Shown here: piece by piece, positions 1 to 64,000 of the stretch | Layout: every line of letters starts with the position of its first letter | Position numbering within the stretch: position 1 is the first letter of the stretch | Program-made: the position numbers and the translations under genes | From: Limnochorda sp. LNt | Lineage (GTDB): Bacteria; Bacillota; Limnochordia; Limnochordales; Geochordaceae | Assembly: GCF_035593265.1 (NCBI RefSeq) | Contig: NZ_CP141614.1 | Span: forward strand, 2,356,001-2,420,000 | Direction: 5' to 3' | DNA length: 64,000 bases | The notes under the pieces: generated by a model | Database searches by the model: none | Told to the model about the DNA's origin: nothing | What the model saw: the letters and a program-made list of their open reading frames with translations, nothing else

Positions 1-451
1 ACGGGAGTGCCTCGTGCCGAGCACTGGCGATGGGGTGGCGGATGGCGTACGGGCTGCCGTCCAGGATGACCTGGATCCCCAGCCGGCGGGAGGGGTTGAC
101 GATCAGCGGCGCCTTGAGGTTGGCCGTCGCACCCGCGGGGTCCGCCCGCAACGTCACCAGGGCCAGCACCACCGCGCGCTCGACGTCCTCCTCCTCGGCG
201 ATGCCCACGTCGGCCAGCTGGGCCGCGGGGACCCGCGCCACGTAGTCCGGCACCGCCTCCCGGGGATCCATCACCACCAAGGCCAGCGCCGGGTCGTCCA
301 CCGACTGCAGGATCCAGAAGGGGCTGTCGTCCCGATGGGGGAGCAGCACGAAGCGCCGCCAGTCGGGAAAGCCGATGAAGCCCTTGGGAAACGTCACGAT
401 CCGGCTCGGGTCGATGTCGATGACGCCGAAGCGTGCGGTCTCGATCTCCAC
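1..451 (-). CDS. fliW: Flagellar assembly factor FliW (3' end cut by window edge)
   Basis: About 150 codons are readable from a GTG at 451 to the window edge with no stop, so only the last few residues can be missing (FliW proteins are usually about 150 aa). Family-typical stretches include FPKGFIGFPDWRRFVLLP near residue 20 and a later VTLRADPAGATANLKAPL segment. A GGAGG-type ribosome site precedes the GTG; a TTG one codon upstream is an alternative. FliW binds flagellin in the cytoplasm and antagonises CsrA, which otherwise represses flagellin translation. It follows flgL by about 40 bp, with csrA two genes upstream, so both switch partners lie in one operon. A complete protein would need the neighbouring sequence. 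Confidence 0.9.
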   Translation of the reverse strand, partial: MEIETARFGVIDIDPSRIVTFPKGFIGFPDWRRFVLLPHRDDSPFWILQSVDDPALALVVMDPREAVPDYVARVPAAQLADVGIAEEEDVERAVVLALVTLRADPAGATANLKAPLIVNPSRRLGIQVILDGSPYAIRHPIASARHEALP

Positions 452-493
452 CAACCCCCACCCCCTCCAGCGCGCCCCGTCGCCCGGTCCGTC

Positions 494-1435
494 CTAGCGC
501 AGGAAGTCAAGCAGCGTCGGCTGGATGATGCGGGCGCCCGAGGCCAGGGCCAGGCGGTAGACGTTCTCCTGCATCTTGAGCTCCACGATGGCCTCGGCCA
601 CGTCCAGGTCCTCGGTCTTGGAGAGGAGATCCTTGAGGTTGACCTCCTGGCTCTGCAGGCGCTCGGCCACCAGCTCGAAGCCGTTTTGCCGGGCTCCCAC
701 CCGGCTCAGCGTGCGCAGGACGTGGTCGAGGGCCTGGTCGAGGTCAGCCAGGTCCTGGCCGGAGAGCTGGTCGACCTCGCCGTCCGAGATGTGTTGCCTG
801 ATTGTGATCAGAGTGGAGAAGAGCCCCGTGGCCACTGTCACCGGCGGCCCGCTCCCGCCGCCACTGCCATGGTCGAACACGGTCGCGCCCGACACGCTGA
901 CCGCCTGCCGCACCCCGGGGCCGATCTCGTAGATCATCTCCTGGTCGTTGCCATAGAAGGTGACCGTGTCGACGTAACCATCGACATCGTCGGTCGACAC
1001 ATACGGAGCCTGTTCGGTCTGCGTCCCGCCGAAGATATAGCGCCCGCCGTGGGTCGTGTTGGCCACCTGCACCAGGTGCCGGATGAGCTGGTCGAACTCG
1101 CTGGCCAGCGCCTCCCGGGCATCACCGGGCAGGTCGCCCCGCGCGGCGTTGATGGTCAGCTCCCGGGCTCGGTGCAGCACCGAGACCACGTCCTGCAGCG
1201 CCGAGTCGGTGGCCGTCAGCCATCCGAGGGCGGCCTGGGCATTCTTGAGGTACTGCTCGTTGTCGAGCACGAAGGCCCTCAGCCGCGTCGCCGTGGCCGC
1301 GCCGGCCGGGTCGTCGGAGGGGAGCATGACCCGCTTGCCCGACGATAGGCGGGTCTGGAGGCGATCCAGCCGGGCGTAGTTTCGATGGAGGTTGATCAGG
1401 ACGTTGTCAACGATCTGCCGGCTGCTGATCCTCAA
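494..1435 (-). CDS. flgL: Flagellar hook-filament junction protein FlgL
   Basis: 313 aa with the FlgL/flagellin arrangement: an N-terminal helix (MRISSRQIVDNVLINLHRNY), a long coiled region containing LPSDDPAGAATATRLRA, and a matching C-terminal helix ending LQPTLLDFL-like. FlgL caps the hook with FlgK and receives the first flagellin subunits after export. The start is TTG at 1435, about 8 nt after an AGGGG ribosome site. The first 29 nt overlap the 3' end of csrA, so translation is probably coupled to csrA. The length is normal for the family and I see no defects. Confidence 0.93.
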   Translation of the reverse strand: MRISSRQIVDNVLINLHRNYARLDRLQTRLSSGKRVMLPSDDPAGAATATRLRAFVLDNEQYLKNAQAALGWLTATDSALQDVVSVLHRARELTINAARGDLPGDAREALASEFDQLIRHLVQVANTTHGGRYIFGGTQTEQAPYVSTDDVDGYVDTVTFYGNDQEMIYEIGPGVRQAVSVSGATVFDHGSGGGSGPPVTVATGLFSTLITIRQHISDGEVDQLSGQDLADLDQALDHVLRTLSRVGARQNGFELVAERLQSQEVNLKDLLSKTEDLDVAEAIVELKMQENVYRLALASGARIIQPTLLDFLR

Positions 1436-1703
1436 GGGCCTTTCCCCTCTCCGGCGGTACCGGGCTCCCCGGGGGCGGCGGCTTCAAGGCCTCGCCCAGC
1501 CGATCCAGCTCGCCGCCTGCGGCCAGGGCGGCCTTGCGGTTCTCCTCCTGGATCTCCCGGTAGACCTCCTCGCGGTGCACCGGGATGTGACGCGGGGCGT
1601 CGATGCCCAGCTTCACCTGCTCGCCCCGCACCTCGACGACGATGATGCGGATCTCGTCGCCGATCATGATGCTCTCGTCGACCCTCCTGGTCAGCACCAG
1701 CAC
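1407..1703 (-). CDS. csrA: Carbon storage regulator CsrA with extended C-terminus
   Basis: 98 aa. Residues 1-60 are a clean CsrA core (MLVLTRRVDESIMIGDEI start, then VKLGIDAPRHIPVHREEVY), the RNA-binding beta-sandwich dimer that blocks ribosome sites containing GGA. Residues 60-98 are a proline- and charge-rich tail absent from the roughly 74-aa Bacillus protein, and the tail overlaps flgL. The start is GTG at 1703, 7 nt after GGAGGG. In Bacillus csrA follows fliW at the end of the operon; here it sits between flgK and flgL, with fliW after flgL. It probably controls flagellin output together with FliW. Confidence 0.93.
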   Translation of the reverse strand: MLVLTRRVDESIMIGDEIRIIVVEVRGEQVKLGIDAPRHIPVHREEVYREIQEENRKAALAAGGELDRLGEALKPPPPGSPVPPERGKALEDQQPADR

Positions 1704-1751
1704 CGGGCGTCCCTCCCTGGACGGCGGCCCCTCACGGGTGGTACGTATCGG

Positions 1752-3227
1752 TTATCGGCCCACCAGCCCCGTCCGATTGATCAGGGTGTCCAGTACCTCG
1801 TCCATCGCGGTCATGGCACGGGCGGCCGCGCCGTAGGCGTGCTCGAATCGGATGAGATCGGCCATCTCCTCGTCCAGCGAGACGCCGGAGATCGACTGCC
1901 GCAGCCCCTCCAGATGGTCCAGCACCAGTTGCTGGTTGTCTGCCATCCTCTGGGCCTGCTGGGCCTGGACTCCGATGCGCCCCACCAGGGAGGCGAAGTA
2001 GTCGGGGAGCGTGACGCCGCCCAGGTCCACCTGTTTGGTGCTGTCGAAGCGCACCGTCTTGAGCACGTCGGCCAGCGCCAGCGCGTGGCTCCCGTCGCCG
2101 GGGATAGACGTGTCCGACTTCGCAGCGGCGACCCTCCCCGGGTCGGCCATGATGCCCGGCCATATCGTCAGATCGTCGGCGACCCAACCATCCTGGTCGG
2201 CGTCGACGCGGAAGAACCCACGCCCGTTCTGGCCGTCCAGCCCGTAGCCGGCCCGGTGGACCCGGTTGAACTCCTGCGCCAGCGCCCTCGTCCACTCGTC
2301 CAGCGCCCTCATCAGCCCGGGGATGGCTCCGCTGACCGACGCGGGCCCCTGGGACCCGATGGTGCCGCGCATCTCGAGGATGGCGCCGATCTCGCCGCCA
2401 CCGAAGGCCACCACGGGACCGGAGGCACCTTCCCAGCGCACGACCCGGTCGGCACCCTGGCCTTCCATCACCAGGCGATGGGCGATCTCGCCGTCCACCA
2501 GCGCGAGCCCGCCGATGCTGACGGCTACCTGCTCGCCGCTGCGCACGGTCACCTGGACCGCGGCCAGCCCCGCCATCTCCTCCAGGATGGCGTCGCGCCG
2601 GTCCAGCAGGTCGTTGGGCCGCTGGCCCGAGGCCACCACCTGCGCGATCTGGCGGTTGAGCCGGGCCAGGTCGGCGGCCAGCGTATTGAGCCGTTCCACC
2701 TTGAGGCCCAATGAGGCATCGAGATCGAGCCGCAGCGCCTCGAGCTGCCTGAAGACGGTACCCACCGCCTCGGTCAGCAGCTTGCCGCGCTGCACCACCA
2801 CCTCGCGCACCGCCATGCTGTCGGGCGTGACGCTCAGGTCCTGCAGGGCCTGCCAGAGCTGGTCCAGCGCGACCCGTATCCCCTGGTCGGTGGGCTCGTT
2901 GAAGATCCGCTCGATCTGCTCGAAGGTATCGCGCTGCACCCGCCAGTAGCTGGTGAGTTGCCCTTGCGAGCGGATGCGCCCGTCGAGATACGCATCTCGC
3001 ACCCGCTCGATGGCCTGCACCCAGACGCCCGTGCCGACCTGGCCGGCCACGCCGGCCGGGGCCGTACCGGGCGGCGCATAGGGCGCCGTCGCCACCATCT
3101 CGGCTCGCTGGCGGGAGTAGGCCGGATCGTTGGCGTTGGCGATGTTGTGGGAGGCCACGTCCATCGCCCGCTGCTGCGCGAACAGCGCCCGGCGGGCCAG
3201 CTCGATGCCGAAGAACGTGCTGCGCAT
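1752..3227 (-). CDS. flgK: Flagellar hook-associated protein FlgK
   Basis: 491 aa from the ATG at 3227; a longer open frame extends upstream but only this start gives the family N-terminus (STFFGIELARRALFAQQRA, then SHNIANANDPAYSRQ). The C-terminal helix (SLDEEMADLIRFEHAYGAAAR followed by a short tail ending NRTGLVGR) is also typical. FlgK forms the first junction ring between hook and filament and is exported through the flagellar type III system with FlgN as chaperone. flgN ends 5 bp upstream and csrA follows 48 bp downstream. The length is within the normal range. Confidence 0.94.
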   Translation of the reverse strand: MRSTFFGIELARRALFAQQRAMDVASHNIANANDPAYSRQRAEMVATAPYAPPGTAPAGVAGQVGTGVWVQAIERVRDAYLDGRIRSQGQLTSYWRVQRDTFEQIERIFNEPTDQGIRVALDQLWQALQDLSVTPDSMAVREVVVQRGKLLTEAVGTVFRQLEALRLDLDASLGLKVERLNTLAADLARLNRQIAQVVASGQRPNDLLDRRDAILEEMAGLAAVQVTVRSGEQVAVSIGGLALVDGEIAHRLVMEGQGADRVVRWEGASGPVVAFGGGEIGAILEMRGTIGSQGPASVSGAIPGLMRALDEWTRALAQEFNRVHRAGYGLDGQNGRGFFRVDADQDGWVADDLTIWPGIMADPGRVAAAKSDTSIPGDGSHALALADVLKTVRFDSTKQVDLGGVTLPDYFASLVGRIGVQAQQAQRMADNQQLVLDHLEGLRQSISGVSLDEEMADLIRFEHAYGAAARAMTAMDEVLDTLINRTGLVGR

Positions 3228-3232
3228 CGCGC

Positions 3233-3622
3233 TCAGACCCTCCGGTCCACCGCAGCCGCCACGCGGCCGACGGCATCGCGTCGGCCGCCGCCCGTGGCGG
3301 CCTGGGGCGAGTAGAGGCCAGCCGGCTCGTTGCCCGCGCCGGCCAGCAGATCGAGCAGGGCGAGCACCGTGTGGTGCGCGTGCTGCAACAGCAGGCGGTT
3401 TTGCTCGTGCAGGGCCCACCAGGACCGCACGCCGTCACGCAACGCGTCCGGCACGGCCGGCGCCGCCGCCAGCTGGTCGGCCAGCCGGCGGGCCAGCTCG
3501 GCCTCCTCCCGAGCCAGCTCCGGCAGGCCCGCGACGTCGTTGCGCCTCACGGCCTGCTGGATGGCCCCGGCCAGCTGCCGGAGCCGCTCCACGATCGCCA
3601 CGGGCTCGTGCTGGTGCTCCAC
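3233..3622 (-). CDS. flgN: FlgN-like flagellar export chaperone
   Basis: 129 aa, almost entirely helical and rich in Glu, Arg, Leu and Ala, with a heptad-like segment (ELAREEAELARRLADQL near residue 35) and an ENRLLLQH-type C-terminal helix. This is the size and texture of FlgN/YvyG proteins, which hold FlgK and FlgL for export. Sequence alone is only moderately specific; the position between flgM and flgK, as in Bacillus, makes the call firm. It starts at 3622 with flgM ending 17 bp upstream. Confidence 0.8.
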   Translation of the reverse strand: MEHQHEPVAIVERLRQLAGAIQQAVRRNDVAGLPELAREEAELARRLADQLAAAPAVPDALRDGVRSWWALHEQNRLLLQHAHHTVLALLDLLAGAGNEPAGLYSPQAATGGGRRDAVGRVAAAVDRRV

Positions 3623-3639
3623 CCGTCGCTCCTCCTCCG

Positions 3640-3930
3640 TCAGGGTTGCGCCCGCCGCAGGGCGGCCACCAGGCGCTGGGCGATGACCTCGGAGGCCGGC
3701 CGGTACCGCCCCTCGGCGATGGCCCGGCGCAGCGACGCCACCAGGTCCTCGCGCACGTCGGGCGACTCGGCGATGCGCCGTCGCAACGCCATCATCCGCT
3801 GCGCCTCAGGCGACAGCGAGACGCGATCCGAAGACTCCTCGGGCTCCGCCCGCCTGGGCTGGCGAGCCTGCCCGATGGGCACCACCGGCACCGTACGCCC
3901 TACGGGCGATACGTCCTTGGGCGGCTCCAT
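3640..3930 (-). CDS. flgM: Anti-sigma-28 factor FlgM
   Basis: 96 aa. The C-terminal half carries the FlgM pattern: SDRVSLSPEAQRMMALRRRI, then a helix with VREDLVASLRRAIAEGRY and a final SEVIAQRLVAAL helix. The N-terminal 35 residues are Pro/Arg-rich and look disordered, as expected. FlgM binds sigma-28 until the hook is complete and is then exported. The ATG at 3930 follows a GGAGGTG ribosome site. A sigma-28-like promoter and a hairpin lie just upstream, suggesting feedback control. Confidence 0.88.
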   Translation of the reverse strand: MEPPKDVSPVGRTVPVVPIGQARQPRRAEPEESSDRVSLSPEAQRMMALRRRIAESPDVREDLVASLRRAIAEGRYRPASEVIAQRLVAALRRAQP

Positions 3931-3950
3931 CGGCCGCCATCACCTCCACG

Positions 3951-3974
3951 GGTGTGGTCCAAGAGGCCCACACC
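3951..3974 (-). promoter_or_regulatory. Hairpin in the flgM leader
   Basis: A 7-bp inverted repeat (GGTGTGG / CCACACC) with a 10-nt loop ending GGA lies between the candidate flgM promoter and the flgM ribosome site. A loop GGA near an SD is the kind of element CsrA can bind, and csrA is in the operon, but this function is inference only. Confidence 0.3.
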
Positions 3975-3976
3975 TA

Positions 3977-4004
3977 TACTCGGCCGCACGCTCCGGCGCC
4001 TTGA
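3977..4004 (-). promoter_or_regulatory. Candidate sigma-28 promoter for flgM
   Basis: On the minus strand TCAA is followed after 16 nt by GCCGAGTA, close to the sigma-28 consensus TAAA-N15-GCCGATAT (the GCCGA core is exact). It lies in the 86-bp gap before flgM, the same place where Bacillus flgM has a sigma-D promoter. There is no experimental support. Confidence 0.4.
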
Positions 4005-4016
4005 GACGGCGTGGCG

Positions 4017-4457
4017 TCAGCCGAAGCGGCGCTTCACGTCGTCTCGGGTGTGCAGCCGGGGCTTCTTGGAGCCTCCAGTTCGGTCGGAGGCCGGTGCCCC
4101 CGGCGGCGGCTTGCCCGCGTCGGGGCGAGCCGCATGGCTCAGCTCCCGAGCCAGCTGCTCCAGGCAGGCCGGGCAGAAGCGCCCGTGGTCGATGGGCGTC
4201 CCGCACCGCTGACAGTGCAGCTCCTCTCCCAGCTGCTCGGCGGTGAGGCGCAACCGCCCCTCTCGCACCCACCGGTGGATCTGGGCGACCGCCACGCCGG
4301 TCTGCGCGCTCACCTCGGCGACGGTCGCCCCCGGATGGCGACCGAGGTACGCCCTCACCTGGTCGAACTCCGCCTGCTCCTGCCCGGCGCAGCTGGGACA
4401 GATCTCGTCGACGCCGGTGAAGAGCCGGCCGCAGCGCGCACAGTTCTTCACGCCCAT
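4017..4457 (-). CDS. yvyF: Flagellar-operon zinc-ribbon/HTH protein (YvyF family)
   Basis: 146 aa. An N-terminal zinc ribbon (CARCGRLF, later CPSC) is followed by a helix-turn-helix-like segment (TVAEVSAQTGVAVAQIHRWV, residues 45-65) and a second zinc site (CQRCGTPI, CPACLEQL). A basic, disordered tail ends in KRRFG. This matches the YvyF flagellar-operon family, placed between comFC and flgM in Bacillus; it is thought to be regulatory, but its exact role is not settled. The ATG at 4457 overlaps the comFC stop by 10 nt. Confidence 0.88.
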   Translation of the reverse strand: MGVKNCARCGRLFTGVDEICPSCAGQEQAEFDQVRAYLGRHPGATVAEVSAQTGVAVAQIHRWVREGRLRLTAEQLGEELHCQRCGTPIDHGRFCPACLEQLARELSHAARPDAGKPPPGAPASDRTGGSKKPRLHTRDDVKRRFG

Positions 4458-5257
4458 CGCGTCGCCCCCTCGGCTCCCTCAGACCCCCCGGATGACAGGT
4501 CGACGTCGGTGACGCCGACCGCGGCCACCAGTCCAAAGACCTCCTTCGCACCGGCGCGCAGAAGGGCGCGGGTCGCCTCGTCCATGGTGGCTCCCGTGGT
4601 GTAGACGTCGTCGACCACGGCGAGGGTGAGTCCGCGCACCACCTCCGGCTGCCAGGCCACGAAGGCCCCCCGCAACGCCCGCCGGCGCTGCCGGGCCGTC
4701 CGGAGGCTCTGGGGCCCGGCCCCACGCCCCCGAGACGTCCTCACCAGGGCCTCCAGCACGGGCACGTCGGTCTCCTCTGCTATCACCATCGCCAGATCGC
4801 GGGCCTGATTGTAGCCCCGCCGGGCCAGGCGCCGGGCCGATGCGGGCACGGGCACCAGGGCGTGCACCCGGCGCGGCAGCCCCACCCGCCAGGCCACATC
4901 CGCCATCGCCACGCCCAGGGGCCGAGCCAGCTCCCGCCGCTGGTCGAACTTGAGCCGCCGCACCAGCTCCCTCCACAAGCCGTCGTAGACGGCGGCGCCG
5001 TGAGACGAGACGAACGGCACCGGACGGGCCCGGCAGTCGGCGCAGAGGGTGGCGCCGGTCGAGCGGAGGGGCTTGCCGCAGCGCGGACAGGTCGGGGGGC
5101 GGATCCACGCGATGCGCCCCAGGCAGCTGCCACACAGGCCCATCCGGCGCTCGTGTGCGCGCAGCAGCGTGCGGCCGCAGTGCAGGCATGCCTCCCCCGG
5201 CGTCTGCACGAGCCGCCGTACGGCAGCCAGCCAGCGGCCCGTCTGGCGGATCAGCAT
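4448..5257 (-). CDS. comFC: ComFC-type phosphoribosyltransferase-like competence protein
   Basis: 269 aa. N-terminal zinc-finger cysteines (CLHC, CGSC, CPRCGKPL, CADC within residues 22-75) precede a phosphoribosyltransferase fold with the PRPP loop LAVVDDVYTTGATMDEA near residue 220. ComFC is needed for DNA uptake in naturally competent Firmicutes. The ATG at 5257 has a GGAGG site about 10 nt upstream. It heads the flagellar gene string, so competence and late-flagellar genes share a transcript; comFA is upstream but separated by a cysteine synthase gene and a 277-bp gap. Confidence 0.9.
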   Translation of the reverse strand: MLIRQTGRWLAAVRRLVQTPGEACLHCGRTLLRAHERRMGLCGSCLGRIAWIRPPTCPRCGKPLRSTGATLCADCRARPVPFVSSHGAAVYDGLWRELVRRLKFDQRRELARPLGVAMADVAWRVGLPRRVHALVPVPASARRLARRGYNQARDLAMVIAEETDVPVLEALVRTSRGRGAGPQSLRTARQRRRALRGAFVAWQPEVVRGLTLAVVDDVYTTGATMDEATRALLRAGAKEVFGLVAAVGVTDVDLSSGGSEGAEGATRWA

Positions 5258-5534
5258 GGAGAAGTTTCCTCCGAGCCGGGGGAATCCGAGCAGGAGGAGT
5301 TCGACGAGCTTCGACGAATTGGTAGGTTTGTGCCGAGCGCCCGACAGGACGTCGCAACGGAGCGGCTAGTTCGGTCTATCTGATGGTTATTTACGTTTGA
5401 ACTGGTGGCAGTGTACAAAGACGCATCGACATTCCACTCATCGTTCGCAACCGTCGTCGTGGCTTCGCACCGGGTCGACGAGTTGAATCGGACCAGCTCA
5501 AGTCGCCGTTCGGGCGCTCGTGCCCTCCCCTGCC
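5258..5534. other. AT-richer intergenic segment between cysteine synthase and comFC
   Basis: This 277-bp gap is visibly lower in GC than its neighbours, especially about 5370-5475. I see no convincing coding frame or terminator. It contains the candidate sigma-28 promoter listed separately and separates the two comF genes that are usually adjacent. Confidence 0.5.
5368..5393 (-). promoter_or_regulatory. Candidate sigma-28 promoter upstream of comFC and flagellar operon
   Basis: Minus strand: TAAA, 14 nt, then ACCGAACT, sharing the CCGA core of the sigma-28 -10 element (GCCGATAT). It lies about 110 bp before comFC in an AT-richer gap, a plausible position for the operon promoter. The -10 match is only 5 of 8. 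Confidence 0.35.
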
Positions 5535-6476
5535 TCAGGCCTCCCGCCAGATCGCGGTGCTGAGGTAGCGGGTGCCGTCGTCGGGCAGGACCGTCACCAC
5601 CACGCCCTCCTGCAGCCGGGAGGCGACGCGCAGGGCCGCCACCACGTTGGCGCCCCCCGAGCCCCCTGCCAGGATGCCCTCCTCGCGGGCCAGCCGCCGC
5701 ACCATCGCGTAAGCGTCGTCCGTGCTGACGTAGAGCCTGTCGTCGAGCCACGAGGGGTCGAAGAGGGCCGGCGGCTCCACGGCGGCCATGTTTTTGAGCC
5801 CCTCCAGGCCGTGCAGCGCTTCGGCCGGCTCCACGCCGATCACCCGGATGGCGGGGTCGCGGGCCTTGAGGTAGCCTCCCGTGCCCATCAGGGTGCCGCT
5901 GGTGCCGACCCCCGCGACGAAATGGGTGACGCGGCCCGCCGTCTGTTGCCAGATCTCGGGGCCCGTCGTCTGATGGTGCGCTCGCACGTTGGCCGGGTTG
6001 CTGTACTGGTCGGCCCACCAGTACCGGTCGGGATGCCGTCTCGCCAGGGCTTCCGCCTGGTGGCGGGCTCCCTCGGTCCCCTCCAGCGGGTCGGTCACGA
6101 TCACCTCGGCCCCGAAGGCCCGGAGGATGCGGTGCCGCTCGACGCTGGCGTTGGAGGGCACGCACAGCGTCACCCCGATGCCCAGCGCCGCCCCGATCAT
6201 GGCGTAGGCGATGCCCGTGTTGCCCGACGTGGCGTCCAGCAGGCGCCTGCCCGGCAGCACGCCCCGCTCGATGGCGTCGGCGATGATGAAGAGAGCCGCC
6301 CGATCCTTCACCGATCCGCCCGGGTTGAAGCCCTCGGCCTTCACCCACACCTCCACCGGCCCCTGCGGCGGCCAGAGACGCTGCAAGCGGATGAGTGGCG
6401 TCATCCCGATGCGGCCCAGCAGCGGGTGGTCGGCGAAGGGGCGGGAAGTCCCGCGTTCGACCGTGTCGTCGCTCAC
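5535..6476 (-). CDS. cysM: PLP-dependent cysteine synthase (CysK/CysM type)
   Basis: 313 aa of the cysteine synthase family. The PLP lysine lies in FNPGGSVKDRAA (about Lys57) and the phosphate loop in LLDATSGNTGIAYAMIG; HFVAGVGTSGTLMGTGGYLK is the C-terminal glycine loop. It makes cysteine from O-acetylserine or O-phosphoserine and sulfide or a sulfur carrier. SVKDR and a short C-terminus favour a CysM-like assignment, but substrate choice cannot be read from sequence alone. The start is GTG at 6476, 36 bp after comFA. Its place inside a comF locus is unusual. Confidence 0.85.
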   Translation of the reverse strand: MSDDTVERGTSRPFADHPLLGRIGMTPLIRLQRLWPPQGPVEVWVKAEGFNPGGSVKDRAALFIIADAIERGVLPGRRLLDATSGNTGIAYAMIGAALGIGVTLCVPSNASVERHRILRAFGAEVIVTDPLEGTEGARHQAEALARRHPDRYWWADQYSNPANVRAHHQTTGPEIWQQTAGRVTHFVAGVGTSGTLMGTGGYLKARDPAIRVIGVEPAEALHGLEGLKNMAAVEPPALFDPSWLDDRLYVSTDDAYAMVRRLAREEGILAGGSGGANVVAALRVASRLQEGVVVTVLPDDGTRYLSTAIWREA

Positions 6477-6512
6477 GATTCCCCTGCTCCCGAACGTGGC
6501 AAATCGTGCGCA

Positions 6513-8429
6513 TTATACCATGTCACGCCTCCCGGTCCGGCCCCTGCCGACAGGGCTATCCTCGTCCGGCGCGGCCGTCGAGGGGGACGTCGTCCCCTGG
6601 CGCAGAAGGCCCTCGGCGGCGGCCCGGCGGTTCATCGCCTCGATGGCTTCGACGGCCCGCCTCATGGCGCGGCTGGCCGTGGCCGCCACGAACAGCACCC
6701 GCCCGTCGGGCCGCTCGGCGCTGCGCCCTGCCCGCCCGGCCATCTGCACCAGCGTCGCCTCGTCGAAGACCGCCGGGTGGTCGGCGAAGAGCACCAGGAC
6801 GTCGAGCCCGGCGAAGGTGACCCCGCGTTCGAGCAGGGTGGTGCTGACCAGCACCTGGTCCTGCGAGGCGGCGAAGCGCGCCAGCGTCCGCTCCCGGTGG
6901 GGATGGGCGCTGTGGCAGACCATGACGCCCAGGCTCCGGGCCACCCCCTCGGCCAGGGCCACCGTCGGGCAGAAGACCAGCACTCGGGTCCGGGGACGCC
7001 GCGCCGCCAGCCACGTCCGCACGAAAGCGGGCACCCGCTGCGGGTCGTCGGGCGCCTGCTCCCATCGGCGCACGGCGCGCTCCACGCGCACCTCCGGGAC
7101 GGGCAGGGGATGGCCGTGGTGCCGGGCCGGCACGTGGATGACCGGCCAGCCGGCCTGGCGGGCCGAGGCCAGCCGTGCCTCGCCCGGCGTCGCCGACATC
7201 ACCACCCGAAAGCCGTCGGGGTGCGCCGCCCGCTCCACCGCGAGCGCCAGCATGTCGGAGCCCGCGTAGGGGAAGGCGTCGAACTCGTCCAGCACCACCA
7301 GGCTGAAGGCCCGGTACCATCGCAGCGCCTGATGGGTGGTGGCCACCACCAGGGGCGACGGCTCCTCTCGCCAGACGCTGGACCGGGCCCGCCCGGCCCC
7401 GGCCCGGTCGTCGGGGCCGCGCCCCATGAGCAGGGTGACCGTCTGCCCTCCGAAGGCGCGGCGGGCCCGCTCCGCCAGCTCCGCGGCGATGGCCCGGCGC
7501 GGCACGGCCATCAGCACCCGCCCTCCCATGCCGAGCGCCACCTCGACGGCTCCGAAGGCGACCTCCGTCTTGCCCGCTCCGGTCACCGCCCAGACCACGC
7601 AGCCCCGGGGGCCCTGGCCGGTGCCGATGGGCACCGGCTCTCCACCTCCCCTCTGGCCCCGCAGGTGGGCGGCCACCTCGCGCCGCAAGGCCTGCGACGC
7701 GCGGCACTGCGCCGGCGACAGCGCGCCCACCAGCTCGGGCGCCAGCCGCCAGGCCGTCGCGGAGGCATCGGGCCCGTCGTCTCCTGCGGCCAGCAGCGGC
7801 CCGCTCATGGCGTAGAGCGGCTCGCAGCCCCTCGCCACCCCCATCGCCGCGCACCGGCTGCAGCGAGGGCAGAAGGGGCTGCCGCAGTGGCCACAGGGCT
7901 CCGGGTAAACCGATTGGCGGCCTCCGCACCGCTGGCACCGGGCCCCGCTCTCGTCGACCTCGACGGCCGCCACGCGCTCGGCCGCGCCCGCCGCCACCAG
8001 CGCCTCCGCCGCCGACCGCGCGGCGTCGGGGTCGCCCCCCGGCCGGCGGAGGGCGCGGACCAGCTCGGACCCCAGCAGCATCCGCCCCTCCAGGACCCTG
8101 CGCACACCGTCGTCGGCGTCCCTCCCAGCCAGGGCAAGCACCACGGCGGCCAGCCGACCCTCGTCGCACCACGCCACGCCTGACGGCTCGAGTCCCATCC
8201 TCCCGAGCCCCTGCTCCAGGCGTCGGGCCACCCGCCGCCGGGCGAACCCTGCGGCCAGCTGCTCCAGGATCCCCCACCGCATCGACTCCAGACTCGCCTG
8301 CACCCAGCGGGCGGCGTAGAGGGGCAGGGGCGCCACCCCGCGCCGCAGGTCTGGCGGCAACGCGACGAAGGGGACGACGGCCGTCCGGGCACCGGCGGGG
8401 GTCCAGGCGGCCAGGACAGCGTAGCGCAC
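6513..8429 (-). CDS. comFA: ComFA-like DNA-uptake helicase
   Basis: 638 aa from GTG at 8429, chosen because GGGAGG lies 6 nt upstream; a GTG 12 codons earlier (8465) has no ribosome site. A four-cysteine zinc module (CQRCGGRQ, CGHCGSPFCPRCSRC, about residues 165-200) precedes a superfamily 2 helicase core: Walker A AVTGAGKTEVAF, Walker B VVLDEFDAFPY, motif III VMSATPG, and motif VI QMAGRAGRS. ComFA drives transformation DNA across the membrane with ComFC. The N-terminal 160 residues are poorly conserved. The following genes run in the same direction. Confidence 0.85.
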   Translation of the reverse strand: MRYAVLAAWTPAGARTAVVPFVALPPDLRRGVAPLPLYAARWVQASLESMRWGILEQLAAGFARRRVARRLEQGLGRMGLEPSGVAWCDEGRLAAVVLALAGRDADDGVRRVLEGRMLLGSELVRALRRPGGDPDAARSAAEALVAAGAAERVAAVEVDESGARCQRCGGRQSVYPEPCGHCGSPFCPRCSRCAAMGVARGCEPLYAMSGPLLAAGDDGPDASATAWRLAPELVGALSPAQCRASQALRREVAAHLRGQRGGGEPVPIGTGQGPRGCVVWAVTGAGKTEVAFGAVEVALGMGGRVLMAVPRRAIAAELAERARRAFGGQTVTLLMGRGPDDRAGAGRARSSVWREEPSPLVVATTHQALRWYRAFSLVVLDEFDAFPYAGSDMLALAVERAAHPDGFRVVMSATPGEARLASARQAGWPVIHVPARHHGHPLPVPEVRVERAVRRWEQAPDDPQRVPAFVRTWLAARRPRTRVLVFCPTVALAEGVARSLGVMVCHSAHPHRERTLARFAASQDQVLVSTTLLERGVTFAGLDVLVLFADHPAVFDEATLVQMAGRAGRSAERPDGRVLFVAATASRAMRRAVEAIEAMNRRAAAEGLLRQGTTSPSTAAPDEDSPVGRGRTGRRDMV

Positions 8430-8481
8430 GACCAGCCTCCCGTCGGAGCGGAGGCGGGCGGCCACGGGGAGGTTTAGCTAT

Positions 8482-8510
8482 ACTATACGCCCGGACCCGA
8501 CCTCCGCCAA
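8482..8510 (-). promoter_or_regulatory. Candidate sigma-A promoter for comFA
   Basis: Minus strand TTGGCG, 17-nt spacer, TATAGT. Transcription would start near 8475, about 45 nt before the preferred comFA start codon. Good spacing and -10 match; -35 is 4 of 6. Confidence 0.5.
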
Positions 8511-8597
8511 GCCGCGCTCCTCGGTCTCGTCAGTCGCTGGAGACGGTCCGGCCCGCCCGCAGACGGTGGAAGAGGCCGCCTGCCTCGTGGCGAGCGC

Positions 8598-9290
8598 TCA
8601 CGCCGAGGCTCGCGGGACGAGCTCCTGGGCCTGGCGGAGCTTGAGGACGTGGCCGGCTGGCACGAAGCCCCGCACCACCGCGTTGGCGTAGATGCTGGCT
8701 CCCGGGCCGATGAGCGCGCCGGGGCTGGTCACCGCGTTGCAGCCGGTGGCCACGCCGTCGCCCACGATGGCGCCCAGCTTGCGCAGCCCCGTCCGCACCA
8801 ACTGCCCCTCGGGGCCCCGCACCGTCACCTCGGTGCCGTCGTTCTTGAGGTTGGAGAGCTTGGTGCCCGCCCCGAGGTTGCAGTGGCGGCCCAGGATGGA
8901 GTCGCCGACGTAGTTGAAGTGGGGCGCCTGAGCGCCGTCGAGCAGGATGGAGCCCTTCACCTCGGTGCAGTGGCCGACGACGCAACCCGCGCCGATGAGG
9001 ACGTACTCCCGCACGTAGGCCCCCTGGCGGATGACCGTACCGGGGCCGATGATGGCCGGCCCCTTGACCATGGCTCCGGGCTCCACCACGCAGCCCTCGC
9101 CCAGCTGGACCCGCTCCCCCACGTAGGCGCCCGGCATGATGGTCCCCGCCAGGGTCGGCTGCACGTGCTCGTCGATGTAGCGAGGCAGGTCCCGCAGCGC
9201 CTCCCAGACCCGCTCCACGCCTTCCAGGAGAGGCCGGTGCTCGAAAGCCGACAGGTCGAAGAAGTAGGCCGCCGACCACCACTCGGCCAT
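8598..9290 (-). CDS. Hexapeptide-repeat acyl-/nucleotidyltransferase-like protein
   Basis: 230 aa. Residues 50-210 form a left-handed beta-helix of hexapeptide repeats (for example LGEGCVVEPGAMVKGPAIIG and IRQGAYVREYVLIGAGCVVG), with HFNYVGDSILGRHCNLGAG resembling the acetyltransferase half of GlmU. There is no nucleotidyltransferase domain, so it is not a full GlmU. It probably acetylates an amino sugar or nucleotide sugar in cell-surface sugar metabolism. It follows a Gfo/Idh/MocA dehydrogenase by 19 bp, a pairing common in sugar-modification operons. The substrate is unknown. Confidence 0.75.
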   Translation of the reverse strand: MAEWWSAAYFFDLSAFEHRPLLEGVERVWEALRDLPRYIDEHVQPTLAGTIMPGAYVGERVQLGEGCVVEPGAMVKGPAIIGPGTVIRQGAYVREYVLIGAGCVVGHCTEVKGSILLDGAQAPHFNYVGDSILGRHCNLGAGTKLSNLKNDGTEVTVRGPEGQLVRTGLRKLGAIVGDGVATGCNAVTSPGALIGPGASIYANAVVRGFVPAGHVLKLRQAQELVPRASA

Positions 9291-9309
9291 GGCACACCCG
9301 CCCGTTCGC

Positions 9310-10425
9310 TCAGCGCGCGGCCCGTCGGGTCAGCGCGGGCAGCGTCCGCAACGAGACCGCCTGGCCCGTCTCGCCTGCCTCGAGGACCGCCGTCGCCACC
9401 CGCAACGCGGCCACCGCCTCGGCGCCCCCCACCGGCGGGTCCTGATCCCGTCGCACCGCCTGCACGAAGGAGGCCAGCTCATCCTCCACCATATCGTTAC
9501 GCTGGTAGATGACGGGCTGTGCGGCGTCACGGCCCAACAGCCACAGGTAGCCCAGGTTGCCGGGGTCGACGCCGTTGGCGTGGGGCACGCTGTCGAAGAC
9601 CTTGACGCCGTCGCCGGCGACGCGGATGGGATCGACCCCCGGCTCGGGCCGGGGCCGCATGATCAGCGCGCCCTCGGGCCCGAGCACCTCGTGGAGCTCG
9701 TCCACCCGCACCTTGGGGGGGAGCCCCCAGCTCCACATCAGGTGGAGCTCGTCGCCCGAGACGAACCGCACGCTGACGATGCCCGTGTCGGGGGCCGTGC
9801 GGCCGGGGCGCATGATGCTGGTCGAGGCCCGGACGCTGTCCACCTCGCCGAAGACGAACCGCCCGAAGTCGTACCAGTGGATGGTCGCGTCCACGAAGGG
9901 GCCGCCGCCCCCGTCGCGATCGAAGAACCACGACTGCGGCGCCCCCGACGTGCCCGTCGCGTGCCGCCACACCACCGGCCGGCCCAGCCGGCCCTCCCGT
10001 ATCACCTCGGCGGCCGCCAGCCAGCCGTTGTCGAAGCGCCGGCAGAAGCCGACCTGGAGCTTGACCCCCGCCTGCTCGCAAGCCGCCACGGCTTCGACGG
10101 CGTCCTCCACCCGCAGGGCCAGGGGCTTCTCGCAAAAGACGTGGTGGCCGCTCTCGGCGGCCGTCGTCACCGCGTCACGGTGCAGGTAGGTGGGCAGGCA
10201 GACGTCGACCGCGTCGACGCCCGGCCATGCCGCGGCCTCACGGAAGTCGGTCGTATAGGCGGGGATGCCGAACCTGTCGGCGGTCGCACGGGCCCGGGAC
10301 TCGTCGATGTCGGCTACGACGACCACCTCGACCCCCGGAAGTCGCTGGAGTACCTCCAGGTGGCGCCATCCGAACCGGCCACAACCTAAGAGCGCGAAGC
10401 GAACGGGTGCCACCAAATCCGGCAT
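9310..10425 (-). CDS. Gfo/Idh/MocA-family NAD(P)-dependent oxidoreductase
   Basis: About 371 aa. The N-terminal Rossmann fold has the dinucleotide loop FALLGCGRFGWRHLEVLQ and VCLPTYLHRDAV; the catalytic-lysine motif is HHVFCEKPLALRVEDA near residue 100. The C-terminal half is the family's beta-sheet substrate domain. Such enzymes oxidise or epimerise sugars and inositols. ATG at 10425 or GTG at 10428 are both possible, with GGGAG upstream. A 196-bp gap separates it from recD2. Its partner is probably the downstream hexapeptide protein; the substrate is not identifiable. Confidence 0.85.
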   Translation of the reverse strand: MPDLVAPVRFALLGCGRFGWRHLEVLQRLPGVEVVVVADIDESRARATADRFGIPAYTTDFREAAAWPGVDAVDVCLPTYLHRDAVTTAAESGHHVFCEKPLALRVEDAVEAVAACEQAGVKLQVGFCRRFDNGWLAAAEVIREGRLGRPVVWRHATGTSGAPQSWFFDRDGGGGPFVDATIHWYDFGRFVFGEVDSVRASTSIMRPGRTAPDTGIVSVRFVSGDELHLMWSWGLPPKVRVDELHEVLGPEGALIMRPRPEPGVDPIRVAGDGVKVFDSVPHANGVDPGNLGYLWLLGRDAAQPVIYQRNDMVEDELASFVQAVRRDQDPPVGGAEAVAALRVATAVLEAGETGQAVSLRTLPALTRRAAR

Positions 10426-10620
10426 CACCTAGTTTCTCCCTGACGTCGACCATCGGAAACCGGCCACGACAGGCGTCCATTCCGGTTATCGGATGGCCCG
10501 AGGCGAAAAATGACCACCTTACCGCTTCTCCCGGGTGTGCGCAGTTCGCTAACTTGACACACGATCCTTCCTGGAGCTCCCCGGTGCTAAAGTCTGCCAC
10601 GGCCTCCGAGGCCATGCGGT

Positions 10621-12985
10621 TCACGAGGCGATGCGAGCCGCCAGCCCCGAGTGGCGGGCCGCGACCGACGCGTTGCGTATATAGGCTCCCACGGCGCGCC
10701 GGTCTCCCACCAGCACCACCAGGCGGCGGCCACGGGTCAGGGCGGTGTAGAGGAGGTTGCGGGTCATCAGGGCGGGCATGGTCCACACCACGGGCATCAC
10801 GACACAGGCGAACTCGTTGCCCTGGCTCTTGTGCACCGTGATGGCGTAGGCCAGCTGCAACTGCCAGATCCGTTGGTCGTCGTACTCGATGACCCGACCG
10901 TCTTCGAACTGCACGTGCACCAGCCGCCGTTCGGGCCAGACGGCGACGACCCGCCCGATCTCGCCGTTGAAGACCCCGGTCTCCTCGTCGGGCGCCTCGC
11001 CCCCTACCCGGCGCGCCTGGTAGTCGTTGCGGGTCTGCATCACCCGGTCGCCCACCCGCAGCAGGCGCTGGCCGATCTGGAGCTCCGGGCGGCCCGGGCC
11101 CGGGGGGTTGAGAGCCTCCTGCAGCCGGGCGTTGAGCGCGTCGGTGCCGGCCGGGCCCCGATGCGTGGCGGCCAGCACCTGGATCTCCCGGTAGGGGTCG
11201 AGGCCGTAGCGACGCGGCAGCGTGACGGCCACCAGCCGCTGGATGGCCTCGGCGGCGCGGGTGGCGTCCGGCTCGTCGATGAATCGGAGGTTGTCCTCCT
11301 CCGAGATGCCCGTCTCCTCCCGCACCCGAGCGACCCCGTGGGGCGTCGCCGAGTGGCGCGTGCCGCTGTCCGCCGGGCGGGACGGCAGGATCCCCTGCCC
11401 CGCCAGGATCCGGTGCGCCCCGACCACGATGCGGCTCCGGGCGGCCTGGCGGAAGATGTGGGTCAGGCGCACCACCGCCACCCGACCCGAGGCGATCAGG
11501 TCCCGCAGCACCTGACCGGGCCCCACCGACGGCAGCTGGTCCACGTCGCCCACCAGGACCAGCCGCGCCCCGGGCCGCAGCGCGCCGAAGAGGTGGCAGG
11601 CCAGTGGGAGGTCCAGCATGGAGGCCTCGTCGACGATGACGAGGTCCGCGTCCAGGGGATGCTGCGGCCCCCGCGCGAACGAGCCGCCGCCTCCGGACGC
11701 CCCGGGCCTTACCTCCAGGAGCCGGTGCAGCGTCCGGGGGGCGGCGATGCCGGCGCCGCCGGCTGCTCCGGCCCCCTCCGATGGCCTCCTGCAGGCGCTG
11801 GGCCGCCCGGCCGGTCGGGGCGGCCAGGGCCAGGCGCGCCCCCGAGCGGTGGGCCAGGTGCACGATGAACCGCACCAGGGTGGTCTTGCCCGTCCCGGGG
11901 CCGCCCGTGATGACCACCAGCCCCCTCTGCAACGCCTCACGCACCGCCTCGCGCTGCTCGGGGGCGAGGCGGGTGCCCATGGCCTGCTCCGCCTCGCTCA
12001 GCTGCCGTTCCAGGCTCCCCGGCAGCCACGGCTGCCACGCCTGGTCGGCCAGCCGACGCACGGCCCGTGCCAGCTCCACCTCGTAGCGATGCAGGACGGC
12101 GTGGTAGACCGCGTCGTCCGCCTCCACGACGACGCCGCCGCGCCGCGCCAGCGACTCCAGCCCCGCATCCAGGGCGGCGTCGTCCAGGGCGATGCCCTGG
12201 CCCCTGCCCGAGGCCAACAGCGCTCGGGCTCGCTCGAAGAGGGCCGGGCGCGGCAGGAAGACGTGGCCCTCGTCGACGGCCTCCTTGAGCGCCTGCCACA
12301 GCGCCGCCTCGATGCGCTGGGGCGAATCGGCCCCGATGCCGGAGCGAGCCGCCACGTCGTCGGCCCGCCGAAAGCCGAAGCCGTCCACCTCGAAGGCCAG
12401 CTCGTAGGGGTTGGCCCGCAGCGCCTCGACGGTGCGGCTGCCGTACCTCTGGTAGATGCGACGCGCCATGCCGGGCCCCAACCCCAGCCCAAACAAGAAC
12501 GCCAGGGCCTCCTGGGCCGCCCGGTGCACCTGGAGCTGCGCTGCGATGGCGCGGGCCTTGCGCGGCCCGATGCCCGGGATCGCGGCGAGCCGCTGTGGGT
12601 CGGAAGCGATGACGTCCAGGGCGCGCTCGCCGAACGCCTCCACCAGGCGGCGGGCCGTGGCAGGGCCGACTCCCTTGAGGACGCCGGAGGCCAGGAGACG
12701 CTCGACGCCGTCGCGTGTCGACGGGGTGACCGGTCGATAGGCGTCGGCCTCGAACTGCCGTCCGTAGGCGGGATGGCTGGTCCAGCGGCCGACGACCCGT
12801 ATCTCCTCACCCACCGAGGGCGGCGGGGTCAACTGGCCCACCACCGTGACGGGCCCCTCTCCGCCACCCCGCTCGAGCCGCAGCACCGTGTAGTGATTGT
12901 CGGGGTTGTGGAAGGTGACCCGGCGCACGACGCCCTGCAGCACCTCGGTCGGCGAGAGGGCGCCGGCCTGGTCGGTCGTGCTCAT
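10621..12985 (-). pseudogene. recD2: RecD2-family (YrrC) DNA helicase, single-base frameshift
   Basis: Two overlapping frames together give a RecD2 of 787 aa, close to Bacillus RecD2 (about 800 aa). Frame 1 (from 12985) carries the N-terminal OB region, helix-hairpin-helix repeats (AAIPGIGPRKARAI) and Walker A VVITGGPGTGKTTLVRF. Frame 2 (to 10621) carries DADLVIVDEASMLDLPL, LVGDVDQLPSVGPGQ and the late motif AYAITVHKSQGNEF. The break is at the C5 run 11772-11776 (G5 on the coding strand): removing one base joins RLQEAIG to GAGAAGGAGIAAPRTLHRLL in frame. RecD2 helps replication-fork and mismatch repair. A sequencing error is as likely as true inactivation. Confidence 0.85.
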
Positions 12986-13030
12986 GGCTCCATTGTACCG
13001 AAAGGAAAGAGGCGCCCCAACGGGCGCCGC

Positions 13031-13338
13031 TCACTCGAGCCTCGCGATGCCGGCACGGATGGCCATCACCACGACCCACGTCCGGTCCGCGCTGCCGACC
13101 TTGCGATAGATGTTGCTGACGTGATTCTTGACCGTGTGCTCGCTGATGAAGAGCCGGCGCGCGATCTCCTGGTTGGTGAGACCCCGGGCCATCAGCTGGA
13201 GGACCTCCCGTTCCCGGGTCGTCAGGGCCGCGAACGGGTCAGGCTGCTGGTGGCCAGCCTCTTGGCGATGAGGGATGGCGCCTCCCCTCCTCCGGTGCCG
13301 TCTGGCCCAACCCGTCCGGATGCCGGCGGCGGAGCCAT
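13031..13338 (-). pseudogene. Small LuxR/GerE-type HTH protein, apparent frameshift
   Basis: The readable C-terminal 70 residues are a clear LuxR-type DNA-binding domain: LTTREREVLQLMARGLTNQE, then FISEHTVKNHVSNIYRKVG. No ATG, GTG or TTG precedes it in the same frame after the upstream stop. An ATG at 13338 opens another frame that joins it if one base is added at the C4 run 13284-13287, giving 102 aa. The domain resembles that of the DegU-like protein encoded next door, so it could be a small stand-alone regulator (GerE-like) or a decayed duplicate. Nothing identifies a receiver domain. Confidence 0.55.
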
Positions 13339-13637
13339 GCTATGCACCGGGGACGAGAGCGGACACGCCGGCTCGGACGCGACGGCGCCGCCTCGCCTCG
13401 GGGGCGGACGGCGCCTCGCAAACGTAGAAGCGGCGGGCCGGGCATCCGGGGGTTGGGGGTTTTATTCAATTAAAGCGTGCCGCCCCGGCCAGCCGCTTTC
13501 TACCTGATCGACCCTCGGCGGAGAGATCCGCCTCGGTCTGCTGCCAGCGTACCAGCCTCGCCCTCATCTTTCCATCCAACTCAAGTCTCATTTTCGTGAA
13601 GGCCGCGCATGGGGCGGCGGTCCCGGTCGTCCGCCCC
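13339..13637. other. Intergenic gap before the DegU-like gene's 3' end
   Basis: Roughly 300 bp without a credible gene. An AT-rich patch at about 13458-13475 stands out from the GC-rich surroundings, but no promoter with good -35/-10 spacing was found. A 76-codon frame here has no family features and is left out. Confidence 0.4.
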
Positions 13638-14399
13638 TCACGGGACCAGACCCGATCGGATGGCCCAGACCGCGGCCTGGGTGCGGTCGTTGAGGCGCAG
13701 CTTGCGCAGGATGCTGGTCACGTGGTTCTTGACAGTCTTCTCGCTGACCACCAGCGTCTGTGCGATCTGCCGGTTGGTGCGCCCGTAGGCGATGAGGGCC
13801 AGCACCTCGAGCTCCCGCGAGGTCAGGTGCGGCCAGGCCCCGGTAGGGGAGGGTGCCACCGCCGGCGCCGCGGCGCCCGCCGCGGGCACCCTGGGGCGCT
13901 CCGGTGCCGAGAGGGTTGCGGCCGCCACCTCGCGGGCGGCGTCGGCCGGCGCCTGATCCCGCATGGCCTTGACGAGGCTGCCGACGAGGCTCGGCGGGAT
14001 GTAGACCTGGCCGGCGGCGACGCGCCGGACGGCGTCGATCAGATCCGCCGGTGCCTCGTCCTTCAAGACGTAGCCCCAGGCGCCGGCACGTGCCATGGCC
14101 ACCACGTACTGGTCGTCGGTGTGGATGGTCAACGCGACGACGCGAGCCGACGGGACCTTGGTCCGCAGGACCCGCGTCGCCTCCACCCCGTTGAGACGGG
14201 GCATGGTGATGTCCATGAGCACGACCTGGGGCTGTGTCGCCTGGCTCTTCTCCACCGCCTCCACTCCGTCGGAGGCCTCGCCGACCACCTGCAGGTCCGG
14301 CTCCAGTTCGAGGATGCGCCGCAAGCCGGCCCGCACCATGGCGTGATCGTCGACGATCAGGACCCGGATGGGCGACGACTCGGACGACGACTCCGGCAT
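13638..14399 (-). CDS. degU: DegU-like NarL/FixJ response regulator
   Basis: 253 aa. The receiver domain (residues 10-130) has IRVLIVDDHAMVRAGL and phospho-acceptor Asp63 in VVLMDITMPRLNG, and ALTIHTDDQY and YVLKDEAPADLIDAV complete the acidic pocket. A Pro/Ala-rich linker leads to a LuxR-type HTH (LTSRELEVLALIAYGRTNRQ, SEKTVKNHVTSILRKL). It follows a DegS-like kinase gene by 48 bp, and degSU next to comF and flagellar genes is the Bacillus arrangement, so it probably controls competence, motility or exoenzymes. The degU name rests on kinase type and synteny. Confidence 0.85.
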   Translation of the reverse strand: MPESSSESSPIRVLIVDDHAMVRAGLRRILELEPDLQVVGEASDGVEAVEKSQATQPQVVLMDITMPRLNGVEATRVLRTKVPSARVVALTIHTDDQYVVAMARAGAWGYVLKDEAPADLIDAVRRVAAGQVYIPPSLVGSLVKAMRDQAPADAAREVAAATLSAPERPRVPAAGAAAPAVAPSPTGAWPHLTSRELEVLALIAYGRTNRQIAQTLVVSEKTVKNHVTSILRKLRLNDRTQAAVWAIRSGLVP

Positions 14400-14447
14400 G
14401 ACCGAGGGCTCCTTTCCCGTCGTGGCCCCGTGACCCCCCAGTGCGCG

Positions 14448-15653
14448 TCAAGACGCCCGCGTCGCGCCTGGCCGCGAGTCGGCCGGCCACTCCGTCAGGG
14501 GAAACCGGGCCGATACCCGCGTGCCCATGCCCGGCGCGGACTGGATGGAAAACCTGCCGCCGAAGAGCTTGACCCGCTCCTCCATGCTGATCAGACCGAT
14601 GGACCCCCGCTCCCGCGCCCGCCGATAGGCCTCCTCCGGCTCGAAGCCGCGGCCGTCGTCCTTGACCGTCAGCTGCAGGAAGCTGTCGCCGATCTCGAGG
14701 TGGACCGCGATCCTGGAGGGGGCCCCGTGCCGCCGGGCGTTGGCCACCGCCTCCTGCACCACGCGGAAGGCCGCCACCTCCAGGGGAGGGTCGAACCGCC
14801 GCTCCACCCCGTGCACCACCACCTCGACGGGAGGCCCGCCGAGGGTGGAGATGTAGTCGGCGTAGCGCCGGACGGCGGAGATGAGGCCCAGCTCGTCCAG
14901 CACCATGGGCCGCAGATCGAAGATGACGTGCCGGAGCTCCGTCAGGGTCTCCTTGACCAGGGAGCGCAGCCTGGCCATCTGACGGCGCACGGAGTCGGTG
15001 CCGGCATCCATCATGCGCTCCGAGAGCTCGAGCTCCACGGCGATACTGGCCAGGCCCTGGGCGGTGCTGTCGTGGAGCTCACGGGCCAGCCGGCGCCGCT
15101 CCTCCTCCTGGGCCGCAATGACCCGGCGCCCGACCTCGTAGCGCGCCTGCCACTCGGAGACCGAGTGCGCGACGCCCGAGTAGTTGCCCGCCAGCAGCTC
15201 CTCGGCGGCCCGCATATTGGCCTCGATGCCCTGGGCCTTCTCCAACAGCTCCGCCAGGTGCGCCACCGTGCGCTCGAGCTCGTTGCGCCGCTCCCGCAAG
15301 AACCGCTCCCGCTCCCGGGCCTCCCCCAGCAGGATCTGGAGCCGCTCGGCCTCCTCGTAGGCCCGGCGGACGTCGTGCTCGCCGTAGCGCTGGTAGTCTC
15401 GACTGACACGAAACAGGTCGAAGCGCGCGACCCGGCTCTTGGCCTCCAGCTCGTCGACCTCCTCGATGCACCGCAAGGCCTGCTGCTTGACCTGCTCCAG
15501 CGTGTTGCGGGCCCGCTCGTAGTCGGCCTCGAGCCGCTCGACCAGGCCTGCGATCTGTTGACGCCCCTCTCGCAGGGCGTCGAGGGTCGAACGCAAGATC
15601 CGCTCGATCTCCCCGGCATCCGGCAACGGCGGCAGACTGTTCGTCAGCGCCAC
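14448..15653 (-). CDS. degS: DegS-like sensor histidine kinase
   Basis: 401 aa with no membrane segment. Residues 1-180 form long coiled coils, as in DegS sensor domains. The HisKA_3 phosphoacceptor is RRRLARELHDSTAQGLASI (His194), and the ATPase domain includes VVQEAVANARRHG, VKDDGRGF and GSIGLISMEERVKLFGG. It would phosphorylate the downstream response regulator in the cytoplasm. GTG at 15653. The length is close to Bacillus DegS (385 aa). The gene is preceded by a 176-bp gap with a long hairpin. Confidence 0.88.
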   Translation of the reverse strand: MALTNSLPPLPDAGEIERILRSTLDALREGRQQIAGLVERLEADYERARNTLEQVKQQALRCIEEVDELEAKSRVARFDLFRVSRDYQRYGEHDVRRAYEEAERLQILLGEARERERFLRERRNELERTVAHLAELLEKAQGIEANMRAAEELLAGNYSGVAHSVSEWQARYEVGRRVIAAQEEERRRLARELHDSTAQGLASIAVELELSERMMDAGTDSVRRQMARLRSLVKETLTELRHVIFDLRPMVLDELGLISAVRRYADYISTLGGPPVEVVVHGVERRFDPPLEVAAFRVVQEAVANARRHGAPSRIAVHLEIGDSFLQLTVKDDGRGFEPEEAYRRARERGSIGLISMEERVKLFGGRFSIQSAPGMGTRVSARFPLTEWPADSRPGATRAS

Positions 15654-15702
15654 CCCCGTGCCCGGCTATTCGTGGGACGGGCCACGCTCCCTGCCGGGTA
15701 GA

Positions 15703-15744
15703 CGGAAAGACGCCGGGGCCATTGCGGCGCCCGGCGCCTTTCCG
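15703..15744 (-). terminator. Hairpin between mtnP and degS
   Basis: Inverted repeat CGGAAAG ... CTTTCCG with an inner CCGGG/CCCGG stem and 12-nt loop. It sits between two same-strand genes. There is no clear T tract, so it may be a weak terminator, an attenuator or an mRNA-stabilising hairpin. A possible -10 (TATAAG) lies near 15790 on the minus strand. Confidence 0.4.
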
Positions 15745-15829
15745 GTGGGGTTTGGGGGGTTGTGCTCATAGGATGCGCGTCCGGTCGATGCTTATACATG
15801 CTCCGTCCAAAACCACGCGAACGACACGG

Positions 15830-16639
15830 TCAATGGCCGCCGCGGGCCTCCTCGACGGCCCTGCCGCACGCGCAGCCCCGCTCGGCGGGCAGGGCCGGGA
15901 TCAGCTCCCACAACAGCGTTCGCAGTCGCTCCAGGTTGCTGTTGAAGACCCGCAGCACCTCCTGGTGCGTGACCGGCCGCACCTCGGGATGGCCCTCCAG
16001 GCCGGCGTCGTAGTCGGTGACGAGGGAGACGTTGAGGTAGCACATGCCCAGCTCCCGCGCCAGGATGACCTCGGGGTACTGGGTCATGTTGATGACGTGC
16101 CACCCCCGCTCCCGAAACTCCCGGCTCTCGGCCCGGGTGGAGAACCGAGGGCCCTGCACCACCACCACCGTCCCCGTCGGGCGGTAGTCGATGCCGAGCC
16201 GCTGGCAACTCCTCGCGGCCACCGCCCGCATCTCGGGGCAGTACGGGTCGGCCGCGCTGATGTGGGTGGTGATGGGACCGTCGAAGAACGTGTCCGCACG
16301 GCCCCAGGTGCGATTGACGAACTGATCGCACAGGACGAAGGTGCCCGGCGGGATGTCGGGCTGCAGGCTGCCGGCCGCGCACGGCCCGATGACGCGCCTG
16401 ACGCCCAGCGCCTTCATGGCCCAGAGGTTGGCCCGGTAGTTGATGCGGTGGGGCGGCAGGCGGTGATCCTTGCCGTGACGGGGCAGGAACGCCACCCGCC
16501 GTCCCGCGATGGTGAGAAGTGCCACCTTGTCACTGGGAGGGCCGTAGGGGGTCTCGATCCACAGCTCCTCGACGTCCTCGGCGATGCTGTAGAAGCCGGA
16601 GCCGCCGAAGATGCCCACGTCCGCCCGAGCCTCTGTCAT
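15830..16639 (-). CDS. mtnP: S-methyl-5'-thioadenosine phosphorylase (MtnP/PNP family)
   Basis: 269 aa from ATG at 16639; a longer open frame upstream is non-coding. Family motifs: VGIFGGSGFYSIAEDVEELW, FLPRHGKDHRLPPHRINYRA, GPCAAGSLQPDIPPG, VVVVQGPRFSTRAESREF and INMTQYPEVILARELGMCY, followed by LVTDYDAGLEGH. These match methylthioadenosine phosphorylases, which split MTA into adenine and methylthioribose-1-phosphate. This complements the metK/ahcY methyl cycle encoded elsewhere in the window. Use of S-methylinosine or guanosine instead cannot be excluded. Confidence 0.9.
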   Translation of the reverse strand: MTEARADVGIFGGSGFYSIAEDVEELWIETPYGPPSDKVALLTIAGRRVAFLPRHGKDHRLPPHRINYRANLWAMKALGVRRVIGPCAAGSLQPDIPPGTFVLCDQFVNRTWGRADTFFDGPITTHISAADPYCPEMRAVAARSCQRLGIDYRPTGTVVVVQGPRFSTRAESREFRERGWHVINMTQYPEVILARELGMCYLNVSLVTDYDAGLEGHPEVRPVTHQEVLRVFNSNLERLRTLLWELIPALPAERGCACGRAVEEARGGH

Positions 16640-16666
16640 GCGGCGAACCCCTCTCCACGCCTTAAC

Positions 16667-16696
16667 TTGCCCCGGGAAGGACCCCACGGGTAGAAT
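16667..16696 (+). promoter_or_regulatory. Candidate sigma-A promoter facing the small plus-strand ORF
   Basis: TTGCCC, 18-nt spacer, TAGAAT, followed about 85 nt later by a GTG with a ribosome site. It fires away from mtnP. Moderate match. Confidence 0.4.
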
Positions 16697-16779
16697 GGTT
16701 TTGCGCCCGTTGGGCAGCGCCCCTCCTCGCCAAGGTGCCGTCCGCGGGCGCCGGTCTTTGAGCGAAGGGGGCGGAGCCA

Positions 16780-17052
16780 GTGGCCGACGGCTCGTTCCGG
16801 CGCGTGTTTCATGACGAGGAGCACCACCGGGAGGAGTTCCTCGACCGCCAGCTGGAGGTGGGTTGGGAGGAGGACCCGGCTGACCGGGCGCTGGAGCCGG
16901 AGCGGTCCACATCCCTCGACCCGCTGGGCGAGGCGGGCGACGAGGCCGGCCCGGGCCTGCGCCCGTGGCGCCGTCACCGGGCCGCGTCGTCGACCCGGCG
17001 CAGCCCGGCCAGGACCGTCTCCGTCATGCGGCGCAACCGCACCGGCTCGTAG
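16780..17052 (+). CDS. Small acidic hypothetical protein
   Basis: 90 codons from a GTG preceded by GGGGGCGGAG. The first 65 residues are charged and acidic (FHDEEHHREEFLDRQLEVGW, then WEEDPADRALEPE), not like random translation. The last 25 codons overlap the 3' end of the converging minus-strand gene and look less natural. No family is recognised. It has its own candidate promoter and is one of the few plus-strand genes in the first 35 kb. Confidence 0.45.
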   Translation: MADGSFRRVFHDEEHHREEFLDRQLEVGWEEDPADRALEPERSTSLDPLGEAGDEAGPGLRPWRRHRAASSTRRSPARTVSVMRRNRTGS

Positions 17053-18683
17053 AGGAAGGCCGGATACTCCCGGTGCAGCGAGGCCTGCCTCTCGGCTTCG
17101 GCCAGCACGGCCTGCCGGAGGCGGGCCTCGAGCGTCTTGCGGACGGGCTCGAGCAGGGCGTAGAGCCGCTCGTTGACCGCCTCGATGCGCCGGGTCAGCT
17201 CACGGCGCGGCGCCCCCGGCCGCTCGATCTCGGCGACCAGCCTCTGCTTCTCCTGGGCGAGCCGCAGCGCCTCCCCCTCGGCCTTTCCGTCGCCCCCCAG
17301 CAGCCCCACGAAGCGCTGCGGGTTGAATCGCAGATCCCGCAGCTGCCGGCGCAGGGCGGCCGCATCGACCTCCGGAGAGCGGAGGCTCAACCCCAGCGGA
17401 AGCGAGGCGGAGGCCACGACGTAGCGGGGTGGCCGCACGCCGAAGAAGCGCTCCACCACCCGGTCCGTGACGCGGTCGTAGCGCGCTCCTCCGATGCCGT
17501 GGACGAAGAGGTCGGCCACCAGCAACCGCACGAACAGGGTCAGCGCCACGGCCCTCGGGCGGATGGCCAGGCCCTCCTGCTCCAGGGCAGCCGCCAGCCG
17601 GTCGGGCGACCCGGCGGGCAGCCGCGTCACGGGGCCGTCCGCCGTCGAGAGCAGGATCCCGTCGCCCTGGGGCTCGACGTGCAGCGCCCGCCGCCGGACG
17701 CCCGGCGTCAACAGCCAAAACGGCAGCTCCACCCGGCTCCCCTGCACCGCCAGGTCGGGGAAGGGGTTGGCCCGGGATCGGATCCGGTGGCGGCGCCGGT
17801 ACTCGGCCAGGGTCTCGTTGTGGACGGCGGCGAAGCGGGCCGCCGCGAGGGCGACGTGGGCGAAGAAGAGGCGGAAGGGTCGGGTACGGGCCAGCTCGTC
17901 CATGGGCACTTCCAGGTAACAGGCGCCTTCACCCAGCGCCTGCGCCTCCCACCGGTGGCGCAACGCGGTCAGCCACTCCGCCAGGTGCCCGGCCCGGCCG
18001 ATAGCGGGGCCGGCCGCCACCGCCTGCAGCCGGGCGAGGCGAGCGACGAGGGGCGCTCCCTCGGGCCCCAGGCTCTCCAGCGCTGCCGTGGCCCGCTGGC
18101 AGAAGGCCTCCCACCGCTCCGCCCCGGGCGGGGGCGCCTGGGAGAGGGGCCGGCCGTACCCCACCGCGCAGAGCGCGACGCGCTCGATCGAGAGCAGTCC
18201 GTCGCGTCGCGACGGGAAGGGCGCGCTGACCTCGACGGCCGTGTCGTAGTCGACCACCACGTTGATGGCGACCGCGCCGGGGTCCTGCGCGGCCAGGTCA
18301 GCCACCAGCAGGGTCTTGACGAGGATGCCGGGGTGAGCCAACAGCGGCTGGTGTCCCGTCACCAGCAGGTGACGGGGTGTCCCGTCAGGTCCCTCCCACA
18401 GGGCGAAGCGTCGCGCGAAGGCGCGACCGATGGAGAACGCGGCCTCACGGGCGGCCCGCCGCACCTCGGCGGCGGGCTCCCCTCCGATCTCGAAGGCGAG
18501 CAGGCCGGCATCGTCGTCGAACTGGCGGATCTGGGCCGCCAGGGACGCCCCCTCGGGTGCCACCAGCACCTGGCCCGGCCCGGGTACCGCCCAGTCCGTC
18601 TCGTTGGCGGCCGCGATGCAGTCTGCCTGCGTCAACGCGCCATACCCCCGCAACCTCCACGCTACGGCGGCCCGTTGGCTCAC
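16974..18683 (-). CDS. Uncharacterised 569-aa protein (GHQPxLxHPG family, possibly BshC-like)
   Basis: 569 aa, soluble. Notable motifs are HLLVTGHQPLLAHPGILVKT (near residue 110), AINVVVDYDTAVEV, a LFVRLLVADLFVHGIGGARY segment near residue 400 and a Glu/Arg-rich C-terminal coiled coil. I recall proteins with the GHQPxLxHPG and HGIGGARYD motifs as uncharacterised, notably in planctomycetes. The length and C-terminal coiled coil also recall BshC, the cysteine-adding enzyme of bacillithiol synthesis (about 540 aa). Its 4-nt overlap with a BshB1-like deacetylase gene makes a thiol-synthesis role attractive, but this is inference. Confidence 0.5.
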   Translation of the reverse strand: MSQRAAVAWRLRGYGALTQADCIAAANETDWAVPGPGQVLVAPEGASLAAQIRQFDDDAGLLAFEIGGEPAAEVRRAAREAAFSIGRAFARRFALWEGPDGTPRHLLVTGHQPLLAHPGILVKTLLVADLAAQDPGAVAINVVVDYDTAVEVSAPFPSRRDGLLSIERVALCAVGYGRPLSQAPPPGAERWEAFCQRATAALESLGPEGAPLVARLARLQAVAAGPAIGRAGHLAEWLTALRHRWEAQALGEGACYLEVPMDELARTRPFRLFFAHVALAAARFAAVHNETLAEYRRRHRIRSRANPFPDLAVQGSRVELPFWLLTPGVRRRALHVEPQGDGILLSTADGPVTRLPAGSPDRLAAALEQEGLAIRPRAVALTLFVRLLVADLFVHGIGGARYDRVTDRVVERFFGVRPPRYVVASASLPLGLSLRSPEVDAAALRRQLRDLRFNPQRFVGLLGGDGKAEGEALRLAQEKQRLVAEIERPGAPRRELTRRIEAVNERLYALLEPVRKTLEARLRQAVLAEAERQASLHREYPAFLYEPVRLRRMTETVLAGLRRVDDAAR

Positions 18684-19429
18684 CAGAGGAGTCGGGTGAG
18701 GTCGGCCACTCCGATGGGCTCCCGCGAGAGGAGCGGCTCGCCGTACGCGACGCCGATCAGCTGACCGTAGTACCGATCCCGGCCCTCCACCCGGTCCGGG
18801 ACGTCCCGGCCCGCCGGGTTGACCTCGAACTGGCTGCGATACGCCCGGATGGCGGCTCTCTTGCGCTCGTACGAGCCCGACACGTCAACCACGGCGGCCA
18901 CCGGCGGGTGGAGCCTCAGGTGGGAGGCCAGGAAGTAGAGGGTGCGCGGCACCAGGTAGGGCTCCCCCGGCAGCTCCGTCTTGGTCAGCTTGCCGTAGAA
19001 TCGCCCTGCGTCGGCCAGCGCCGAGGCGGCCCAGTGGTCGGGGTGCGCGTCCTCCCAGTAGTGGGCCAGCAGGAGCCGGGGACGCAGCAGCCGCAAGATG
19101 GCCGCCACCAGCCGGCGATGATCCACCGTGTCGAAGAGATACCGGTTGGGCAGGTGGAGCGTCAGCCTCGCGGCCAGCCCCAGCTCCCGGGCCGCCTCGT
19201 GGCTCTCCTGGCGACGGGTCTCCGGCGTCCCGTAGGGCGTCGGCTCGCCGTCGGTGAGGTCGACGACGGCCACCCGTGCCCCCTGCCGGGCCAGACCGGC
19301 CAGCATGCCGCCCACGGCCAGCTCCACGTCGTCGGGATGGGCCCCCACGGCCAGCACGTCGACCGGGGCCTCGAGCCCGGTGCCGTACCGGCTGACGATG
19401 GCACGCTCGACCCACGATGCGCCTTGCAT
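18680..19429 (-). CDS. bshB1: PIG-L/BshB1-like GlcNAc deacetylase
   Basis: 249 aa from ATG 19429; a GTG at 19444 overlapping the upstream stop would add 5 residues. The zinc and catalytic motif is VDVLAVGAHPDDVELAVGG, with a second metal histidine in LAHYWEDAHPDHWAA; LTDGEPTPYGTPETRRQES and a GEPLLSREPIGV-type end are BshB1-like. BshB1 deacetylates GlcNAc-malate to GlcN-malate in bacillithiol synthesis; other PIG-L enzymes act on other N-acetyl sugars. It lies between a GT2 gene and the possible BshC-like gene. No GT4-type BshA is in this window. Confidence 0.72.
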   Translation of the reverse strand: MQGASWVERAIVSRYGTGLEAPVDVLAVGAHPDDVELAVGGMLAGLARQGARVAVVDLTDGEPTPYGTPETRRQESHEAARELGLAARLTLHLPNRYLFDTVDHRRLVAAILRLLRPRLLLAHYWEDAHPDHWAASALADAGRFYGKLTKTELPGEPYLVPRTLYFLASHLRLHPPVAAVVDVSGSYERKRAAIRAYRSQFEVNPAGRDVPDRVEGRDRYYGQLIGVAYGEPLLSREPIGVADLTRLLW

Positions 19430-19440
19430 CGGCGGACGAC

Positions 19441-20235
19441 TCACCCCTCGCAGGCGGCCGCGCCCAGCGCACGCTCTCGCCGGCACGCCTCGCCGCGCAG
19501 GGCCCGCCGCAGCACCTCCTCGTAGTAGCGGCGTCGCATGGCCGGCTCGTCCAGCCCGCCGCCGAAGCGGCGCTCGAAGTTGACCTTGTAGATGAGGGGG
19601 ACGGGGATCTCCACCACGCTCAGGCCGTGCCTCCAGGCCTCGATCCACACCTCCAGCGGCATGCCGTACCCCGGCTCGGTCAGGTGCAGCCGCTTGAGCG
19701 CCTCCACCTGGTAGCCCTTGAAGCCGCAGAAGGCGTCGGTGATCCCGAACCCGGTCAGCTCGTTGAGGCGGGCCGTCAGTTCGCGATTGATGGCGAGACG
19801 GTCGAGCGGGGGGCTCCCCTCCCCCTGCAGGGGCGCCAGGTAGCGGCTGCCCGAGACGATGTCCCAGCCCTCGTCGAGCCGCTCGAAGAAGGTGGGGATC
19901 CACTCGGGCTGGTGCTGCTCGTCGCAGTCGATGGTGACCACCTGGCGGTAGCCATGGCGGATGGCCCACGCGAAGGCGTCCGTCAGGGCCCGGCCGTAGC
20001 CCAGGTTGACCGGGTGCCGCAGGACCCGCACCGCCTCCAGCCGTGCCAGGATGCCGGGCGTCCCGTCGGTGGAGCCGTCGTCCACCACCAGCACGTCCGC
20101 CCTCGCCGCCGTCTCCAGGACACGCCGCAACACCCGCTCCGCCGAGCGCTCCTCGTTGAAGACGGGGATGGCGACCAGCCTATCCGCCACGGCCTCCCGC
20201 GTGCCCCCCACCCGCCGCGATCCGTCGTAGGTCAC
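19441..20235 (-). CDS. Family 2 glycosyltransferase (dolichyl-phosphate-sugar synthase type)
   Basis: 264 aa from GTG 20235, overlapping the barrel gene's stop by 4 nt (GTGA). The GT-A fold shows RLVAIPVFNEERSAERVL, VLVVDDGSTDGTPGIL, the metal-binding region VVTIDCDEQHQPEWIP, and VSGSRYLAP. There is no C-terminal membrane segment, so it acts at the cytoplasmic face or in the cytosol. It would transfer a sugar to a lipid phosphate or another acceptor. Tight coupling to locus A suggests glycosylation of the surface structure, but it may equally belong with the two downstream enzymes. Confidence 0.8.
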   Translation of the reverse strand: MTYDGSRRVGGTREAVADRLVAIPVFNEERSAERVLRRVLETAARADVLVVDDGSTDGTPGILARLEAVRVLRHPVNLGYGRALTDAFAWAIRHGYRQVVTIDCDEQHQPEWIPTFFERLDEGWDIVSGSRYLAPLQGEGSPPLDRLAINRELTARLNELTGFGITDAFCGFKGYQVEALKRLHLTEPGYGMPLEVWIEAWRHGLSVVEIPVPLIYKVNFERRFGGGLDEPAMRRRYYEEVLRRALRGEACRRERALGAAACEG

Positions 20236-23200
20236 GGGATATTGTAGCGATCCGCCTCGGGCGCCGTCCACCACCCCGAGAGCCGGACCACCCAGCCGGG
20301 CCGCCTGTCCAGCGCCAGGTCGGCGCCGGCCTGGGGCGCCTGCCCCCATGTGGCGGCCCGCCAGCCCAGCTCCAGGATGCCGCCGGTGTCGCCGGGCACC
20401 AGGAGGAAGAGGCCCGCGACGGCGGCGGCGCCCGTGGCCACGTCGAGCGCGGGGAGCGAGCCCCCGCCCGAGGGGACCTCCCGGGTCGCGAAGCCTTCCG
20501 CCTCGGCGAAGAGCCCGAAGGGCCCTGCCACGGCGCGACGCGCTCCCACGGACGCCTGCATCGTGTCGAGGCGGGCGCCTCGCTGCGGCTCCGGCACGCC
20601 TCGCCATCCGAGACGAGCGTAGAGGCCCGTCGTGCCGTCGGGCCCCGCCCGGCCACCGTCCCCGAGGCCCGCCCACCCCGAGAGCCGGGCCTCGCTCGCC
20701 CGGTCGCCCAGGCGGACCTCGCCGGAGACCGCCACGGGCCCTCTTTGCCACGCCCCCGCCAGTGTCAGCGTCTCCCCGGGCTCCTCCTCGCCCCAGCGCA
20801 GGGCCGCCGAGAGCCGGAGGTGGTCCGTGGCGGGCGCGGGGCGTGGGCGCAACCAGGCCTCGGCCTGCCAGCGGCCCGGCCTCCACCTCAAGAGGGCACG
20901 GCCGTAAAGCGCCTCCCAGGCGATGGTCGCCTCCTCCCACCTCAGGGAGCCCCGGGCCGCAGCAGCCTGGCTCGAGAGCCGCAGCGGCCCACCCGGCCTC
21001 AGCTCGCCCCGCAGGGAGAGTCGGGCCGCGTCGTCCGCCGGGAGCACCGACGCCCTCACCGCCGCCGAGCCCCCGCCGTCCCAGGCCCCCTCGAGCGCCA
21101 CCCAGCTCTCCCAGGGAGTCCCGGCGGCCAGGTGGGCGCCGAGCGCCCACAGGTCGAGTCCCGCCGCGGCCCGCAGGGGCCCCAGACGAAAGGAGGGCAG
21201 CGTCAAGCCCGCGGTGACGTACGGCGTCGCCCTCGGCCGGATGGCCGGGGAGTCGGGCCCCTCCGCGTCGACGACGACCCCTCCCACGCGCAGGGAGGCC
21301 ACCACCCCGCCCTCACCACCCGATGCGGGATGGGCCGCATGCCGGCCGGGGAGTCCGGCCTCCAGGCGTGCGTAGAGGTCCGAGGAGCGGCCCAGCCTCG
21401 CCCCGAGACCCCACCCTCTCGCCAGCGCGTGGTCGAGGCGGGTGCGCCACTCCAGTTCCCAGCGATCCTGGGCGGGCAGAGCCGGCCCGTCGCGTGAGCC
21501 CTCGCTCAGGCGGGCCGCCATGTCCGCGGCCAGGTGGCGGAGCCTCAGGCTCGTCCACCCGTCATCCGCCGCGACCCCCCAGCCGGCCTCGCCGGCTCCT
21601 TGCACCAGCTCGGCGCTCAGGCGCCACGCTCCCAGGCGACTCTCCCAGCCGGCCCCCCAGAGCGAGGGTGCGGCCGGCTCCTGGCGCGCCCCGGCCCAGA
21701 CCAGGCCCTCCTCCAGCGCGGCGCGAGCCACCGCGACCCAATCGGGTTGGGAACGCTCCCCGGTCGTCTTGTCGCTGCGCGACGCGACGACGGCCAGACC
21801 CCCTCGCTCCCAGCGCCAGGCCAGGCCGTGCTTCGGCCACGACGGGAGGGGGCCGAGGCTTAGCTCTTGGAGGGGAGGCGTCCCGCCCGACGGGAGGCGT
21901 CCCCCATCATCCCCTACCGCGCGGCGCAACCCCAGCGCGTCGAGGTCGCCGGCGGCCAGGAGGTGATGGCCGAGCCGGAGCTCGGCATGGGCGAGCGTCA
22001 CCCCATCGCCCGCCGCCGAGCCGGCCGCCCTCAACCCGAGCCCCGGTGCACGCGCTCGCAGCCCCATGCCTGCCCAACCCTCGACGGGTCCGCCCGGTGC
22101 CCAGACCAGCCGGCCCGCCGCATCGACCTCGACGGCACGCGCCAGGCCCGACGACGTCGCATTCGCCGGATCCCCGCGCAGGGTGACCGGCACCACCGCC
22201 CCCGGCTGCACCCGCACCACGACCGCCGGGCCCGCTCGCACCGGCTCCGACCCGCTGGCCGCACCCGGGTAGGCGCGCAGCACGTGCACCCCCTCGGCCA
22301 GCGCCATCGAGAAGTATCCGGCGGCGTCCACCTCGGCCCACGTGCCGTCCTCGGCCACGACCCACCACGGCTGCTCGGCGCCGCCCACCGACGGCCGCTG
22401 GAGCGTCCCCAGCACGAGTCCCCTGGGCTCACGCGCCTCGGGGTCGAGCTCGACAGCGGCCGAGACGGCAGGAGGGCGCCACTCCCCGCCGGGGGACCCG
22501 ATCCGGCAGGCGGCCTCCACCTGTACCGAGCGCAGTCCTGCGGCCAGCGGGGTCACCACCGCGTCCGCCTCCAGCACGGCGCGCCCCGGCCCGCCGGCCG
22601 GCCGGCGCCATACGAGCAGCGGCGGCCTCCAGGTGACGGCGTCACCGTCGCCCCCGGCGGCCGGCCGGATGCGCCACGAACCCGGCACCACCGCCAGCGC
22701 CGGGCCCAGGTCCACCTGCACCTCGGTGAAGCCCTCCACTCCCTGGCCGTGCAGCTCCAGGGTCACTTCGAGGCGGAGGCGGTCGCCCACGGCCACCCGC
22801 GGCTCGGCCCCGGCAGGGCGCACCTGCAGGCTCAGGGTAGCTGCGGGGGCCTGCGTCAGCCGCATCGAGACCGGCGTCGGCATCCCGGTGTCGGCCGTCA
22901 CCTGCACCTGCCGCGTCGCGGCCACGTACCCGTCGGCCTGCGCCTCGAGCCGGTAGGCCCCGGGCGTCAGCCCGCCGAAGCCGGCGCGCCCGTCGTCGCC
23001 CGTCGAGGCGGTGCGACCGAAGGCCTCGCCCTCGGCTGCCAGCCGTACCGTGGCCCCTGCCAGGGGCCGCCCGTCCGGCTCGCCCGAGACGGTCACTTGC
23101 AGCGCGCCCAGCGCACCGGCCTCCACCACCTGCAGGGCGCCGCCGGCGATGATGGGGCCGTAGATACTCGCCGAGATGCCGTAGCAGTAGGCGCCGGGCT

Positions 23201-23912
23201 GCATGACGGGGACGCCGGGATCGCCAGGGCTCAGGCGCAGGAGGTTCCAACCCGCCTGCACGGGGTAAGGGTAGCCGTACCCCACCGCCATCGACGTGGA
23301 GCAAGGTCCGCCGCCGCCCGGCCAGAACTGGACGAAGACGTGGCCAGGCTCGTCCCGGTAGACGTAGAGGTCGAGCGTCCGGCCCGAGCCGAGGGGATAG
23401 GGGTCGGGCCAGACCAGGGCCGGGGAGTGATCGACGGATGACGGGGAGAGGGTGTAGGCTATGTCGACCTCGTAGGGGCCCGCCACCGCCGCGTCCTCCC
23501 ACCGCGGCCCGAACCGCCAGACCACGTCGCCCAGCCATCCTCCGCCGGCCTGATGGACCGCCACGACCCCCGTCCGCATCGGGTGAAAGGTGAGAGGATC
23601 GGTCGGGTGCCGCTGAAAGGCCCACTCCAGCCGGTCGAGGGGAATGCGGGCATCACCGGGCCCGGTCAGATGGGGCTGCTGCGCCTCCATGGTGAGCGCC
23701 ACCTGCTGGGCGGAGGGATGGGTCCCGATGGCGACGACCCCCACCACCGCCTTCTCGCCGGGCCCGACGGCGACGCTCGGGGCGAGCCCCGCCACCCCGT
23801 CGGCTCCGATCCACGGCTCCCACGCCCCGGCGGCTCCCGGTGCGGTGATCACCCCTATCAGGGCCACCACGACCATCCCGACTCCACCGCCGGCCCGCCG
23901 TGCACCCCTCAT
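20232..23912 (-). CDS. Locus A: giant secreted outer-membrane barrel protein (usher-like)
   Basis: 1226 aa from ATG 23912, which overlaps the PapD-like gene stop by 4 nt (ATGA). A signal peptide (residues 1-30, cleavage after GAAGA) is followed by a beta-rich N-terminal domain with two cysteines (about 31-270), a carboxypeptidase-regulatory/CnaB-like domain (about 270-345; PLAGATVRLAAEGEAFGRTA, GLTPGAYRLEAQADGYVA), Ig-like segments to about 600, then roughly 550 residues of alternating-polarity strands with Trp/Arg/Gly turns (for example GLYARLGWRGVPEPQRG) typical of a large outer-membrane barrel. Layout and coupling resemble a chaperone-usher operon, but I see no diagnostic usher motif. Confidence 0.6.
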   Translation of the reverse strand: MRGARRAGGGVGMVVVALIGVITAPGAAGAWEPWIGADGVAGLAPSVAVGPGEKAVVGVVAIGTHPSAQQVALTMEAQQPHLTGPGDARIPLDRLEWAFQRHPTDPLTFHPMRTGVVAVHQAGGGWLGDVVWRFGPRWEDAAVAGPYEVDIAYTLSPSSVDHSPALVWPDPYPLGSGRTLDLYVYRDEPGHVFVQFWPGGGGPCSTSMAVGYGYPYPVQAGWNLLRLSPGDPGVPVMQPGAYCYGISASIYGPIIAGGALQVVEAGALGALQVTVSGEPDGRPLAGATVRLAAEGEAFGRTASTGDDGRAGFGGLTPGAYRLEAQADGYVAATRQVQVTADTGMPTPVSMRLTQAPAATLSLQVRPAGAEPRVAVGDRLRLEVTLELHGQGVEGFTEVQVDLGPALAVVPGSWRIRPAAGGDGDAVTWRPPLLVWRRPAGGPGRAVLEADAVVTPLAAGLRSVQVEAACRIGSPGGEWRPPAVSAAVELDPEAREPRGLVLGTLQRPSVGGAEQPWWVVAEDGTWAEVDAAGYFSMALAEGVHVLRAYPGAASGSEPVRAGPAVVVRVQPGAVVPVTLRGDPANATSSGLARAVEVDAAGRLVWAPGGPVEGWAGMGLRARAPGLGLRAAGSAAGDGVTLAHAELRLGHHLLAAGDLDALGLRRAVGDDGGRLPSGGTPPLQELSLGPLPSWPKHGLAWRWERGGLAVVASRSDKTTGERSQPDWVAVARAALEEGLVWAGARQEPAAPSLWGAGWESRLGAWRLSAELVQGAGEAGWGVAADDGWTSLRLRHLAADMAARLSEGSRDGPALPAQDRWELEWRTRLDHALARGWGLGARLGRSSDLYARLEAGLPGRHAAHPASGGEGGVVASLRVGGVVVDAEGPDSPAIRPRATPYVTAGLTLPSFRLGPLRAAAGLDLWALGAHLAAGTPWESWVALEGAWDGGGSAAVRASVLPADDAARLSLRGELRPGGPLRLSSQAAAARGSLRWEEATIAWEALYGRALLRWRPGRWQAEAWLRPRPAPATDHLRLSAALRWGEEEPGETLTLAGAWQRGPVAVSGEVRLGDRASEARLSGWAGLGDGGRAGPDGTTGLYARLGWRGVPEPQRGARLDTMQASVGARRAVAGPFGLFAEAEGFATREVPSGGGSLPALDVATGAAAVAGLFLLVPGDTGGILELGWRAATWGQAPQAGADLALDRRPGWVVRLSGWWTAPEADRYNIP

Positions 23913-25045
23913 GGAGCGGACCTCTCCCCCGGGTGGCTGGCAAGGGCCGCACCGAAGGTCACCTCCACGTCCTGCGCCGCGACGGGCCGGTCTCCGTCGA
24001 GCCAGACCACCTCCACCCGGTACGTCCCCGGCGGCAGGTGCGCCGGCCATGGCACCTCGACGCCCCCGACCTCCCCCGGTCCCACCTGCGCCCCCGAGAG
24101 GCGCTGCGAGGCCACCGGCTCGTCGTCTCTCGCGAACGTCACGGCCAGCTGGGGTCGCACCGTCACGGCGCCCCGGTTGTGCACGGAGGCCACCAGCGAA
24201 GGCGGTGACGCCTCGGACGACAGGGCGAGGCTCAGCCCCCCGCGTACCATGGCCACCTGGTAGGGGCCGATCACGTCGAAGCGCGCCACTTTGGGCACGG
24301 GGTCGGGCGACCCGTCCGGGTGCAGCCGTGCCTCGATGGTGTAGCGACCGGGCGGCAAGAGGGGCGGCTGCCAGCTCGCCCTCAGGAGCCGGCTGGCCCC
24401 CGGCAGCAGGCGCCCCGGCCCGAGCCAGAGACGCTGCCGGGTCTCGCCGTCCGGCCCCACGATCAGGGCCTCGACCCGTGCCATGGTGCCGACGGCCCCC
24501 GGATTGCGCACCCGCGCCACCACCTCGATGGGCTGCCCCGCGGCCTCCTGCTGCGCCCACACCCCCTCCAGCACCACGGGCGCGCTCGGCCAGGCCTCTG
24601 GTCCGTGCAGCAGGACCAGGACGCCCACCTTGAGCGTGCCGGTCAGGACCGGCGCCGAGATCAGGGCTGCGGCGTAGGCGCCCTCGTCGGGGCATCCCGT
24701 CACCTCCAGCCAGAGCTCGCGCCTCTCTCCCGGCGCGAGAGCAGCGTCCTCCCAGTCGGGACGCAGCAGTGCCCGGGCCGACGCCCGGGCCGCGGCATCG
24801 TCGAGGAAGACGGGGAAGCCCTCCAGGTCGTGGGTGAGCCCCACCACCTCCACCCGTGCCTGCACCGGCCCGTCGGCCACGTTGGTGACCTCCACCGGCC
24901 CGAGGCGAGCCGGGCAGCCGGGAGGGGCCTCCAGCACCAGGGGGCCGACCCGCAACGAAGCCAGGGCTCCATCCCCGGCCATCTGTGACGCCGCCAGGAG
25001 CACGCCCACCAGCACCCACCGATGCAGCCGTCCCGCCCGCTTCAT
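23909..25045 (-). CDS. Locus A: secreted PapD-like multi-Ig protein
   Basis: 378 aa from ATG 25045 (GAGGAGG upstream). The signal peptide ends near ASQMAGDGALA. The mature part is about three Ig-like beta-sandwich repeats: VEVTNVADGPVQARVEVVGL, PIEVVARVRNPGAVGTMARV and SLVASVHNRGAVTVRPQL, each with PPGRYTIEARL- or PPGTYRVEVVWL-type closing strands. This resembles periplasmic chaperones and DUF916-type proteins but is longer than PapD (about 230 aa, two domains). It lies between the subunit and barrel genes. It could be a periplasmic chaperone or an adaptor domain protein. Confidence 0.6.
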   Translation of the reverse strand: MKRAGRLHRWVLVGVLLAASQMAGDGALASLRVGPLVLEAPPGCPARLGPVEVTNVADGPVQARVEVVGLTHDLEGFPVFLDDAAARASARALLRPDWEDAALAPGERRELWLEVTGCPDEGAYAAALISAPVLTGTLKVGVLVLLHGPEAWPSAPVVLEGVWAQQEAAGQPIEVVARVRNPGAVGTMARVEALIVGPDGETRQRLWLGPGRLLPGASRLLRASWQPPLLPPGRYTIEARLHPDGSPDPVPKVARFDVIGPYQVAMVRGGLSLALSSEASPPSLVASVHNRGAVTVRPQLAVTFARDDEPVASQRLSGAQVGPGEVGGVEVPWPAHLPPGTYRVEVVWLDGDRPVAAQDVEVTFGAALASHPGERSAP

Positions 25046-25076
25046 CCGGGCCGCCTCCTCTCCGACGAGCCGGCTC

Positions 25077-25565
25077 TCAAAGGGGGGCGGCCAGCACCAG
25101 GTCGATGTCGGCGGCGTAGTCGCCGGGAGCATCGTCGTAGCTGGCCGTGTACTCGAAGGCGAACGTGATCGTGACGCCGGACTCGCCGGTGGGCTGGCCG
25201 GAGGCGACGTCCTGGAGCGACGCCTGGCCCACCGTCCCCTGCCGGCCGGATGCCTGCCACTGCACGAGGTTGACGAGTGGCGTCTCGCCGGGGAGGACCG
25301 GCCGACGATCGGCCGCCAGCCGGAGCACCCAGGGCGCGTTGGATCGGAGCTGCACGGAGAGCGACCCCTGCGCCCTCTCTCCGGGACGGGCCTGGAGCGT
25401 CACCTCCTGGCCCGACGGAAAGGTGATCTCGGCGGCCTCCTTGACCGTCACCCGGAGCCGCACCGTCGACGCGGACGCCGGCGATGGGACGACGGCTCCC
25501 AGGGACACCCCCAGCGACAGCAGGACGATGACGAAGCTTCGGGACCGACTCGACACGGGTCGCAC
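25077..25565 (-). CDS. Locus A: small secreted beta-sandwich subunit (pilin-like)
   Basis: 162 aa from GTG 25565, with GGGAGG 9 nt upstream. The signal peptide is residues 1-33 (VVPSPASAS). The mature 130 residues look like one all-beta domain, with LRVTVKEAAEITFPSGQEVT at the start and a final strand APGDYAADIDLVLAAPL. A C-terminal PG-x-Y-x3-I-x-L strand is a common feature of spore-coat-U/archaic pilin domains that are completed by strand exchange. No cysteines were seen. It is first in an operon with a PapD-like protein and a barrel, so an exported surface or fibre subunit is the best guess. Confidence 0.55.
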   Translation of the reverse strand: MRPVSSRSRSFVIVLLSLGVSLGAVVPSPASASTVRLRVTVKEAAEITFPSGQEVTLQARPGERAQGSLSVQLRSNAPWVLRLAADRRPVLPGETPLVNLVQWQASGRQGTVGQASLQDVASGQPTGESGVTITFAFEYTASYDDAPGDYAADIDLVLAAPL

Positions 25566-25772
25566 GGGGCGACACCTCCCGGGTGCGGCGCGGCCTCGGG
25601 AGGGTAGCGTGACGATCGTTAGTCTAACTGACGCCCCGCAGACGCGCCAGCCGTCTCCTGGACGCCGTGAACGGCAGGCTCCTCGGCAGGGCTCGATGGA
25701 GAGGTTGCAGGGGCTGTCAGCTCGTGCACAGCAGCGCGCACGCCCGGGGGCGCCCCCCTGCGCCTCCGTCGA
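25566..25772. other. Gap between ahcY and locus A, with an 11-bp palindrome
   Basis: About 200 bp. It holds GTTAG-T-CTAAC at 25618-25628, a perfect inverted repeat about 55 bp before the locus A start codon, which could be an operator. No clear sigma-A promoter was found. Confidence 0.35.
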
Positions 25773-27014
25773 TCAGGTGCCCTCCTGCCAGCCGGCCAGA
25801 TAGCGCCGCTGCCGGTCGGTGAGGACGTCCAGGGTGACGCCCATGGCCTGCAGCTTGAGGCTCGCCACCTCGCGGTCGATGGCCTCGGGCACGGGATACA
25901 CCTGCGGCGCCAGGCCGGTGCCCGCCTCGCCCACCAGCCACGCCACCGAGAGGGCCTGGTTGGCGAAGCTCATGTCCATGACCTGGGCAGGGTGACCCTC
26001 GGCAGCGGCCAGGTTGACCAGCCGGCCCTCCCCGATCAGGCGCAGCCGCTTGCCGCCCGGCAGCTCGAACTCCTCCACGCCCGGTCTCACCTGCCGGCGT
26101 GCCCTCGCCAGGCGGGCCAGCGCCTCGACGTCGATCTCGACGTTGAAGTGGCCGGCGTTGGCCAGGATGGCGCCGTCCTTCATCCGCAGCAGGTGCTCCT
26201 CGCGGATGACCCCGGTGTTGCCCGTGGCGGTGACGAAGACGTCGCCCAGGGGCGCGGCCTCCAGCATGGGCATGCAGGCGAAGCCGTCCATGACGGCTTC
26301 GAGGGCCCGCAGCGGCTCCACCTCGGTGACGATGACCAGCGCGCCCATGCCACGGGCCCGCGCCGCGATCCCGCGGCCGCACCACCCGTAGCCGGCCACC
26401 ACCACCGTGCTGCCCGCCAGGAGCACGTTGGTGGCTCGCAGCAGCCCGTCCAGCGTCGACTGGCCGGTGCCGTAGCGGTTGTCGAACATGAACTTGGTGC
26501 GGGCGTCGTTGACGGCCACGACGGGATAGCGGAGCACCCCGTCTCGTGCCATGGCCCGCAGCCGCGTCACGCCCGTCGTCGTCTCCTCGGTGCCGCCCCG
26601 CACGCCGCCCAGCAACTCCTGCCGCTGGGTGTGCAGCGTGGTGACCAGGTCCGCCCCGTCGTCCATGGTGACGTGCGGGCCGTGCTCGAGGGCCTGGTGG
26701 ATGTGGCGGTAGTACTCGTCGGAGTCGACGCCCCGCCGGGCGAACGTCGGGATGTCGTAGACCTCGTTGAGGGCGGCCGTCACGTCGTCCTGAGTGGAGA
26801 GCGGATTGGAGGCACACAGCCTCACCTGCGCGCCCCCAGCCGCCAGCGTGCGCACCAGGTTGGCCGTCTCCGTCGTGACGTGCAGGCACGCCGAGATGCG
26901 CAACCCCTCGAGAGGGCGCTCGCGGCGCCAGCGCTCCCGGATCTGCCGCAACACCGGCATGAAGGAGTCGGCCCACTCGATGCGGGCCCGGCCCTTTTCC
27001 GCCAGCGCCGTCAT
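25773..27014 (-). CDS. ahcY: S-adenosyl-L-homocysteine hydrolase
   Basis: 413 aa from ATG 27014, overlapping the metK stop by 4 nt. Motifs: [40 protein letters not shown] (hinge and catalytic Lys/Asp region shortly before), NAD loop [20 protein letters not shown], and [20 protein letters not shown] with [10 protein letters not shown]. Length and lack of the eukaryotic insert match bacterial/archaeal short forms. It removes SAH, the product of methyl transfer, giving adenosine and homocysteine. It shares the metK transcript, so SAM should also regulate it through the riboswitch. Confidence 0.95.
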
Positions 27015-28336
27015 CGCCGCTCGTCCGTCTCGGAGGCCAGGGCTGCGGCCGCTTGGGCAGGCCCCTCTGCGTCGAGCCGCCGGCGCGCCTCCTGCCGCAG
27101 GGCATCGACCAGGTCGGTGCGCTCCCAGGGCAGATCCAGCTCCGGCCGCCCGAAGTGCCCGTAGGCGGCCAGCTGGCGGTAGATGGGTCGCCGCAGTCCG
27201 AAGCGCTCGATGAGCGCCGCCGGCCGCAGGTCGACGAGCCGGGCCACGAGGGACTCCAACACGGAATCGGGCAGCTTGCCCGTCCCGAAGGTCTCCACCA
27301 TCAGCGAGACGGGCCTGGCCATGCCGATGACGTAGGCCAGCTGCACCTCGCAGCGGTCGGCCAGCCCGGCCGCCACCAGGTTCTTGGCGATGTAGCGGGC
27401 GGCGTAACTGCCCGTGCGGTCCACCTTGGTCGGATCCTTGCCCGAGAAGGCGCCGCCCCCATGGCGCGCCATGCCCCCGTAGGTGTCGACGATCACCTTG
27501 CGGCCCGTCATGCCCGAGTCGCCCAGAGGCCCCCCGACCACGAAGCGCCCGGTGGGGTTGACGAAGATGCGGGTCGCAGGCGTCAGGTACTCGGCCGGGA
27601 TGACGTGGCGCACGACGTGGGTCTCGATGTCGGCCCGCAGCCGCTCCATGGGCACGTCGGGATCGTGCTGCGCCGAGACCACCACGCTGGTGACCGCCAC
27701 CGGCTCCTGCCCCTCGTAGGCGACGGTCACCTGGGTCTTGCCGTCGGGCCGCAGGTAGCCGAGAAGGCCGCTGCGCCGCACCTCGGCCAGCCGCCGCGCC
27801 AGCGCGTGCGCCAGCACGATGGGCAGGGGCATCAGCTCCGGGGTCTCCCTGGCGGCGTAGCCGAACATCAGCCCCTGGTCGCCCGCCCCGAGGATGTCGT
27901 AGGCGTCGGCGGGCCCATCCGGGCGGGACTGGGCCTCCAGCGAGCGGTCCACGCCCCGGGCGATGTCGGGCGACTGCTCGTCCAGGGCCACCAGCACCGC
28001 GCAGCCGTCCGCGTCCAGCCCGTACTCGGCCCGATCGTAGCCGATCTCCTTGAGCGTGCGTCGGGCGACCTTGGCCACGTCGACCCGGGCCGTGGTGGTG
28101 ATCTCCCCGAAGATCAGCACGAGCCCCGTCTTGGTGGCCACCTCGCAGGCCACGCGCGCATACGGGTCCTGCTGGTAGACGGCATCGAGGACCGCGTCGG
28201 CGATCTGGTCGCAGACCTTGTCGGGGTGGCCCTCGGTCACCGACTCCGACGTGAACTCCCACCGGCGCGCCGACTTGCCGGCTTGCGCTCGCGCGGCATC
28301 CTCGCGCTTGGGCCAGCCATCCCGGTGCATGGACAT
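27011..28336 (-). CDS. metK: S-adenosylmethionine synthetase
   Basis: 441 aa from ATG 28336. Motifs: [20 protein letters not shown], the signature [32 protein letters not shown] and [14 protein letters not shown]. About 25 residues precede the usual MetK start (the catalytic His motif begins near 35), so translation could begin slightly later, but no better start was seen. A C-terminal tail extends past the usual GHFGR region. It forms SAM from methionine and ATP. It is preceded by a strong sigma-A promoter and a SAM-I riboswitch, and is coupled to ahcY. Confidence 0.95.
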
Positions 28337-28463
28337 GACGCGTGCCCCCTGCCTCCTCGCGTGCTCTGGACGCAGTCGGTTGGCGTTCGCCGCGGGCGGC
28401 GCTGCGTGGTCTGGGCGAGAAGTCGCGCCTCTTGTCCGTCTCGAAGAGAGGCAAGAGCCCGGG

Positions 28464-28582
28464 CTCTCATCTCCCAGAATGGAACGCCATTCTGCGGGAA
28501 TTGGCACCGTGCGCCGTCGACCCATGTCGGCGCCGGTTGCCGGGCTTCATCGGGCCCGTCCCTCCACCGCTCTGGATAAGAG
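28464..28582 (-). promoter_or_regulatory. SAM-I (S-box) riboswitch before metK
   Basis: The minus strand carries the S-box core: a CTCTTATC/GATGAGAG P1 helix (28575-28582 with 28464-28471), GGTGGAGGGACGGGCCCGAT, GAAGCCCGGCAACCGGCG and GGTGCCAATTCC, in the right order. SAM-I riboswitches shut off downstream genes when SAM is abundant. Downstream, GAGCCCGGGCTC and a GCCTCT/AGAGGC hairpin could form the expression platform, but no run of T follows, so the control mode (termination or translation) is unclear. Confidence 0.93.
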
Positions 28583-28614
28583 CCAGAAGCACGCTCCTGG
28601 GATTTTGCCGAGCC

Positions 28615-28643
28615 ATGATAGCACGGCTGTCCTGCAGCGTCAA
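28615..28643 (-). promoter_or_regulatory. Sigma-A promoter of the riboswitch-metK-ahcY transcript
   Basis: Minus strand TTGACG, 17-nt spacer, TATCAT, about 30 nt before the riboswitch P1. The -35 element contains the TGA stop codon of the upstream peptidase gene. Near-consensus match and ideal spacing. Confidence 0.8.
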
Positions 28644-30046
28644 TCGGCCGCCTTGACGGCCGCCAGCCGCGCCAGCAGGCGGGCCCAGGCCATCTTGCCC
28701 CGCTCGAAGCTGGACAGCCGGAAGAACTCGTTGGGCGCGTGGACCTGCTCGTCGGGAGAGCCGAAGGCGAAGGTGAGGGTGTACGCGCCGAGCTGGCTCG
28801 AGAAGACCTCGTACAGCGGCACCGTCCCTCCCATCCACTGGTAGACCGGCTCCCGCCCGTACAGCTCCCGCAGCACGTCGGCGGCCGCCCGGTTGGCCCA
28901 GTGATCCATCGGCATCGCATAGGGACGGGCCAGGCCCGGGAGCTTCTGCACCTGCACCCGCACCCCCGGCGGCGCGTGCCGGCGTACGTGCCGCTCGATG
29001 AGCGCCTGGATCTCTTCGGGGTCCTGGTCGGGCACGAGACGGCACGTGATCTTGGCGTGCGCCTCGGCGGGGAGGACCGTCTTGACCCCTTCGCCCTGGA
29101 AGCCGCCCCAGATGCCGTTGACCTCCAGGGTGGGGCGCACGCCCTGGCGCTCCAGCGTGCTGTAGCCGGGCTCGCCGAAGAGCGCGACGACACCCAGGGC
29201 CTCCCGGAAGCGGTCATCGTCGTGGGGCACCGCGTGAAGCAGCCGTCGCTGCTCGGCGGTGAGGGGCGCCACGCGATCGTAGAAGCCCTCCACCAGGACG
29301 TGGCCGTCGGCTGCCCGCATGGAGGCCAGCAGCGCGACCAGCGCGTGGATGGGGTTTTGGATGGTGCCGCCGTAGGTGCCCGAGTGGAGGTCCGTCGCCG
29401 GCCCCTGCACGTCGATCTGCAGGGCGCAGAGCCCTCGGGTGCCGACGGTCAGGCTGGGCACGTCGGGTGCGAACTGCCCCCCGTCCGCGCTCACCGCCAG
29501 ATCGCACGCCAGAAGGTCGCGGTGCGCCTCCACGAACGCATCGAGGTGGGGGCTGCCGATCTCCTCCTGGCCCTCCAGGACGAACCGCACGTTGACGGGC
29601 AGCCGGCCCTCCCCCCGCAGCCATGCCTCGCAGGCCAGGATGGGGATCAGCATGTTGCCCTTGTCGTCGGATGCGCCTCGGGCGTAGACCCGGTCGCCGT
29701 CGATCCAGGGCTCGAAGGGCGGCCGCTTCCACAGGTGCTCGGGATCCACCGGTTGGGTGTCGAAGTGCCCGTAGATCAGCACGGTCGGGCGCCCGGGGGC
29801 GTGCAGCCAGTCACCGTAAACCAGCGGGTGGCGGGGGGTGGGCAGCACCTGGACGTGCTCGATGCCCGCTCGCTCCAGCCGCCGCGCCACCCACTCGGCC
29901 GCGGCCCGCACGTCGCCGGCCCTCTCTGCGAGAACGCTGATGCTCGGGATGCGCAGCAGCTCCAGCAGGTCGTCGAGATGGGCCTGGCGATGGGCCTCCA
30001 GGTGCGCGGCCACCGCCGACGGAAGGGCCGTCCCTCGCTCGCTCAT
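28640..30046 (-). CDS. M20-family metallopeptidase (dipeptidase-like)
   Basis: 468 aa from ATG 30046, overlapping the dehydrogenase stop by 4 nt. Metal-binding and catalytic motifs of M20/M28 peptidases are clear: VLIYGHFDTQPVD (His/Asp), ARGASDDKGNMLIP, FVLEGQEEIGSPH (Glu pair), and the dimerisation domain TDLHSGTYGGTIQNPIHAL. This is the CNDP-like dipeptidase branch. It hydrolyses short peptides or N-acylated amino acids; exact substrates cannot be told. It is cytoplasmic. The gene's last codons carry the metK promoter. Confidence 0.88.
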   Translation of the reverse strand: MSERGTALPSAVAAHLEAHRQAHLDDLLELLRIPSISVLAERAGDVRAAAEWVARRLERAGIEHVQVLPTPRHPLVYGDWLHAPGRPTVLIYGHFDTQPVDPEHLWKRPPFEPWIDGDRVYARGASDDKGNMLIPILACEAWLRGEGRLPVNVRFVLEGQEEIGSPHLDAFVEAHRDLLACDLAVSADGGQFAPDVPSLTVGTRGLCALQIDVQGPATDLHSGTYGGTIQNPIHALVALLASMRAADGHVLVEGFYDRVAPLTAEQRRLLHAVPHDDDRFREALGVVALFGEPGYSTLERQGVRPTLEVNGIWGGFQGEGVKTVLPAEAHAKITCRLVPDQDPEEIQALIERHVRRHAPPGVRVQVQKLPGLARPYAMPMDHWANRAAADVLRELYGREPVYQWMGGTVPLYEVFSSQLGAYTLTFAFGSPDEQVHAPNEFFRLSSFERGKMAWARLLARLAAVKAAD

Positions 30047-31047
30047 GCCCGCTTCCCCTCCAGCACCTCGGGGTTGACCACGTGGGCCGGACGCTGGCCC
30101 GACAGGGCCGCGATCAGGTTGGCCGCCGCCATCTCCGCCATGCGCGCCCGGGTCTCGGTGCTGGCGCTGGCGATGTGGGGCAGTACCACCACGTTGGAAA
30201 GCTCGGCCAGGCCCGGCGCCATGCGGGGCTCGTCCTCGAAGACGTCGAGCCCGGCACCGGCGATGCGGCGCTCCCGCAAGGCGGCCACCAGCGCCGCCTC
30301 GTCGACCACGGGCCCCCGAGAGGTGTTGATGAGATAGGCGGTGGGCTTCATCAGGGCCAGCGTGCGTGCATCGATGAGGTGGCGGGTCGAGGCGTTGAGG
30401 TCGACGTGCAGCGTCACGAAGTCCGACTCGCGCAACAGATCGTCGAGCTCCCGGTACTCGGCGCCCAGGCGGCGCTCCTCGTCGGCGGCGCGCCGCCGGA
30501 CGTCGTGATAGAGGATCCGCATGTCGAAGCCCCGGGCCCGGCGCGCCACCGCCTCGCCGATGCGCCCGAAGCCGACGATCCCCAGGGTCTTGCCGTGGAC
30601 GTCGGAGCCCAGCAGGAGGGTGGGCGACCAGCCGCCCATCGCCTCGTACCGGCCCGATCTCATGAAGGCATCGGCCTCGACGATCCGCCGGGCCACGGCC
30701 ATGATCAGGGCCCACGCCAGGTCCGCGGTGGTCTCGGTCAGCACCCCTGGTGTGTTGCAGACCAGCACGCCGCGCCGGGTGGCCTCCGCCACATCGATAT
30801 TGTTGAAGCCCACGGCATAGTTGGAGATGACGCGCAGCCGGGGGCCCGCCGCCTCCATCACCTGGGCGTCGATCGGATCCGTCAGGAGCGTCACCAGGCC
30901 GTCCCGGCCACGGACCGCCTGCAGGAGCTCCGCCCGGGTCAGGGGACGGTCGTGGGGGTTGACCTCCACCCGGGCGTGGGCGGCCAGCATGGACATGCCC
31001 GGCTCGGGCAGGCGTCGGGTCACGTACACGTCGAAGGTGCCCGTCAT
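30043..31047 (-). CDS. D-2-hydroxyacid dehydrogenase (glyoxylate/hydroxypyruvate reductase type)
   Basis: 334 aa. Cofactor loop KTLGIVGFGRIGEAVARRAR near residue 150, catalytic Arg in INTSRGPVVDEAALVAAL, Glu in GLDVFEDEPRMAPGL, and His in NVVVLPHIASASTETRARM. These match GyaR/GhrB-like reductases. The upstream HpaI-type aldolase produces pyruvate plus an aldehyde, so this enzyme may reduce a 2-oxoacid in the same short catabolic route. The substrate is not certain. Confidence 0.87.
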   Translation of the reverse strand: MTGTFDVYVTRRLPEPGMSMLAAHARVEVNPHDRPLTRAELLQAVRGRDGLVTLLTDPIDAQVMEAAGPRLRVISNYAVGFNNIDVAEATRRGVLVCNTPGVLTETTADLAWALIMAVARRIVEADAFMRSGRYEAMGGWSPTLLLGSDVHGKTLGIVGFGRIGEAVARRARGFDMRILYHDVRRRAADEERRLGAEYRELDDLLRESDFVTLHVDLNASTRHLIDARTLALMKPTAYLINTSRGPVVDEAALVAALRERRIAGAGLDVFEDEPRMAPGLAELSNVVVLPHIASASTETRARMAEMAAANLIAALSGQRPAHVVNPEVLEGKRA

Positions 31048-31101
31048 CGCGTCAGGCTCCTCTCCCGTCGCGGTGCCTCCGGCGCCGCGGCATGCTGGGG
31101 A

Positions 31102-31866
31102 TCACCCCTTGCGAAGGCGCTCCAAGGCTGACGAGGCGGCCCCCATCAGGAGCCGCAGGTCCGAGGTGACGGAGACGAACTGGAATCCCTCTTTCGCCAT
31201 GGCATCGGCCTCTTCGGCCCCGGAGGCCATGTAGCCCGCCGCCTTGCCCGCCGAGCGGGCCGCGTCCAGGATGCGCCGCACCGCCGCGCGGTACTCGGGG
31301 TGGTCGAATCGGCGAAAGAGCCCCAGGCTCGCGGACAGGTCGTTGGGGCCGACGAAGAGGAGGTCCACCCCGTCGACCCGTGCGATGGCCTCCACCGACT
31401 CCAGGGCTGCCCGGGTCTCGATCTGCACGCCTACCAGCACGCGCTCGTTCCAGCTGGCGAAGTAGTCGGCCAGCGACAGCCCGTAGCGGCTGGCCCGGGT
31501 CCCCGCGGCACCCCGCACCCCCTCGGGGGGATAGCGGCACGCCGCCACGGCCTGCCGGGCCTGCTCGGGCGACCCGATCAGCGGCACCAGCACGCCCATC
31601 GCGCCGCGATCCAGGGCCTTCTTGATCAGGGCGACGTCGTTGGCGGCGACCCTCACCAGCGGGGTGACGTCAGGCCCCCCCGCCGCGATGGCCCGGATCA
31701 TCTCCTCCAACGTCTGCTCGTCGACGGCGGCGTGCTCGGCGTCGATCATCAGCCAGTCGGGCCTCAGCAAGGCCAGCGCTTCCGCGATGGTCGGGGAGCC
31801 CAGGGTGAGCCAGGTGCCGAAGGTGGGTCGACCCGCACGGAGGCGCTGCTTGAGGGAGTTGGTCAT
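31102..31866 (-). CDS. HpcH/HpaI-family class II aldolase
   Basis: 254 aa. Family motifs: FGTWLTLGSPTIAEALA, DWLMIDAEHAAVD, PLVRVAANDVALIKKALDRG, GVLVPLIGSPEQARQAV, VGVQIETRAALESVEAI (metal Glu) and LLFVGPNDLSASLG (metal Asp). These enzymes cleave 2-keto-3-deoxy acids such as 2-dehydro-3-deoxyglucarate or 4-hydroxy-2-oxoheptanedioate to pyruvate and an aldehyde. The start is the ATG at 31866. It lies 54 bp upstream of the hydroxyacid dehydrogenase and probably works with it. Confidence 0.87.
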   Translation of the reverse strand: MTNSLKQRLRAGRPTFGTWLTLGSPTIAEALALLRPDWLMIDAEHAAVDEQTLEEMIRAIAAGGPDVTPLVRVAANDVALIKKALDRGAMGVLVPLIGSPEQARQAVAACRYPPEGVRGAAGTRASRYGLSLADYFASWNERVLVGVQIETRAALESVEAIARVDGVDLLFVGPNDLSASLGLFRRFDHPEYRAAVRRILDAARSAGKAAGYMASGAEEADAMAKEGFQFVSVTSDLRLLMGAASSALERLRKG

Positions 31867-31946
31867 GGCGCGGGCAGCTCCCTTCCATGGTCAGCAACGA
31901 AGGGTATGACGCCCCCGGGCCGACCTCCTCCTCGGCCGCGTCGCCC

Positions 31947-33194
31947 TCAGCGCACGGCCTCGCTCGCCGTCGAGGCGGCCCGAGTCACCCCCGACTCGGC
32001 GGGCTGTCGCCACATCTCCGCCACGAGGACCCCGAAGACGCTGGCCATCAAGCCCAACAAGCCGGCCACCACCGCGTTGAGCACAACCCGGGGGCGGGTC
32101 GGGGAGGTCGGCGGGATGGCCTGGCGCACCACCGTCAGGGCGGACTCGCCGAGCCGGCTGGCCAGCGCCGCCTCCTGCGCTTCGTACTGGGCCACGGCCC
32201 GCTCGTAGTTGCGGCGTGCCACCTCCACCTGCCAGGCGAGCTCCTGCATCTCGGCACGAGCCGTCATCAGCTGGGCGCTCGTCGCCTGCAACTCGCCGAC
32301 CAAGCGCTCCAGCGCCTGCTCCACGCTCTCGCGCTCGGCCCGCAGAGCCGCCAGGGCCGCCTCCTGGAGAGCCGCCTCGGTCTGGATCCGGGCGTAGACG
32401 GGGTCGACGGCGGCACCACCCGATAGCACCCTCGGCTCCCCGGTCAGCTGGCGCTGCAGGGCCTGGAGGCGGGCGAGGCCCGACGCCAGCTCGACGTCGA
32501 TGGACGCCAGTCGTCGCTGGTAGTCGGATACCAGGCCCGTCCGAGCGGCCTGCTGGCTCTCCAGGGCCTCCACCGACGGGCCCTCGCGAGCGAAGGACTG
32601 CAGCCGCCCGCGGGCCTCGTCCAGCGCCTGACGTGCAGCAGCGATCTGCTGCTCGAGCAGGGCCAGCGCCCGCTCCATGCGGGCGGCGTCGAGCCGACGG
32701 GCCTCCTCCACCAGCAGCGACGCGGCGGCGTTGGCCCAACGCGCCGCCTCGGCGGGATGAGGCGCCTCGGCCCTCACCTCGACGAGGCTGGCCTCGTCGA
32801 CCACACGGGCCCGCACCACCGGCAGCGACGCCGACGGGGGCGGGTCATCCCCGTCGCCTTGCATCGAGCGGTCCCGCATCAGGGCTCGGAAGGCGTCCGA
32901 GACGACGATCTCCGCCAGCGCGGCCGGAGCCAGGCTCACGGCCTGGACGGGGGCCACCGGCTCGTCGCTCACCCGCAGCGCCCCGTCACGCTCCAACCGG
33001 AGCACCGGAGCCTCCCGGTCGAGGATCGGGCTCTGCGTGACCACGAGCAGCGTCGACGCCTCGTGTACGGGCCGCACGGCGAAGCGGCTGACGGCCCACG
33101 CGAGGGCCGCCGCCACGAGGGTCACCCCCGCGACGATGCGGCGAGCCCGCCAGATCACCTCGGCGTACAGGCGCAGGTCGATCTCGTCGTCCAT
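31947..33194 (-). CDS. Wzz-like polysaccharide chain-length/copolymerase protein
   Basis: 415 aa. A membrane segment near residues 19-38 (IVAGVTLVAAALAWAVS) and a second near 370-395 (VVAGLLGLMASVFGVLVAE) flank a periplasmic domain with a long coiled coil (residues 165-340, with LALLEQQIAAARQALDEARG). This is the Wzz/PCP-2 topology that sets O-antigen or exopolysaccharide chain length. No tyrosine-kinase domain follows, and no polymerase or flippase lies nearby, so it stands alone here. The N-terminal EIDLRLYAEVIWRARR is typical. Confidence 0.8.
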   Translation of the reverse strand: MDDEIDLRLYAEVIWRARRIVAGVTLVAAALAWAVSRFAVRPVHEASTLLVVTQSPILDREAPVLRLERDGALRVSDEPVAPVQAVSLAPAALAEIVVSDAFRALMRDRSMQGDGDDPPPSASLPVVRARVVDEASLVEVRAEAPHPAEAARWANAAASLLVEEARRLDAARMERALALLEQQIAAARQALDEARGRLQSFAREGPSVEALESQQAARTGLVSDYQRRLASIDVELASGLARLQALQRQLTGEPRVLSGGAAVDPVYARIQTEAALQEAALAALRAERESVEQALERLVGELQATSAQLMTARAEMQELAWQVEVARRNYERAVAQYEAQEAALASRLGESALTVVRQAIPPTSPTRPRVVLNAVVAGLLGLMASVFGVLVAEMWRQPAESGVTRAASTASEAVR

Positions 33195-33260
33195 AGACGA
33201 AGACCCCCCGGTCGAGGACTCCTGGGGCCGCCGGCATCGGACAGGCCGACGGCCCCAGCG

Positions 33261-34325
33261 CTACCAGGCGGCCCCGGACCACCACCCTGGTGCCGCCAGA
33301 TCCTTGACCGACAGCAGGCCCGGCGGCGCCTCCATCACGCGCGGGATCGCGTTGGTGACGGCCGCCACGGTGGCCGTGTCGCCGAAGATCCCGCCGGGCA
33401 CCACGACCTCCAGCGGCGGCTCTCCGGTGATGCGCAGGTGGTCGACGCCCCGCGCGCCCCCTGCGGTCGGAGCGTCCTCCGACGCGGGGGGGTCGAGGGC
33501 CATCACCAGGTCCAGGCGCACCCGCTCGCGGTCGCCCTGCCACGCCGTCACCGTCTGCAAGAGCCCCTGCACCTGCCCGGCGCGCACCGAGAGGTGGGGG
33601 GTCTCGATGGGACGGGAGGCGATGAGCGGCCGCACCACGTTGTCGATGCGGTCGACCCTCCAGCCCATGCCTGCCGCCACCAGGGCGGCCGACTCGGGCA
33701 GCCCCACGTGGCCCAACCGTCCCTCGGCCACGAGGCGGTCGAACTCGTCGGGCGCCAGCCCCGACCCGATCTTGCGCTGCAGCGGCCCCCGCCGACGAGA
33801 GGCGTCCACCACCCGCCGGGCGTGGACGTGCTCCACCCGGGTGCAGACACCCGTCATGACCAACGGCAGGAGGTCCATGACGAAGCCCGGGTTGACCCCG
33901 GTGCCCAGCACCGTCACGCCGGCCCGGCGGGCGGCGCGGTCCAGGCGCTGCGCCGGCCCGGGGTGATGGTGCCAGGGCCAGGCCAGCTCCTCGCAGGTGG
34001 AGATGACGCTGAGTCCGGCCTCCACCAGGGCCAGGAGCTGGTCCATGACCGCCTCCAGGTGCGACCCCGTCGAATGGAGGGCCACGGAGGCCCCGGCCAC
34101 GGCATCAGGGTCCAGCCGCGGCTGGACCTCGACCCCCACCCGAGCCCGCCCGACCAGGCTCCCCACGTCCTGGCCCGCCTTGTCGGGAGCCGGGTCCACC
34201 GCCCCCACCAATCGCACGCCGGGCATCTCCAGGACCCGACGGACGATCCCCTGGCCGATGGGGCCCAGGCCGATCTGCACGACCCCGATGCGGTGGTCGG
34301 GATGGAGTGCGCTAGAGCCTGCCAT
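33261..34325 (-). CDS. DapB_N-type dehydrogenase (2,4-diaminopentanoate dehydrogenase-like)
   Basis: 354 aa from the second ATG of an ATGATG pair (34325; first at 34328), which better fits the AAGGGAGA ribosome site. The N-terminal Rossmann loop is VVQIGLGPIGQGIVRRVLEM, with VALHSTGSHLEAVMDQLL and GTGVNPGFVMDLLPLVM following. This is the dihydrodipicolinate-reductase-like family that includes Ord, the ornithine-degradation 2,4-diaminopentanoate dehydrogenase. No partner genes of that pathway are nearby, so the substrate is open. Confidence 0.72.
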   Translation of the reverse strand: MAGSSALHPDHRIGVVQIGLGPIGQGIVRRVLEMPGVRLVGAVDPAPDKAGQDVGSLVGRARVGVEVQPRLDPDAVAGASVALHSTGSHLEAVMDQLLALVEAGLSVISTCEELAWPWHHHPGPAQRLDRAARRAGVTVLGTGVNPGFVMDLLPLVMTGVCTRVEHVHARRVVDASRRRGPLQRKIGSGLAPDEFDRLVAEGRLGHVGLPESAALVAAGMGWRVDRIDNVVRPLIASRPIETPHLSVRAGQVQGLLQTVTAWQGDRERVRLDLVMALDPPASEDAPTAGGARGVDHLRITGEPPLEVVVPGGIFGDTATVAAVTNAIPRVMEAPPGLLSVKDLAAPGWWSGAAW

Positions 34326-34429
34326 CATGGATCTCCCTTCAAGCCGTCCACGTCTTCGGCAAACTCCGCCCCTCTTCGGCGCCGGGGCCCGTAACCCTTC
34401 GATCGCCCACGAGGCCTCTCGACCCCCTG

Positions 34430-35234
34430 TCAAAGGTGCGTGGCGAAGCCGAGGGTCAGGCATCCGGCCGAACTGGCCCCGAGGTGCCAGCTCGCCTGGT
34501 CGTCACCGCCGAGGTCGAAGCCCACCCGCCAGGCCCACGCCACCGGCCTCTCGCGACTCTCGATGACGAGCGGCTCCTGCTCGTAGGGCAGCTGCCCTGG
34601 CGCGGCCACGGCGAGCCGGTCCTCGAGGCGCCCCGAGCGAGCGGCCCACCAGGCCACGCCCCCGGCCGTGGCCCAGACCCGGGAACCCAGGGGCCACCGC
34701 ACCTCCACCGGGAGCACGAGGCCGTGCCAGCGCACCTGTACGTCGTCACGCTGGGAGCGATCGTACATCGACCACTCCGACCCGCTCGCCTCGTCCCTCA
34801 CGAGCACCGGCGCCGGCCTGGCCACGTACCGGGACCATCGCTCATGCTGCACCCAGCCGATCCCTCCCGACAGCTCGCCTGCCCCCCAGGGCGCCACCAC
34901 GCGCACGGCGAGGTGCCCCTCGCTCCATCCGCCGGTGGCCGTGCCACCCGTGGCCCATCGCAGGGTCGTGGCGGCATCCGTGCGGCGTGTCCACTGCTCG
35001 AGAGGCCCTGCCCATCCGGCGTACGCGCCTCCCGCCTCGACGCGGATGGCCCGCCGGGGCTCCCACCGATACTCCCAGGCGTAGCCCACCGAGAGGCCCC
35101 CTCCCGTGCCGTGCCACCGTCGCATGCCCTCCTCCAGGGCGCCGTCCGCGATGGTCGCGCGCTCGTGAGCGTGCCCGTCCACGCCGATGATCTCGACATC
35201 GCACCGGAGGCGGGGCGCTGACTCGTCGTCGGTC
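34430..35234 (-). pseudogene. 3' part of an outer-membrane barrel gene split by the insertion sequence
   Basis: 265 residues after the insertion point, rich in alternating strands and aromatic turns (LSVGYAWEYRWEPRRAIRVE, WRVGFDLGGDDQASWHLGAS), ending CLTLGFATHL. Removing the element and one copy of the 7-bp duplication joins it in frame (LAPTD + DESAPRL) to the 5' part at 37139-37414, giving about 357 aa with a signal peptide. The pattern fits an outer-membrane beta-barrel of unknown function. An apparent ATG start inside the element is not the native start. Confidence 0.75.
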
Positions 35235-35260
35235 TGGCGTTGTACAGTAAGTGGCCACAA
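35235..35260 (+). repeat. Left terminal inverted repeat of the IS
   Basis: Pairs with 37113-37138 on the other strand: TGGCGTTG, then ACAG, and a closing ACAA match; six mismatches in 26. The 7-bp target duplication lies immediately outside. Confidence 0.85.
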
Positions 35261-35355
35261 CCCGCCCCCACCCGCACGGTGCGAAGCGGGTTTGCGGGCC
35301 ATTCCCCGTAGAAAAACGCGGATGCGCGTAGACACAACCACAAAAGATGTAGCTA

Positions 35356-35384
35356 TTGACACAGCGTGGTAAACGAGTTACGAT
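35356..35384 (+). promoter_or_regulatory. Transposase promoter
   Basis: Perfect -35 TTGACA, 17-nt spacer, -10 TACGAT, 10 nt before the transposase ATG at 35394. The leader would be very short, so translation may begin near the 5' end of the mRNA. Confidence 0.7.
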
Positions 35385-35393
35385 GTAGGCACG

Positions 35394-37048
35394 ATGTACG
35401 TGCGCACCGTCACTTCCAAGGGCATCCAATACGCCCAGCTTGCCCATAACGTCCGGGACCCCAAGACTGGACAGCCCCGGGCCCAGGTGCTGTACACCTT
35501 CGGCCGGGTCGACCAGCTCGACCTGGACGCGCTGCGCCGCCTGGTGCGCAGCATCGCCCGGTTCCTGCCCCCCGACGAGCAGGCCCAACTGCAGAAGGAT
35601 CTCGGCATGGAGTGGCCCTTTCGGTACCTGGGCTCCCTGAAGCTGGGCGGGACGTGGCTTTCGGACGGGCTGTGGCGGCGGCTGGGCATCCAGAAGACCT
35701 TGCAGCGCCTGCTCAAAGCGCGCCACTACCAGACCCCCATCGAGCGGCTCCTCTTCGCCATGGTGGCCAACCGGGCCCTGGCGCCGTCCAGCAAGCTGGC
35801 CATCGAGAAGTGGGTGGCGCAGGACGTCTACATCGACCAGCTGCCCGCGGTGGAAGTCCACCAGCTCTACCGGGCCATGGACTTTCTGCTGGAGGCTGCC
35901 GAGGCGATCCAGCGCGAGGTCTTCTGGACGCTGGCCAACCTCTTCAACCTCGAAGTGGACGTCATCTTCTTCGATACGACGACGGCGTACTTCGAAATCG
36001 AGGGCGAGGACGCCGACGGGTTGCGCCGCTGGGGGCACAGCGCCGATGATCATCCGAAGATGGCCCAGGTGGTCATCGGCTTGGCCGTGACCCGGGACGG
36101 CATCCCGGTCCGCTGCTGGGTCTGGCCCGGCAACACCGGCGACCAGAACGTCGTGGCCGAGGTCAAACGGGATCTCAACGGCTGGAAGCTCAACCGGGTG
36201 GTCGTGGTGTTGGACACGGGCTTCAACTCCGAGGCGAACCGCCGCATCCTGCAGGGCGCCGGCGATCACTACATCATCGGGGAGAAGTTGCGGGTGGGCC
36301 CCCAGGGGTGCCCGCGGAGGCGCTGCGCCGGGCGGCAAGTACCGCAGGCTTCCCGACGGGCTGGAGATCAAGGAGGTCGTGGTCGGAGGGGATAGCGCCG
36401 CCCGCCGGCGCTTCGTCATCGTCCGCAACCCCGAGGAGGCCGAGCGGGACCGCCAGAAGCGGGAGTCCATCCTGGCCGAGCTTCGCCAGCGGCTCGAAGC
36501 GCTCAAACAGAAGCAGGGCGAGGCGCATACCAAGGCAGCCTGCGAGCTGCGGGCCCACGAGACCTTCGGCCGCTACCTGCGCCAGACGTGGGCGCGCGAC
36601 TGGTCATCGACGCGGCCAAGGTTCGCCGAGAAGCCGCCCTCGACGGGAAGTTCGTGATCAGCAGCTCCGACGACTTTCGCCCGCCGAAGACCTGGTCTAC
36701 GGCTACAAGCAACTCTGGCAGGTGGAACGGGTGCACCGGGACCTGAAGCACACGGTCGACGTCCGGCCGATGTACCACCGGCTCGACGACCGCATCCGGT
36801 CCCACGTGCTGCTGTGCTGGCTGGCCCTCCTCATGATCCGGGTGGCCGAGAACGAGACGGGCCAGACCTGGCGACAGATGCGGGATCTGGTCGCCCCCAT
36901 CGACGTGGGCCGCCACGCCACCGCCCACGGCGAGGTCTGGCAGGTCCGCCCCCTCACCGAAGAGCAGAAGGCGCTGTTTCAGGCCCTGAAGGTCGACCGA
37001 CCGCCCCACTACCTGAAGATTGTGACGCCCACCCGAAAAACGGCGTAG
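35394..37048 (+). pseudogene. IS1634-family transposase, four single-base frameshifts
   Basis: Intact for 300 residues (MYVRTVTSKGIQYAQLAHNV, then VDVIFFDTTTAYFEIEGED with a catalytic Asp, VVVVLDTGFNSEANRRIL with a second). It then changes frame near 36303, 36334, 36592 and 36675. Adding one base at a C/G, G, G and T run respectively restores one 552-aa protein, with ELVYGYKQLW-like DLVYGYKQLWQVERVHRDLK carrying the third acidic residue. Length matches the family. Inactive if real; but all four lesions are one-base contractions in homopolymers, so basecalling error is possible. Confidence 0.85.
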
Positions 37049-37112
37049 ATACAACCGCTTTGTCCACCTCAGCCCTTATAGATCCCGTCATGTCGCTCTT
37101 TGTCACCTTGAA

Positions 37113-37138
37113 TTGTCGCTACGAGCTGTTCAACGCCA
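37113..37138 (-). repeat. Right terminal inverted repeat of the IS
   Basis: Partner of 35235-35260. Read on the minus strand it begins TGGCGTTGAACAG. The outer base abuts the right copy of the GTCGGTC duplication (37139-37145). Confidence 0.85.
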
Positions 37139-37414
37139 GTCGGTCGGAGCCAGGTCCAGTCCAGCCCTCCAGCGGTGGACCAGCCGCCCTCCCTCCAGGA
37201 CGGCCGACGACGCAGGCAGGGAAGACCGGACCAGGGGGCTCGAGTCAGGGGAGACCGGCAGGCGTGTCACGCTGGCTTGGGCCCTGACCCGGACGTGAGG
37301 GCGGACCGGCGACGTCTCCAGGGGGGATGCCTCGCCGACGGACGCCGCACTGGTGGCACCGGAGACGGAGGCGATGGCGAGGGCGGCGATAGCGGAGATT
37401 AACAACGTCTGCAA
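37139..37414 (-). pseudogene. 5' part of the outer-membrane barrel gene split by the IS
   Basis: 92 residues from a TTG start (37414) with GGGAG 9 nt upstream. Residues 1-24 are a signal peptide (LLISAIAALAIASVSGATSA). The segment ends LVHRWRAGLDLAPTD at the target duplication, and the frame then runs 2 codons into the IS and stops. It continues in frame with 34430-35234 if the element is removed. A short exported fragment may still be made. Confidence 0.75.
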
Positions 37415-37618
37415 GAGCTAACACTCCCATCCAGTATTGGTAAGCACTGCCTCCACTGGCATCCCTTGCTACTCCGCCCATCCGTCGACTCCTGCCAGGC
37501 CCAACCCGGCTGGCCGCTGACGGGGGACCTAAGATGGGACCAAAGAGAAGGGCCCCGCTGCATGCGGGGCCCTCCGTCGTGTTCGCCATCATCGGCTCGA
37601 GCCGGCCGACCGGATCCG
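37415..37618. other. Leader of the interrupted outer-membrane protein gene
   Basis: Contains the terminator at 37550-37572 and, nearer the gene, a CCAGT/ACTGG inverted repeat at about 37431-37459. No recognised riboswitch family and no well-spaced promoter were found. Confidence 0.35.
37550..37572 (-). terminator. Strong hairpin terminator after the Spo0E-like gene
   Basis: Perfect 9-bp stem GGGCCCCGC / GCGGGGCCC with a 5-nt loop. On the minus strand it is followed by TTCTCTTTGG, a modest T-rich tail. It lies 46 bp beyond the Spo0E-like stop codon. Confidence 0.7.
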
Positions 37619-37810
37619 CTACGTCCGCCTGCGCCAGCGTGTCAACTGGACGTACCGCAGGATCAACCGATCCAATTCATCATGCAGATCGGGGTCGTCC
37701 TCGTAACGGACCCCGCTGCGAGCGTAAAGCTTGCGCCTGAGCTCCTCGATCCGCCTCTTGACCGTCTCCGCTTCGCTGACCTGCGCCTGCGTGCGCTCCT
37801 CACCGACCAA
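37619..37810 (-). CDS. Spo0E-like aspartyl-phosphate phosphatase
   Basis: 63 aa from TTG 37810 (AGGGGA 8 nt upstream); an ATG farther upstream in frame gives a non-conserved extension. Two helices (VKRRIEELRRKLYARSG and DLHDELDRLILRYVQLTRW) match the Spo0E family, where the conserved SxxLD-type motif removes phosphate from Spo0A. Here it reads LHDELD, a slight variant. It suggests a sporulation phosphorelay. It is monocistronic, ending at a strong hairpin. Confidence 0.65.
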   Translation of the reverse strand: MVGEERTQAQVSEAETVKRRIEELRRKLYARSGVRYEDDPDLHDELDRLILRYVQLTRWRRRT

Positions 37811-38057
37811 TCCTCTATCCCCTGCCCTTTCACCGGGCGCGGCGGCAGCCGTCGAGCCAGCCGGACGACGACCGGATGATGACGTCCCGACCCCCCGGGT
37901 CCAACGGCAGGCGGCCCGCATCCCTCCTTCCCGTCGACGTGCAGCGCTGAGTCGACGTGACTAGTTAGCCTTTCACCGAAAGGATTCGGTTTCCTTCGCG
38001 ACACCAGCAGGGTACGGCCCCGCCCCGGGCGAAACGGGAAGTGTTGGGAGTGCTGTC
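37811..38057. other. Divergent gap between the Spo0E-like and PorV-like genes
   Basis: 247 bp between divergently transcribed genes. GGGAGTG precedes the 38058 ATG. A CGAAAGGA...TTCCTTCG imperfect repeat lies at about 37976-37997. No well-matched promoter was recognised. Confidence 0.35.
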
Positions 38058-39071
38058 ATGAAGCGGCATGGGTCCATCCTGGGCTGCATGCTGGGCCTGG
38101 CGCTGGCGTCCGTGGCACTGGCCGGATGCCGGGGCCGGGCTGTCGCGCCGGTGGAGATGGCACCGTCCGTCGCGGTCGCGACGGCGAGCCCGGTGCCAGC
38201 GGCCATGGGGGGCACCGCTGCGGGATGGATCGACGATCTCTCCGCCCTCTACCTCGATCCCGCAGGGCTCGCGGGCCGCCGCTTCGAGGGGAGCGTGGTG
38301 ACGGCCGTCGCCAGCGGCGCTCCTTACCCGGCCCCTGCGGAGCAGCTGGATGCCCTGCGTCGGCTCGCCTCGACCCCTGACGCCCCGATTGCCGAGGCTC
38401 GGGCCCGGGTCACCACGCTGGGCGGGCTGCTCATCGACGGCTCGGGCCTGGCCCTGATGGCTCTCGGAGAGGCCGACGTGCGGGACGGCTCGCAGGAGGC
38501 CCGCCTGCTCTCCGCCTTCAGCTTCGGGGCGGGCTACCCCATCGGGCCGCGGTGGCTGTCGGCCCGCTGGCAGGCGGGCACGGCCCTGCGCCTGCTGCAG
38601 GCTCAGGAGGCGCGCCCGGACCAGGGCACGAGCCGGGTCGGGCGAGGCTTCGCCGTCGACGCGGCCCTCCGCGCCTCGTGGGCCGAGACGCTGTCGGTCG
38701 GCCTGGTCCTGCACGATCTGGCGGGCAGCATCACCTGGCGCGACCAGGATGGCGCCCCCGCCGGCGCCCGGCAGTGGCTGCTCTCGGGGAGTCGAGCCCG
38801 GGTCGGCGTCGTCATCGTCTCCCCCGACCGGCGCACGCGGCTGACGGGGGAGGCGGGCCTCGACGGCGCCTGGGGCATCGGGCTGGAGCAGCGGGTGCTG
38901 GGCGACCGGGTGGCCGCCCGCGTCGGCAAGGGGCACCTGGTCGGCCTGGGCCCGTCGGACACCATGGGGGTGGGCCTGCGGCTCGGGCCCCTGGCGGTCG
39001 ACGCGGCACTGGTGCTGCCGCAGGGAGACGAGGCTCCGTCGCTGGTGGCGGCCCTTCGCGTCACCTTCTAG
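38058..39071 (+). CDS. FadL/PorV-like outer-membrane protein with a lipobox
   Basis: 337 aa. The N-terminus is a lipoprotein-type signal (LALASVALAGC, Cys24). Then GWIDDLSALYLDPAGLAGRR resembles the (N)DASALYWNPAGLA hallmark of FadL/PorV-like barrels, and LVLHDLAGSITWRDQDG recalls the UPF0164/PorV strand pattern. Alternating strands run to the C-terminus, which ends VAALRVTF, a terminal Phe as in BAM substrates. A lipidated barrel would be unusual; the Cys may be fortuitous. It converges with the GGDEF gene by 4 nt. Confidence 0.7.
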   Translation: MKRHGSILGCMLGLALASVALAGCRGRAVAPVEMAPSVAVATASPVPAAMGGTAAGWIDDLSALYLDPAGLAGRRFEGSVVTAVASGAPYPAPAEQLDALRRLASTPDAPIAEARARVTTLGGLLIDGSGLALMALGEADVRDGSQEARLLSAFSFGAGYPIGPRWLSARWQAGTALRLLQAQEARPDQGTSRVGRGFAVDAALRASWAETLSVGLVLHDLAGSITWRDQDGAPAGARQWLLSGSRARVGVVIVSPDRRTRLTGEAGLDGAWGIGLEQRVLGDRVAARVGKGHLVGLGPSDTMGVGLRLGPLAVDAALVLPQGDEAPSLVAALRVTF

Positions 39072-41098
39072 GCCCGAGTGAGGCAGTGGATCCGCCCCTT
39101 GCCGGCTCTCTTGGCTTCGTACAGCGCCCGGTCCACCGCCCGCAGCAACTGCTCCTCGTCGTCGCCGCAGACGGGATAGGCCGCCACTCCCGCGCTGGCC
39201 GAGGTGAAGACCCGCTCCTGCCCCACCAACAGCGGCGTGCTCGCGACCGCTCCCACGATGCGCTGGGCCACCCGCTCGGCGTCCTCCAGGGGGGTCTCCG
39301 GCAGCACCACCACAAACTCGTCGCCCGCATACCGGGTGACGATGTCGCCGGCCCGGACGTGGGCACGGATGACGTCGGCCAGCAGCACCAGGTAGCGATC
39401 TCCCACCAGGTGCCCGTAGCGGTCGTTGACCTGCTTGAGGTGGTCCGAGTCCAGCATGATGAGGCTCAAGGGCGCCCCCGATCGGCGCGCCCGCGCCAGC
39501 TCCCGCGTCAGCTCCCGCCGGAGCATGCGCGCGTTGCCCAGGCCGGTCATGGAGTCGGTCATCGCCAGCTGGACCGTCTGCTCGTAGAGGCGGGCGTTGT
39601 CCACGTAGATGGCCGCCTGGCCCGCGATGGTGGCCAGCAGCTCGAAGTCCTCCTGCGTGTAGGCGCCGGGCCGGTACGCCTGGGCCGAGATGGTCCCGAC
39701 CACCCGTGACTCCAGGATCATCGGCACGATGATGGCCGAGGCAGGCTCCTCGGGCGCCCCCACCAGACGCCGGCCTGGCACCGGGCGGTCCATCTCCTCC
39801 GGACGGCGGTTGATGAAGAGGGGGCGCCCCGTGCGCACCACCTCCACCGTGGGGCCCCGGTCGGCCGGCACCGTCACGGGTTCGTAGCGCCGGCCCTTGT
39901 CCACGATGAAGGCCGCGTGCAGCGCCTCCTTCTCCGGCTCGTACAGCGTGATGACGAAGGCCTCCACGGGCATGACCCGCTCGACCTCGCGGAAGATGGT
40001 CTCGAACAGGGGCTCCAGCCTCAGCGGCCGAGCCATGGCCCGGCCGATCTCGTGCAGGATGGCCAGGTGGCGGGCACGGCGTTGATTCTGCGTGTAGGTG
40101 ATCACGTTGTCCACCGCGGCGTCCCAGTGCTGGGCCAGCCGCCCCAACAGCCGCTGCTCCTCGGAGGTCAACCGTCCCTGCCACGGAGCCCGCCGTACCA
40201 CGAGCCACCCCCAGCCGGAGTCGCCGACCGCGACCCGCACGCGGCAGGCCACCTCCCGGGGACTCAACGGGTGACAGACCGGCGACGGCAGGCCCGCGTG
40301 GCGGGGCAGCGACGCCAGCGACGATGGATCGGGCGGCGCGGCGGTCGCCGGCCATGCCGCGTAGCGCTCCCAGTCCCGGGCGTCGGGTCCCGGGACCATC
40401 AAGACCACCTCGCGTACCCCGACGATGGCCGCCACCCGCTCGAGGGCTCGTTCTCCCCACTGGGCGGGCGTCCAGTCGCCAGCCTCCCCCTCGATGAGGT
40501 CGTGGAGCGCGAAGAGGCTCTGCTCCTGCTCGTAGATCCGAGCCTGGCGCCGGCTCTGGTCCCAGATCCGCTCCAGCACCGCCGCCTCGGCTGCCAGCGA
40601 CCGACCCATGGCCCATGCCACCAGGGCCGTGACGCCTGCCCACCATGCCAGCTGGCTCGGCGCCGGGCCGCCGTCGCCTCGCGTGAGGGCCTCGACGGCT
40701 CCGGCCGCCAGCCATCCCGCCAGAGCCGCCACCCACGGATGGCGGGGCGCCAGGCGCAGGCCCCACCCGAGGCTCCAGGTCAGGATGGCCAGGGGCGCGG
40801 CGTGCGGCCAGGCACCCGTGCCCGCCAGCCGGCCCGCCACCACCACGGCCGCCAGGGTCAGCCCCGCGGCTGCCCAGGTCGCCCGGCGCTCGAGCGTGGA
40901 ACAACCGCTTACGACGTCGGGCACCAAAGATGCGGCCACGTGCCGCGCCGCCGCCCACCGCAACAGGATGGCCCCCGCGTATCCCACCGCCACCACCAGG
41001 GGCGCCCCCGTCGCGAGTGACGCCGCGTGCAGCAGCGTCACCGCGGCGCCCTCGACGGCCACGGCCGTGGCGAGCTTCGCACCCTCTGCCAGCCCCAC
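39068..41098 (-). CDS. Membrane GAF-GGDEF diguanylate cyclase
   Basis: 676 aa. Several hydrophobic segments fill residues 1-180; two GAF-like domains follow (about 205-345 and 350-510), then GGDEF. The active site reads RYAGDEFVVVLPE, a functional AGDEF variant, with VNDRYGHLVGDRYL upstream. An inhibitory RxxD site, RAGD, lies exactly five residues before AGDEF, so product inhibition is expected. It makes cyclic di-GMP from GTP at the inner membrane. No c-di-GMP riboswitch or PilZ protein was found in the window. Confidence 0.9.
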   Translation of the reverse strand: MGLAEGAKLATAVAVEGAAVTLLHAASLATGAPLVVAVGYAGAILLRWAAARHVAASLVPDVVSGCSTLERRATWAAAGLTLAAVVVAGRLAGTGAWPHAAPLAILTWSLGWGLRLAPRHPWVAALAGWLAAGAVEALTRGDGGPAPSQLAWWAGVTALVAWAMGRSLAAEAAVLERIWDQSRRQARIYEQEQSLFALHDLIEGEAGDWTPAQWGERALERVAAIVGVREVVLMVPGPDARDWERYAAWPATAAPPDPSSLASLPRHAGLPSPVCHPLSPREVACRVRVAVGDSGWGWLVVRRAPWQGRLTSEEQRLLGRLAQHWDAAVDNVITYTQNQRRARHLAILHEIGRAMARPLRLEPLFETIFREVERVMPVEAFVITLYEPEKEALHAAFIVDKGRRYEPVTVPADRGPTVEVVRTGRPLFINRRPEEMDRPVPGRRLVGAPEEPASAIIVPMILESRVVGTISAQAYRPGAYTQEDFELLATIAGQAAIYVDNARLYEQTVQLAMTDSMTGLGNARMLRRELTRELARARRSGAPLSLIMLDSDHLKQVNDRYGHLVGDRYLVLLADVIRAHVRAGDIVTRYAGDEFVVVLPETPLEDAERVAQRIVGAVASTPLLVGQERVFTSASAGVAAYPVCGDDEEQLLRAVDRALYEAKRAGKGRIHCLTRA

Positions 41099-41146
41099 CG
41101 GGCCCCTACGCTCCCTCTATCCGTCCGCTCCCGGCGAGCATCCCCG

Positions 41147-42298
41147 TCACGGCCAGACGGGGGGCCTCGCCGGACCGACTCGTGGCTCCCGTGCGACCCC
41201 TGGCCGCCCGGGTGACGGCGACGGCTCCCTGCGCGGCAGGTACGGGGCCAGGTGCACCCCCACCAGAGCCTCGACCACGCCCACCCGACCGGTCGCCTGG
41301 GGATCGGCCAGCACCATCGACGCCGCGGCCGCCAGACGCGCCATCGTCAGACGCCCGGCCCGATCCAACCGCAGGGCGACGTAGGCCAGCCGCTCGGCCA
41401 GGCGCCGGCGCATCGCCCCCTCGTGCAGCGCCTCGCTCATGCGCAGGGCGATGCGCTCCACCAGGGCGTGCTGCGTGGCCGGCAACAGCACCAGGCGGAT
41501 GCTCGACTGGCGGCGTGCTTCCTCCAGCAGGGGCCCCAGCTCCTCGCGGAGGTCCCAGCGGACCTCGCCCGTCTCGAGCAGGGAGGCCGAGCCCCTGGCC
41601 CACCACTCCACACGCTGGGCGTCGCCTCCAAGGGCCTCGAGCAGCCCCGGACTCCAGCAGGCGCGGGCCCACCCGTACGGGCCCCCGTCGGCCTCGGGCA
41701 GCGCGGGCTCCAGCTCGGGCCGCAACACGACGTACTCCCGGGGCAGCCCGACGCCCCGCTGGCGAGCCAGCGCCACCGCCCCTGCCAGCATCCGGGCGCC
41801 CCACTCCGGCTCGACGGCCTGCAGCTCTGCGTCTGCCAGGTGCTCCATCTCCTGAGAGGCCTGTCGTCGCGCCACCCGCGCCGCCTCCAGCTCCTCCAGG
41901 CCCCGGCCGTCGCTGACCGTCGCGTGCAGCCGCCAGGTCTCCTGACGCAGCTCCCAGACCATCTCGAGCCGGGCGACGCCCGGGCCCTCGATGGGCGAGA
42001 GCGCGGACCTGAGCGGCGTCGCGGTCACCCCGTCGCGGCCAGGGCGCGCACGGCCGGCGGGCGAGGGGCCGGCCCCGGAGGGCGGCTCCACCGCGATCCC
42101 CCGCGAGCGCAAGCGCAGCAACACGCGCCGAAGTTCCTTGGCCTGGGGCTTGGGCCATGACGCAGACGCCGCGACCATCTCGGCCAGGGTCGCGCGGGCC
42201 CTCTCCGCATCGGGGCCTCCGGCGGCCACGACGCGCTCGAGATGCTGCAGCTCCTCGACCGTCGGCTCCGGACCGACCGGCCCCCTCGGCTCAGCCAC
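41147..42298 (-). CDS. Hypothetical protein, coupled to the HD hydrolase gene
   Basis: 383 aa, soluble, no signal peptide. It is Ala/Arg/Glu-rich with mainly helical texture; LRQETWRLHATVSDGRGLEE and EMEHLADAELQAVEPEWGAR are typical stretches, and the C-terminus is Pro/Arg-rich. No catalytic motif is recognised. GTG 42298 overlaps the HD gene stop by 8 nt, so the two are probably co-translated; a partner or regulator role for the HD enzyme is only a guess. Confidence 0.6.
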   Translation of the reverse strand: MAEPRGPVGPEPTVEELQHLERVVAAGGPDAERARATLAEMVAASASWPKPQAKELRRVLLRLRSRGIAVEPPSGAGPSPAGRARPGRDGVTATPLRSALSPIEGPGVARLEMVWELRQETWRLHATVSDGRGLEELEAARVARRQASQEMEHLADAELQAVEPEWGARMLAGAVALARQRGVGLPREYVVLRPELEPALPEADGGPYGWARACWSPGLLEALGGDAQRVEWWARGSASLLETGEVRWDLREELGPLLEEARRQSSIRLVLLPATQHALVERIALRMSEALHEGAMRRRLAERLAYVALRLDRAGRLTMARLAAAASMVLADPQATGRVGVVEALVGVHLAPYLPRREPSPSPGRPGVAREPRVGPARPPVWP

Positions 42299-43574
42299 CG
42301 TCTCTCACCCGCTGCAAGATCTCGGACCGGCAATCCTCCGGGACGTACAAATTGGCGCCGCTGCGCGGGCGCGTGGCCAGGGCCCGGATCACCTCGCTGA
42401 CCTTGGAGAGCTCCTTGAGCTCGCCGAACTCGTCCACCGCCAGCATGGGCGGCTGCGTGACGGCTGCGACTCCCTCGGTGTAGTAGTCGTAGGCGATGTC
42501 CGAGGTCCGGTCCAGCAGGCAGTAATAGTCGGGATTCCACCCGCGACGGCTGCATACCTGCCTGGCCACGGTCACCCACTCGTCGGGGATGGCCGGGCGG
42601 GGCTGGCGAAACAGGGGCTTGGGAAGCCTGCGATGCAGGAAGCGGGCCGCCAGGTCGGCGAGGACGGCATCGCCGGCACGCTGCCAGCGCTTGAAGGCGT
42701 AGAGCACGTCATGGTCGTCGATGGCCAGGTACGCCTCCAGCGTGCCGTCGCCGTCGCGCAAGAAGGGCTCCAGGGAAGGCGGCACCTCCAGGCCGGAACC
42801 GAGCGCGCCCGCCGCGCACAGCTCCCTGGCGCGCCGCCAGACGGCCTGCAGCAGCAGCTCCTGGGCCCGGGTGGTCTTGTGGAAGTAGACCTGCCAGTAC
42901 ATGTAGTGGCGCGCCAGCACGTACTCCTCCGCGGTGGGGATGCCCTTGTAGCTGAAGACCACCCGTCCGTCGACCAGCATCAGCGTGTTGATCAGCCGCT
43001 CCAGGTCGAATCGCCCGTAGACGGCTCCCGTGTACAGCGCGTCGCGCAGGAGGTAATCCATCCGGTCGACGTCGAGCTGCCCGGCCACCAGGTGGTGCAG
43101 CCAGCGCTGCCGCTCCGGGAGCTCACCGGTCAGCACCTGCTGCACCGCACCGGAGAGGCCTCGCTCGTAGGACTCCAGCACCTCGTGCACCTGCGACGGG
43201 CCGGAGAGGATGGCCCGGGTCCAGTGCTCGTGCCCTCGCGAAGGGGTGATCACCCGCTCGAGCCCGTGCGAGAAGGGGCCATGTCCGATATCATGGAGCA
43301 GCGCAGCCGCGCAGGCCAGCCGCTCGAGGCGCTCGTCGACGACGCCGGCGTCCCACTGGCGCAGCCGCGCCAGTACCTTGCCCATCACGTGCATGGCGCC
43401 CAGGCAATGGCCGAAGCGGGAGTGCTCGGCGCCGTGGTAGGTGCCCGAGGCGGTGCCGAGCTGCCGGATGCGCCGGAGCCGCTGAAACTCGGGGGTGTCG
43501 ACGAGCCGGACCAGCAGCGGGTCGCGCACCGTGATAAAATCGTGCACCGGATCGCGAAAGATCTTCTCGCGCAT
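42291..43574 (-). CDS. HD-domain phosphohydrolase (dNTPase/SAMHD1-like)
   Basis: 427 aa from ATG 43574. The metal-binding HD motif is conserved: YHGAEHSRFGHCLGAMHVMG (first His), CAAALLHDIGHGPFSHGLE (HD), and QLDVDRMDYLLRDALYTG (final Asp), the pattern of the YwfO/SAMHD1-like family. The start DPVHDFITVRDPLLVRLVDT is also typical. These enzymes cut dNTPs to nucleoside and triphosphate. A GGGAG abuts the ATG, so the start is imperfect; a minus-strand TATAAT at 43632-43637 may be its -10. It diverges from the rhomboid gene. Confidence 0.85.
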   Translation of the reverse strand: MREKIFRDPVHDFITVRDPLLVRLVDTPEFQRLRRIRQLGTASGTYHGAEHSRFGHCLGAMHVMGKVLARLRQWDAGVVDERLERLACAAALLHDIGHGPFSHGLERVITPSRGHEHWTRAILSGPSQVHEVLESYERGLSGAVQQVLTGELPERQRWLHHLVAGQLDVDRMDYLLRDALYTGAVYGRFDLERLINTLMLVDGRVVFSYKGIPTAEEYVLARHYMYWQVYFHKTTRAQELLLQAVWRRARELCAAGALGSGLEVPPSLEPFLRDGDGTLEAYLAIDDHDVLYAFKRWQRAGDAVLADLAARFLHRRLPKPLFRQPRPAIPDEWVTVARQVCSRRGWNPDYYCLLDRTSDIAYDYYTEGVAAVTQPPMLAVDEFGELKELSKVSEVIRALATRPRSGANLYVPEDCRSEILQRVRDGG

Positions 43575-43625
43575 CTCCCGGTACGGCCGCCGCCCGGGCG
43601 GCTCATCTCCAGGTCTGAGGAGGTC

Positions 43626-44345
43626 GTGACCATTATACCCCTCCGGGACAACGTCCCCACGCGGCGCTACCCTTACGTCAACAAGGTGCTGGTGGCCATC
43701 AACCTCCTCGTCTTCCTCTACGAGGTGGTGCTGGGCCGCGAGGCGGGGCTCTTCATCTACCGTTGGGGCCTGGTGCCCGCCCGCCTCTGGGGCGCCGGGG
43801 GTGGCCTCGAGATGGGAGCGCTGTGGGCGCTGCCCGGCCTCCCGCCGGCCTGGTTGACGCTGGTGACCTCCATGTTCTTGCACGCGGGCTGGCTCCACGT
43901 GGGCAGCAACATGCTCTACCTCTGGATCTTCGGCGACAACGTCGAGGACCGGCTCGGTCACCTGCGGTACCTGGTCTTCTACCTGCTGGGCGGCGTGGGG
44001 GCCGGCCTGCTGCAGTCCATCTTCTCCGCCGGGGCCTCGGTGCCCACCATCGGCGCCAGCGGGGCGGTGGCGGCGGTGCTGGGTGCCTACTGGCTCCTCT
44101 TCCCGTGGGCCAAGGTGAGCACGCTGGTGCCCGTCTTCTTCTTCCTGACCATCGCCGAGATCCCGGCGGTGGTCTTCCTGCTGCTGTGGTTCTTGATCCA
44201 GCTCTACAACGGGGCGCTGGCCATCACCGCCTCGCCCACGCTGGTGGGGGGCGTGGCGTGGTGGGCCCACATCGGTGGCTTCGTGGTGGGGTTGCTGTTG
44301 GTGCGTTGGTGGGGGATCCGCCGGCAGCCGCCCGTCTGGTGGTAG
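43626..44345 (+). CDS. Rhomboid-family intramembrane serine protease
   Basis: 239 aa. Several membrane segments with the catalytic serine in PTIGASGAVAAVLGAYWLL (GxSG) and the catalytic histidine in VAWWAHIGGFVVGLLL. TSMFLHAGWLHVGSNMLYLW carries the conserved HxxxN oxyanion region. It cleaves membrane proteins within the bilayer; targets are unknown. GTG 43626 is only 2 nt after AGGAGG; an ATT 6 nt later would be better spaced, so the true start is uncertain. The C-terminus is short and lacks extra domains. Confidence 0.9.
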   Translation: MTIIPLRDNVPTRRYPYVNKVLVAINLLVFLYEVVLGREAGLFIYRWGLVPARLWGAGGGLEMGALWALPGLPPAWLTLVTSMFLHAGWLHVGSNMLYLWIFGDNVEDRLGHLRYLVFYLLGGVGAGLLQSIFSAGASVPTIGASGAVAAVLGAYWLLFPWAKVSTLVPVFFFLTIAEIPAVVFLLLWFLIQLYNGALAITASPTLVGGVAWWAHIGGFVVGLLLVRWWGIRRQPPVWW

Positions 44346-44366
44346 ACGGCTGCGTGGCGCCTCCCC

Positions 44367-44395
44367 TTGCCACGGGCGACGCCGATGGTTAGCAT
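44367..44395 (+). promoter_or_regulatory. Candidate promoter for the FmdB-like gene
   Basis: TTGCCA, 17-nt spacer, TAGCAT, about 120 nt before the FmdB start. A CATAAT overlapping the -10 is an alternative at wider spacing. Confidence 0.35.
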
Positions 44396-44514
44396 AATGT
44401 GTCGATGGCACGACGGTCTGCCGCCTACGTGACGGGCGCGGGGGGCAGGCCGCCTTGTTTTGCGACGACCTCGCCCGCAGAGGCCGACCATCGAGCGGAG
44501 GTGCTGCATGAGCG

Positions 44515-44763
44515 ATGCCGACGTACGAGTATCGGTGTGAGCGGTGCGGGACCTTCGAGGCCTTCCAGGCCATCACCGAGTCGCCCCTTCAGGCGTGCCC
44601 CACGTGTGGAGGCCCCGTGGAGCGCCTCATCAGCCGCAACGTCAACATCCTGTTCAAGGGGTCCGGCTTCCACGTCACCGACTACCGCAGCAAGTCGTAC
44701 AAGGACGCCGCCAAGAAGGAGGAGTCGTCGGTCGGCTCATCCGGCTCCTCGCTCGACGACTGA
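44515..44763 (+). CDS. FmdB-type zinc-ribbon protein
   Basis: 82 aa starting MPTYEYRCERCGTFEAFQAI, with the second CxxC in ACPTCGGPVERLIS and the family end GSGFHVTDYRSKSYKD. This is the putative regulatory FmdB family: a small zinc-binding protein of unclear role, sometimes linked to transcription or metabolism of amides. The ATG follows GGAGG by about 13 nt. The last 27 nt overlap the convergent lipoprotein gene. Confidence 0.85.
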   Translation: MPTYEYRCERCGTFEAFQAITESPLQACPTCGGPVERLISRNVNILFKGSGFHVTDYRSKSYKDAAKKEESSVGSSGSSLDD

Positions 44764-45834
44764 CGCCGGGCCGGATGGGCCGGGGATCTCGCACCAGCCC
44801 GGGGCGTGCAGGCTCTCCTGGCCGGCCAGGTCCACGGCGGTGACGCCGACGTAGACCGCACCGCCCGCCTGCCAGGGCAGGGTGGGGTCGGTCAGCGTCA
44901 CCTGCGACGCCCCGGCCGTCACCTCCTCCGCCAGCCGCAGGGAGCCCTCCGGGGGCCGCAGGTAGACGCGGTAGCCGGCCACGTCGGGGTCGGGCGGCGG
45001 CGACCAGGCGACCCGTAGCGCCGCCTCCGATGGCAGGACCTGACACGTCACGTCGCCGGGCGCCGCCGGCACCCAGTCGATCTCGCCGATGACGATGGCT
45101 CCGCCCGTCGCCGGCCGCCATCGCAGGGCGGTCGTCTTGCCGGGCAGCAGCACGACGCTCGTGTACTCCCGTGAGTACTCGATGGCGCCCCCATCCTGAT
45201 AGAGCACCAGCCGCAGGTCGTAGGTGCCGGGCTGCCGCTCACGGTCGAAGCTCCAGACCAGGTCGCGGCCGGGCCGGGACGCCTTGAGGTAGGCGGTGGA
45301 GGGCCCCTTGAGGTGGACGCCCGCGGCGGTCACCAGGGCTTGCCGGTCGTACCCGCTCAGGTCGATCTGGGTCCTGAGCAGGGCCGGGCGGGCTGCCAGC
45401 GTCAGCCGTACCGTCGCCGTCTCCCCCGCGGTGACGTAGAGCCGGGTCGCCCCGGCGTAGACGGCGTCACCCTCGGCGTCGAGTAGCTCGCCGGCCACCT
45501 CCCAGCGACCTTCGTAGACCTGGTCGAAGACGAAAGTCGCCACCGCCTCGTCTCCCTCCGGCGCCTGCAGGGCCCGCTCCTGCACCATCAGGCGCGCGTC
45601 CTTGACCAGGCTGACGCGCAGGGTGGCCGGAGGGCTCTGCCCGGGCCCGGTCTCGAAGGCCGAGGCCGGCACGGCCAGCGAGACGGCGACGGGGCCCGCG
45701 GCCCGCTCGGGACGCAGCCCCAGGATGCGAGCAGGCCAACAGCCGGAGAGGACGACGGCCAGCGCCAGCAGCGCGGGCGCAGCGAGCCATCGCGGATGGG
45801 GGCGACCCGCCGGAGCTCGTCTCGGTCGATGCAC
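44737..45834 (-). CDS. Secreted lipoprotein with a fibronectin type III-like domain
   Basis: 365 aa from GTG 45834 (GGGAGG 9 nt upstream). The lipobox is LALAVVLSGC (Cys near 32), so it is anchored to a membrane. The central region is beta-rich (for example YEGRWEVAGELLDAEGDAVY and LRLVLYQDGGAIEYSREY); residues 275-350 are an FN3 domain with the hallmark WSPPPDPDVAGYRVYLRPP. Probably a cell-surface or periplasmic structural/binding protein; no enzymatic motif was seen. It converges on the FmdB gene and overlaps it by 27 nt. Confidence 0.75.
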   Translation of the reverse strand: MHRPRRAPAGRPHPRWLAAPALLALAVVLSGCWPARILGLRPERAAGPVAVSLAVPASAFETGPGQSPPATLRVSLVKDARLMVQERALQAPEGDEAVATFVFDQVYEGRWEVAGELLDAEGDAVYAGATRLYVTAGETATVRLTLAARPALLRTQIDLSGYDRQALVTAAGVHLKGPSTAYLKASRPGRDLVWSFDRERQPGTYDLRLVLYQDGGAIEYSREYTSVVLLPGKTTALRWRPATGGAIVIGEIDWVPAAPGDVTCQVLPSEAALRVAWSPPPDPDVAGYRVYLRPPEGSLRLAEEVTAGASQVTLTDPTLPWQAGGAVYVGVTAVDLAGQESLHAPGWCEIPGPSGPASVVERGAG

Positions 45835-45987
45835 GCGCGACGCCTCCCGCTCCTCGCGGGAGCCGACGCGGAGGGGGCCGCCGCGGGCGGCGCTGCGGCC
45901 CGATTCGAGTATCGGGCCGCGGTGCCGCCCTGACAAGGCCTGGATGTGCCCGCCGGCGACGGATGGCGCCGGCCTCGGGCCGGCGGC

Positions 45988-46575
45988 TCAGCCGGACGCC
46001 TTGCCGTCGAGCCCCAGGACGTCCTTGACGGAGCGCATGGCGTCGATGACGGTCTGGATGTGCTCGTCGAGGGGCACGCCCAGCTCCTCGGCGCCCAGGA
46101 AGATGTCCTCCCGGTTGACGCCACGGGCGAAGGCCTTGTCCTTGAACTTCTTCTTGACGGCCTCCACGGTGACGTCGTCGAGATCCCGGTTGGGTCGCAC
46201 CAGCGCCACGGCCACGATGAAGCCGGTCAGCTCGTCGCAGGCGAACAGCGCCCGCGCCATGGGCGTGCGGCGCGGATGGCCATGGTAGCTGTTGTGGCCC
46301 AGGATGGCGTCGATCACGTCGGGGGGGTAGCCGCGCCGGCGCAGCTCCTCGACCCCCTGGAGGGGGTGCACCTCGAGCTGCGGGTAGCGCTCGTAGTCGA
46401 GGTCGTGGAGCAGCCCTGCCAGAGCCCACGCATCCTCGGGCTCGCCGAAGCGGCGGGCGTAGGCTCGCATCGCGGCCTCCACGGCCAGGGCGTGCTTGAG
46501 GAGATTGGGGTTTTGCGTCCACTCCGTCAACAGCTGCCAGGCTTGCTCCCGGGTCGGCATCCCCTCGCCGGCCAC
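45988..46575 (-). CDS. HD-domain hydrolase (HDIG family)
   Basis: About 195 aa. The HD motif is present: NLLKHALAVEAAMRAYARRF (first His), WALAGLLHDLDYERYPQLEV (HD), HPLQGVEELRRRGY and ILGHNSYHGH. This matches small HDIG hydrolases of unknown substrate, sometimes nucleotidases. The chosen GTG at 46575 sits 6 nt after GAGGAGG; GTG 46581 and ATG 46560 are alternatives. It follows the SDR gene by 38 bp. Confidence 0.82.
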   Translation of the reverse strand: MAGEGMPTREQAWQLLTEWTQNPNLLKHALAVEAAMRAYARRFGEPEDAWALAGLLHDLDYERYPQLEVHPLQGVEELRRRGYPPDVIDAILGHNSYHGHPRRTPMARALFACDELTGFIVAVALVRPNRDLDDVTVEAVKKKFKDKAFARGVNREDIFLGAEELGVPLDEHIQTVIDAMRSVKDVLGLDGKASG

Positions 46576-46613
46576 CGTCACGCCTCCTCGTCCGCGGCCG
46601 ACGCCAACGGCCG

Positions 46614-47399
46614 CTAGTAGGTGATGGAGAGGCCGCCATCGACGAACAGCGTCTGGCCCGTCACGTAGCTGCAGGCCGGCGAGGCGAAGAAGAGCACCGC
46701 CGCCGCCACCTCCTCGGGTCGCCCCGGGCGCGCCAGCGGGATCCGTCGCTCCCCCACGTAGAAGCGGCGAAACGCCTCGGTCTCGAAGTCGCTCTCGCCG
46801 CGGGCGCGCGACATGGCGGTATCGATGAACCCCGGCGCCACGCCGTTGACCAGGATCCCGTACGGTGCCAGCTCGACGGCCAGGCTGCGGGTCAGCTGGT
46901 CGATGGCACCCTTGGCCACATTATAGGCCGACGACCATCCGACCCCAAAGGAGCCGTTGACGGAGGAGACGTTGACGAAGCGCCCACCCAGCCGGGCCGC
47001 CGCCAGTCGCCGCGCCACCGCCCGTGAGCAGTGGACGACCCCCGCCAGGTTGTCCTCCAGCATGCCGCGCCACTTCTCGTAGGGCGTGGCCAGGAACTCG
47101 TGGGCCACGAAGGCGCCGGCGTTGTTGACCAGGATCTCGACGGGCCCCAGGGAGCGCCATGCCGTCTCGACCGCCGCCTCCACCGCCTGGGGATCCCGCA
47201 CGTCGGCCACCAGGGCCAGCGCCCGGCCCCCCGTGGCCTGCACCTGCCGGGCCGTCTCCTCCAGCTCGCTGGCCGTGCGCGCCACCAGCGCGCAGTGCGC
47301 TCCGTGGCGGGCGAGCTCGACGGCCACGGCCCGCCCGATGCCGCGGCCGGCGCCGGTCACCATCGCCACCCGGCCGCCCAGTTCCGACGACCCCGCCAT
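46614..47399 (-). CDS. Short-chain dehydrogenase/reductase
   Basis: 261 aa classical SDR. Cofactor loop AMVTGAGRGIGRAVAVELAR, structural ILVNNAGAFVAHE, catalytic Ser in FVNVSSVNGSFG and Tyr/Lys in SSAYNVAKGAIDQLTRS; the end GQTLFVDGGLSITY is typical of FabG-like enzymes. ARTASELEE after the cofactor loop favours NADPH. The real substrate is unknown. The inositol-phosphatase-family gene ends 6 bp upstream. Confidence 0.88.
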   Translation of the reverse strand: MAGSSELGGRVAMVTGAGRGIGRAVAVELARHGAHCALVARTASELEETARQVQATGGRALALVADVRDPQAVEAAVETAWRSLGPVEILVNNAGAFVAHEFLATPYEKWRGMLEDNLAGVVHCSRAVARRLAAARLGGRFVNVSSVNGSFGVGWSSAYNVAKGAIDQLTRSLAVELAPYGILVNGVAPGFIDTAMSRARGESDFETEAFRRFYVGERRIPLARPGRPEEVAAAVLFFASPACSYVTGQTLFVDGGLSITY

Positions 47400-47405
47400 C
47401 GCCGC

Positions 47406-48254
47406 TCACGGCGTCGAGCTCGACGCCCGGTGCATCCCGGTGTGCCCCAGCTCCAGTACCCGGAGCATGGCTCCGTGGATCTGGCCATTGGAGGCGACCA
47501 CGTCCAGGGTCGGTCGGCAAAGGTCGAGGGGCGCGCCGAAGAAGTCGGTCACCCGGCCTCCCGCCTCCTGGACCAGCAGCACGCCGGCGGCCACGTCCCA
47601 CGGGTGCAGCCGGTACTCCCAGAAGCCGTCGAACCACCCCTCCGCGACCCAGCACAGGTCCAGCGCCGCGGCCCCCAGGCGGCGGATCCCCTGGGCCCGG
47701 CGGGAGAAGTGGTCGAAGTGGTCCAGGTTGGTCTCGTCGGTCTCGCGGAGGTTGTAGGCGAAGCCGGTTGCCAGCAGGCTGCGGTCCAGCTCCCGGGTGC
47801 CGGAGACGCGCAGCACCCGGCCATCGCGCCGGGCGCCCTCACCCCGCCCGGCCACGTAGAGCCGTCCGGTCGCCGGCTCGTAGACCGAGCCCGCCAGCAG
47901 CTGGCCCTGTCGCTCCACCGCGACGGAGACGGCGAAGACGGGAAGCCCGTGGGCGTAATTGGTGGTCCCGTCCAGCGGGTCGACCAGCCACCGGTACTCC
48001 GACTCCCGCCCCACCGCCCCCCGCTCCTCGGTCAGGATGGCGTCGTCGGGATAGCGAGACCGGATCACCTCGAGGATGGTGGCCTCGGACCTCCGGTCGC
48101 CCTCGGTGACCAGATCCACCGGTCCCTTGAAGCCGACACCCGCCTCCAGGAACTCCCTCCAGTGCTCGTGGAGCAGTCGCCCCGCCCGGACGACCGCCTC
48201 CTGCGCCGTCTCCATCAGCTCGGTGATGCTGCGGCTTGCCTGCAACGTCTTCAC
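47406..48254 (-). CDS. Inositol monophosphatase-family phosphatase
   Basis: 282 aa. Metal-binding motifs are complete: LVTEGDRRSEATI, AILTEERGAV (Glu), WLVDPLDGTTNYAHGLPVF, and RLHPWDVAAGVLLVQEAGG. These Mg-dependent, Li-sensitive enzymes dephosphorylate inositol-1-phosphate, sugar phosphates or PAP. Substrate specificity is not decided by these motifs. The stop of the P1 peptidase gene overlaps its start by 4 nt (ATGA at 48251-48254). Confidence 0.9.
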   Translation of the reverse strand: MKTLQASRSITELMETAQEAVVRAGRLLHEHWREFLEAGVGFKGPVDLVTEGDRRSEATILEVIRSRYPDDAILTEERGAVGRESEYRWLVDPLDGTTNYAHGLPVFAVSVAVERQGQLLAGSVYEPATGRLYVAGRGEGARRDGRVLRVSGTRELDRSLLATGFAYNLRETDETNLDHFDHFSRRAQGIRRLGAAALDLCWVAEGWFDGFWEYRLHPWDVAAGVLLVQEAGGRVTDFFGAPLDLCRPTLDVVASNGQIHGAMLRVLELGHTGMHRASSSTP

Positions 48255-49252
48255 CTCGTTTGTGCTGCGCGGATGTCGGACATCGAAGGCACCCCCGCCA
48301 CCCCTCGGGCGGACCGTACGGCTGCTACGATGGCCTCGGCCACCAGGTCGGCGGCCAGCGCACCCGCCTGCGAGACGGCCACGGCCCTCGGGAGCCCGCC
48401 GTAGCGAGGCCCCTCGCCCACCGAGACGGCGAAGACCGCGTCACCGTCGAAGAGCGTGTGCGACGGCCGCACGGCCCGGGCGATGCCGTCGTGGGCCATG
48501 GTGGCCACCTTCGTCAGATCCGGGCCCTCCACGGGCAGTGCGGTGACGACGCAGGCCAGCGTCGTCGCCTGGCCGGGCCCCAGCGGGGGTGACGCCGTCG
48601 CGCCCCACTCCGGCAGGGGGCGTCGACGCTCCCGGTCGTAGGCCCCGGCCAGCCACTCGCCCGTCCGGGGGTCGACGACGTCTCCGACTGCATTGACCGC
48701 CACCACGGCCGCCATGGCCTCGCCCGAGGCGAGCCGCCCCCATGCCACGCCGAGACCGCCCTTCATGCGGTGCGCGGGCCCCGCGCGCTTGCCCACCGTC
48801 GCGCCGGCACCTGCCCCTACGTTGCCCAGCATGGCGGCGGCGCTGGCGGGATGCGACGACGTGGCGGCCCGGCAGGCGGCACGCCCCTCCGCGGGACCCG
48901 GGCGGCGGGACGGGTCGCCCAGGTCCAGGTCGTAGAGCACCGCGGCCACCACGATGGGCACCCTGCCGGCGGGCGTCTCGAAGCCCACGCCCTGCTCCTC
49001 GCACCACGCCATGACCCCCGAGGCCGCATCCAGCCCGTACGCGCTGCCACCGGTCAGGAGCACGGCGTGGATGCGATCGACCAGGTTGCCGGCGGTGAGC
49101 ACGTCGGTCTCGCGGGTGCCGGGCGCACCGCCGCGCACGTCGACGCCCGCCGCCGCTCCCCGCGGGAAGAGGAGCACCGTACATCCCGTGGCTGCCTCGG
49201 CGTCGGTCCAGTGACCGATAAAGAGGCCTGGCAGCCCCTCGAGCGTCGCCAG
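48251..49252 (-). CDS. P1-family (DmpA-like) peptidase, no standard start codon
   Basis: About 333 aa if translation begins at the CTG near 49252. The frame includes GLFIGHWTDAEAATGCTVLL and GGAPGTRETDVLTAGNLVDR, the proper N-terminus, but no ATG, GTG or TTG precedes it after the in-frame stop; GGAGG lies 8 nt before the CTG. A GTG at 49177 would lose this conserved part. The self-cleavage and nucleophile region is TSSHPASAAAMLGNVGAGAGATVG-like (VGAGAGATVGK seen). The family includes aminopeptidases and amidases. Its neighbour coaBC diverges. Confidence 0.75.
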   Translation of the reverse strand: MATLEGLPGLFIGHWTDAEAATGCTVLLFPRGAAAGVDVRGGAPGTRETDVLTAGNLVDRIHAVLLTGGSAYGLDAASGVMAWCEEQGVGFETPAGRVPIVVAAVLYDLDLGDPSRRPGPAEGRAACRAATSSHPASAAAMLGNVGAGAGATVGKRAGPAHRMKGGLGVAWGRLASGEAMAAVVAVNAVGDVVDPRTGEWLAGAYDRERRRPLPEWGATASPPLGPGQATTLACVVTALPVEGPDLTKVATMAHDGIARAVRPSHTLFDGDAVFAVSVGEGPRYGGLPRAVAVSQAGALAADLVAEAIVAAVRSARGVAGVPSMSDIRAAQTR

Positions 49253-49296
49253 GATCCCCCGCCTCCGCCGGGAACTTTACCACAGAGGGAGATCCG

Positions 49297-50574
49297 TTGG
49301 AAGGCAAGTACCTGCCCGACGAGCAGCCCCTCGGCGGCCGCACCATCCTGGTGGGCGTCTCGGGGGGCATCGCCGCCTACAAGGCCGTGGATGTGGTGCG
49401 GCGGCTGGCCCGCCTGGGGGCGGACGTGCACGTCGTGATGACCCGCGCCGCCACGCGTCTGGTGGGGCCCGCCACCTTCCGCGAGCTCTCCTACAATCCC
49501 GTCATCACCGACCTCTTCGAGCCTCATCCGCGGGTCGTCATGAGCCACGTGACGCTGGCGCGCAAGGCAGACCTCCTCTGCATCGCTCCCGCCACCGCCG
49601 ACGTCATCGCCAAGATGGCGGCGGGCATCGCCGACGACGCGTTGACCACCACCTACCTGGCCTGCCGGGCCCCGGTGCTCTTGGCCCCCGCCATGAACGA
49701 CGCGATGTGGGAGCACCCGGCGACCCAGGAGAACGTGGGCCGATTGCGGGCCCGGGGGCACGTGGTGGTGGGCCCGGCCCACGGCCCCCTGGCCACGGGC
49801 CACGAGGGGCGGGGCCGCATGGAGGAGCCGCACCGCATCGTCGAGGAGGTCCGTTGCCTGCTGCACCCCGTCAAGGACCTCCTCGGTCGGCGCATCCTGG
49901 TGACGGCCGGGCCGACGCGGGAGCCGCTGGATCCCGTGCGCTTCTTGAGCAATCGCTCCAGCGGCAAGATGGGCTACGCGGTGGCCCGCATGGCGCGCTA
50001 TCGGGGGGCCTCGGTGGTGCTGGTCTCGGGCCCCACCTGGCTGGAGCCTCCGGCCGGCGTCGAGGTGGTACGGGTGGAGACGGCGGAGCAGATGCAGGCG
50101 GCGTGCCACCAGTGGCTGCCCGAGGTCGACGCCGTCGTCATGGCGGCGGCGGTCGCCGACTTCCGGGCGGTGTCACCGTCGGAGGCCAAGATCAAGCGAG
50201 AGGCCGACGGCGCCCCGGGCGGGGGAGACGCCGCCGGAGGGCGGCGGCTGCTGCTGGAGCTGGTGGCGGTACCCGACATCCTGGCCTCCCTCGCGCAGCG
50301 CCGCCGCCCCGGGCAGGTGCTGGTGGGCTTCGCGGCCGAGACGGGCCGGCTCGAGGACTTGGCCCGGGAGAAGCTCCGGCGCAAGGGCGTGGACCTCATC
50401 GTGGCCAACGACGTCACCCGACCGGGGGCCGGCTTCGAGTCGGAGACCAACGCCGCGATCTTGCTGGGAGCCGACGGCACCCGCACCGAGGTGCCCCTGG
50501 TGGCCAAGGAGAGCCTGGCCGACCGTATCCTGGACTGGGTCGCCGCCCGGCTGGCAGGCCCCGCCCGGGACTGA
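49297..50574 (+). CDS. coaBC: Bifunctional phosphopantothenoylcysteine decarboxylase/synthase CoaBC
   Basis: 425 aa from TTG 49297 with AGGGAG upstream. The CoaC half (1-185) has ILVGVSGGIAAYKAVDVVRR, the catalytic His in VVMSHVTLARKADL and PAMNDAMWEHPATQ; the substrate flap reads GPLATGHEGRGRM, with Thr where E. coli has the catalytic Cys158. The CoaB half has ILVTAGPTREPLDPVRFLSN and AAAVADFRAVSPSEAKIKRE, then IVANDVTRPGAGFESETNAA. It makes 4'-phosphopantetheine on the route to coenzyme A. The length is normal. Confidence 0.93.
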   Translation: MEGKYLPDEQPLGGRTILVGVSGGIAAYKAVDVVRRLARLGADVHVVMTRAATRLVGPATFRELSYNPVITDLFEPHPRVVMSHVTLARKADLLCIAPATADVIAKMAAGIADDALTTTYLACRAPVLLAPAMNDAMWEHPATQENVGRLRARGHVVVGPAHGPLATGHEGRGRMEEPHRIVEEVRCLLHPVKDLLGRRILVTAGPTREPLDPVRFLSNRSSGKMGYAVARMARYRGASVVLVSGPTWLEPPAGVEVVRVETAEQMQAACHQWLPEVDAVVMAAAVADFRAVSPSEAKIKREADGAPGGGDAAGGRRLLLELVAVPDILASLAQRRRPGQVLVGFAAETGRLEDLAREKLRRKGVDLIVANDVTRPGAGFESETNAAILLGADGTRTEVPLVAKESLADRILDWVAARLAGPARD

Positions 50575-50758
50575 AGTCCCGGTCGCCCACGGAAGCCTGC
50601 TGGGCCCCTCCACCTACCGAAGCGATGGCATTGCCAGGACCGCGCGACTTTGGTATCCTTTGGTCAACGCCCCGGGTATAGGACTCGCGTCCCAGTGCCG
50701 AGGTCCTATCTCCCGAGGCGCGTGACACGCCAACTCCATGCGGCGAGGAGGCGACCCG

Positions 50759-51304
50759 GTGTACAAGCGCGCGTGGTGGACGGGCGCCCTGCTGCTCCTG
50801 CTCGCGGCCCCGGCCGCGGCGGCCGCCAGTCAGAGCACCAACGCCAGTCAGAGCATCACCATCAACGTCCCTGCCATCAACTTCGTCAACGTGGCCGGTG
50901 GCCCCATCACCTTCGAGTTCGACCAGACCCACTGGCCCGGCGACCCCGAGATCGGCGGCGCCCTGTCCGACGTCTCGGAGGTCGCGAGCGGCACCGCCAC
51001 GGTCCTCTGGCTGACCAACGCCAGCCGGACCAGTCCCGTCAAGATCACCGTCGGCGTCAACGAGGCACCGCCGGAGTGGGTCAGCCTCTTCAAGGTTGAG
51101 CTGGCGTCGCCCAGCCTGCAGGCCGGCAGCGGCAGCTGCGGAGAGATCCCGAGCGGCGGCGTCCCGCTCACCACGTCGGCGCAGCCCCTGGTCACCGGCA
51201 TCCACAACAAGGTCTGCATCGCCGAGGCCACCTACTCGGTCGCCGTCGATCTGGACGGCTACGGCACCTACAGCCCCACCGTGACCTGGACCATCGGCCC
51301 CTGA
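50759..51304 (+). CDS. Locus B: secreted beta-sandwich subunit 1
   Basis: 181 aa from GTG 50759 (GGAGG 7 nt upstream); an in-frame ATG 7 codons earlier lacks a ribosome site. Signal peptide about 1-22 (LLLLLAAPAAAAA). The mature part begins SQSTNASQSITINVPAINFV and looks like one all-beta domain with two cysteines (SGSCGEIP, NKVCIAEA), probably a disulfide. It ends GYGTYSPTVTWTIGP, a strand like that of exported fibre subunits. It has no sequence identity visible by eye to the locus A subunit, but is placed identically. Confidence 0.55.
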   Translation: MYKRAWWTGALLLLLAAPAAAAASQSTNASQSITINVPAINFVNVAGGPITFEFDQTHWPGDPEIGGALSDVSEVASGTATVLWLTNASRTSPVKITVGVNEAPPEWVSLFKVELASPSLQAGSGSCGEIPSGGVPLTTSAQPLVTGIHNKVCIAEATYSVAVDLDGYGTYSPTVTWTIGP

Positions 51305-51329
51305 GGGGCCGGAGGCGGGTCCGGTCGTC

Positions 51330-51848
51330 GTGCGCGAGGTCGGGCTGCTGATGGCAGCCCTGGCGGTCTGGGGGTTGGCGGGCGTCTCCGCCGCGGCGGG
51401 CCCGGCTCCCGGCCCCCAGGTCGTCGTCTCCGGCGACTGGACCCTGACCGTCGAGGGTGTGGGGGTCCCGACCCTATCGGACCTGCCAGCCTTGCCGACC
51501 GACTGGGAGAGCCCGATGCCCGTCGCTCGAGCCACCATCCGCCGAGCGGGGGGCCGGTCGCCGGGATGGCAGGTGCTCATCCGGAGGGTCGACGGCCTGT
51601 GGCCGTCGGGGGTCACGCTCGAGGCCTGCCTGACCGACCAGGGACGGGGAGGTACGGTGCAGAGCCCCTACCGGTGCTCGGACCGTTCATTCGTCGAGGT
51701 GGGCACGCAAGACACGCTCTTCTTTTGGGGGTCCGGCAATCCGTCCGACGTCGGGATCGGGCTACGCCTGTCGGGGATCTCCGTCGACGTCCCGCCCGGC
51801 ATCTACATGACGGCGGTGGTGTACACCATTGTGGCGGGCTCGCCGTAG
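51330..51848 (+). CDS. Locus B: secreted beta-sandwich subunit 2
   Basis: 172 aa from GTG 51330; an ATG at 51351 is possible. The signal peptide spans about residues 1-23 (AALAVWGLAGVSAAAG). The mature domain is beta-rich with two cysteines (TLEACLTDQG and YRCSDRSF) and closes VDVPPGIYMTAVVYTIVAG, a PG-x-Y strand like that in spore-coat-U/Csu-type subunits. It overlaps the next gene by 20 nt. A second subunit or tip protein is plausible. Confidence 0.55.
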   Translation: MREVGLLMAALAVWGLAGVSAAAGPAPGPQVVVSGDWTLTVEGVGVPTLSDLPALPTDWESPMPVARATIRRAGGRSPGWQVLIRRVDGLWPSGVTLEACLTDQGRGGTVQSPYRCSDRSFVEVGTQDTLFFWGSGNPSDVGIGLRLSGISVDVPPGIYMTAVVYTIVAGSP

Positions 51849-52659
51849 TCCCTGGCCGTGGCTCGTTTTGCTGGTGGCGCTGGCCGCCACCGGCGAGGGC
51901 CGGGCTCAACCCCGGATCGGCCTCATGGGCGACCTGGTGCACGCCTACACGGTCCAGCCCGGTCAATCGGTCGAGGGGCTGGTGGTGCTGGCCAACCCCC
52001 AGGACCGGCCCCAGACGGTGCGGCTCTATCTGCAGGATTACCGCACCGACGACCAGGGACATCCCGTCTACGCCGAGCCGGGAAGCCACGCCCGCTCCAA
52101 CGCTCCATGGATCCGTCTCGGGCAGTCGACGGTGACCGTCCCGCCCGGCGAGCAGCTGGCCGTCGCCTACGCCATCCGCGTCCCTCCCGATGGCACCCTG
52201 ACGGGCACTTACTGGAGCGCGCTGATGGTGGAGCCCGGCGAGGCCGAGCCCGGGGCGGCCTCGCCGGCACCCGACGGCCCTCGGGTCAGCATCCGGCAGG
52301 TCTGGCGCTACGCCATCCACCTCGTCACCGACATCGACGGCCCGGGCGAGGCGCGCCTCGCCTTCGTGCGTCCCCGCCTGCTGGAGGATGCCGGTGGCCT
52401 GGCGCTCCAGGTCGACATGGTCAACGAGGGCGTGAGATGGCTGCGGCCGCAGGTCTGGCTCGAACTCTACGACCAGGAGGGCCGCCTGGCGACGCGCGTG
52501 GATGGGGCACCGGCCCACCTCTACCCGGGTGACGTGGCACGCCAGCGCCTCGAGCTGGGCTCGCTGCCCCCGGGCCCCTACGAGGTCCTCCTCGTCGCCG
52601 ACAACGGCGATGCCCATGTCTTCGCCGCTCACTACCGGTTCGTCGCGGGCTCCCACTGA
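51829..52659 (+). CDS. Locus B: secreted PapD-like chaperone/DUF916-type protein
   Basis: 276 aa. Signal peptide 1-26 (PWLVLLVALAATGEGRAQ). Then two Ig-like domains: YTVQPGQSVEGLVVLANPQD and TVRLYLQDYRTDDQGHPVYA followed by SNAPWIRLGQSTVTVPPGEQ and VPPDGTLTGTYWSALMV in the first, LQVDMVNEGVRWLRPQVWLE and SLPPGPYEVLLVADNGD in the second. Size and two-domain layout are those of pilus chaperones, and the first domain also resembles DUF916. It probably acts outside the inner membrane to escort or cap the two subunits encoded just upstream. The barrel gene follows directly. Confidence 0.65.
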   Translation: MWRARRSPWPWLVLLVALAATGEGRAQPRIGLMGDLVHAYTVQPGQSVEGLVVLANPQDRPQTVRLYLQDYRTDDQGHPVYAEPGSHARSNAPWIRLGQSTVTVPPGEQLAVAYAIRVPPDGTLTGTYWSALMVEPGEAEPGAASPAPDGPRVSIRQVWRYAIHLVTDIDGPGEARLAFVRPRLLEDAGGLALQVDMVNEGVRWLRPQVWLELYDQEGRLATRVDGAPAHLYPGDVARQRLELGSLPPGPYEVLLVADNGDAHVFAAHYRFVAGSH

Positions 52660-55367
52660 GTGCCCGTCGCTGCCCGGGCGCGGACGGGAGGCGGCCGGGG
52701 GCCTCTTGCTGGCAGCGCTGCTGGCCGTCTCGCTCCCGGTCAACCGCGGCGCGATGGCGGCGGCCCCCGTGGCCGATGGAGCGCCCTGGGCCGGCGGTCC
52801 TGGCGCGGCCGCTGACGGGTCCCGTCACGGCGGCGCCCGGCTCGCCGGTCGCGCTCCTCGCGCGTCTCGACAACGCGGGCTCCGTCCCGCTGGAGCTGAC
52901 GCCCAGCGCCGAGGCGCCGCCGGGCTGGGAGCTGATCGTGCCCCCTCCGGCCGTACAGCTGGCCCCTCGCACCTGGCGCACGGCGCTCATAGCGGTGCGG
53001 CCCGGCCCGTCGGTCCCGGCCGGCTCGTACGAGGTGGCCGTCACGTGGCGGGACGCGTTCCATGGGGTCTCGGCCCCGGTGCGCTTCCGGCTGACGGTGC
53101 CGGCCATCGGGAGGCTCGACGTGGCCCTCCTGGAGTCGCCGGCCTACGTCGTCGCCGAGGGTTATCGGCTCCGTTTCGTCGTGCGCAACGCCGGCAACCG
53201 GTTCGAACGGATTCACGTGCAGGCGAGCGACAACCTGGGGCTCGCGATCCGGGCCCAGCCAGGGGCGCTGCGGCTCGAGCCCGGGCAGTCGGCGGTCGTC
53301 ACGGTCTCGGTGGAGGTGCCCTCCGCGCTCGCTCGCACCGTCTACCACCGGGTCGTGCTGGCCGTCTCCAGCGAGGACGACCCCGAGGTCCGGGCCGCGG
53401 CTGCCGCGTCGGTGGAGGTGGTGGCACGCACGGCCCCGCTTCGAGCGGCCTACCGGTGGTTTCCCCTGACGGCCACCTGGACGAGCCACGCCACGCCCTC
53501 CGGCCCGGGCCTCGACTGGAGCCTGGTGGGGAGCGGCCGCCTCCGGGAGAGCGGTGACGGGACGCTGGCCGTCGACGTGTCGAGCCAGGCGGCCCGACTG
53601 ACCTACCGCCTCCCCTGGCTGACGGTGACGGCAGGCCGACAGCCGTTCTCGCTGTCGCCCCTCACCCGCTTCGACCGGCGAGGCGACGGCCTCGACGTGC
53701 GCGTCCGGGGTGGCCCCTGGGAGTCGGTGCTGCAGGCCATGGCGACCCCCCACGGCGTGGGACTGGGCGCCCGCCTCGCCTACGCCCTCGACGGCGTGCA
53801 CGACGCCTCGCTCCAGCTGGCCACCCTGCCGGAGACGGGGGAGGTGGTGGCGTCGGCCACCGCCCGGATCACCCCCTGGCAACGCCTCTACCTGGAGGCC
53901 GAGGCGGGCTGCACCGGTCGGCTCGAGACGGGGTGCACCTCCCACGCCCTGCGGACGGACGCCACGCTCGCCCTTGCCGGCTGGAGCCTCTCGGCCCGCT
54001 GGGACGACCGCGAGGCCGGGTACGCAGGCCGTCCGGCGGGCGAGCGCCAGCGCGAGGCCACCCTGGCGGTGGACCTCCCCGCGTCGTGGCGACTCTCGGG
54101 GACCGTGCGCGAAGCCCTCTCAGGGGCGCCGGGGAGCGGCACCGCCGCCACGACGGCCGAGCACCGACTGCGGCTCACGGGCCACAGGGGCGGCAGCACG
54201 GGATTGAGCCTCGAGCTCGGGCGTCGCGAACAGGCCAGCGAGGCCACCCACGTCCGGCAACGGATGGACGAGACGCGGCTCTACGTCAGCCACCACATGG
54301 ACGGGGGGGCGCTGGTGGGCCAGGAGATCGCCTACGCCCGATGGCAGGATCTGCCGGAGGGCCCCCGGTCCGCCTCCTGGGGCTACGGCCTGTCGGCCTA
54401 CCTGCCCGTCGGCGCGGCCAGCGTGGGACCGTTCCTCCGGGTGGAGCGCCCGGTGGAGGGAGAGCAGACGGGCGGCTTTCACCTCTCGGGGGGCGTGCAA
54501 TGGCGGTGGCGACTCCCCCGCTCCATCTCCATCGCAGTGACGACGGGGTGGAAGGGCGGCCCCACGGCCGAGCAGACCGCCTCCGTCGACCTGCGCTACC
54601 AGCCGCCGGCCGCAGCCGGGCTCCGGCTCACGCTGCAGGCCGCCCGCACGGACGTGTCTCCCTGGTCGTGGCAGCTCAAGGCCACCTACCAGGCACCCCT
54701 GGAGCTGCCGACGGGCAAGCGCCCCGACGTGGGGAGCCTGGAGGGTCGCGTCGTCGACGCCGATGGCGCCCCGGTGCCGGGAGTGGTGGTGCGCCTGGGC
54801 ACCCTCTCGGCCGTCACCGACCGCGACGGCCGCTTCGACTTCCCCGCCGTCAGCCCCGGCGTCTACTACCTGACGCTGCGCACCGGGCCCGTCGAGAAAG
54901 AGGTCTGGAGCCTGCCGCAGACACCCTGGCGGGTCGCGGTCGCGCCCCGCCAGCGCCTGCAGCAGACCTTCCGGCTGGTGACGCCCGCCCGCGTGTGGGG
55001 CCACGTGGAGGTGGCCCTCGACGGGAGGACGCCGGGGCGATCCGGGGATGCTCCCGCAACCGTCGTCGCCCCTCCCCCCGTCTCGGTCGGGGATCTGGTC
55101 GTCGAGGCCATCGGCGACTCGGGCACCCGCACGGTACTGACGGCGACGGACGGCAGCTTCTCGCTCGAGGGACTCCTGCCCGGGGTCTACCGTCTGCGAC
55201 TGCGACCCGAGGGGCTGCCCCCGCTCTACGTGCCGGACCCCGCCGAGGCGACCGTCACCCTGTCCCCCGGCGAGCGCCGGCACGTCATCCTCACCCTGCG
55301 GCCGGTCGTACGACGCATCGAGGTGTACGAGGGTGGCGAGCTGGTGCCCGAGGCACCCGCGCCCTAG
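52660..55367 (+). CDS. Locus B: giant outer-membrane barrel protein (usher-like), apparent frameshifts at 5' end
   Basis: An open 863-codon frame runs from 52776, but it lacks a signal peptide. A signal-like LLLAALLAVSLPVNRGAMAA lies in another frame. Removing one base at the G5 run 52697-52701 and one at the C5 run 52764-52768 gives one 901-aa protein starting at the GTG directly after the chaperone stop. After the signal come two NEW3/Ig-like domains (about 40-240), a long barrel-like region (about 245-690; GYGLSAYLPVGAASVGPFLR), then two carboxypeptidase-regulatory-like domains (VEGRVVDADGAPVPGVVVRL-like; SLEGLLPGVYRLRLRPEG) at the C-terminus. The order of domains differs from locus A. No classical usher motif was recognised. 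Confidence 0.6.
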
Positions 55368-55525
55368 CAGGACCCCCATCGAGACCTTGCGCCCAGCGCC
55401 ACGTCCTCGAGGGCCACCCCGCGAGCCTGTCCCGCCGCCTGGAGGCGAAAGGCCGCCTCCACGGCCTCCAGGGCGTCGTCCACGGTCACGAGGCGGGCGA
55501 CGTCGGCCTCGCTCAGGAAGATCAC
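55364..55525 (-). pseudogene. Ornithine cyclodeaminase/alanine dehydrogenase remnant (N-terminus only)
   Basis: 53 codons from GTG 55525, overlapping the aminotransferase stop by 4 nt (GTGA). The first 40 residues (VIFLSEADVARLVTVDDALE, then AVEAAFRLQAAGQARG) are the standard start of OCD/mu-crystallin proteins, normally about 320 aa. The frame then ends at the 3' end of the locus B barrel gene. The rest of the gene is absent, so a deletion or insertion joined the two loci. The intact gene was probably translated with the aminotransferase. Confidence 0.7.
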
Positions 55526-56724
55526 GCGCGCCCGCCCCGCTCCACCCACCGGCGCATGCGGAGGATGCCCTCGCGCAGCTGCTCACGCGAGGCCGCATAG
55601 GAGAGGCGCACGAACTGCTGGTCCTCGTCAGGGGCTGGGGTGCCGAAGGCCGTCCGTGCCAGCACCGCCACCCCCGCCTCCTCCAGCAGCCGGGAGGCGA
55701 ACGTGCGCGCGTCGGGCGCCCCCACCCGGCGACACGCCTCCGTCACGTTGGGGAAGACGTAGAAGGCCCCCGCCGGAACCCCCACCCGCACGCCCGGCAC
55801 CTCGTTGAGGAGCCCCACCACCAGGTCCCGGCGCGCGGCGAACTCGGCCACCATCTCGCGCACCGGCTCCTGCGACCCCTCCAGCGCGGCCACCCCGGCC
55901 ATCTGGGTGAAGGTAGCGGTGCAGGACTCCACGTTGGTCACCAGCCGCGCCACCGCCTCGGCGATGGGCACCGGCATGATCCCGTAGCCCAGCCGCCAGC
56001 CGGTCATGGCGTAGGTCTTGGAGAAGCCGTCGAGGATGACGGTGCGCTCGCGCATGCCGGGCAGGGAGGCGATGCTGGAGAAGGGCCGGTCGAAGACGAT
56101 GCGGGAGTAGATCTCGTCGGACAGCACCCACAGATCGTGCTCGATGGCCAGCCGCGCCACCTCCGACAGCACGTCGGCACCCAGCACGCCCCCCGTGGGG
56201 TTGTGGGGGGAGTTGAGGATGACCAGGCGCGTGCGGTCGGTGATGCGCTCGGCCAGCTCCGCCGGGTCGAAGGCGAAACCCCGCTCCTCCCGCAGGTAGA
56301 CCGGCACCGGCACGGCGCCGGCCAGCCGGATGGCCGACTCGTAGATGGGAAAGCCCGGGTTGGGGTAGATCACCTCGTCGCCCGGGTCCACACAGGCCAG
56401 CAGCGTGTAGTAGATGATGGGCTTGGCCCCCGGCGTCACCACCACCTCGTCGGGCGATAGCGAAAGCCCCCGCAGCCGCCCTGCGTGGCGGGCGATCGCC
56501 TCCCTGAGCGGCGCGATCCCCGCCGACGGCGAGTAGTGGGTGTGGTTCTCCCGGATGGCGGCGATGCCCGCCTGCTTGATGGAGTCGGGTGTGTCGAAGT
56601 CGGGCTCGCCGATGGCGAAGTTGTACACCTTGCGACCCGTGGCCCCGAGGCGCTTGACCTGTGCGAGCACCTCGAAGGCCGTCTCCGTGCCCACCGCATC
56701 CATCCGCGTCGCCCTCGCCGGCAT
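55522..56724 (-). CDS. Class I PLP aminotransferase (AspC-like)
   Basis: 400 aa from ATG 56724 (GGAGG 6 nt upstream); a longer frame upstream is non-coding. Motifs: VYNFAIGEPDFDTPDSIKQA, HYSPSAGIAPLREAIA, VILNSPHNPTGGVLG, DEIYSRIVFD, and the PLP lysine in ILDGFSKTYAMTGWRLGYG. This is the subgroup I aspartate/aromatic aminotransferase family. Its downstream gene was an OCD-like enzyme, suggesting an amino-acid catabolic operon now cut short. The substrate cannot be fixed by sequence alone. Confidence 0.9.
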   Translation of the reverse strand: MPARATRMDAVGTETAFEVLAQVKRLGATGRKVYNFAIGEPDFDTPDSIKQAGIAAIRENHTHYSPSAGIAPLREAIARHAGRLRGLSLSPDEVVVTPGAKPIIYYTLLACVDPGDEVIYPNPGFPIYESAIRLAGAVPVPVYLREERGFAFDPAELAERITDRTRLVILNSPHNPTGGVLGADVLSEVARLAIEHDLWVLSDEIYSRIVFDRPFSSIASLPGMRERTVILDGFSKTYAMTGWRLGYGIMPVPIAEAVARLVTNVESCTATFTQMAGVAALEGSQEPVREMVAEFAARRDLVVGLLNEVPGVRVGVPAGAFYVFPNVTEACRRVGAPDARTFASRLLEEAGVAVLARTAFGTPAPDEDQQFVRLSYAASREQLREGILRMRRWVERGGRA

Positions 56725-56855
56725 GGACGCCCTCCCCCCGCAGGTCCGCATGCTCACGGCGCGCCGAGTTCGCCCCGGGCCGGCCCGACTCCTGGGCAGG
56801 GATCGGCCGGGGATCGACAAACCCACATACCGACCACGAAGGGGGTGCAGCCGCG

Positions 56856-57902
56856 GTGGCGACGGCGACCATGCAGGCGGTGCGGTTTCACCGGCACGGA
56901 GGGCCCGAGGTGCTGGAGCTGGAGACGGTACCCGTCCCGGAGCCGGGCCCCGGTCAGGTGCGGATCCGGGTACGGGCCGTGGCCCTCAACCACCTGGACC
57001 TCTGGAACCGCCGAGGCCTGCCGGGGCGCACGGTGCCGCTGCCGCGCATCCCGGGCGCCGACGTGGCGGGCGAGGTCGACGCGCTCGGCCCGGGAGTGGC
57101 CGGGCTGGACCCGGGTGCGCGGGTGATCGTCAACCCCGGCATCAGCTGCGGCCGTTGCCGGGCCTGCCTGGAGGGCCGCGACAATCTCTGCCCGCACTAC
57201 GAGGTGCTGGGCAACCGCACCGACGGCGGGTACGCCCAGTACGTGGTGGTGCCGGCCGCCAACGTCATCGCCATGCCCGGGCGGCTCGAATTCGTGGAGG
57301 CGGCTGCGGTGCCGCTCGTCTTCCTGACCGCGTGGCACATGCTGGTCACCCTGGCCCGGCTGCAGCCGGGCGAGACGGTGCTCGTCTGGGGGGCCGGCAG
57401 CGGCGTCGGGTCGGCGGCCATCCAGATCGCCAGGCTCCTGGGCGCGCACGTCATCGCCACGGTGGGCAGCGCCGACAAGGTGGCACGGGCCCAGCGCCTG
57501 GGGGCCGACGTCGTCCTCGACCACCACCGGCAGGCCGTCGACGAGGAGGTGCGCGCCCTGACCGGCCGGCGCGGGGTCGACGTCGTCTTCGAGCACGTCG
57601 GCCAGGCCACGTGGGAGAGGAGCCTGCGCAGCTTGACGCACGGCGGTCGCCTGGTCACCTGCGGCGCTACCACAGGCTACGAGGGGCTCACCGACATCCG
57701 CTACGTCTTCTCGCGGCAATTGCAGATCCTGGGCTCCTACATGGGGAGCAAGGGTGAGCTGTTGCGCCTGCTGCCCTTCGTCGAGCAGGGCCGCCTCCAG
57801 CCCGTGGTGGACCGGGTGCTGCCCCTCGCGCAGGCCGCCGAGGCTCACCGCATCGTGGAGGAGCGCCGCCACTTCGGCAAGGTGGTGCTGCAGGTGCCCT
57901 GA
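56856..57902 (+). CDS. Zinc-type alcohol dehydrogenase/quinone oxidoreductase (MDR family)
   Basis: 348 aa from GTG 56856, 8 nt after GGGGGTG. N-terminal GroES-like domain with catalytic-region VALNHLDLWNRRGLPG and the structural zinc loop CGRCRACLEGRDNLC; NAD(P) fold with VLVWGAGSGVGSAAIQIARL. HIVEERRHFGKVVLQVP-like end (EAHRIVEERRHFGKVVLQVP). It reduces or oxidises alcohols, aldehydes or enones. It diverges from the aminotransferase across a 131-bp gap. Confidence 0.87.
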   Translation: MATATMQAVRFHRHGGPEVLELETVPVPEPGPGQVRIRVRAVALNHLDLWNRRGLPGRTVPLPRIPGADVAGEVDALGPGVAGLDPGARVIVNPGISCGRCRACLEGRDNLCPHYEVLGNRTDGGYAQYVVVPAANVIAMPGRLEFVEAAAVPLVFLTAWHMLVTLARLQPGETVLVWGAGSGVGSAAIQIARLLGAHVIATVGSADKVARAQRLGADVVLDHHRQAVDEEVRALTGRRGVDVVFEHVGQATWERSLRSLTHGGRLVTCGATTGYEGLTDIRYVFSRQLQILGSYMGSKGELLRLLPFVEQGRLQPVVDRVLPLAQAAEAHRIVEERRHFGKVVLQVP

Positions 57903-57933
57903 CGGCCCGTCACCGGCTCCACCCCCGCCCCGG

Positions 57934-58881
57934 TCAGAGCGGCCAGCGAGACGGCAGCTCCAGCATGCCCGCCTCCCCCGGTGCCACGACGGGGTTGACC
58001 AGCCGCCCGATGCGCTCGATCTCGACCTCCACCTGGTCGCCCGACCGCAGGAAGACCTGCGGCGTGCGGTAGACCCCTACCCCGTGCGGCGTGCCGGTCG
58101 CGATGAGGTCGCCGGGGAGCAGCGTGATGCCCCGGGCGATGAAGGCGATCAGCTCGCGCACCGGGAAGATCATCTCGGCCGTCGTGGACGCCTGGTAGGT
58201 GACCCCGTTGACCCGGCAGGCGATGCGCAGGGCCTGAGGGTCGGCGATCTCGTCGGCGGTGGCGACCCAGGGGCCGACGGGGGCGAAGGTGTCTTGCGAC
58301 TTGCCCCGTCCCCACTGGCCGTCGCCCTTCTGGAAGTCTCGGGCCGTCACGTCGTTGAACGTGGTATAGCCGAAGACCGCCTCCAGGGCCCGCTCCGCCG
58401 GGAGCCCCTTGCAGCGGCGACCCACGATGACCGCCAGCTCCGCCTCGAAGTCGACCTGGGTGCTGCCCTCGGGCAGGACGATGGGGCGGCGGTGCGCATT
58501 GAGGGCGTTGGGCCACTTGGGGAAGAGCACCGGCTGGCGGGGCGGCTCCACGTGCTGCTCCCGGCAGTGGTCCCAGTAGTTGAGCCCGATGGCGATCATC
58601 TTGGAGGGGACCAGCGGGGGCAGCCAGACGATGGAGGGGGCGTCGGCCTCGATGAGCTCGTCATGCTCGCCGGCGCGGGCGGCCTCCACCAGCCGGCGCA
58701 CCGCCTCCATGGGGCCCGGGTCGCCGGCGGCGAAGGCGTCGACCAACCGCTTGAGGCTGAGGGGCAGGCCCTGACCGCTCCAGCGCGGCAGCCGGGCGGC
58801 CCTCGTCACGTCCACCATGTAGGCATCGAGGCGTACCACGAGATGGGCTTCGTCACCGCGAAGGATGGTGGCCAGGTGCAC
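57934..58881 (-). CDS. Fumarylacetoacetate hydrolase-family protein
   Basis: 315 aa from GTG 58881 (GGGGAG 9 nt upstream). The core is MIAIGLNYWDHCREQH, the metal ligands in QVDFEAELAVIVGRRCKG (Glu-x-Glu) and FNDVTARDFQKGD (Asp), and IFPVRELIAFIARGITLLPG followed by DLIATGTPHGVGV. The family cleaves or tautomerises 2-keto acids (acylpyruvases, 2-hydroxyhepta-dienedioate isomerase). It ends the ilvD-cofE string; cofE stops 17 bp upstream. Confidence 0.9.
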   Translation of the reverse strand: MHLATILRGDEAHLVVRLDAYMVDVTRAARLPRWSGQGLPLSLKRLVDAFAAGDPGPMEAVRRLVEAARAGEHDELIEADAPSIVWLPPLVPSKMIAIGLNYWDHCREQHVEPPRQPVLFPKWPNALNAHRRPIVLPEGSTQVDFEAELAVIVGRRCKGLPAERALEAVFGYTTFNDVTARDFQKGDGQWGRGKSQDTFAPVGPWVATADEIADPQALRIACRVNGVTYQASTTAEMIFPVRELIAFIARGITLLPGDLIATGTPHGVGVYRTPQVFLRSGDQVEVEIERIGRLVNPVVAPGEAGMLELPSRWPL

Positions 58882-58898
58882 GACGTCGCGCTCCCCTC

Positions 58899-59681
58899 TC
58901 ACAGGAAGAGATCCCGTTCGGCGGGCCGCACCAGCCTGGCTGCCGTCGCCTCGCCCTCCCCCGCGATCTGGATGGCCCGGCGGGCCTCGAAGAAGCCCCG
59001 TGCCACCACCGCCGGGATCCCCTCGTCGGCCTGCCCCATCACCAGCGTGGCCGCTGAGGCCAGCTCGTCCGCCACGGCCTCCAGGGTGCTGCGCAGCGTG
59101 TAGCCGAACAGATCTTGCCTGCCCACTTCGGAGAGGACCGGCCCCATGCCTGCTACCCCGATGCAGACGCCGACCGCCCCCTCCCGGAAGGGTCGGCCGT
59201 GACTGTCGGCGATGATGACGGCCGGGGCCACGCCTGTCTTGCGGTAGAGGTCGTAGCGCAACCGCCGCGCGCTCCCGTCGGGATCCTCCGGCAGCAGCAG
59301 GACGGTCTCGCCCTCGCCGCCGGCGTTGGAGCGGTCGATGCCGGCATTGGCGCAGACGAAGCCCAGCCGGTGCCGCGCGATGACGAGCCCGGGGCGCACC
59401 CGCACGATGGCCTGCGACTCGCGCAAGATCAGCTCGCACAGGCGCGGATCCTTGCCCGACTCGGCGGCCAGGGAGCGGGCGGCCGGCGAGGGCTCCACAT
59501 CCTCGAGGGCGACCAGCCGCCCCTCGGCTCGGGAGACCACCTTGTGGGCGACCACCAGCACGTCGCCCTGGCGCAACTGCAGCCCCTGCCCGCGCAAGGC
59601 GCTCGCCAGCAGCTCGGCCACGTCGTCGCCCGGCTCGACGACGGGCAGGCCCACGACGGGATAGAGGTGCAGCCCCGTCAA
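58899..59681 (-). CDS. cofE: CofE-like coenzyme F420-0:gamma-glutamyl ligase
   Basis: 260 aa from TTG 59681, overlapping the ilvD stop by 4 nt (TTGA). The CofE core is [69 protein letters not shown] and a metal-binding [20 protein letters not shown]. It would add glutamate to F420-0. No other F420 gene is in the window, so the acceptor may be F420 or a related molecule. The length matches single-domain archaeal-type CofE, without the C-terminal FMN domain of actinobacterial FbiB. Confidence 0.82.
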
Positions 59682-61342
59682 ACGCGCAGCACCGCCCCGG
59701 TGCTGGCCGAGGTGACCATGCGGGCGTAGCGGGCCAGCCAGCCACGCTCGAAGCGCGGCGCCGGAGGCTGCCAGCGCTCGTGCCGACGCGCCAGCTCCGC
59801 GTCGTCGACCAGGACGTCGATGCGCCGGCTGCGGAGGTCGATCCGGACGGGATCGCCGTCCTGGACCAGGGCCAGGGGGCCGCCCTCGGCCGCCTCTGGC
59901 GAGACATGCCCCACGCACAGGCCCCGCGTGCCGCCCGAGAAGCGCCCGTCGGTCACCAGCGCCACCCGGGTGCCCAGGCCCATCCCCACGATGGCGGACG
60001 TCGGCGCCAGCATCTCCGGCATGCCCGGTCCGCCCCGCGGCCCCTCGTAGCGGATCACCACCACGTGACCCGCCTCGACCCGGCCCGCCTTGATGCCCTC
60101 GATGGCCTCCTGCTCGCTGTCGAAGACGATGGCGGGCCCCTCGTGCCACTCGATGCCGGGCTCCACCGCACCCGTCTTGATGATGGCCCCGTCGGGAGCC
60201 AGGTTGCCGAAGAGGACGGCGAGCCCGCCGGTCGGGCTGTAGGCCCGCTCGACGGGGCGGATCACCTCGGCGTCCCGCACCTCGGCCGAGGCGACCAGCT
60301 CCCCCAGGGAGCGGCCCGCGACCGTGGGCTTATCCAGGTGCAGCACCCCCGGCACCCGGGCCAGCTCCTTGAGGATGGCCGGGACGCCCCCGGCCCGGTG
60401 CACGTCCTCGATGTGCCAGTGCGAGGCGGGGCTCACCTTGCACAGGTGCGGCACCCGCCGCGCCAGCTGGTCGAGCCGCTCGAGCGGGTAGTCGATGCCC
60501 GCCTCGTGGGCCAGCGCGATGGTGTGGAGCACCGTGTTGGTGCTGCCCCCCATGGCCATGTCCAGGGCGAAGGCGTTGTCGATGGCGTCGGCGTCCACGA
60601 TGTCGAGGAACTTGAGGTCCTGCTCGACCAGCTCGATGATACGCCGTCCGGCCTGGCGGGCCAGCTCCTCCCGCTCGGGGGTCAGGGCCAGCGCCGTCCC
60701 GTTGCCCGGCAGGGCCACCCCCAGCGCCTCGCAGAGGCAGTTCATGGAGTTGGCGGTGAACATCCCCGAGCACGAGCCGCACCCCGGGCAGGCCGCCGCC
60801 TCCAGGCGACGCAGCTCCGCCTCGCTGATGCGCCCCGCCTGGACGGCCCCCACGCCCTCGAAGACGGAGATCAGGTCCACGGCACGGCCGTCGAGCCGTC
60901 CTGCGGCCATGGGCCCCCCGCTGATGAAGACGGTGGGGATGTTGAGGCGGGCCGCCGCCATCAGCATGCCCGGCACGATCTTGTCGCAGTTGGGGATGCA
61001 GATGAGCCCGTCGAACCAGTGCGCCCGCACCATGGTCTCTACGGAGTCGGCGATGAGCTCCCGGCTCGGCAGGGAGTAGCGCATGCCGACGTGCCCCATG
61101 GCGATGCCGTCGTCGACCCCGATGGTGTTGAACTCGAAGGGCACCCCGCCGGCTGCCCGTACCGCCTCCTTGACGAGCTTGCCGAACTCCTGCAGGTGCG
61201 CGTGGCCGGGCACGATGTCGACGTACGAGTTGGCGATGCCGATGAAGGGCTTCTCGAAGTCCCGGTCCGTGAGCCCGACGGCCCGCAACAGACTGCGATG
61301 GGGCGCCCGATCGATGCCCCGCTTGATGACGTCGCTACGCAT
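59678..61342 (-). CDS. ilvD: Dihydroxy-acid dehydratase
   Basis: 554 aa from ATG 61342. Fe-S ligands and family motifs: [20 protein letters not shown] (first Cys), [20 protein letters not shown] (second and third) and [36 protein letters not shown] marks the C-terminal domain. IlvD makes 2-keto acids for valine, isoleucine and pantothenate. The longer frame upstream is not coding. No other ilv gene is adjacent; instead cofE and the FAA-hydrolase gene follow with tight spacing. Confidence 0.95.
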
Positions 61343-61433
61343 GTCCTCTCCACGAGCCCCCTGCCGAAGATTGCGCCAGCGTTCGCCCCCGTGATGGGGG
61401 AATCCTGCCGTCGCCGCCGGGCCCGGGAGGGCC

Positions 61434-62588
61434 TCAGTAGACGAACTCCTGGATGAAGTAGTAAGACCAGCGAGCCCCCCGTCCCAGCCGGATCCCCGAG
61501 AGCAGGGCCTCGGCCTGCTCCCGCTCCTCCCGTGGGGAGAGGGGCACGACCCCGTCGGCACGGGCCCTGGCCTCGTAGGGCGATCCGGGAGCCACCACCA
61601 GCGGCGACAGGTAGAGACGGTCGCCGGGGCCCAGCTCCATGGCGTTGACCACCTCGATGCTGGCCCGCACGTGCTCCTCGGCGAAGGCCCGCCCCCCTGC
61701 GCCGACCATCAGGATGATGCCGACGCCCACCCCTGCCTCCTTGAGGGCCCGCACCGTGGCCAGGGCGTCGGCGACGGTCCCGGGCTTCTCCAGCCACCGC
61801 ACCAGGCGCTCGCTGCCGGACTCGAGGCCGATGTAGACGCCGCGCAAGCCCGCGCGCACCAGCGCCGCCCACTCGGCAGGCCGCTTGCGTCGCCCGGTGA
61901 AGGCGTCGAGGAAGCCGTAGACCTCGCGCCCCGGCAGCGCCTGCCCCGCCAGCTCGAGCGCGGCGGCCAGCCGGCGGGTCGGGAGCAGCAAGGCGTTGGC
62001 GTCGCCCAGGAAGATGGTGTGGCGGCGAGCCAGGCCCGCCCCGAAGAAGGCCCGCACCTCCTCCACGTGCTGGCGGAAGCGGGCCAGGGGCCGTACCTCG
62101 AACGGCCGGTCCCGGTAGAAGGTGCAGAAGGTGCAACGGTTGTGCCAGCAGCCCCAGGTCAACTGGAGCACCACGGACAGATACTGGTCGGGCGGCAGGA
62201 TGCCGATGGGCCGGTAGACCTGGCGGAAGCGCCGGGCATCGGCCTCGAGCGCCTCCCAGTCCATGACCGGGAGGGCCGGGTGACCGGCCCGGGCGGCTGC
62301 CGCCACGGTCTCGACGGCCCTCGCCACCCACTCCCGGGCCTCGCCGGGGGCCAGCCACCGGCGGGCCCGGCGGGAGAGCCCGGAGGCTTGCGGGTCGCGA
62401 CGCCGCTCCAGGAAGCGCTGGTCCAGACCGCGCCGCACCCCCGCGCCGTCCAGGTAGGCCTCCACCAGACGGCCCTCGAGGTCCAGCGTGAACAGGCACC
62501 GGCTGCCCACGCCGGCCTCGGCCCAGCCGTCCCGCAGGCGGCTCCAGGCACCGTCGGGCAGCGCACGGGCCACGCCGCTCACTCCCAT
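61434..62588 (-). CDS. Radical SAM protein
   Basis: 384 aa. The 4Fe-4S site is [20 protein letters not shown] (C-x4-C-x2-C, as in the CxWNKCxFC subgroup of B12-less radical SAM enzymes). [20 protein letters not shown] and [20 protein letters not shown] are the barrel's later motifs. Residues 1-100 form a separate N-terminal part not seen in the shorter members. The reaction is unknown. Its ATG at 62588 overlaps the thyX stop by 10 nt. Confidence 0.88.
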
Positions 62589-63337
62589 GCGTACCGCGGC
62601 TCGGCCACCTCGGCGCCGTCGGGCGTGCGCGTGATCTCGAAGTCACCGAAGATCGCGGGAGCCTCGGCCTGCAGGATCCGCAGGGCGGCGACGGCCACCC
62701 GCCGGATCTCGGGATCGGCGTGCACGGAGGCCCTCATGCGGATGAAGTGGCGCCACGCGCGGAAGTTGCCCGTCATCACCAGCGCCGTCTCGGTGGCGTT
62801 GGGCAGCACCGAGCGGGCGGCCTGCCGGGCCACCTTGCGACGCAGGGAAGGGTCGGGCACCGAGGCGTAACGAGCCCGCAGGCGCTCCACCAGGCGCGCG
62901 TAGGCGTCGCGGGCCGCCTGCGCCACCTCCCCCAGGATGCGCTCGGCCTCCTCGTCGCCGGCCAGGCCCGGGGGCAGCACCATGCGGGCGCTGGCTTCGT
63001 CCACATAGCGCTGGCTCACCTGGCTGTAGCTGAAGTGGCGGTGTCGCACGATCTCGTGAGAGCAGGCCCGCGAGATGTGCTCGATGAGGAGGCTGGCGCT
63101 GGCGTGCTCGATGACGCTCAGGTGCCCCTGCGTCAGGAGGTTGTCGATGTACTGGGCGTTGGTGCGCCGGCTCGGGTTGTGAAAGGATCGGTAGCAAAGC
63201 CGCCCGGCGAACTCCACCAGCTGCTGGGCCGGGTTGTCGGTGTCGGTCTCCCAGGCGATGTGATCGGGCTTGAAGAAGCGGGTGATGCCGATGAGCGTCA
63301 CCCGAGGCTCCCGGATCCACTCCTGATCCGGCTGCAC
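62579..63337 (-). CDS. thyX: Flavin-dependent thymidylate synthase ThyX
   Basis: 252 aa from GTG 63337. The ThyX signature RHRHFSYSQVSQRY is complete (RHRx7S), with EHASASLLIEHISRACSHEI before it and LPNATETALVMTGNFRAWRH after. It makes dTMP from dUMP with FAD and NADPH, with no need of a separate dihydrofolate reductase. The length is typical. The gene lies divergent from dxr. Confidence 0.95.
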   Translation of the reverse strand: MQPDQEWIREPRVTLIGITRFFKPDHIAWETDTDNPAQQLVEFAGRLCYRSFHNPSRRTNAQYIDNLLTQGHLSVIEHASASLLIEHISRACSHEIVRHRHFSYSQVSQRYVDEASARMVLPPGLAGDEEAERILGEVAQAARDAYARLVERLRARYASVPDPSLRRKVARQAARSVLPNATETALVMTGNFRAWRHFIRMRASVHADPEIRRVAVAALRILQAEAPAIFGDFEITRTPDGAEVAEPRYAWE

Positions 63338-63463
63338 GGCGCTCGCCCCCTCCTGCCGGCCCCTGGCGGGGCCGCCCCCCCATCGTAACCCTTCGGTGCG
63401 CGACCGACCAAGGCCTGGGCGCCCGCTCCCTCCTCGTCGCGGCCTCGCCCGGCCCGGGCTCGC

Positions 63464-63492
63464 TTCCCGCTACGGCAACGGACGGCTATAAT
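63464..63492 (+). promoter_or_regulatory. Candidate promoter for dxr
   Basis: Perfect -10 TATAAT at 63487-63492 and a weak -35 TTCCCG 17 nt upstream, with a ribosome site GGGGAG 8 nt before the dxr ATG. The leader would be short, about 12-15 nt. Confidence 0.45.
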
Positions 63493-63510
63493 CGGCGGGG
63501 AGCGTGACCG

Positions 63511-64000
63511 ATGGCAGTCCCGCACGATCGACGCGCCACGTCGGGCCCCAAGCGGCTGGCCGTCCTCGGCAGCACCGGTTCGCTGGGGATCCAGGTGCTG
63601 GAGCTGTGCGAGCGCTTCGCCGACCGCTTGCAGGTGGTGGCCCTGGCCGCCTCGGGGCGCCGCCAGGAGCTGCTGGGCCAGCAGGTGCGGCGCTTTCGGC
63701 CACAGCTGGTCGCGGTGGGCGACGCAACGGCCCCCATCGGCGACGCCCTGCGCGACGCCGCTGGAGCCGCCCGGGTGGTGCACGGCCCCGACGGTCTGGT
63801 GGAGGCGGCCGTCCATCCCGACGTCGACCTGGTGGTGGTGCTGACGGTGGGGATGGCCGGGCTGGCCCCGACCCTGGCCGCCCTCGAGGCCGGCAAGCGG
63901 GTGGCGCTGGGCAACAAGGAGGTGCTGGTGGCCGCCGGCGAGCTCCTGCCGGGGGCACGCCTGGTGGCAGAGGGTCGGCTCCTGCCCGTCGACTCCGAGC
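63511..64000 (+). CDS. dxr: 1-deoxy-D-xylulose 5-phosphate reductoisomerase (partial)
   Basis: The first 163 residues are present; the gene runs off the window. The NADPH loop RLAVLGSTGSLGIQVLELCE and the KRVALGNKEVLVAAGELLPG segment (NKE) identify Dxr, the second enzyme of the methylerythritol phosphate isoprenoid route. ATG 63511 follows GGGGAG by 8 nt. Nothing is abnormal in the visible part. Confidence 0.93.
   Translation, partial: MAVPHDRRATSGPKRLAVLGSTGSLGIQVLELCERFADRLQVVALAASGRRQELLGQQVRRFRPQLVAVGDATAPIGDALRDAAGAARVVHGPDGLVEAAVHPDVDLVVVLTVGMAGLAPTLAALEAGKRVALGNKEVLVAAGELLPGARLVAEGRLLPVDSE

Follow-up and report, generated by a model that had tools for sequence, protein, structure and literature searches.

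An operon conserved across Limnochordia encodes a small exported protein, a protein of predicted assembly-chaperone fold and a predicted outer-membrane barrel

A three-gene operon encoding a small exported, subunit-like protein (A), a PapD-like protein (B) and a large protein with a predicted barrel (C) was identified in the window (the whole stretch of 64,000 nucleotides that was analysed), and the evidence supports this gene order as real, conserved and linked to the outer membrane. The features of the operon and its surroundings are as follows.

25077..25565, minus strand: gene A, 162 amino acids, GTG start (25565), small exported beta-sandwich protein, opens the unit
23909..25045, minus strand: gene B, 378 amino acids, ATG at 25045, exported, predicted PapD/WxLIP fold plus an extra third Ig-like domain
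20232..23912, minus strand: gene C, 1226 amino acids, exported, N-terminal beta-sandwich domains followed by a predicted outer-membrane barrel
23909..23912, minus strand: ATGA overlap of 4 nt between the stop of B and the start of C
23439..23810, minus strand: A-like domain of C, residues about 35-158 (hhalign A6 vs A7)
22884..23102, minus strand: CarboxypepD_reg/prealbumin-like domain of C, residues 271-343
20235..21728, minus strand: predicted membrane barrel of C, residues about 729-1226, regularly spaced amphipathic strands
19441..20235, minus strand: GT2 glycosyltransferase, neighbour, overlaps the stop of C by GTGA
18680..19429, minus strand: bacillithiol deacetylase BshB1, neighbour (TIGR04001, E 1.5e-58)
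25773-27014, minus strand: ahcY, upstream context
27011-28336, minus strand: metK, upstream context, conserved together with ahcY (25773..28336)

An earlier note on this DNA had described three successive genes for exported proteins joined by a 4-nt ATGA junction, and both points were borne out: A, B and C lie in tandem with signal peptides (judged by eye) at all three N-termini, they recur together in many families and so do not form a chance arrangement, and the junction was found at 23912-23909 as well as in the relatives L009 and L010. The longest open reading frame of B begins at 25132 and overlaps A out of frame, and a promoter and terminator scan around the operon gave nothing useful. 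The glycosyltransferase and deacetylase, which had been described as coupled downstream, are both present, the former with its overlap with C, but they lie outside the conserved unit and are neighbours in the window's taxonomic order only; they were rejected as functional partners because the genes downstream of C differ in other families. A 569-amino-acid gene at 16974-18683, suspected from its position to be BshC, matched no Pfam or NCBIfam model.

When 73 Limnochordia genomes were searched with a B profile, B-like proteins were found in 53, a figure which is an upper bound for the operon since some of the matches are unrelated Ig proteins of 500-600 amino acids. Homologues of C along its full length were recovered from the genus and the family by a protein search, with the same order of A, B and C. 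Twenty loci were fetched around B-like matches and, judged where the contig extends far enough, most had the genes in the order A, B, C; one (L040) carried an operon of the type of the second operon in the window (see below). In 19 class loci metK preceded the operon on the same strand, sometimes with ahcY in between, and the operon stood behind metK in 20 of the 21 loci whose upstream sequence was long enough (window counted), the lone exception being L029, with just 1.7 kb of upstream sequence. The survey of Limnochordia genomes suggested in the earlier note was thereby carried out, and it found the order conserved class-wide, mostly behind metK.

The smallest version of the operon was seen in a pattern scan of named genomes that was aimed at one family and yielded ten loci (Bacillota MAGs), several of them from the same genomes as in the first locus set. 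In this version A, B and C have about 150, 225 and 680 amino acids, respectively, A and B overlap by 4 nt in 8/10 loci, and B and C do so in all ten. Its B consists of two Ig domains and has the size of a pilus chaperone; the third Ig-like domain of the window's B is missing from many relatives. Two local disruptions were observed: in L011:12244-13415 (G003) B is broken by stops or a frameshift relative to its near-identical neighbour in L010, and in L038:5031-6491 (G055) a transposase-like gene lies on the opposite strand between metK and A, with the three genes intact.

The structure of the window's B was modelled with AF2 (alignment of 12, pLDDT 75.5) and was predicted to be a two-domain boomerang, with all structural matches falling over model residues about 7-231. 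Among pilus chaperones the model matched CfaA (alternative; Z 13.6), CsuC (archaic; 12.9), FimC (classical; 12.6) and EcpB (11.5), and it also matched the Enterococcus faecium WxLIP structures 9i25 (bound to long WxL; Z 13.3) and 9i1y (free; Z 13.1). The modelled fold of B is therefore as close to WxLIP as to pilus chaperones, and the WxL/WxLIP systems are an alternative that the earlier note had not considered. Its description of B as a multi-Ig PapD-like protein holds at the level of the fold, where the model matches assembly chaperones, but not at the level of the family: PapD_N (PF00345) matched none of the 73 Limnochordia genomes while the E. coli control was positive, and one B-family member reached E 0.033, under the cut-off. 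Comparison of the B and FimC sequences gave no alignment, and that of B with EcpB gave one (probability 6 %) too weak to place the carboxylate anchor of CsuC (Arg89/Tyr196/Arg174). When solved structures were searched by sequence with profiles of A, B and C, the only matches were Ig-like and FlgD-like.

The window contains a second operon with a paralogous chaperone.

50759-55367, plus strand: locus B operon, two small exported proteins, a PapD/WxLIP-like chaperone and a large protein
51829..52659, plus strand: paralogous PapD/WxLIP-like chaperone of locus B (hhalign to the B family, E 8.7e-14)

The homology between this chaperone and B extends across both domains, and the chaperone also has a weak match to WxLIP_PGBD (E 5e-4). 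The large protein of locus B combines two Ig domains and a strand-rich region with a pair of CarboxypepD_reg domains at the C-terminus, which is the domain order of an usher, and has a weak match to CooC_C (E 0.013); full-length homologues were found in G005 and G010 only. At about 52660-52790 its signal peptide is in another frame than the rest of the open reading frame, an apparent frameshift that may be a mutation, a sequencing error or real.

Comparison of the A family with the N-terminal domain of C (hhalign A6 vs A7) gave a probability of 98 and E 1.3e-13, and with fewer sequences a probability of 81 and E 1e-5, the match falling on the body of A; by these profile comparisons C has an N-terminal domain homologous to A. 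The copy in C is shorter than protein A at the N-terminus by about 10-16 residues, as counted by hand with a crude signal-peptide rule; in A these form an alternating hydrophobic stretch which would fit a donor strand. The C-terminus of A bears a PG-x-Y strand. There are no cysteines in the mature A of the window, and A could not be aligned with EcpA.

The domain of C which had been called CnaB-like was confirmed as such: residues 271-343 match CarboxypepD_reg (PF13620) with E 3.6e-15, and SpaA/prealbumin-like is also above its cut-off. The long barrel-like region that had been noted was supported in two parts, in the window's own C by its 54 amphipathic strands, more than in shuffled sequences (mean 30.7, maximum 41), and in its fold by a model of a relative. 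The modelled protein is a distant homologue in L060, at the same position in another family (670 amino acids mature, 10 sequences), with a pLDDT of 73.5 that is poor at 376-430. Its model has N-terminal sandwich domains, then antiparallel strands from 358 to 657 and no domain after the barrel; a plug and an N-terminal usher domain could not be made out in it. Foldseek placed the PapC and FimD ushers at the top (E about 1e-5), with TM-scores of only 0.16-0.18, while VIA-align of residues 349-661 matched outer-membrane barrels with Z 11-12, namely porins, OprD-type channels, the FimD translocation domain (Z 11.8, 271 residues at 5.6 A), MtrB and LptD. As porins, MtrB and LptD score like FimD, a large barrel is supported but not specifically an usher. 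The modelled C and the window's C share weak sequence homology (E 0.001-0.003) in their N-terminal parts, and the barrel regions of the two families gave no alignment; the equation of the two proteins therefore rests on position, the A-like domain and the shared partners. Taken together, the relative's model and the strand pattern of the window's protein support the prediction that C ends in an outer-membrane beta-barrel. The soluble domains of C are probably periplasmic, because all of them precede the barrel. The earlier note was also right that there is no usher signature, PF00577 matching neither C nor any of the 73 Limnochordia genomes while the E. coli control was positive; no SLH domain was found in C and no peptidoglycan-binding domain was recognised. 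That note had named a structure without a membrane barrel, or folds with no relation to export or assembly, as evidence against its proposal; what was found instead was a predicted chaperone fold in B and a predicted barrel in the relative's C.

In a phylum sample of 299 genomes the A profile matched 31, of which 22 lie outside Limnochordia. Outside the class the complete set of A, B and C occurs in family f64 and in G073, in a different genomic context; families f76 and f86 have A and B without an adjacent C, and in G222 C is on another contig than A and B. C was not detected in the A-bearing genomes G318, G216, G183, G092 and G278 of the sample. The outer-membrane assembly protein family Omp85 was found in 71/73 Limnochordia genomes, and in 29 of the 31 A-bearing genomes versus 77/299 in the whole phylum sample, an association with a hypergeometric P of about 2e-17 that is uncorrected for relatedness and hence inflated. 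In G092 and G278, the two A-bearing genomes that lack Omp85, A is retained along with a B-like protein and C has no match; the loci are L077:3840-5841 and L078:3767-5821. In L077, B is extended by a probable membrane helix, a stretch as in WxLIP, and by a DivIVA-like coiled coil. A hydropathy scan alone did not separate B proteins with a membrane helix from those without. In G079, also outside the class, L083:2076-8338 contains several subunit-like genes and a PapD-like gene, along with a 922-amino-acid strand-rich protein with two C-terminal SdrD_B domains, a layout that is even more usher-like.

The operon may encode an outer-membrane assembly system that works like chaperone-usher or WxL/WxLIP systems, a reading to which slightly less than even likelihood is given. 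In such a system the first domain of B would lend a beta-strand, in the periplasm, to a fold of A that would be incomplete and to the A-like domain of C; B would keep A soluble and pass it on to C at the outer membrane, where the first A would dock on the periplasmic A-like domain of C and the barrel would anchor, and possibly export, an A polymer or an A-C complex at the cell surface. The proposal of a distinct diderm-Firmicute secretion or surface-fibre system gains a conserved order, a predicted chaperone fold and a link to the outer membrane, while secretion through C or fibre formation by A is presumed; the prospect that A leaves the cell through C as through an usher falls a little short of evenly balanced. 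The comparison with chaperone-usher systems drawn in the earlier note stands for order and fold, and is weakened by the absence of the usher family from all 73 genomes, by the lack of domains behind the barrel of C, by the subunit copy at its N-terminus and by WxL/WxLIP being equally close to B in fold.

It is possible, though not probable, that the operon instead encodes an envelope scaffold or tether rather than an exporter, with the barrel of C in the membrane and its A-like domain staying periplasmic; B might, with the same tentative standing, be the link between A and C, perhaps at the peptidoglycan, in the way that has been proposed for WxLIP. The WxL cluster follows the same logic of a small protein, a two-Ig binder and a large protein that repeats the domain of the small one (PMC10599100), B matches WxLIP as well as it does pilus chaperones, the soluble domains of C all lie ahead of the barrel on the probably periplasmic side, and A and B persist without C in the two Omp85-negative genomes; these points have to be weighed against the lack of a recognised peptidoglycan-binding domain, a barrel that is large for a simple anchor, and a class without the WxL domain. 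It is improbable that C is a true usher, A a pilin and the whole a very divergent chaperone-usher member operating by donor-strand exchange: gene order, chaperone fold, the usher barrels at the top of the Foldseek matches, and the alternating hydrophobic strand and PG-x-Y strand at the two ends of A would suit it, but PF00577 and PF00345 match 0/73 genomes with a positive E. coli control, no domain follows the barrel in the relative's model and no plug was recognised, C begins with a subunit-like domain, and the window's mature A has no cysteine. That the genes are co-located by descent only, C being an ordinary multidomain outer-membrane protein and A and B an unrelated pair, is very improbable, as the separate contig of C in G222 and the lone A-B pairs of f76 and f86 are set against an A-like domain within C, coupled overlaps and class-wide co-inheritance.

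Returning to the outer-membrane assembly system, it might represent a lineage of its own for assembling fibres or complexes in diderm Firmicutes and their relatives, in which the subunit-like acceptor domain of the barrel protein seeds assembly at the base, though this is rather unlikely. If so, the chaperone would be common to pilus systems and Gram-positive WxLIP, and the operon could show a monoderm WxL-type pair arising from a diderm system upon loss of the outer membrane. Through this class-wide operon, linked to metK and with its pilus-chaperone fold, the same logic of assembly would reach into a deep Firmicute lineage, in which no chaperone-usher family member was found (Pfam models, 73 Limnochordia genomes), and pilus chaperones would be connected with WxLIP. 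The operon would also offer a concrete gene set for studying the fate of envelope complexes after the loss of the Firmicute outer membrane.

A limited search of open papers on chaperone-usher systems in diderm Firmicutes found no description of this operon, and it was compared with three groups of known systems. Like the archaic and alternative chaperone-usher systems Csu, Ecp and CFA/I, it has the order subunit, chaperone, outer-membrane protein, a chaperone fold (B) and a large predicted barrel (C), and A has an N-terminal alternating strand and a C-terminal PG-x-Y strand. Unlike them, it has no usher or PapD_N family match and a single small subunit gene, and in C the barrel is C-terminal with all soluble domains ahead of it and an N-terminal domain that is a copy of the subunit. 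Pilin domains of the archaic chaperone-usher systems have conserved cysteines (PMC4654587), in contrast to the window's mature A.

The WxL cluster of Gram-positives comprises a small WxL protein, WxLIP (DUF916-DUF3324) and a large WxL protein, and WxLIP has been proposed to link the small and large proteins at the Gram-positive wall (PMC10599100). Like this cluster, the operon consists of one small protein, one two-Ig binder and one large protein with the domain of the small one, and the B model matches the WxLIP structures 9i25 and 9i1y (Z about 13). It differs in that C carries its A-like domain at the N-terminus and is itself a predicted membrane barrel, and in that the B proteins of Limnochordia showed no recognisable C-terminal membrane helix. 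None of the 73 Limnochordia genomes has a WxL domain (PF13731; Lactococcus control positive) and none has WxLIP (PF06030) above the cut-off, with six below it, including the locus-B chaperone of the window. In the Thermotoga maritima control, from another lineage that has an outer sheath, PF06030 WxLIP_PGBD was above the cut-off and marks a WxLIP-like protein.

OmpM/SlpA proteins tether the outer membrane in diderm Firmicutes and in Deinococcus (PMC10628300, PMC9388160); like them, C is a predicted outer-membrane barrel with N-terminal, probably periplasmic domains in Terrabacteria, and unlike them it has no SLH domain that could be found, and has a chaperone-like partner and a subunit. As there is no usher, PapD_N, WxL or above-cut-off WxLIP match, the operon is filed in neither the chaperone-usher nor the WxL family; on fold, gene order and domain sharing, the best reading is that it works like the systems of both.

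Follow-up and report, generated by a model that had tools for sequence, protein, structure and literature searches.

Locus B, a four-gene set within the 64,000-nt stretch of the Limnochorda sp. LNt genome analysed here (contig NZ_CP141614.1, positions 2,356,001 to 2,420,000; hereafter, the window), is a real, conserved system that resembles chaperone-usher pilus machinery in plan, not in sequence. It probably (roughly 60%, in our estimate) encodes an exporter of fibres, chaperone-usher-like but plugless, that uses a chaperone of WxLIP type and works in a two-membraned bacterium.

Gene content and conservation of locus B

The genes of locus B are arranged head to tail on the forward strand and have a coding-like base composition. 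Their features are as follows:

B1, 50759-51304, + strand: 181 aa; small beta-sandwich protein, secreted; candidate for the main subunit of the fibre (ORF, coding composition, 65-member family, AlphaFold2)
B2, 51330-51848, + strand: 172 aa; small secreted protein, B1 homologue adjoining the chaperone-like gene; candidate subunit of the fibre tip or base (ORF, profile comparison)
B3, 51829-52659, + strand: 276 aa; secreted WxLIP homologue with two Ig-like domains; candidate chaperone in the periplasm
Frame with the signal peptide of B4, 52610-52775, + strand: frame change to the body within ~52745-52776 (ORF table, sequence)
B4 body, 52776-55367, + strand: 863 aa; candidate usher-like outer-membrane protein
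B4 Ig-like domain 1 (NEW3/NPCBM_assoc type), 52797-53099, + strand: strands at residues 8-108 (model), Pfam
B4 Ig-like domain 2 (FixG_C type), 53115-53423, + strand: strands at residues 114-216 (model), Pfam
B4 barrel, 53451-54719, + strand: 26 consecutive strands without an inserted plug, residues 226-648 (model)
B4 transthyretin-like domain 1 (CarboxypepD_reg), 54732-55013, + strand: residues 653-746 (model, Pfam)
B4 transthyretin-like domain 2 (CarboxypepD_reg), 55098-55304, + strand: residues 775-843 (model, Pfam)

An earlier note on this DNA had described two secreted beta-sandwich proteins, a two-domain PapD-like protein, and a 901-aa barrel-like protein. All four are present and co-directional, but the length of the last did not hold. 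The signal peptide of B4 (GGLLLAALLAVSLPVNRGAMA) is in the frame of an ORF listed from 52502, which differs from the frame of the 863-aa body, so that the 901-aa reading starts with ~38 residues in the wrong frame. There are relatives with a single frame (L048 and L050).

Species genomes were scanned with the B3 (chaperone) alignment alone as the query, which fetched 68 loci spanning many phyla of two-membraned bacteria. Carriers in culture include Thiocapsa roseopersicina and Orenia metallireducens. A B4 homologue was found in 65 of the 68 (64/67 without the training contig), a count based on six-frame stretches, ORF calling having given nothing for nine loci. Where enough upstream DNA was available, B1/B2 homologues lay just upstream of B3 in 53 of 55 loci (B1 in 52, B2 in 30), with up to five or six matches to B1 paralogues per locus. 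Two loci (L132 and L142) carried B3 without any partner, and one (L150) gave a weak B4 match only. Since B4 and B1/B2 accompany B3 this consistently, we regard locus B as a real, conserved system; the earlier proposal of a machine, not a chance cluster, is strongly supported for this locus, all of whose parts are co-conserved across phyla.

The barrel alignment comprised 39 of 42 ORFs of at least 850 aa (L094, L106, and L139 left out) and the chaperone alignment 50 of 53 listed ORFs (L116, L149, and L155 left out). Ninety small upstream ORFs were sorted by eye into B1 (64) and B2 (20); the six left out were response regulators or ORFs that were otherwise unrelated or not in frame. Scanning genome contigs with the single B4 sequence found no relative. 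In a B3 tree, the five Limnochordia rows did not group (4 changes; a single group in 0% of 200 bootstrap trees), and only the pairing of L048 with Orenia was well supported (100/97). On this tree, vertical descent within diderm Firmicutes is possible. The B1, B3, and B4 families matched no named family in NCBIfam, nor did we find a description of the gene set in open-access literature, as covered by titles and the starts of abstracts, with subscription papers mostly outside this scope.

The predicted barrel protein B4

The AlphaFold2 model of B4 (pLDDT 87.1) follows the plan Ig-Ig-barrel-TTR-TTR, i.e., a large predicted barrel between N- and C-terminal sandwich domains. The barrel was modelled confidently, its 26 consecutive strands joined by short links, and no usher plug was found inside it in the predicted structure. 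In Pfam, the part before the middle of the protein matched NEW3/NPCBM_assoc and FixG_C-like Ig domains weakly, and two CarboxypepD_reg domains followed after the middle, bearing out the domain order given in the earlier note. The barrel assignment likewise survived, and the beta-propeller fold named there as its refutation did not come true.

Searches with Foldseek placed only FimD or PapC among the ten best solved structures (E 6.7e-15 to 1.9e-11), at low TM-scores (0.22-0.31). When the barrel was compared by VIA, in which a family missing from the lists was not taken as excluded, MtrB ranked first (Z 18.2, 398 aligned, rmsd 5.5), and OccK porins were level with PapC (Z 16.5); therefore, the barrel by itself does not indicate ushers. 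MtrB-type 26-strand porins differ from B4 in gene company and flanking domains, and locus B is without cytochromes.

By sequence, usher homology was not found in profile comparisons of B4 with K-12 ushers (18.9% for the whole protein, 7.1% for the barrel, 0.2% for the first part). The Usher family (PF00577) was not matched in the genome from which the window comes, and in 72 genomes of the class no match exceeded the cut-off, with a positive E. coli control. It was also absent from the 11 Pfam matches of the window's B4 and from the families listed for 40 barrels (25 listed of 29). Searches of PDB sequences with the barrel family and the subunit families yielded nothing beyond CarboxypepD_reg-type or chance matches. 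A weak CooC_C match (E 0.013) was present in the C-terminal part of B4, and a G-D ... R-G element resembles, by eye, the usher hairpin that precedes the plug. Among B4 relatives, 8 of 40 carry a C-terminal SPOR domain (Pfam), and that of L048 carries three LysM domains on its C-terminus.

The chaperone-like protein, the subunits, and the proposed assembly pathway

By profile, B3 is a homologue of WxLIP along both of its domains, PGBD (DUF916) and HBD (DUF3324) (profile comparison 97.1%, E 5e-11; EfmWxLIP1, 1.1e-7), but the Pfam score of the window's protein, 20.4 bits, was under the cut-off of 27.3. The earlier description of B3 as PapD-like was not upheld in sequence: the 16 Pfam families found for 51 B3-family members included no PapD model, and comparison with seven K-12 chaperones gave no alignment beyond the signal peptide and none at the domain level. 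WxLIP is a wall protein of Gram-positive bacteria, lactic acid bacteria among them, and a partner of WxL proteins. In AlphaFold2 docking it inserts a strand into its partner, and it is described as having a C-terminal membrane helix (PMC10599100). Read from sequence and alignments, B3 is without such a hydrophobic helix and ends ~25 residues past its last predicted-type strand.

These results bear on whether locus B could belong to the classical chaperone-usher family after extreme divergence (e.g., close to its archaic or alternate branches) and loss of the plug. Like FimC/FimD/FimA and PapD/PapC/PapA, it combines subunits, a two-Ig protein, and a large barrel with outer sandwich domains, and the usher matches in Foldseek, the CooC_C match, and the hairpin-like element point the same way. 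However, B4 is plugless in the model, with 26 predicted strands and two Ig domains ahead of the barrel, and none of the window's proteins matches the Usher, PapD, or fimbrial families of Pfam. The profile comparisons, made with K-12 proteins, were negative, and B3 sides with WxLIP while K-12 chaperones do not (4.8%). We consider such membership very unlikely.

The B1 and B2 families share ancestry (profile comparison 95.9%, E 5.6e-9), contrary to the earlier statement that the subunits show no obvious identity. In the B1 model (AlphaFold2, pLDDT 83), the N-terminal segment is unbonded; an alternating hydrophobic segment (residues 33-37), preceded by a short lead, lies near the mature N-terminus and occupies the place of the donor strand in pilins. 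The best structural matches of B1 in VIA were chaperone-usher and archaeal fibre subunits, at weak scores (Z 5.8-7.6). Among the 50 matches listed, 46 were fibre subunits, 39 of these chaperone-usher, and 36 of the 39 alignments begin at B1 residue 34-41, leaving the alternating segment free. Foldseek gave a best E of 0.011, with AP2 and GH123 domains among its matches. The description of the subunits as pilin-like thus survives, through weak fold matches and a predicted model, and the refuting case of unrelated enzymes did not come true. Its best matches included cannulae and archaeal filaments built by donor strands (CanA, bundling pili; Z 7.6 to 5.8), which are not known to have an outer-membrane usher. 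The weak matches (Z <8) and the short lead would also suit an exporter of single proteins, in which B3 acts as chaperone, B4 delivers B1/B2 to the cell surface or the medium, and no fibre is formed. Polymerising subunits better explain why one locus can carry several B1 paralogues and why the N-terminal segment is unbonded in the B1 model, and we give this exporter little probability.

Since the last strand of B1 and B2 is similar to that of WxL domains, their kinship was examined and rejected by profile comparison (3.2% and 2.7%), as it was for A1 of locus A (below). The Pfam WxL family was absent from B1/B2 family members and the 72 class genomes, with a positive Lactococcus control. The PG-x-Y terminal strand reported previously is present in A1, B2, and B3, but the feature conserved in the families is a Tyr plus a terminal strand.

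Locus B might instead form a static surface complex of WxL type, in which B3 remains attached to B1/B2 and fixes them to the peptidoglycan or the outer membrane, with B4 as outer-membrane anchor and wall tether and no export. WxLIP is the one protein to which B3 is firmly related by sequence, WxL operons likewise place subunit genes directly upstream of WxLIP, and SPOR and LysM domains occur on B4 relatives. On the other hand, B1/B2 and WxL domains could not be aligned by profile, B1 resembles fibre subunits in structure, and B3, as read from its sequence, is without the membrane helix described for WxLIP (PMC10599100). Moreover, a tether needs less than a 26-strand barrel, and locus B, unlike the Gram-positive clusters, has a predicted outer-membrane barrel and diderm hosts. 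We therefore judge a static complex unlikely.

In the fibre exporter that we favour, B1 to B4 would all cross the inner membrane via signal peptides. Once in the periplasm, B1 and B2 would be bound by B3, and a strand close to the end of the first B3 domain would complete their sandwich fold. The Ig domains at the N-terminus of B4 would serve as the docking site of these complexes, and subunits would traverse the B4 pore, joined by donor-strand exchange in which the alternating N-terminal segment of one B1 fills the groove of the next. B2, single-copy and adjoining the chaperone gene, may begin or terminate the fibre. Since the barrel contains no plug, the pore would need to be gated by one of B4's outer domains or kept filled. 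The C-terminal domains of B4 would lie in the periplasm, continuing in some relatives into peptidoglycan-binding domains. Against this reading stand the absence of a plug from the predicted barrel, the porin matches in VIA, the negative profile comparisons with K-12 ushers and chaperones, the frame change after the B4 signal peptide, the weak Z-scores of B1, and the loci with B3 but no partner or a weak B4 match only.

If correct, a widespread, unnamed assembly system would join the few known routes for protein fibres outside the outer membrane, in groups where such machinery is little described (Ignavibacteria, Planctomycetota, Gemmatimonadota, Limnochordia, and others), and its plugless barrel raises the question of how the pore is gated. 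The kinship of B3 and WxLIP offers a link, open to testing, between pilus-like assembly in diderms and the WxL clusters of Gram-positive bacteria, and therefore bears on the origin of one-membraned from two-membraned bacteria. It is possible, if doubtful, that locus B represents a separate, ancient diderm fibre pathway, of which WxL-WxLIP systems are the remnant after loss of the outer membrane, the chaperone being kept as a wall protein and the barrel lost.

Locus A

A related locus lies ~25 kb away on the opposite strand (20232-25565, - strand), as the earlier note had it:

A1, 25077-25565, - strand: small secreted protein, borderline B1 relative (profile comparison 70.8%)
A2, 23909-25045, - strand: secreted protein with about three Ig-like domains, B3 homologue (97.6%, E 3.8e-12)
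A3, 20232-23876, - strand: large secreted protein with a CarboxypepD_reg domain, then a barrel-like C-terminal part (alternation z 4.3)

The gene order of locus B recurs in part, with chaperone-like and large barrel-like proteins but one separate small secreted protein, not two. To call locus B a second, permuted copy was too strong: the chaperones are homologous and the A1/B1 relationship is borderline, whereas the barrels show no detectable kinship outside the CarboxypepD_reg-type domain (profile comparison 59%). Judged by sequence, locus A is an old cousin of locus B, not a copy. A single domain, of CarboxypepD_reg/SpaA type, does precede the barrel-like part of A3, as had been noted for a CnaB-like domain. 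In place of a second small protein, A3 itself opens with a beta-rich segment, the last strand of which reads 'PY...YTLSP'.

Gene layout and conservation of locus B

The host genome is a single contig of 3.02 Mb (G+C content of the window, 72.7%), and Limnochordia are diderm according to thin-section microscopy of two cultured members (PMC11456536). Locus B comprises genes for two small secreted beta proteins (B1 and B2), a two-domain immunoglobulin-like (Ig) protein (B3) and a barrel protein (B4):

50759-51304, + strand, open reading frame of B1
51330-51848, + strand, open reading frame of B2
51829-52659, + strand, open reading frame of B3
52776-55367, + strand, open reading frame of the B4 body, 863 codons

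The B4 signal peptide (window 52610-52800) and the 863-aa body are encoded in different frames, and the signal-peptide frame starts within the end of B3. The body is uninterrupted and of normal coding composition, and B4 occurs in a single frame in relatives (loci L048 and L050); the frame shift may be due to a sequencing error or to recent damage to the gene.

Within the class, B3-like proteins (E ≤ 1e-10) were found in 16 of 72 genomes, with 19 matches. Six of these were high-scoring, locus B-type matches from five genomes (G000, G005 twice, G010, G009, and G006) with identical gene order. G005 carries all four genes, with three LysM domains at the end of its B4, while G006 encodes three small proteins, a B3-like protein and a B4-like one whose N-terminal Ig pair is, by eye, missing. 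In G012 and G013 (L084 and L085), the B4-type gene is reduced, apparently through decay of locus B, to a C-terminal tail with neighbors as in G010. Neither classical ushers over the cut-off nor WxL domains were detected in any of the 72 genomes.

A scan of one genome per species (84,980 species), using B3 from three genomes and nothing of B1, B2, or B4 as the query, returned 68 loci. Judging from record titles and tree groups, the hosts were Thermodesulfobacteriota, other Deltaproteobacteria, diderm Bacillota of the Halanaerobiales (Orenia and one MAG), Planctomycetota, Gemmatimonadota, Verrucomicrobiota, Ignavibacteriota, Bacteroidota, Chlorobiota, Rhodothermota, purple sulfur and other Pseudomonadota, Synergistota, Armatimonadota, Elusimicrobia, Aminicenantes, Schekmanbacteria, and Zixibacteria. 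By record title, none of the 68 came from one-membraned groups (e.g., Bacilli, Actinomycetota), in a pattern-based scan whose absences are not exhaustive. An HMM of the Ig and barrel part of B4, built from the window, L048, and L050 only and leaving out the widespread CarboxypepD_reg domains, detected a homologue in 65 of these loci (E < 1e-5), or in 64 of 67 when L098, a repeat of the L050 contig, is left out. Sixty-three of these strictly adjoin the putative chaperone (B3-type) gene on the same strand, and in L111 and L116 the open frames overlap it; the barrel part alone was matched (E < 1e-3) in 40 of 68. The HMM found nothing in L132 and L142 (Chlorobi) and a weak match in L150 (E 0.02). 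When each locus was excluded from its own model, B1/B2 homologues lay directly upstream in 53 of the 55 loci with at least 1.5 kb of upstream DNA (B1 type in 52, B2 type in 30). Typically, between one and five B1 genes are followed by one B2 gene and then by B3 and B4, with an extra B1-type gene past B4 in some loci. The earlier note had proposed a machine rather than chance clustering, and the recovery of B4 and B1/B2 at these frequencies in loci fetched by B3 alone bears this out; chance clustering is excluded.

As a separate observation, the B3-type genes of L132 and L142 have no B1, B2, or B4 relative, and a gene for a sigma-54 response regulator lies directly upstream in L132.

A candidate fibre exporter

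We favor, at a probability of roughly 0.6, the reading of locus B as a chaperone-usher-like fibre exporter. The chief grounds are that all the parts are conserved together, that B4 is laid out like an usher, and that B1 groups with donor-strand subunits. The leading alternative, in which B4 is a tether in a static complex of the WxL kind, appears unlikely; in its favor, the sole firm sequence kin of B3 is WxLIP, the partner of WxL proteins in Gram-positive walls. Among 51 B3 family members, Pfam matched WxLIP_PGBD in 16, WxLIP_HBD in 5, fn3_5 in 27, and PapD in none. The B3 profile matched the solved EfmWxLIP1 (1.1e-7; 5.6e-5 using a broad alignment) and, across both domains, five WxLIPs of lactic acid bacteria (97.1%, E 5.2e-11). 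In profile controls, seven K-12 chaperones scored 39% against B3, in an alignment limited to the signal peptide and first strand, and 4.8% against the WxLIPs. WxLIP is reported to bind WxL, and AlphaFold2 docking inserts a WxLIP hairpin strand in WxL beside its N-terminus (PMC10599100); as modeled, this contact is chaperone-like. Among five WxL operons, three have an annotated WxL gene immediately before WxLIP, one has its WxL genes after WxLIP, and one has an unnamed preceding gene. Arg89, Ser90, Asn91, Trp94, and Arg160 are invariant in all 51 B3 rows, and Arg160 lies within an alternating stretch closing domain 1. PapD chaperones carry a subunit-anchoring lysine at this place, and the like placement of Arg160 is suggestive only.

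The B1 and B2 families are homologous (95.9%, E 5.6e-9) and had no significant PDB sequence match; neither aligned with K-12 pilins (11.8 and 20.3%) or with WxL proteins. The B1 model (pLDDT 83.4) places strands at 41-46, 74-86, 94-100, 108-115, 119-122, 142-149, 151-163, and 175-180; residues 16-40 form no strand, although 31-40 is confident. With the structure comparison tool VIA, 46 of 50 rows for B1 were, mainly by title, fibre subunits, namely 39 from chaperone-usher pili and seven archaeal ones; the remaining four were 9ifr, 4je0, 9cse, and 8k2h. Z values were 5.8-7.6, a range in which the tool warns that a common arrangement is possible, and pilus structures are disproportionately common in the PDB. 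Foldseek gave a weaker list (best E 0.011), with AP2 mu2 and GH123 domains mixed in. Of the 39 VIA alignments with chaperone-usher subunits, 36 start at B1 residue 34-41 (three at 22-26), so that B1 residues 24-39 would correspond to the donor strand of pilins. Within 24-39, a strongly hydrophobic residue stands at position 33 in 95% of rows and at positions 35 and 37 in 91% each, and Thr occupies position 34 in 41 of 62.

All 40 B4 family members matched CarboxypepD_reg in Pfam, with NPCBM_assoc in 27, SPOR in 8, and Porin_4 in 4. In the window B4 model (mean pLDDT 87.1, pTM 0.64), two Ig domains precede a predicted barrel of 26 consecutive strands (residues 226-648) without a plug, and two transthyretin-like domains follow it. 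The top ten solved structures in Foldseek were all FimD or PapC (E 6.7e-15 to 1.9e-11) at TM-scores of 0.22-0.31, low values that perhaps reflect differing domain placement. In VIA, MtrB ranked first (Z 18.2, 398 aligned, rmsd 5.5), followed by PapC (Z 16.5 and 16.4), with OccK porins scoring equally well at about 16; the barrel alone therefore does not single out ushers. SPOR and LysM domains bind peptidoglycan, which would place the B4 C-terminus in the periplasm, as in ushers, whose plan B4 shares. Locus B may work like the classical chaperone-usher pathway, but since it has no plug, a different chaperone family, and no Usher or PapD match, it should not be classed within that pathway.

Locus A and related loci

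Locus A encodes a small secreted protein (A1), a multi-Ig protein (A2), and a large protein with a barrel-like C-part (A3), flanked by S-adenosylhomocysteinase (SAHase) and, by eye, a glycosyltransferase-like gene; order and company are the same in G001, G002, G003, and G012. The description of locus B as a permuted copy of locus A was not supported: A2 is a B3 homologue (97.6%), A1 and B1 are borderline (70.8%), and A3 and B4 have only a CarboxypepD_reg-type stretch in common (59%). Alternation in the A3 C-part is barrel-like (z 4.3, compared with 6.1 for B4 and -2.4 to 0.9 for soluble controls). Loci A and B have the look of cousins separated by an old split, or of one chaperone type serving two barrels.

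No paper on this gene set was found among the open-access literature searched, and this silence is weak evidence of novelty. The missing Pfam models (B1 and B2) and NCBIfam names (B1, B3, and B4) point the same way.

A conserved gene row surrounds locus A (window 15830-28336; L051, L052, L053, and L056), with SAM synthetase, SAHase, A1-A2-A3, a glycosyltransferase-like gene, a deacetylase-like gene, a further conserved gene, and an MTAP-like gene; all names except SAHase are provisional assignments. A related multi-Ig WxLIP/B3-like protein, of about 510-590 aa across the loci, adjoins a secretin gene in L057 (6967-10022; PF00263) and, by phmmer matches, in L031, L033, L037, L041, L046, L047, and L066 (L066 and L031 on one contig). 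These loci could represent another system, built around a secretin, that employs this type of chaperone. Elsewhere in the window (35394-37048), a run of ORFs resembles, by eye, a fragmented transposase-type gene.
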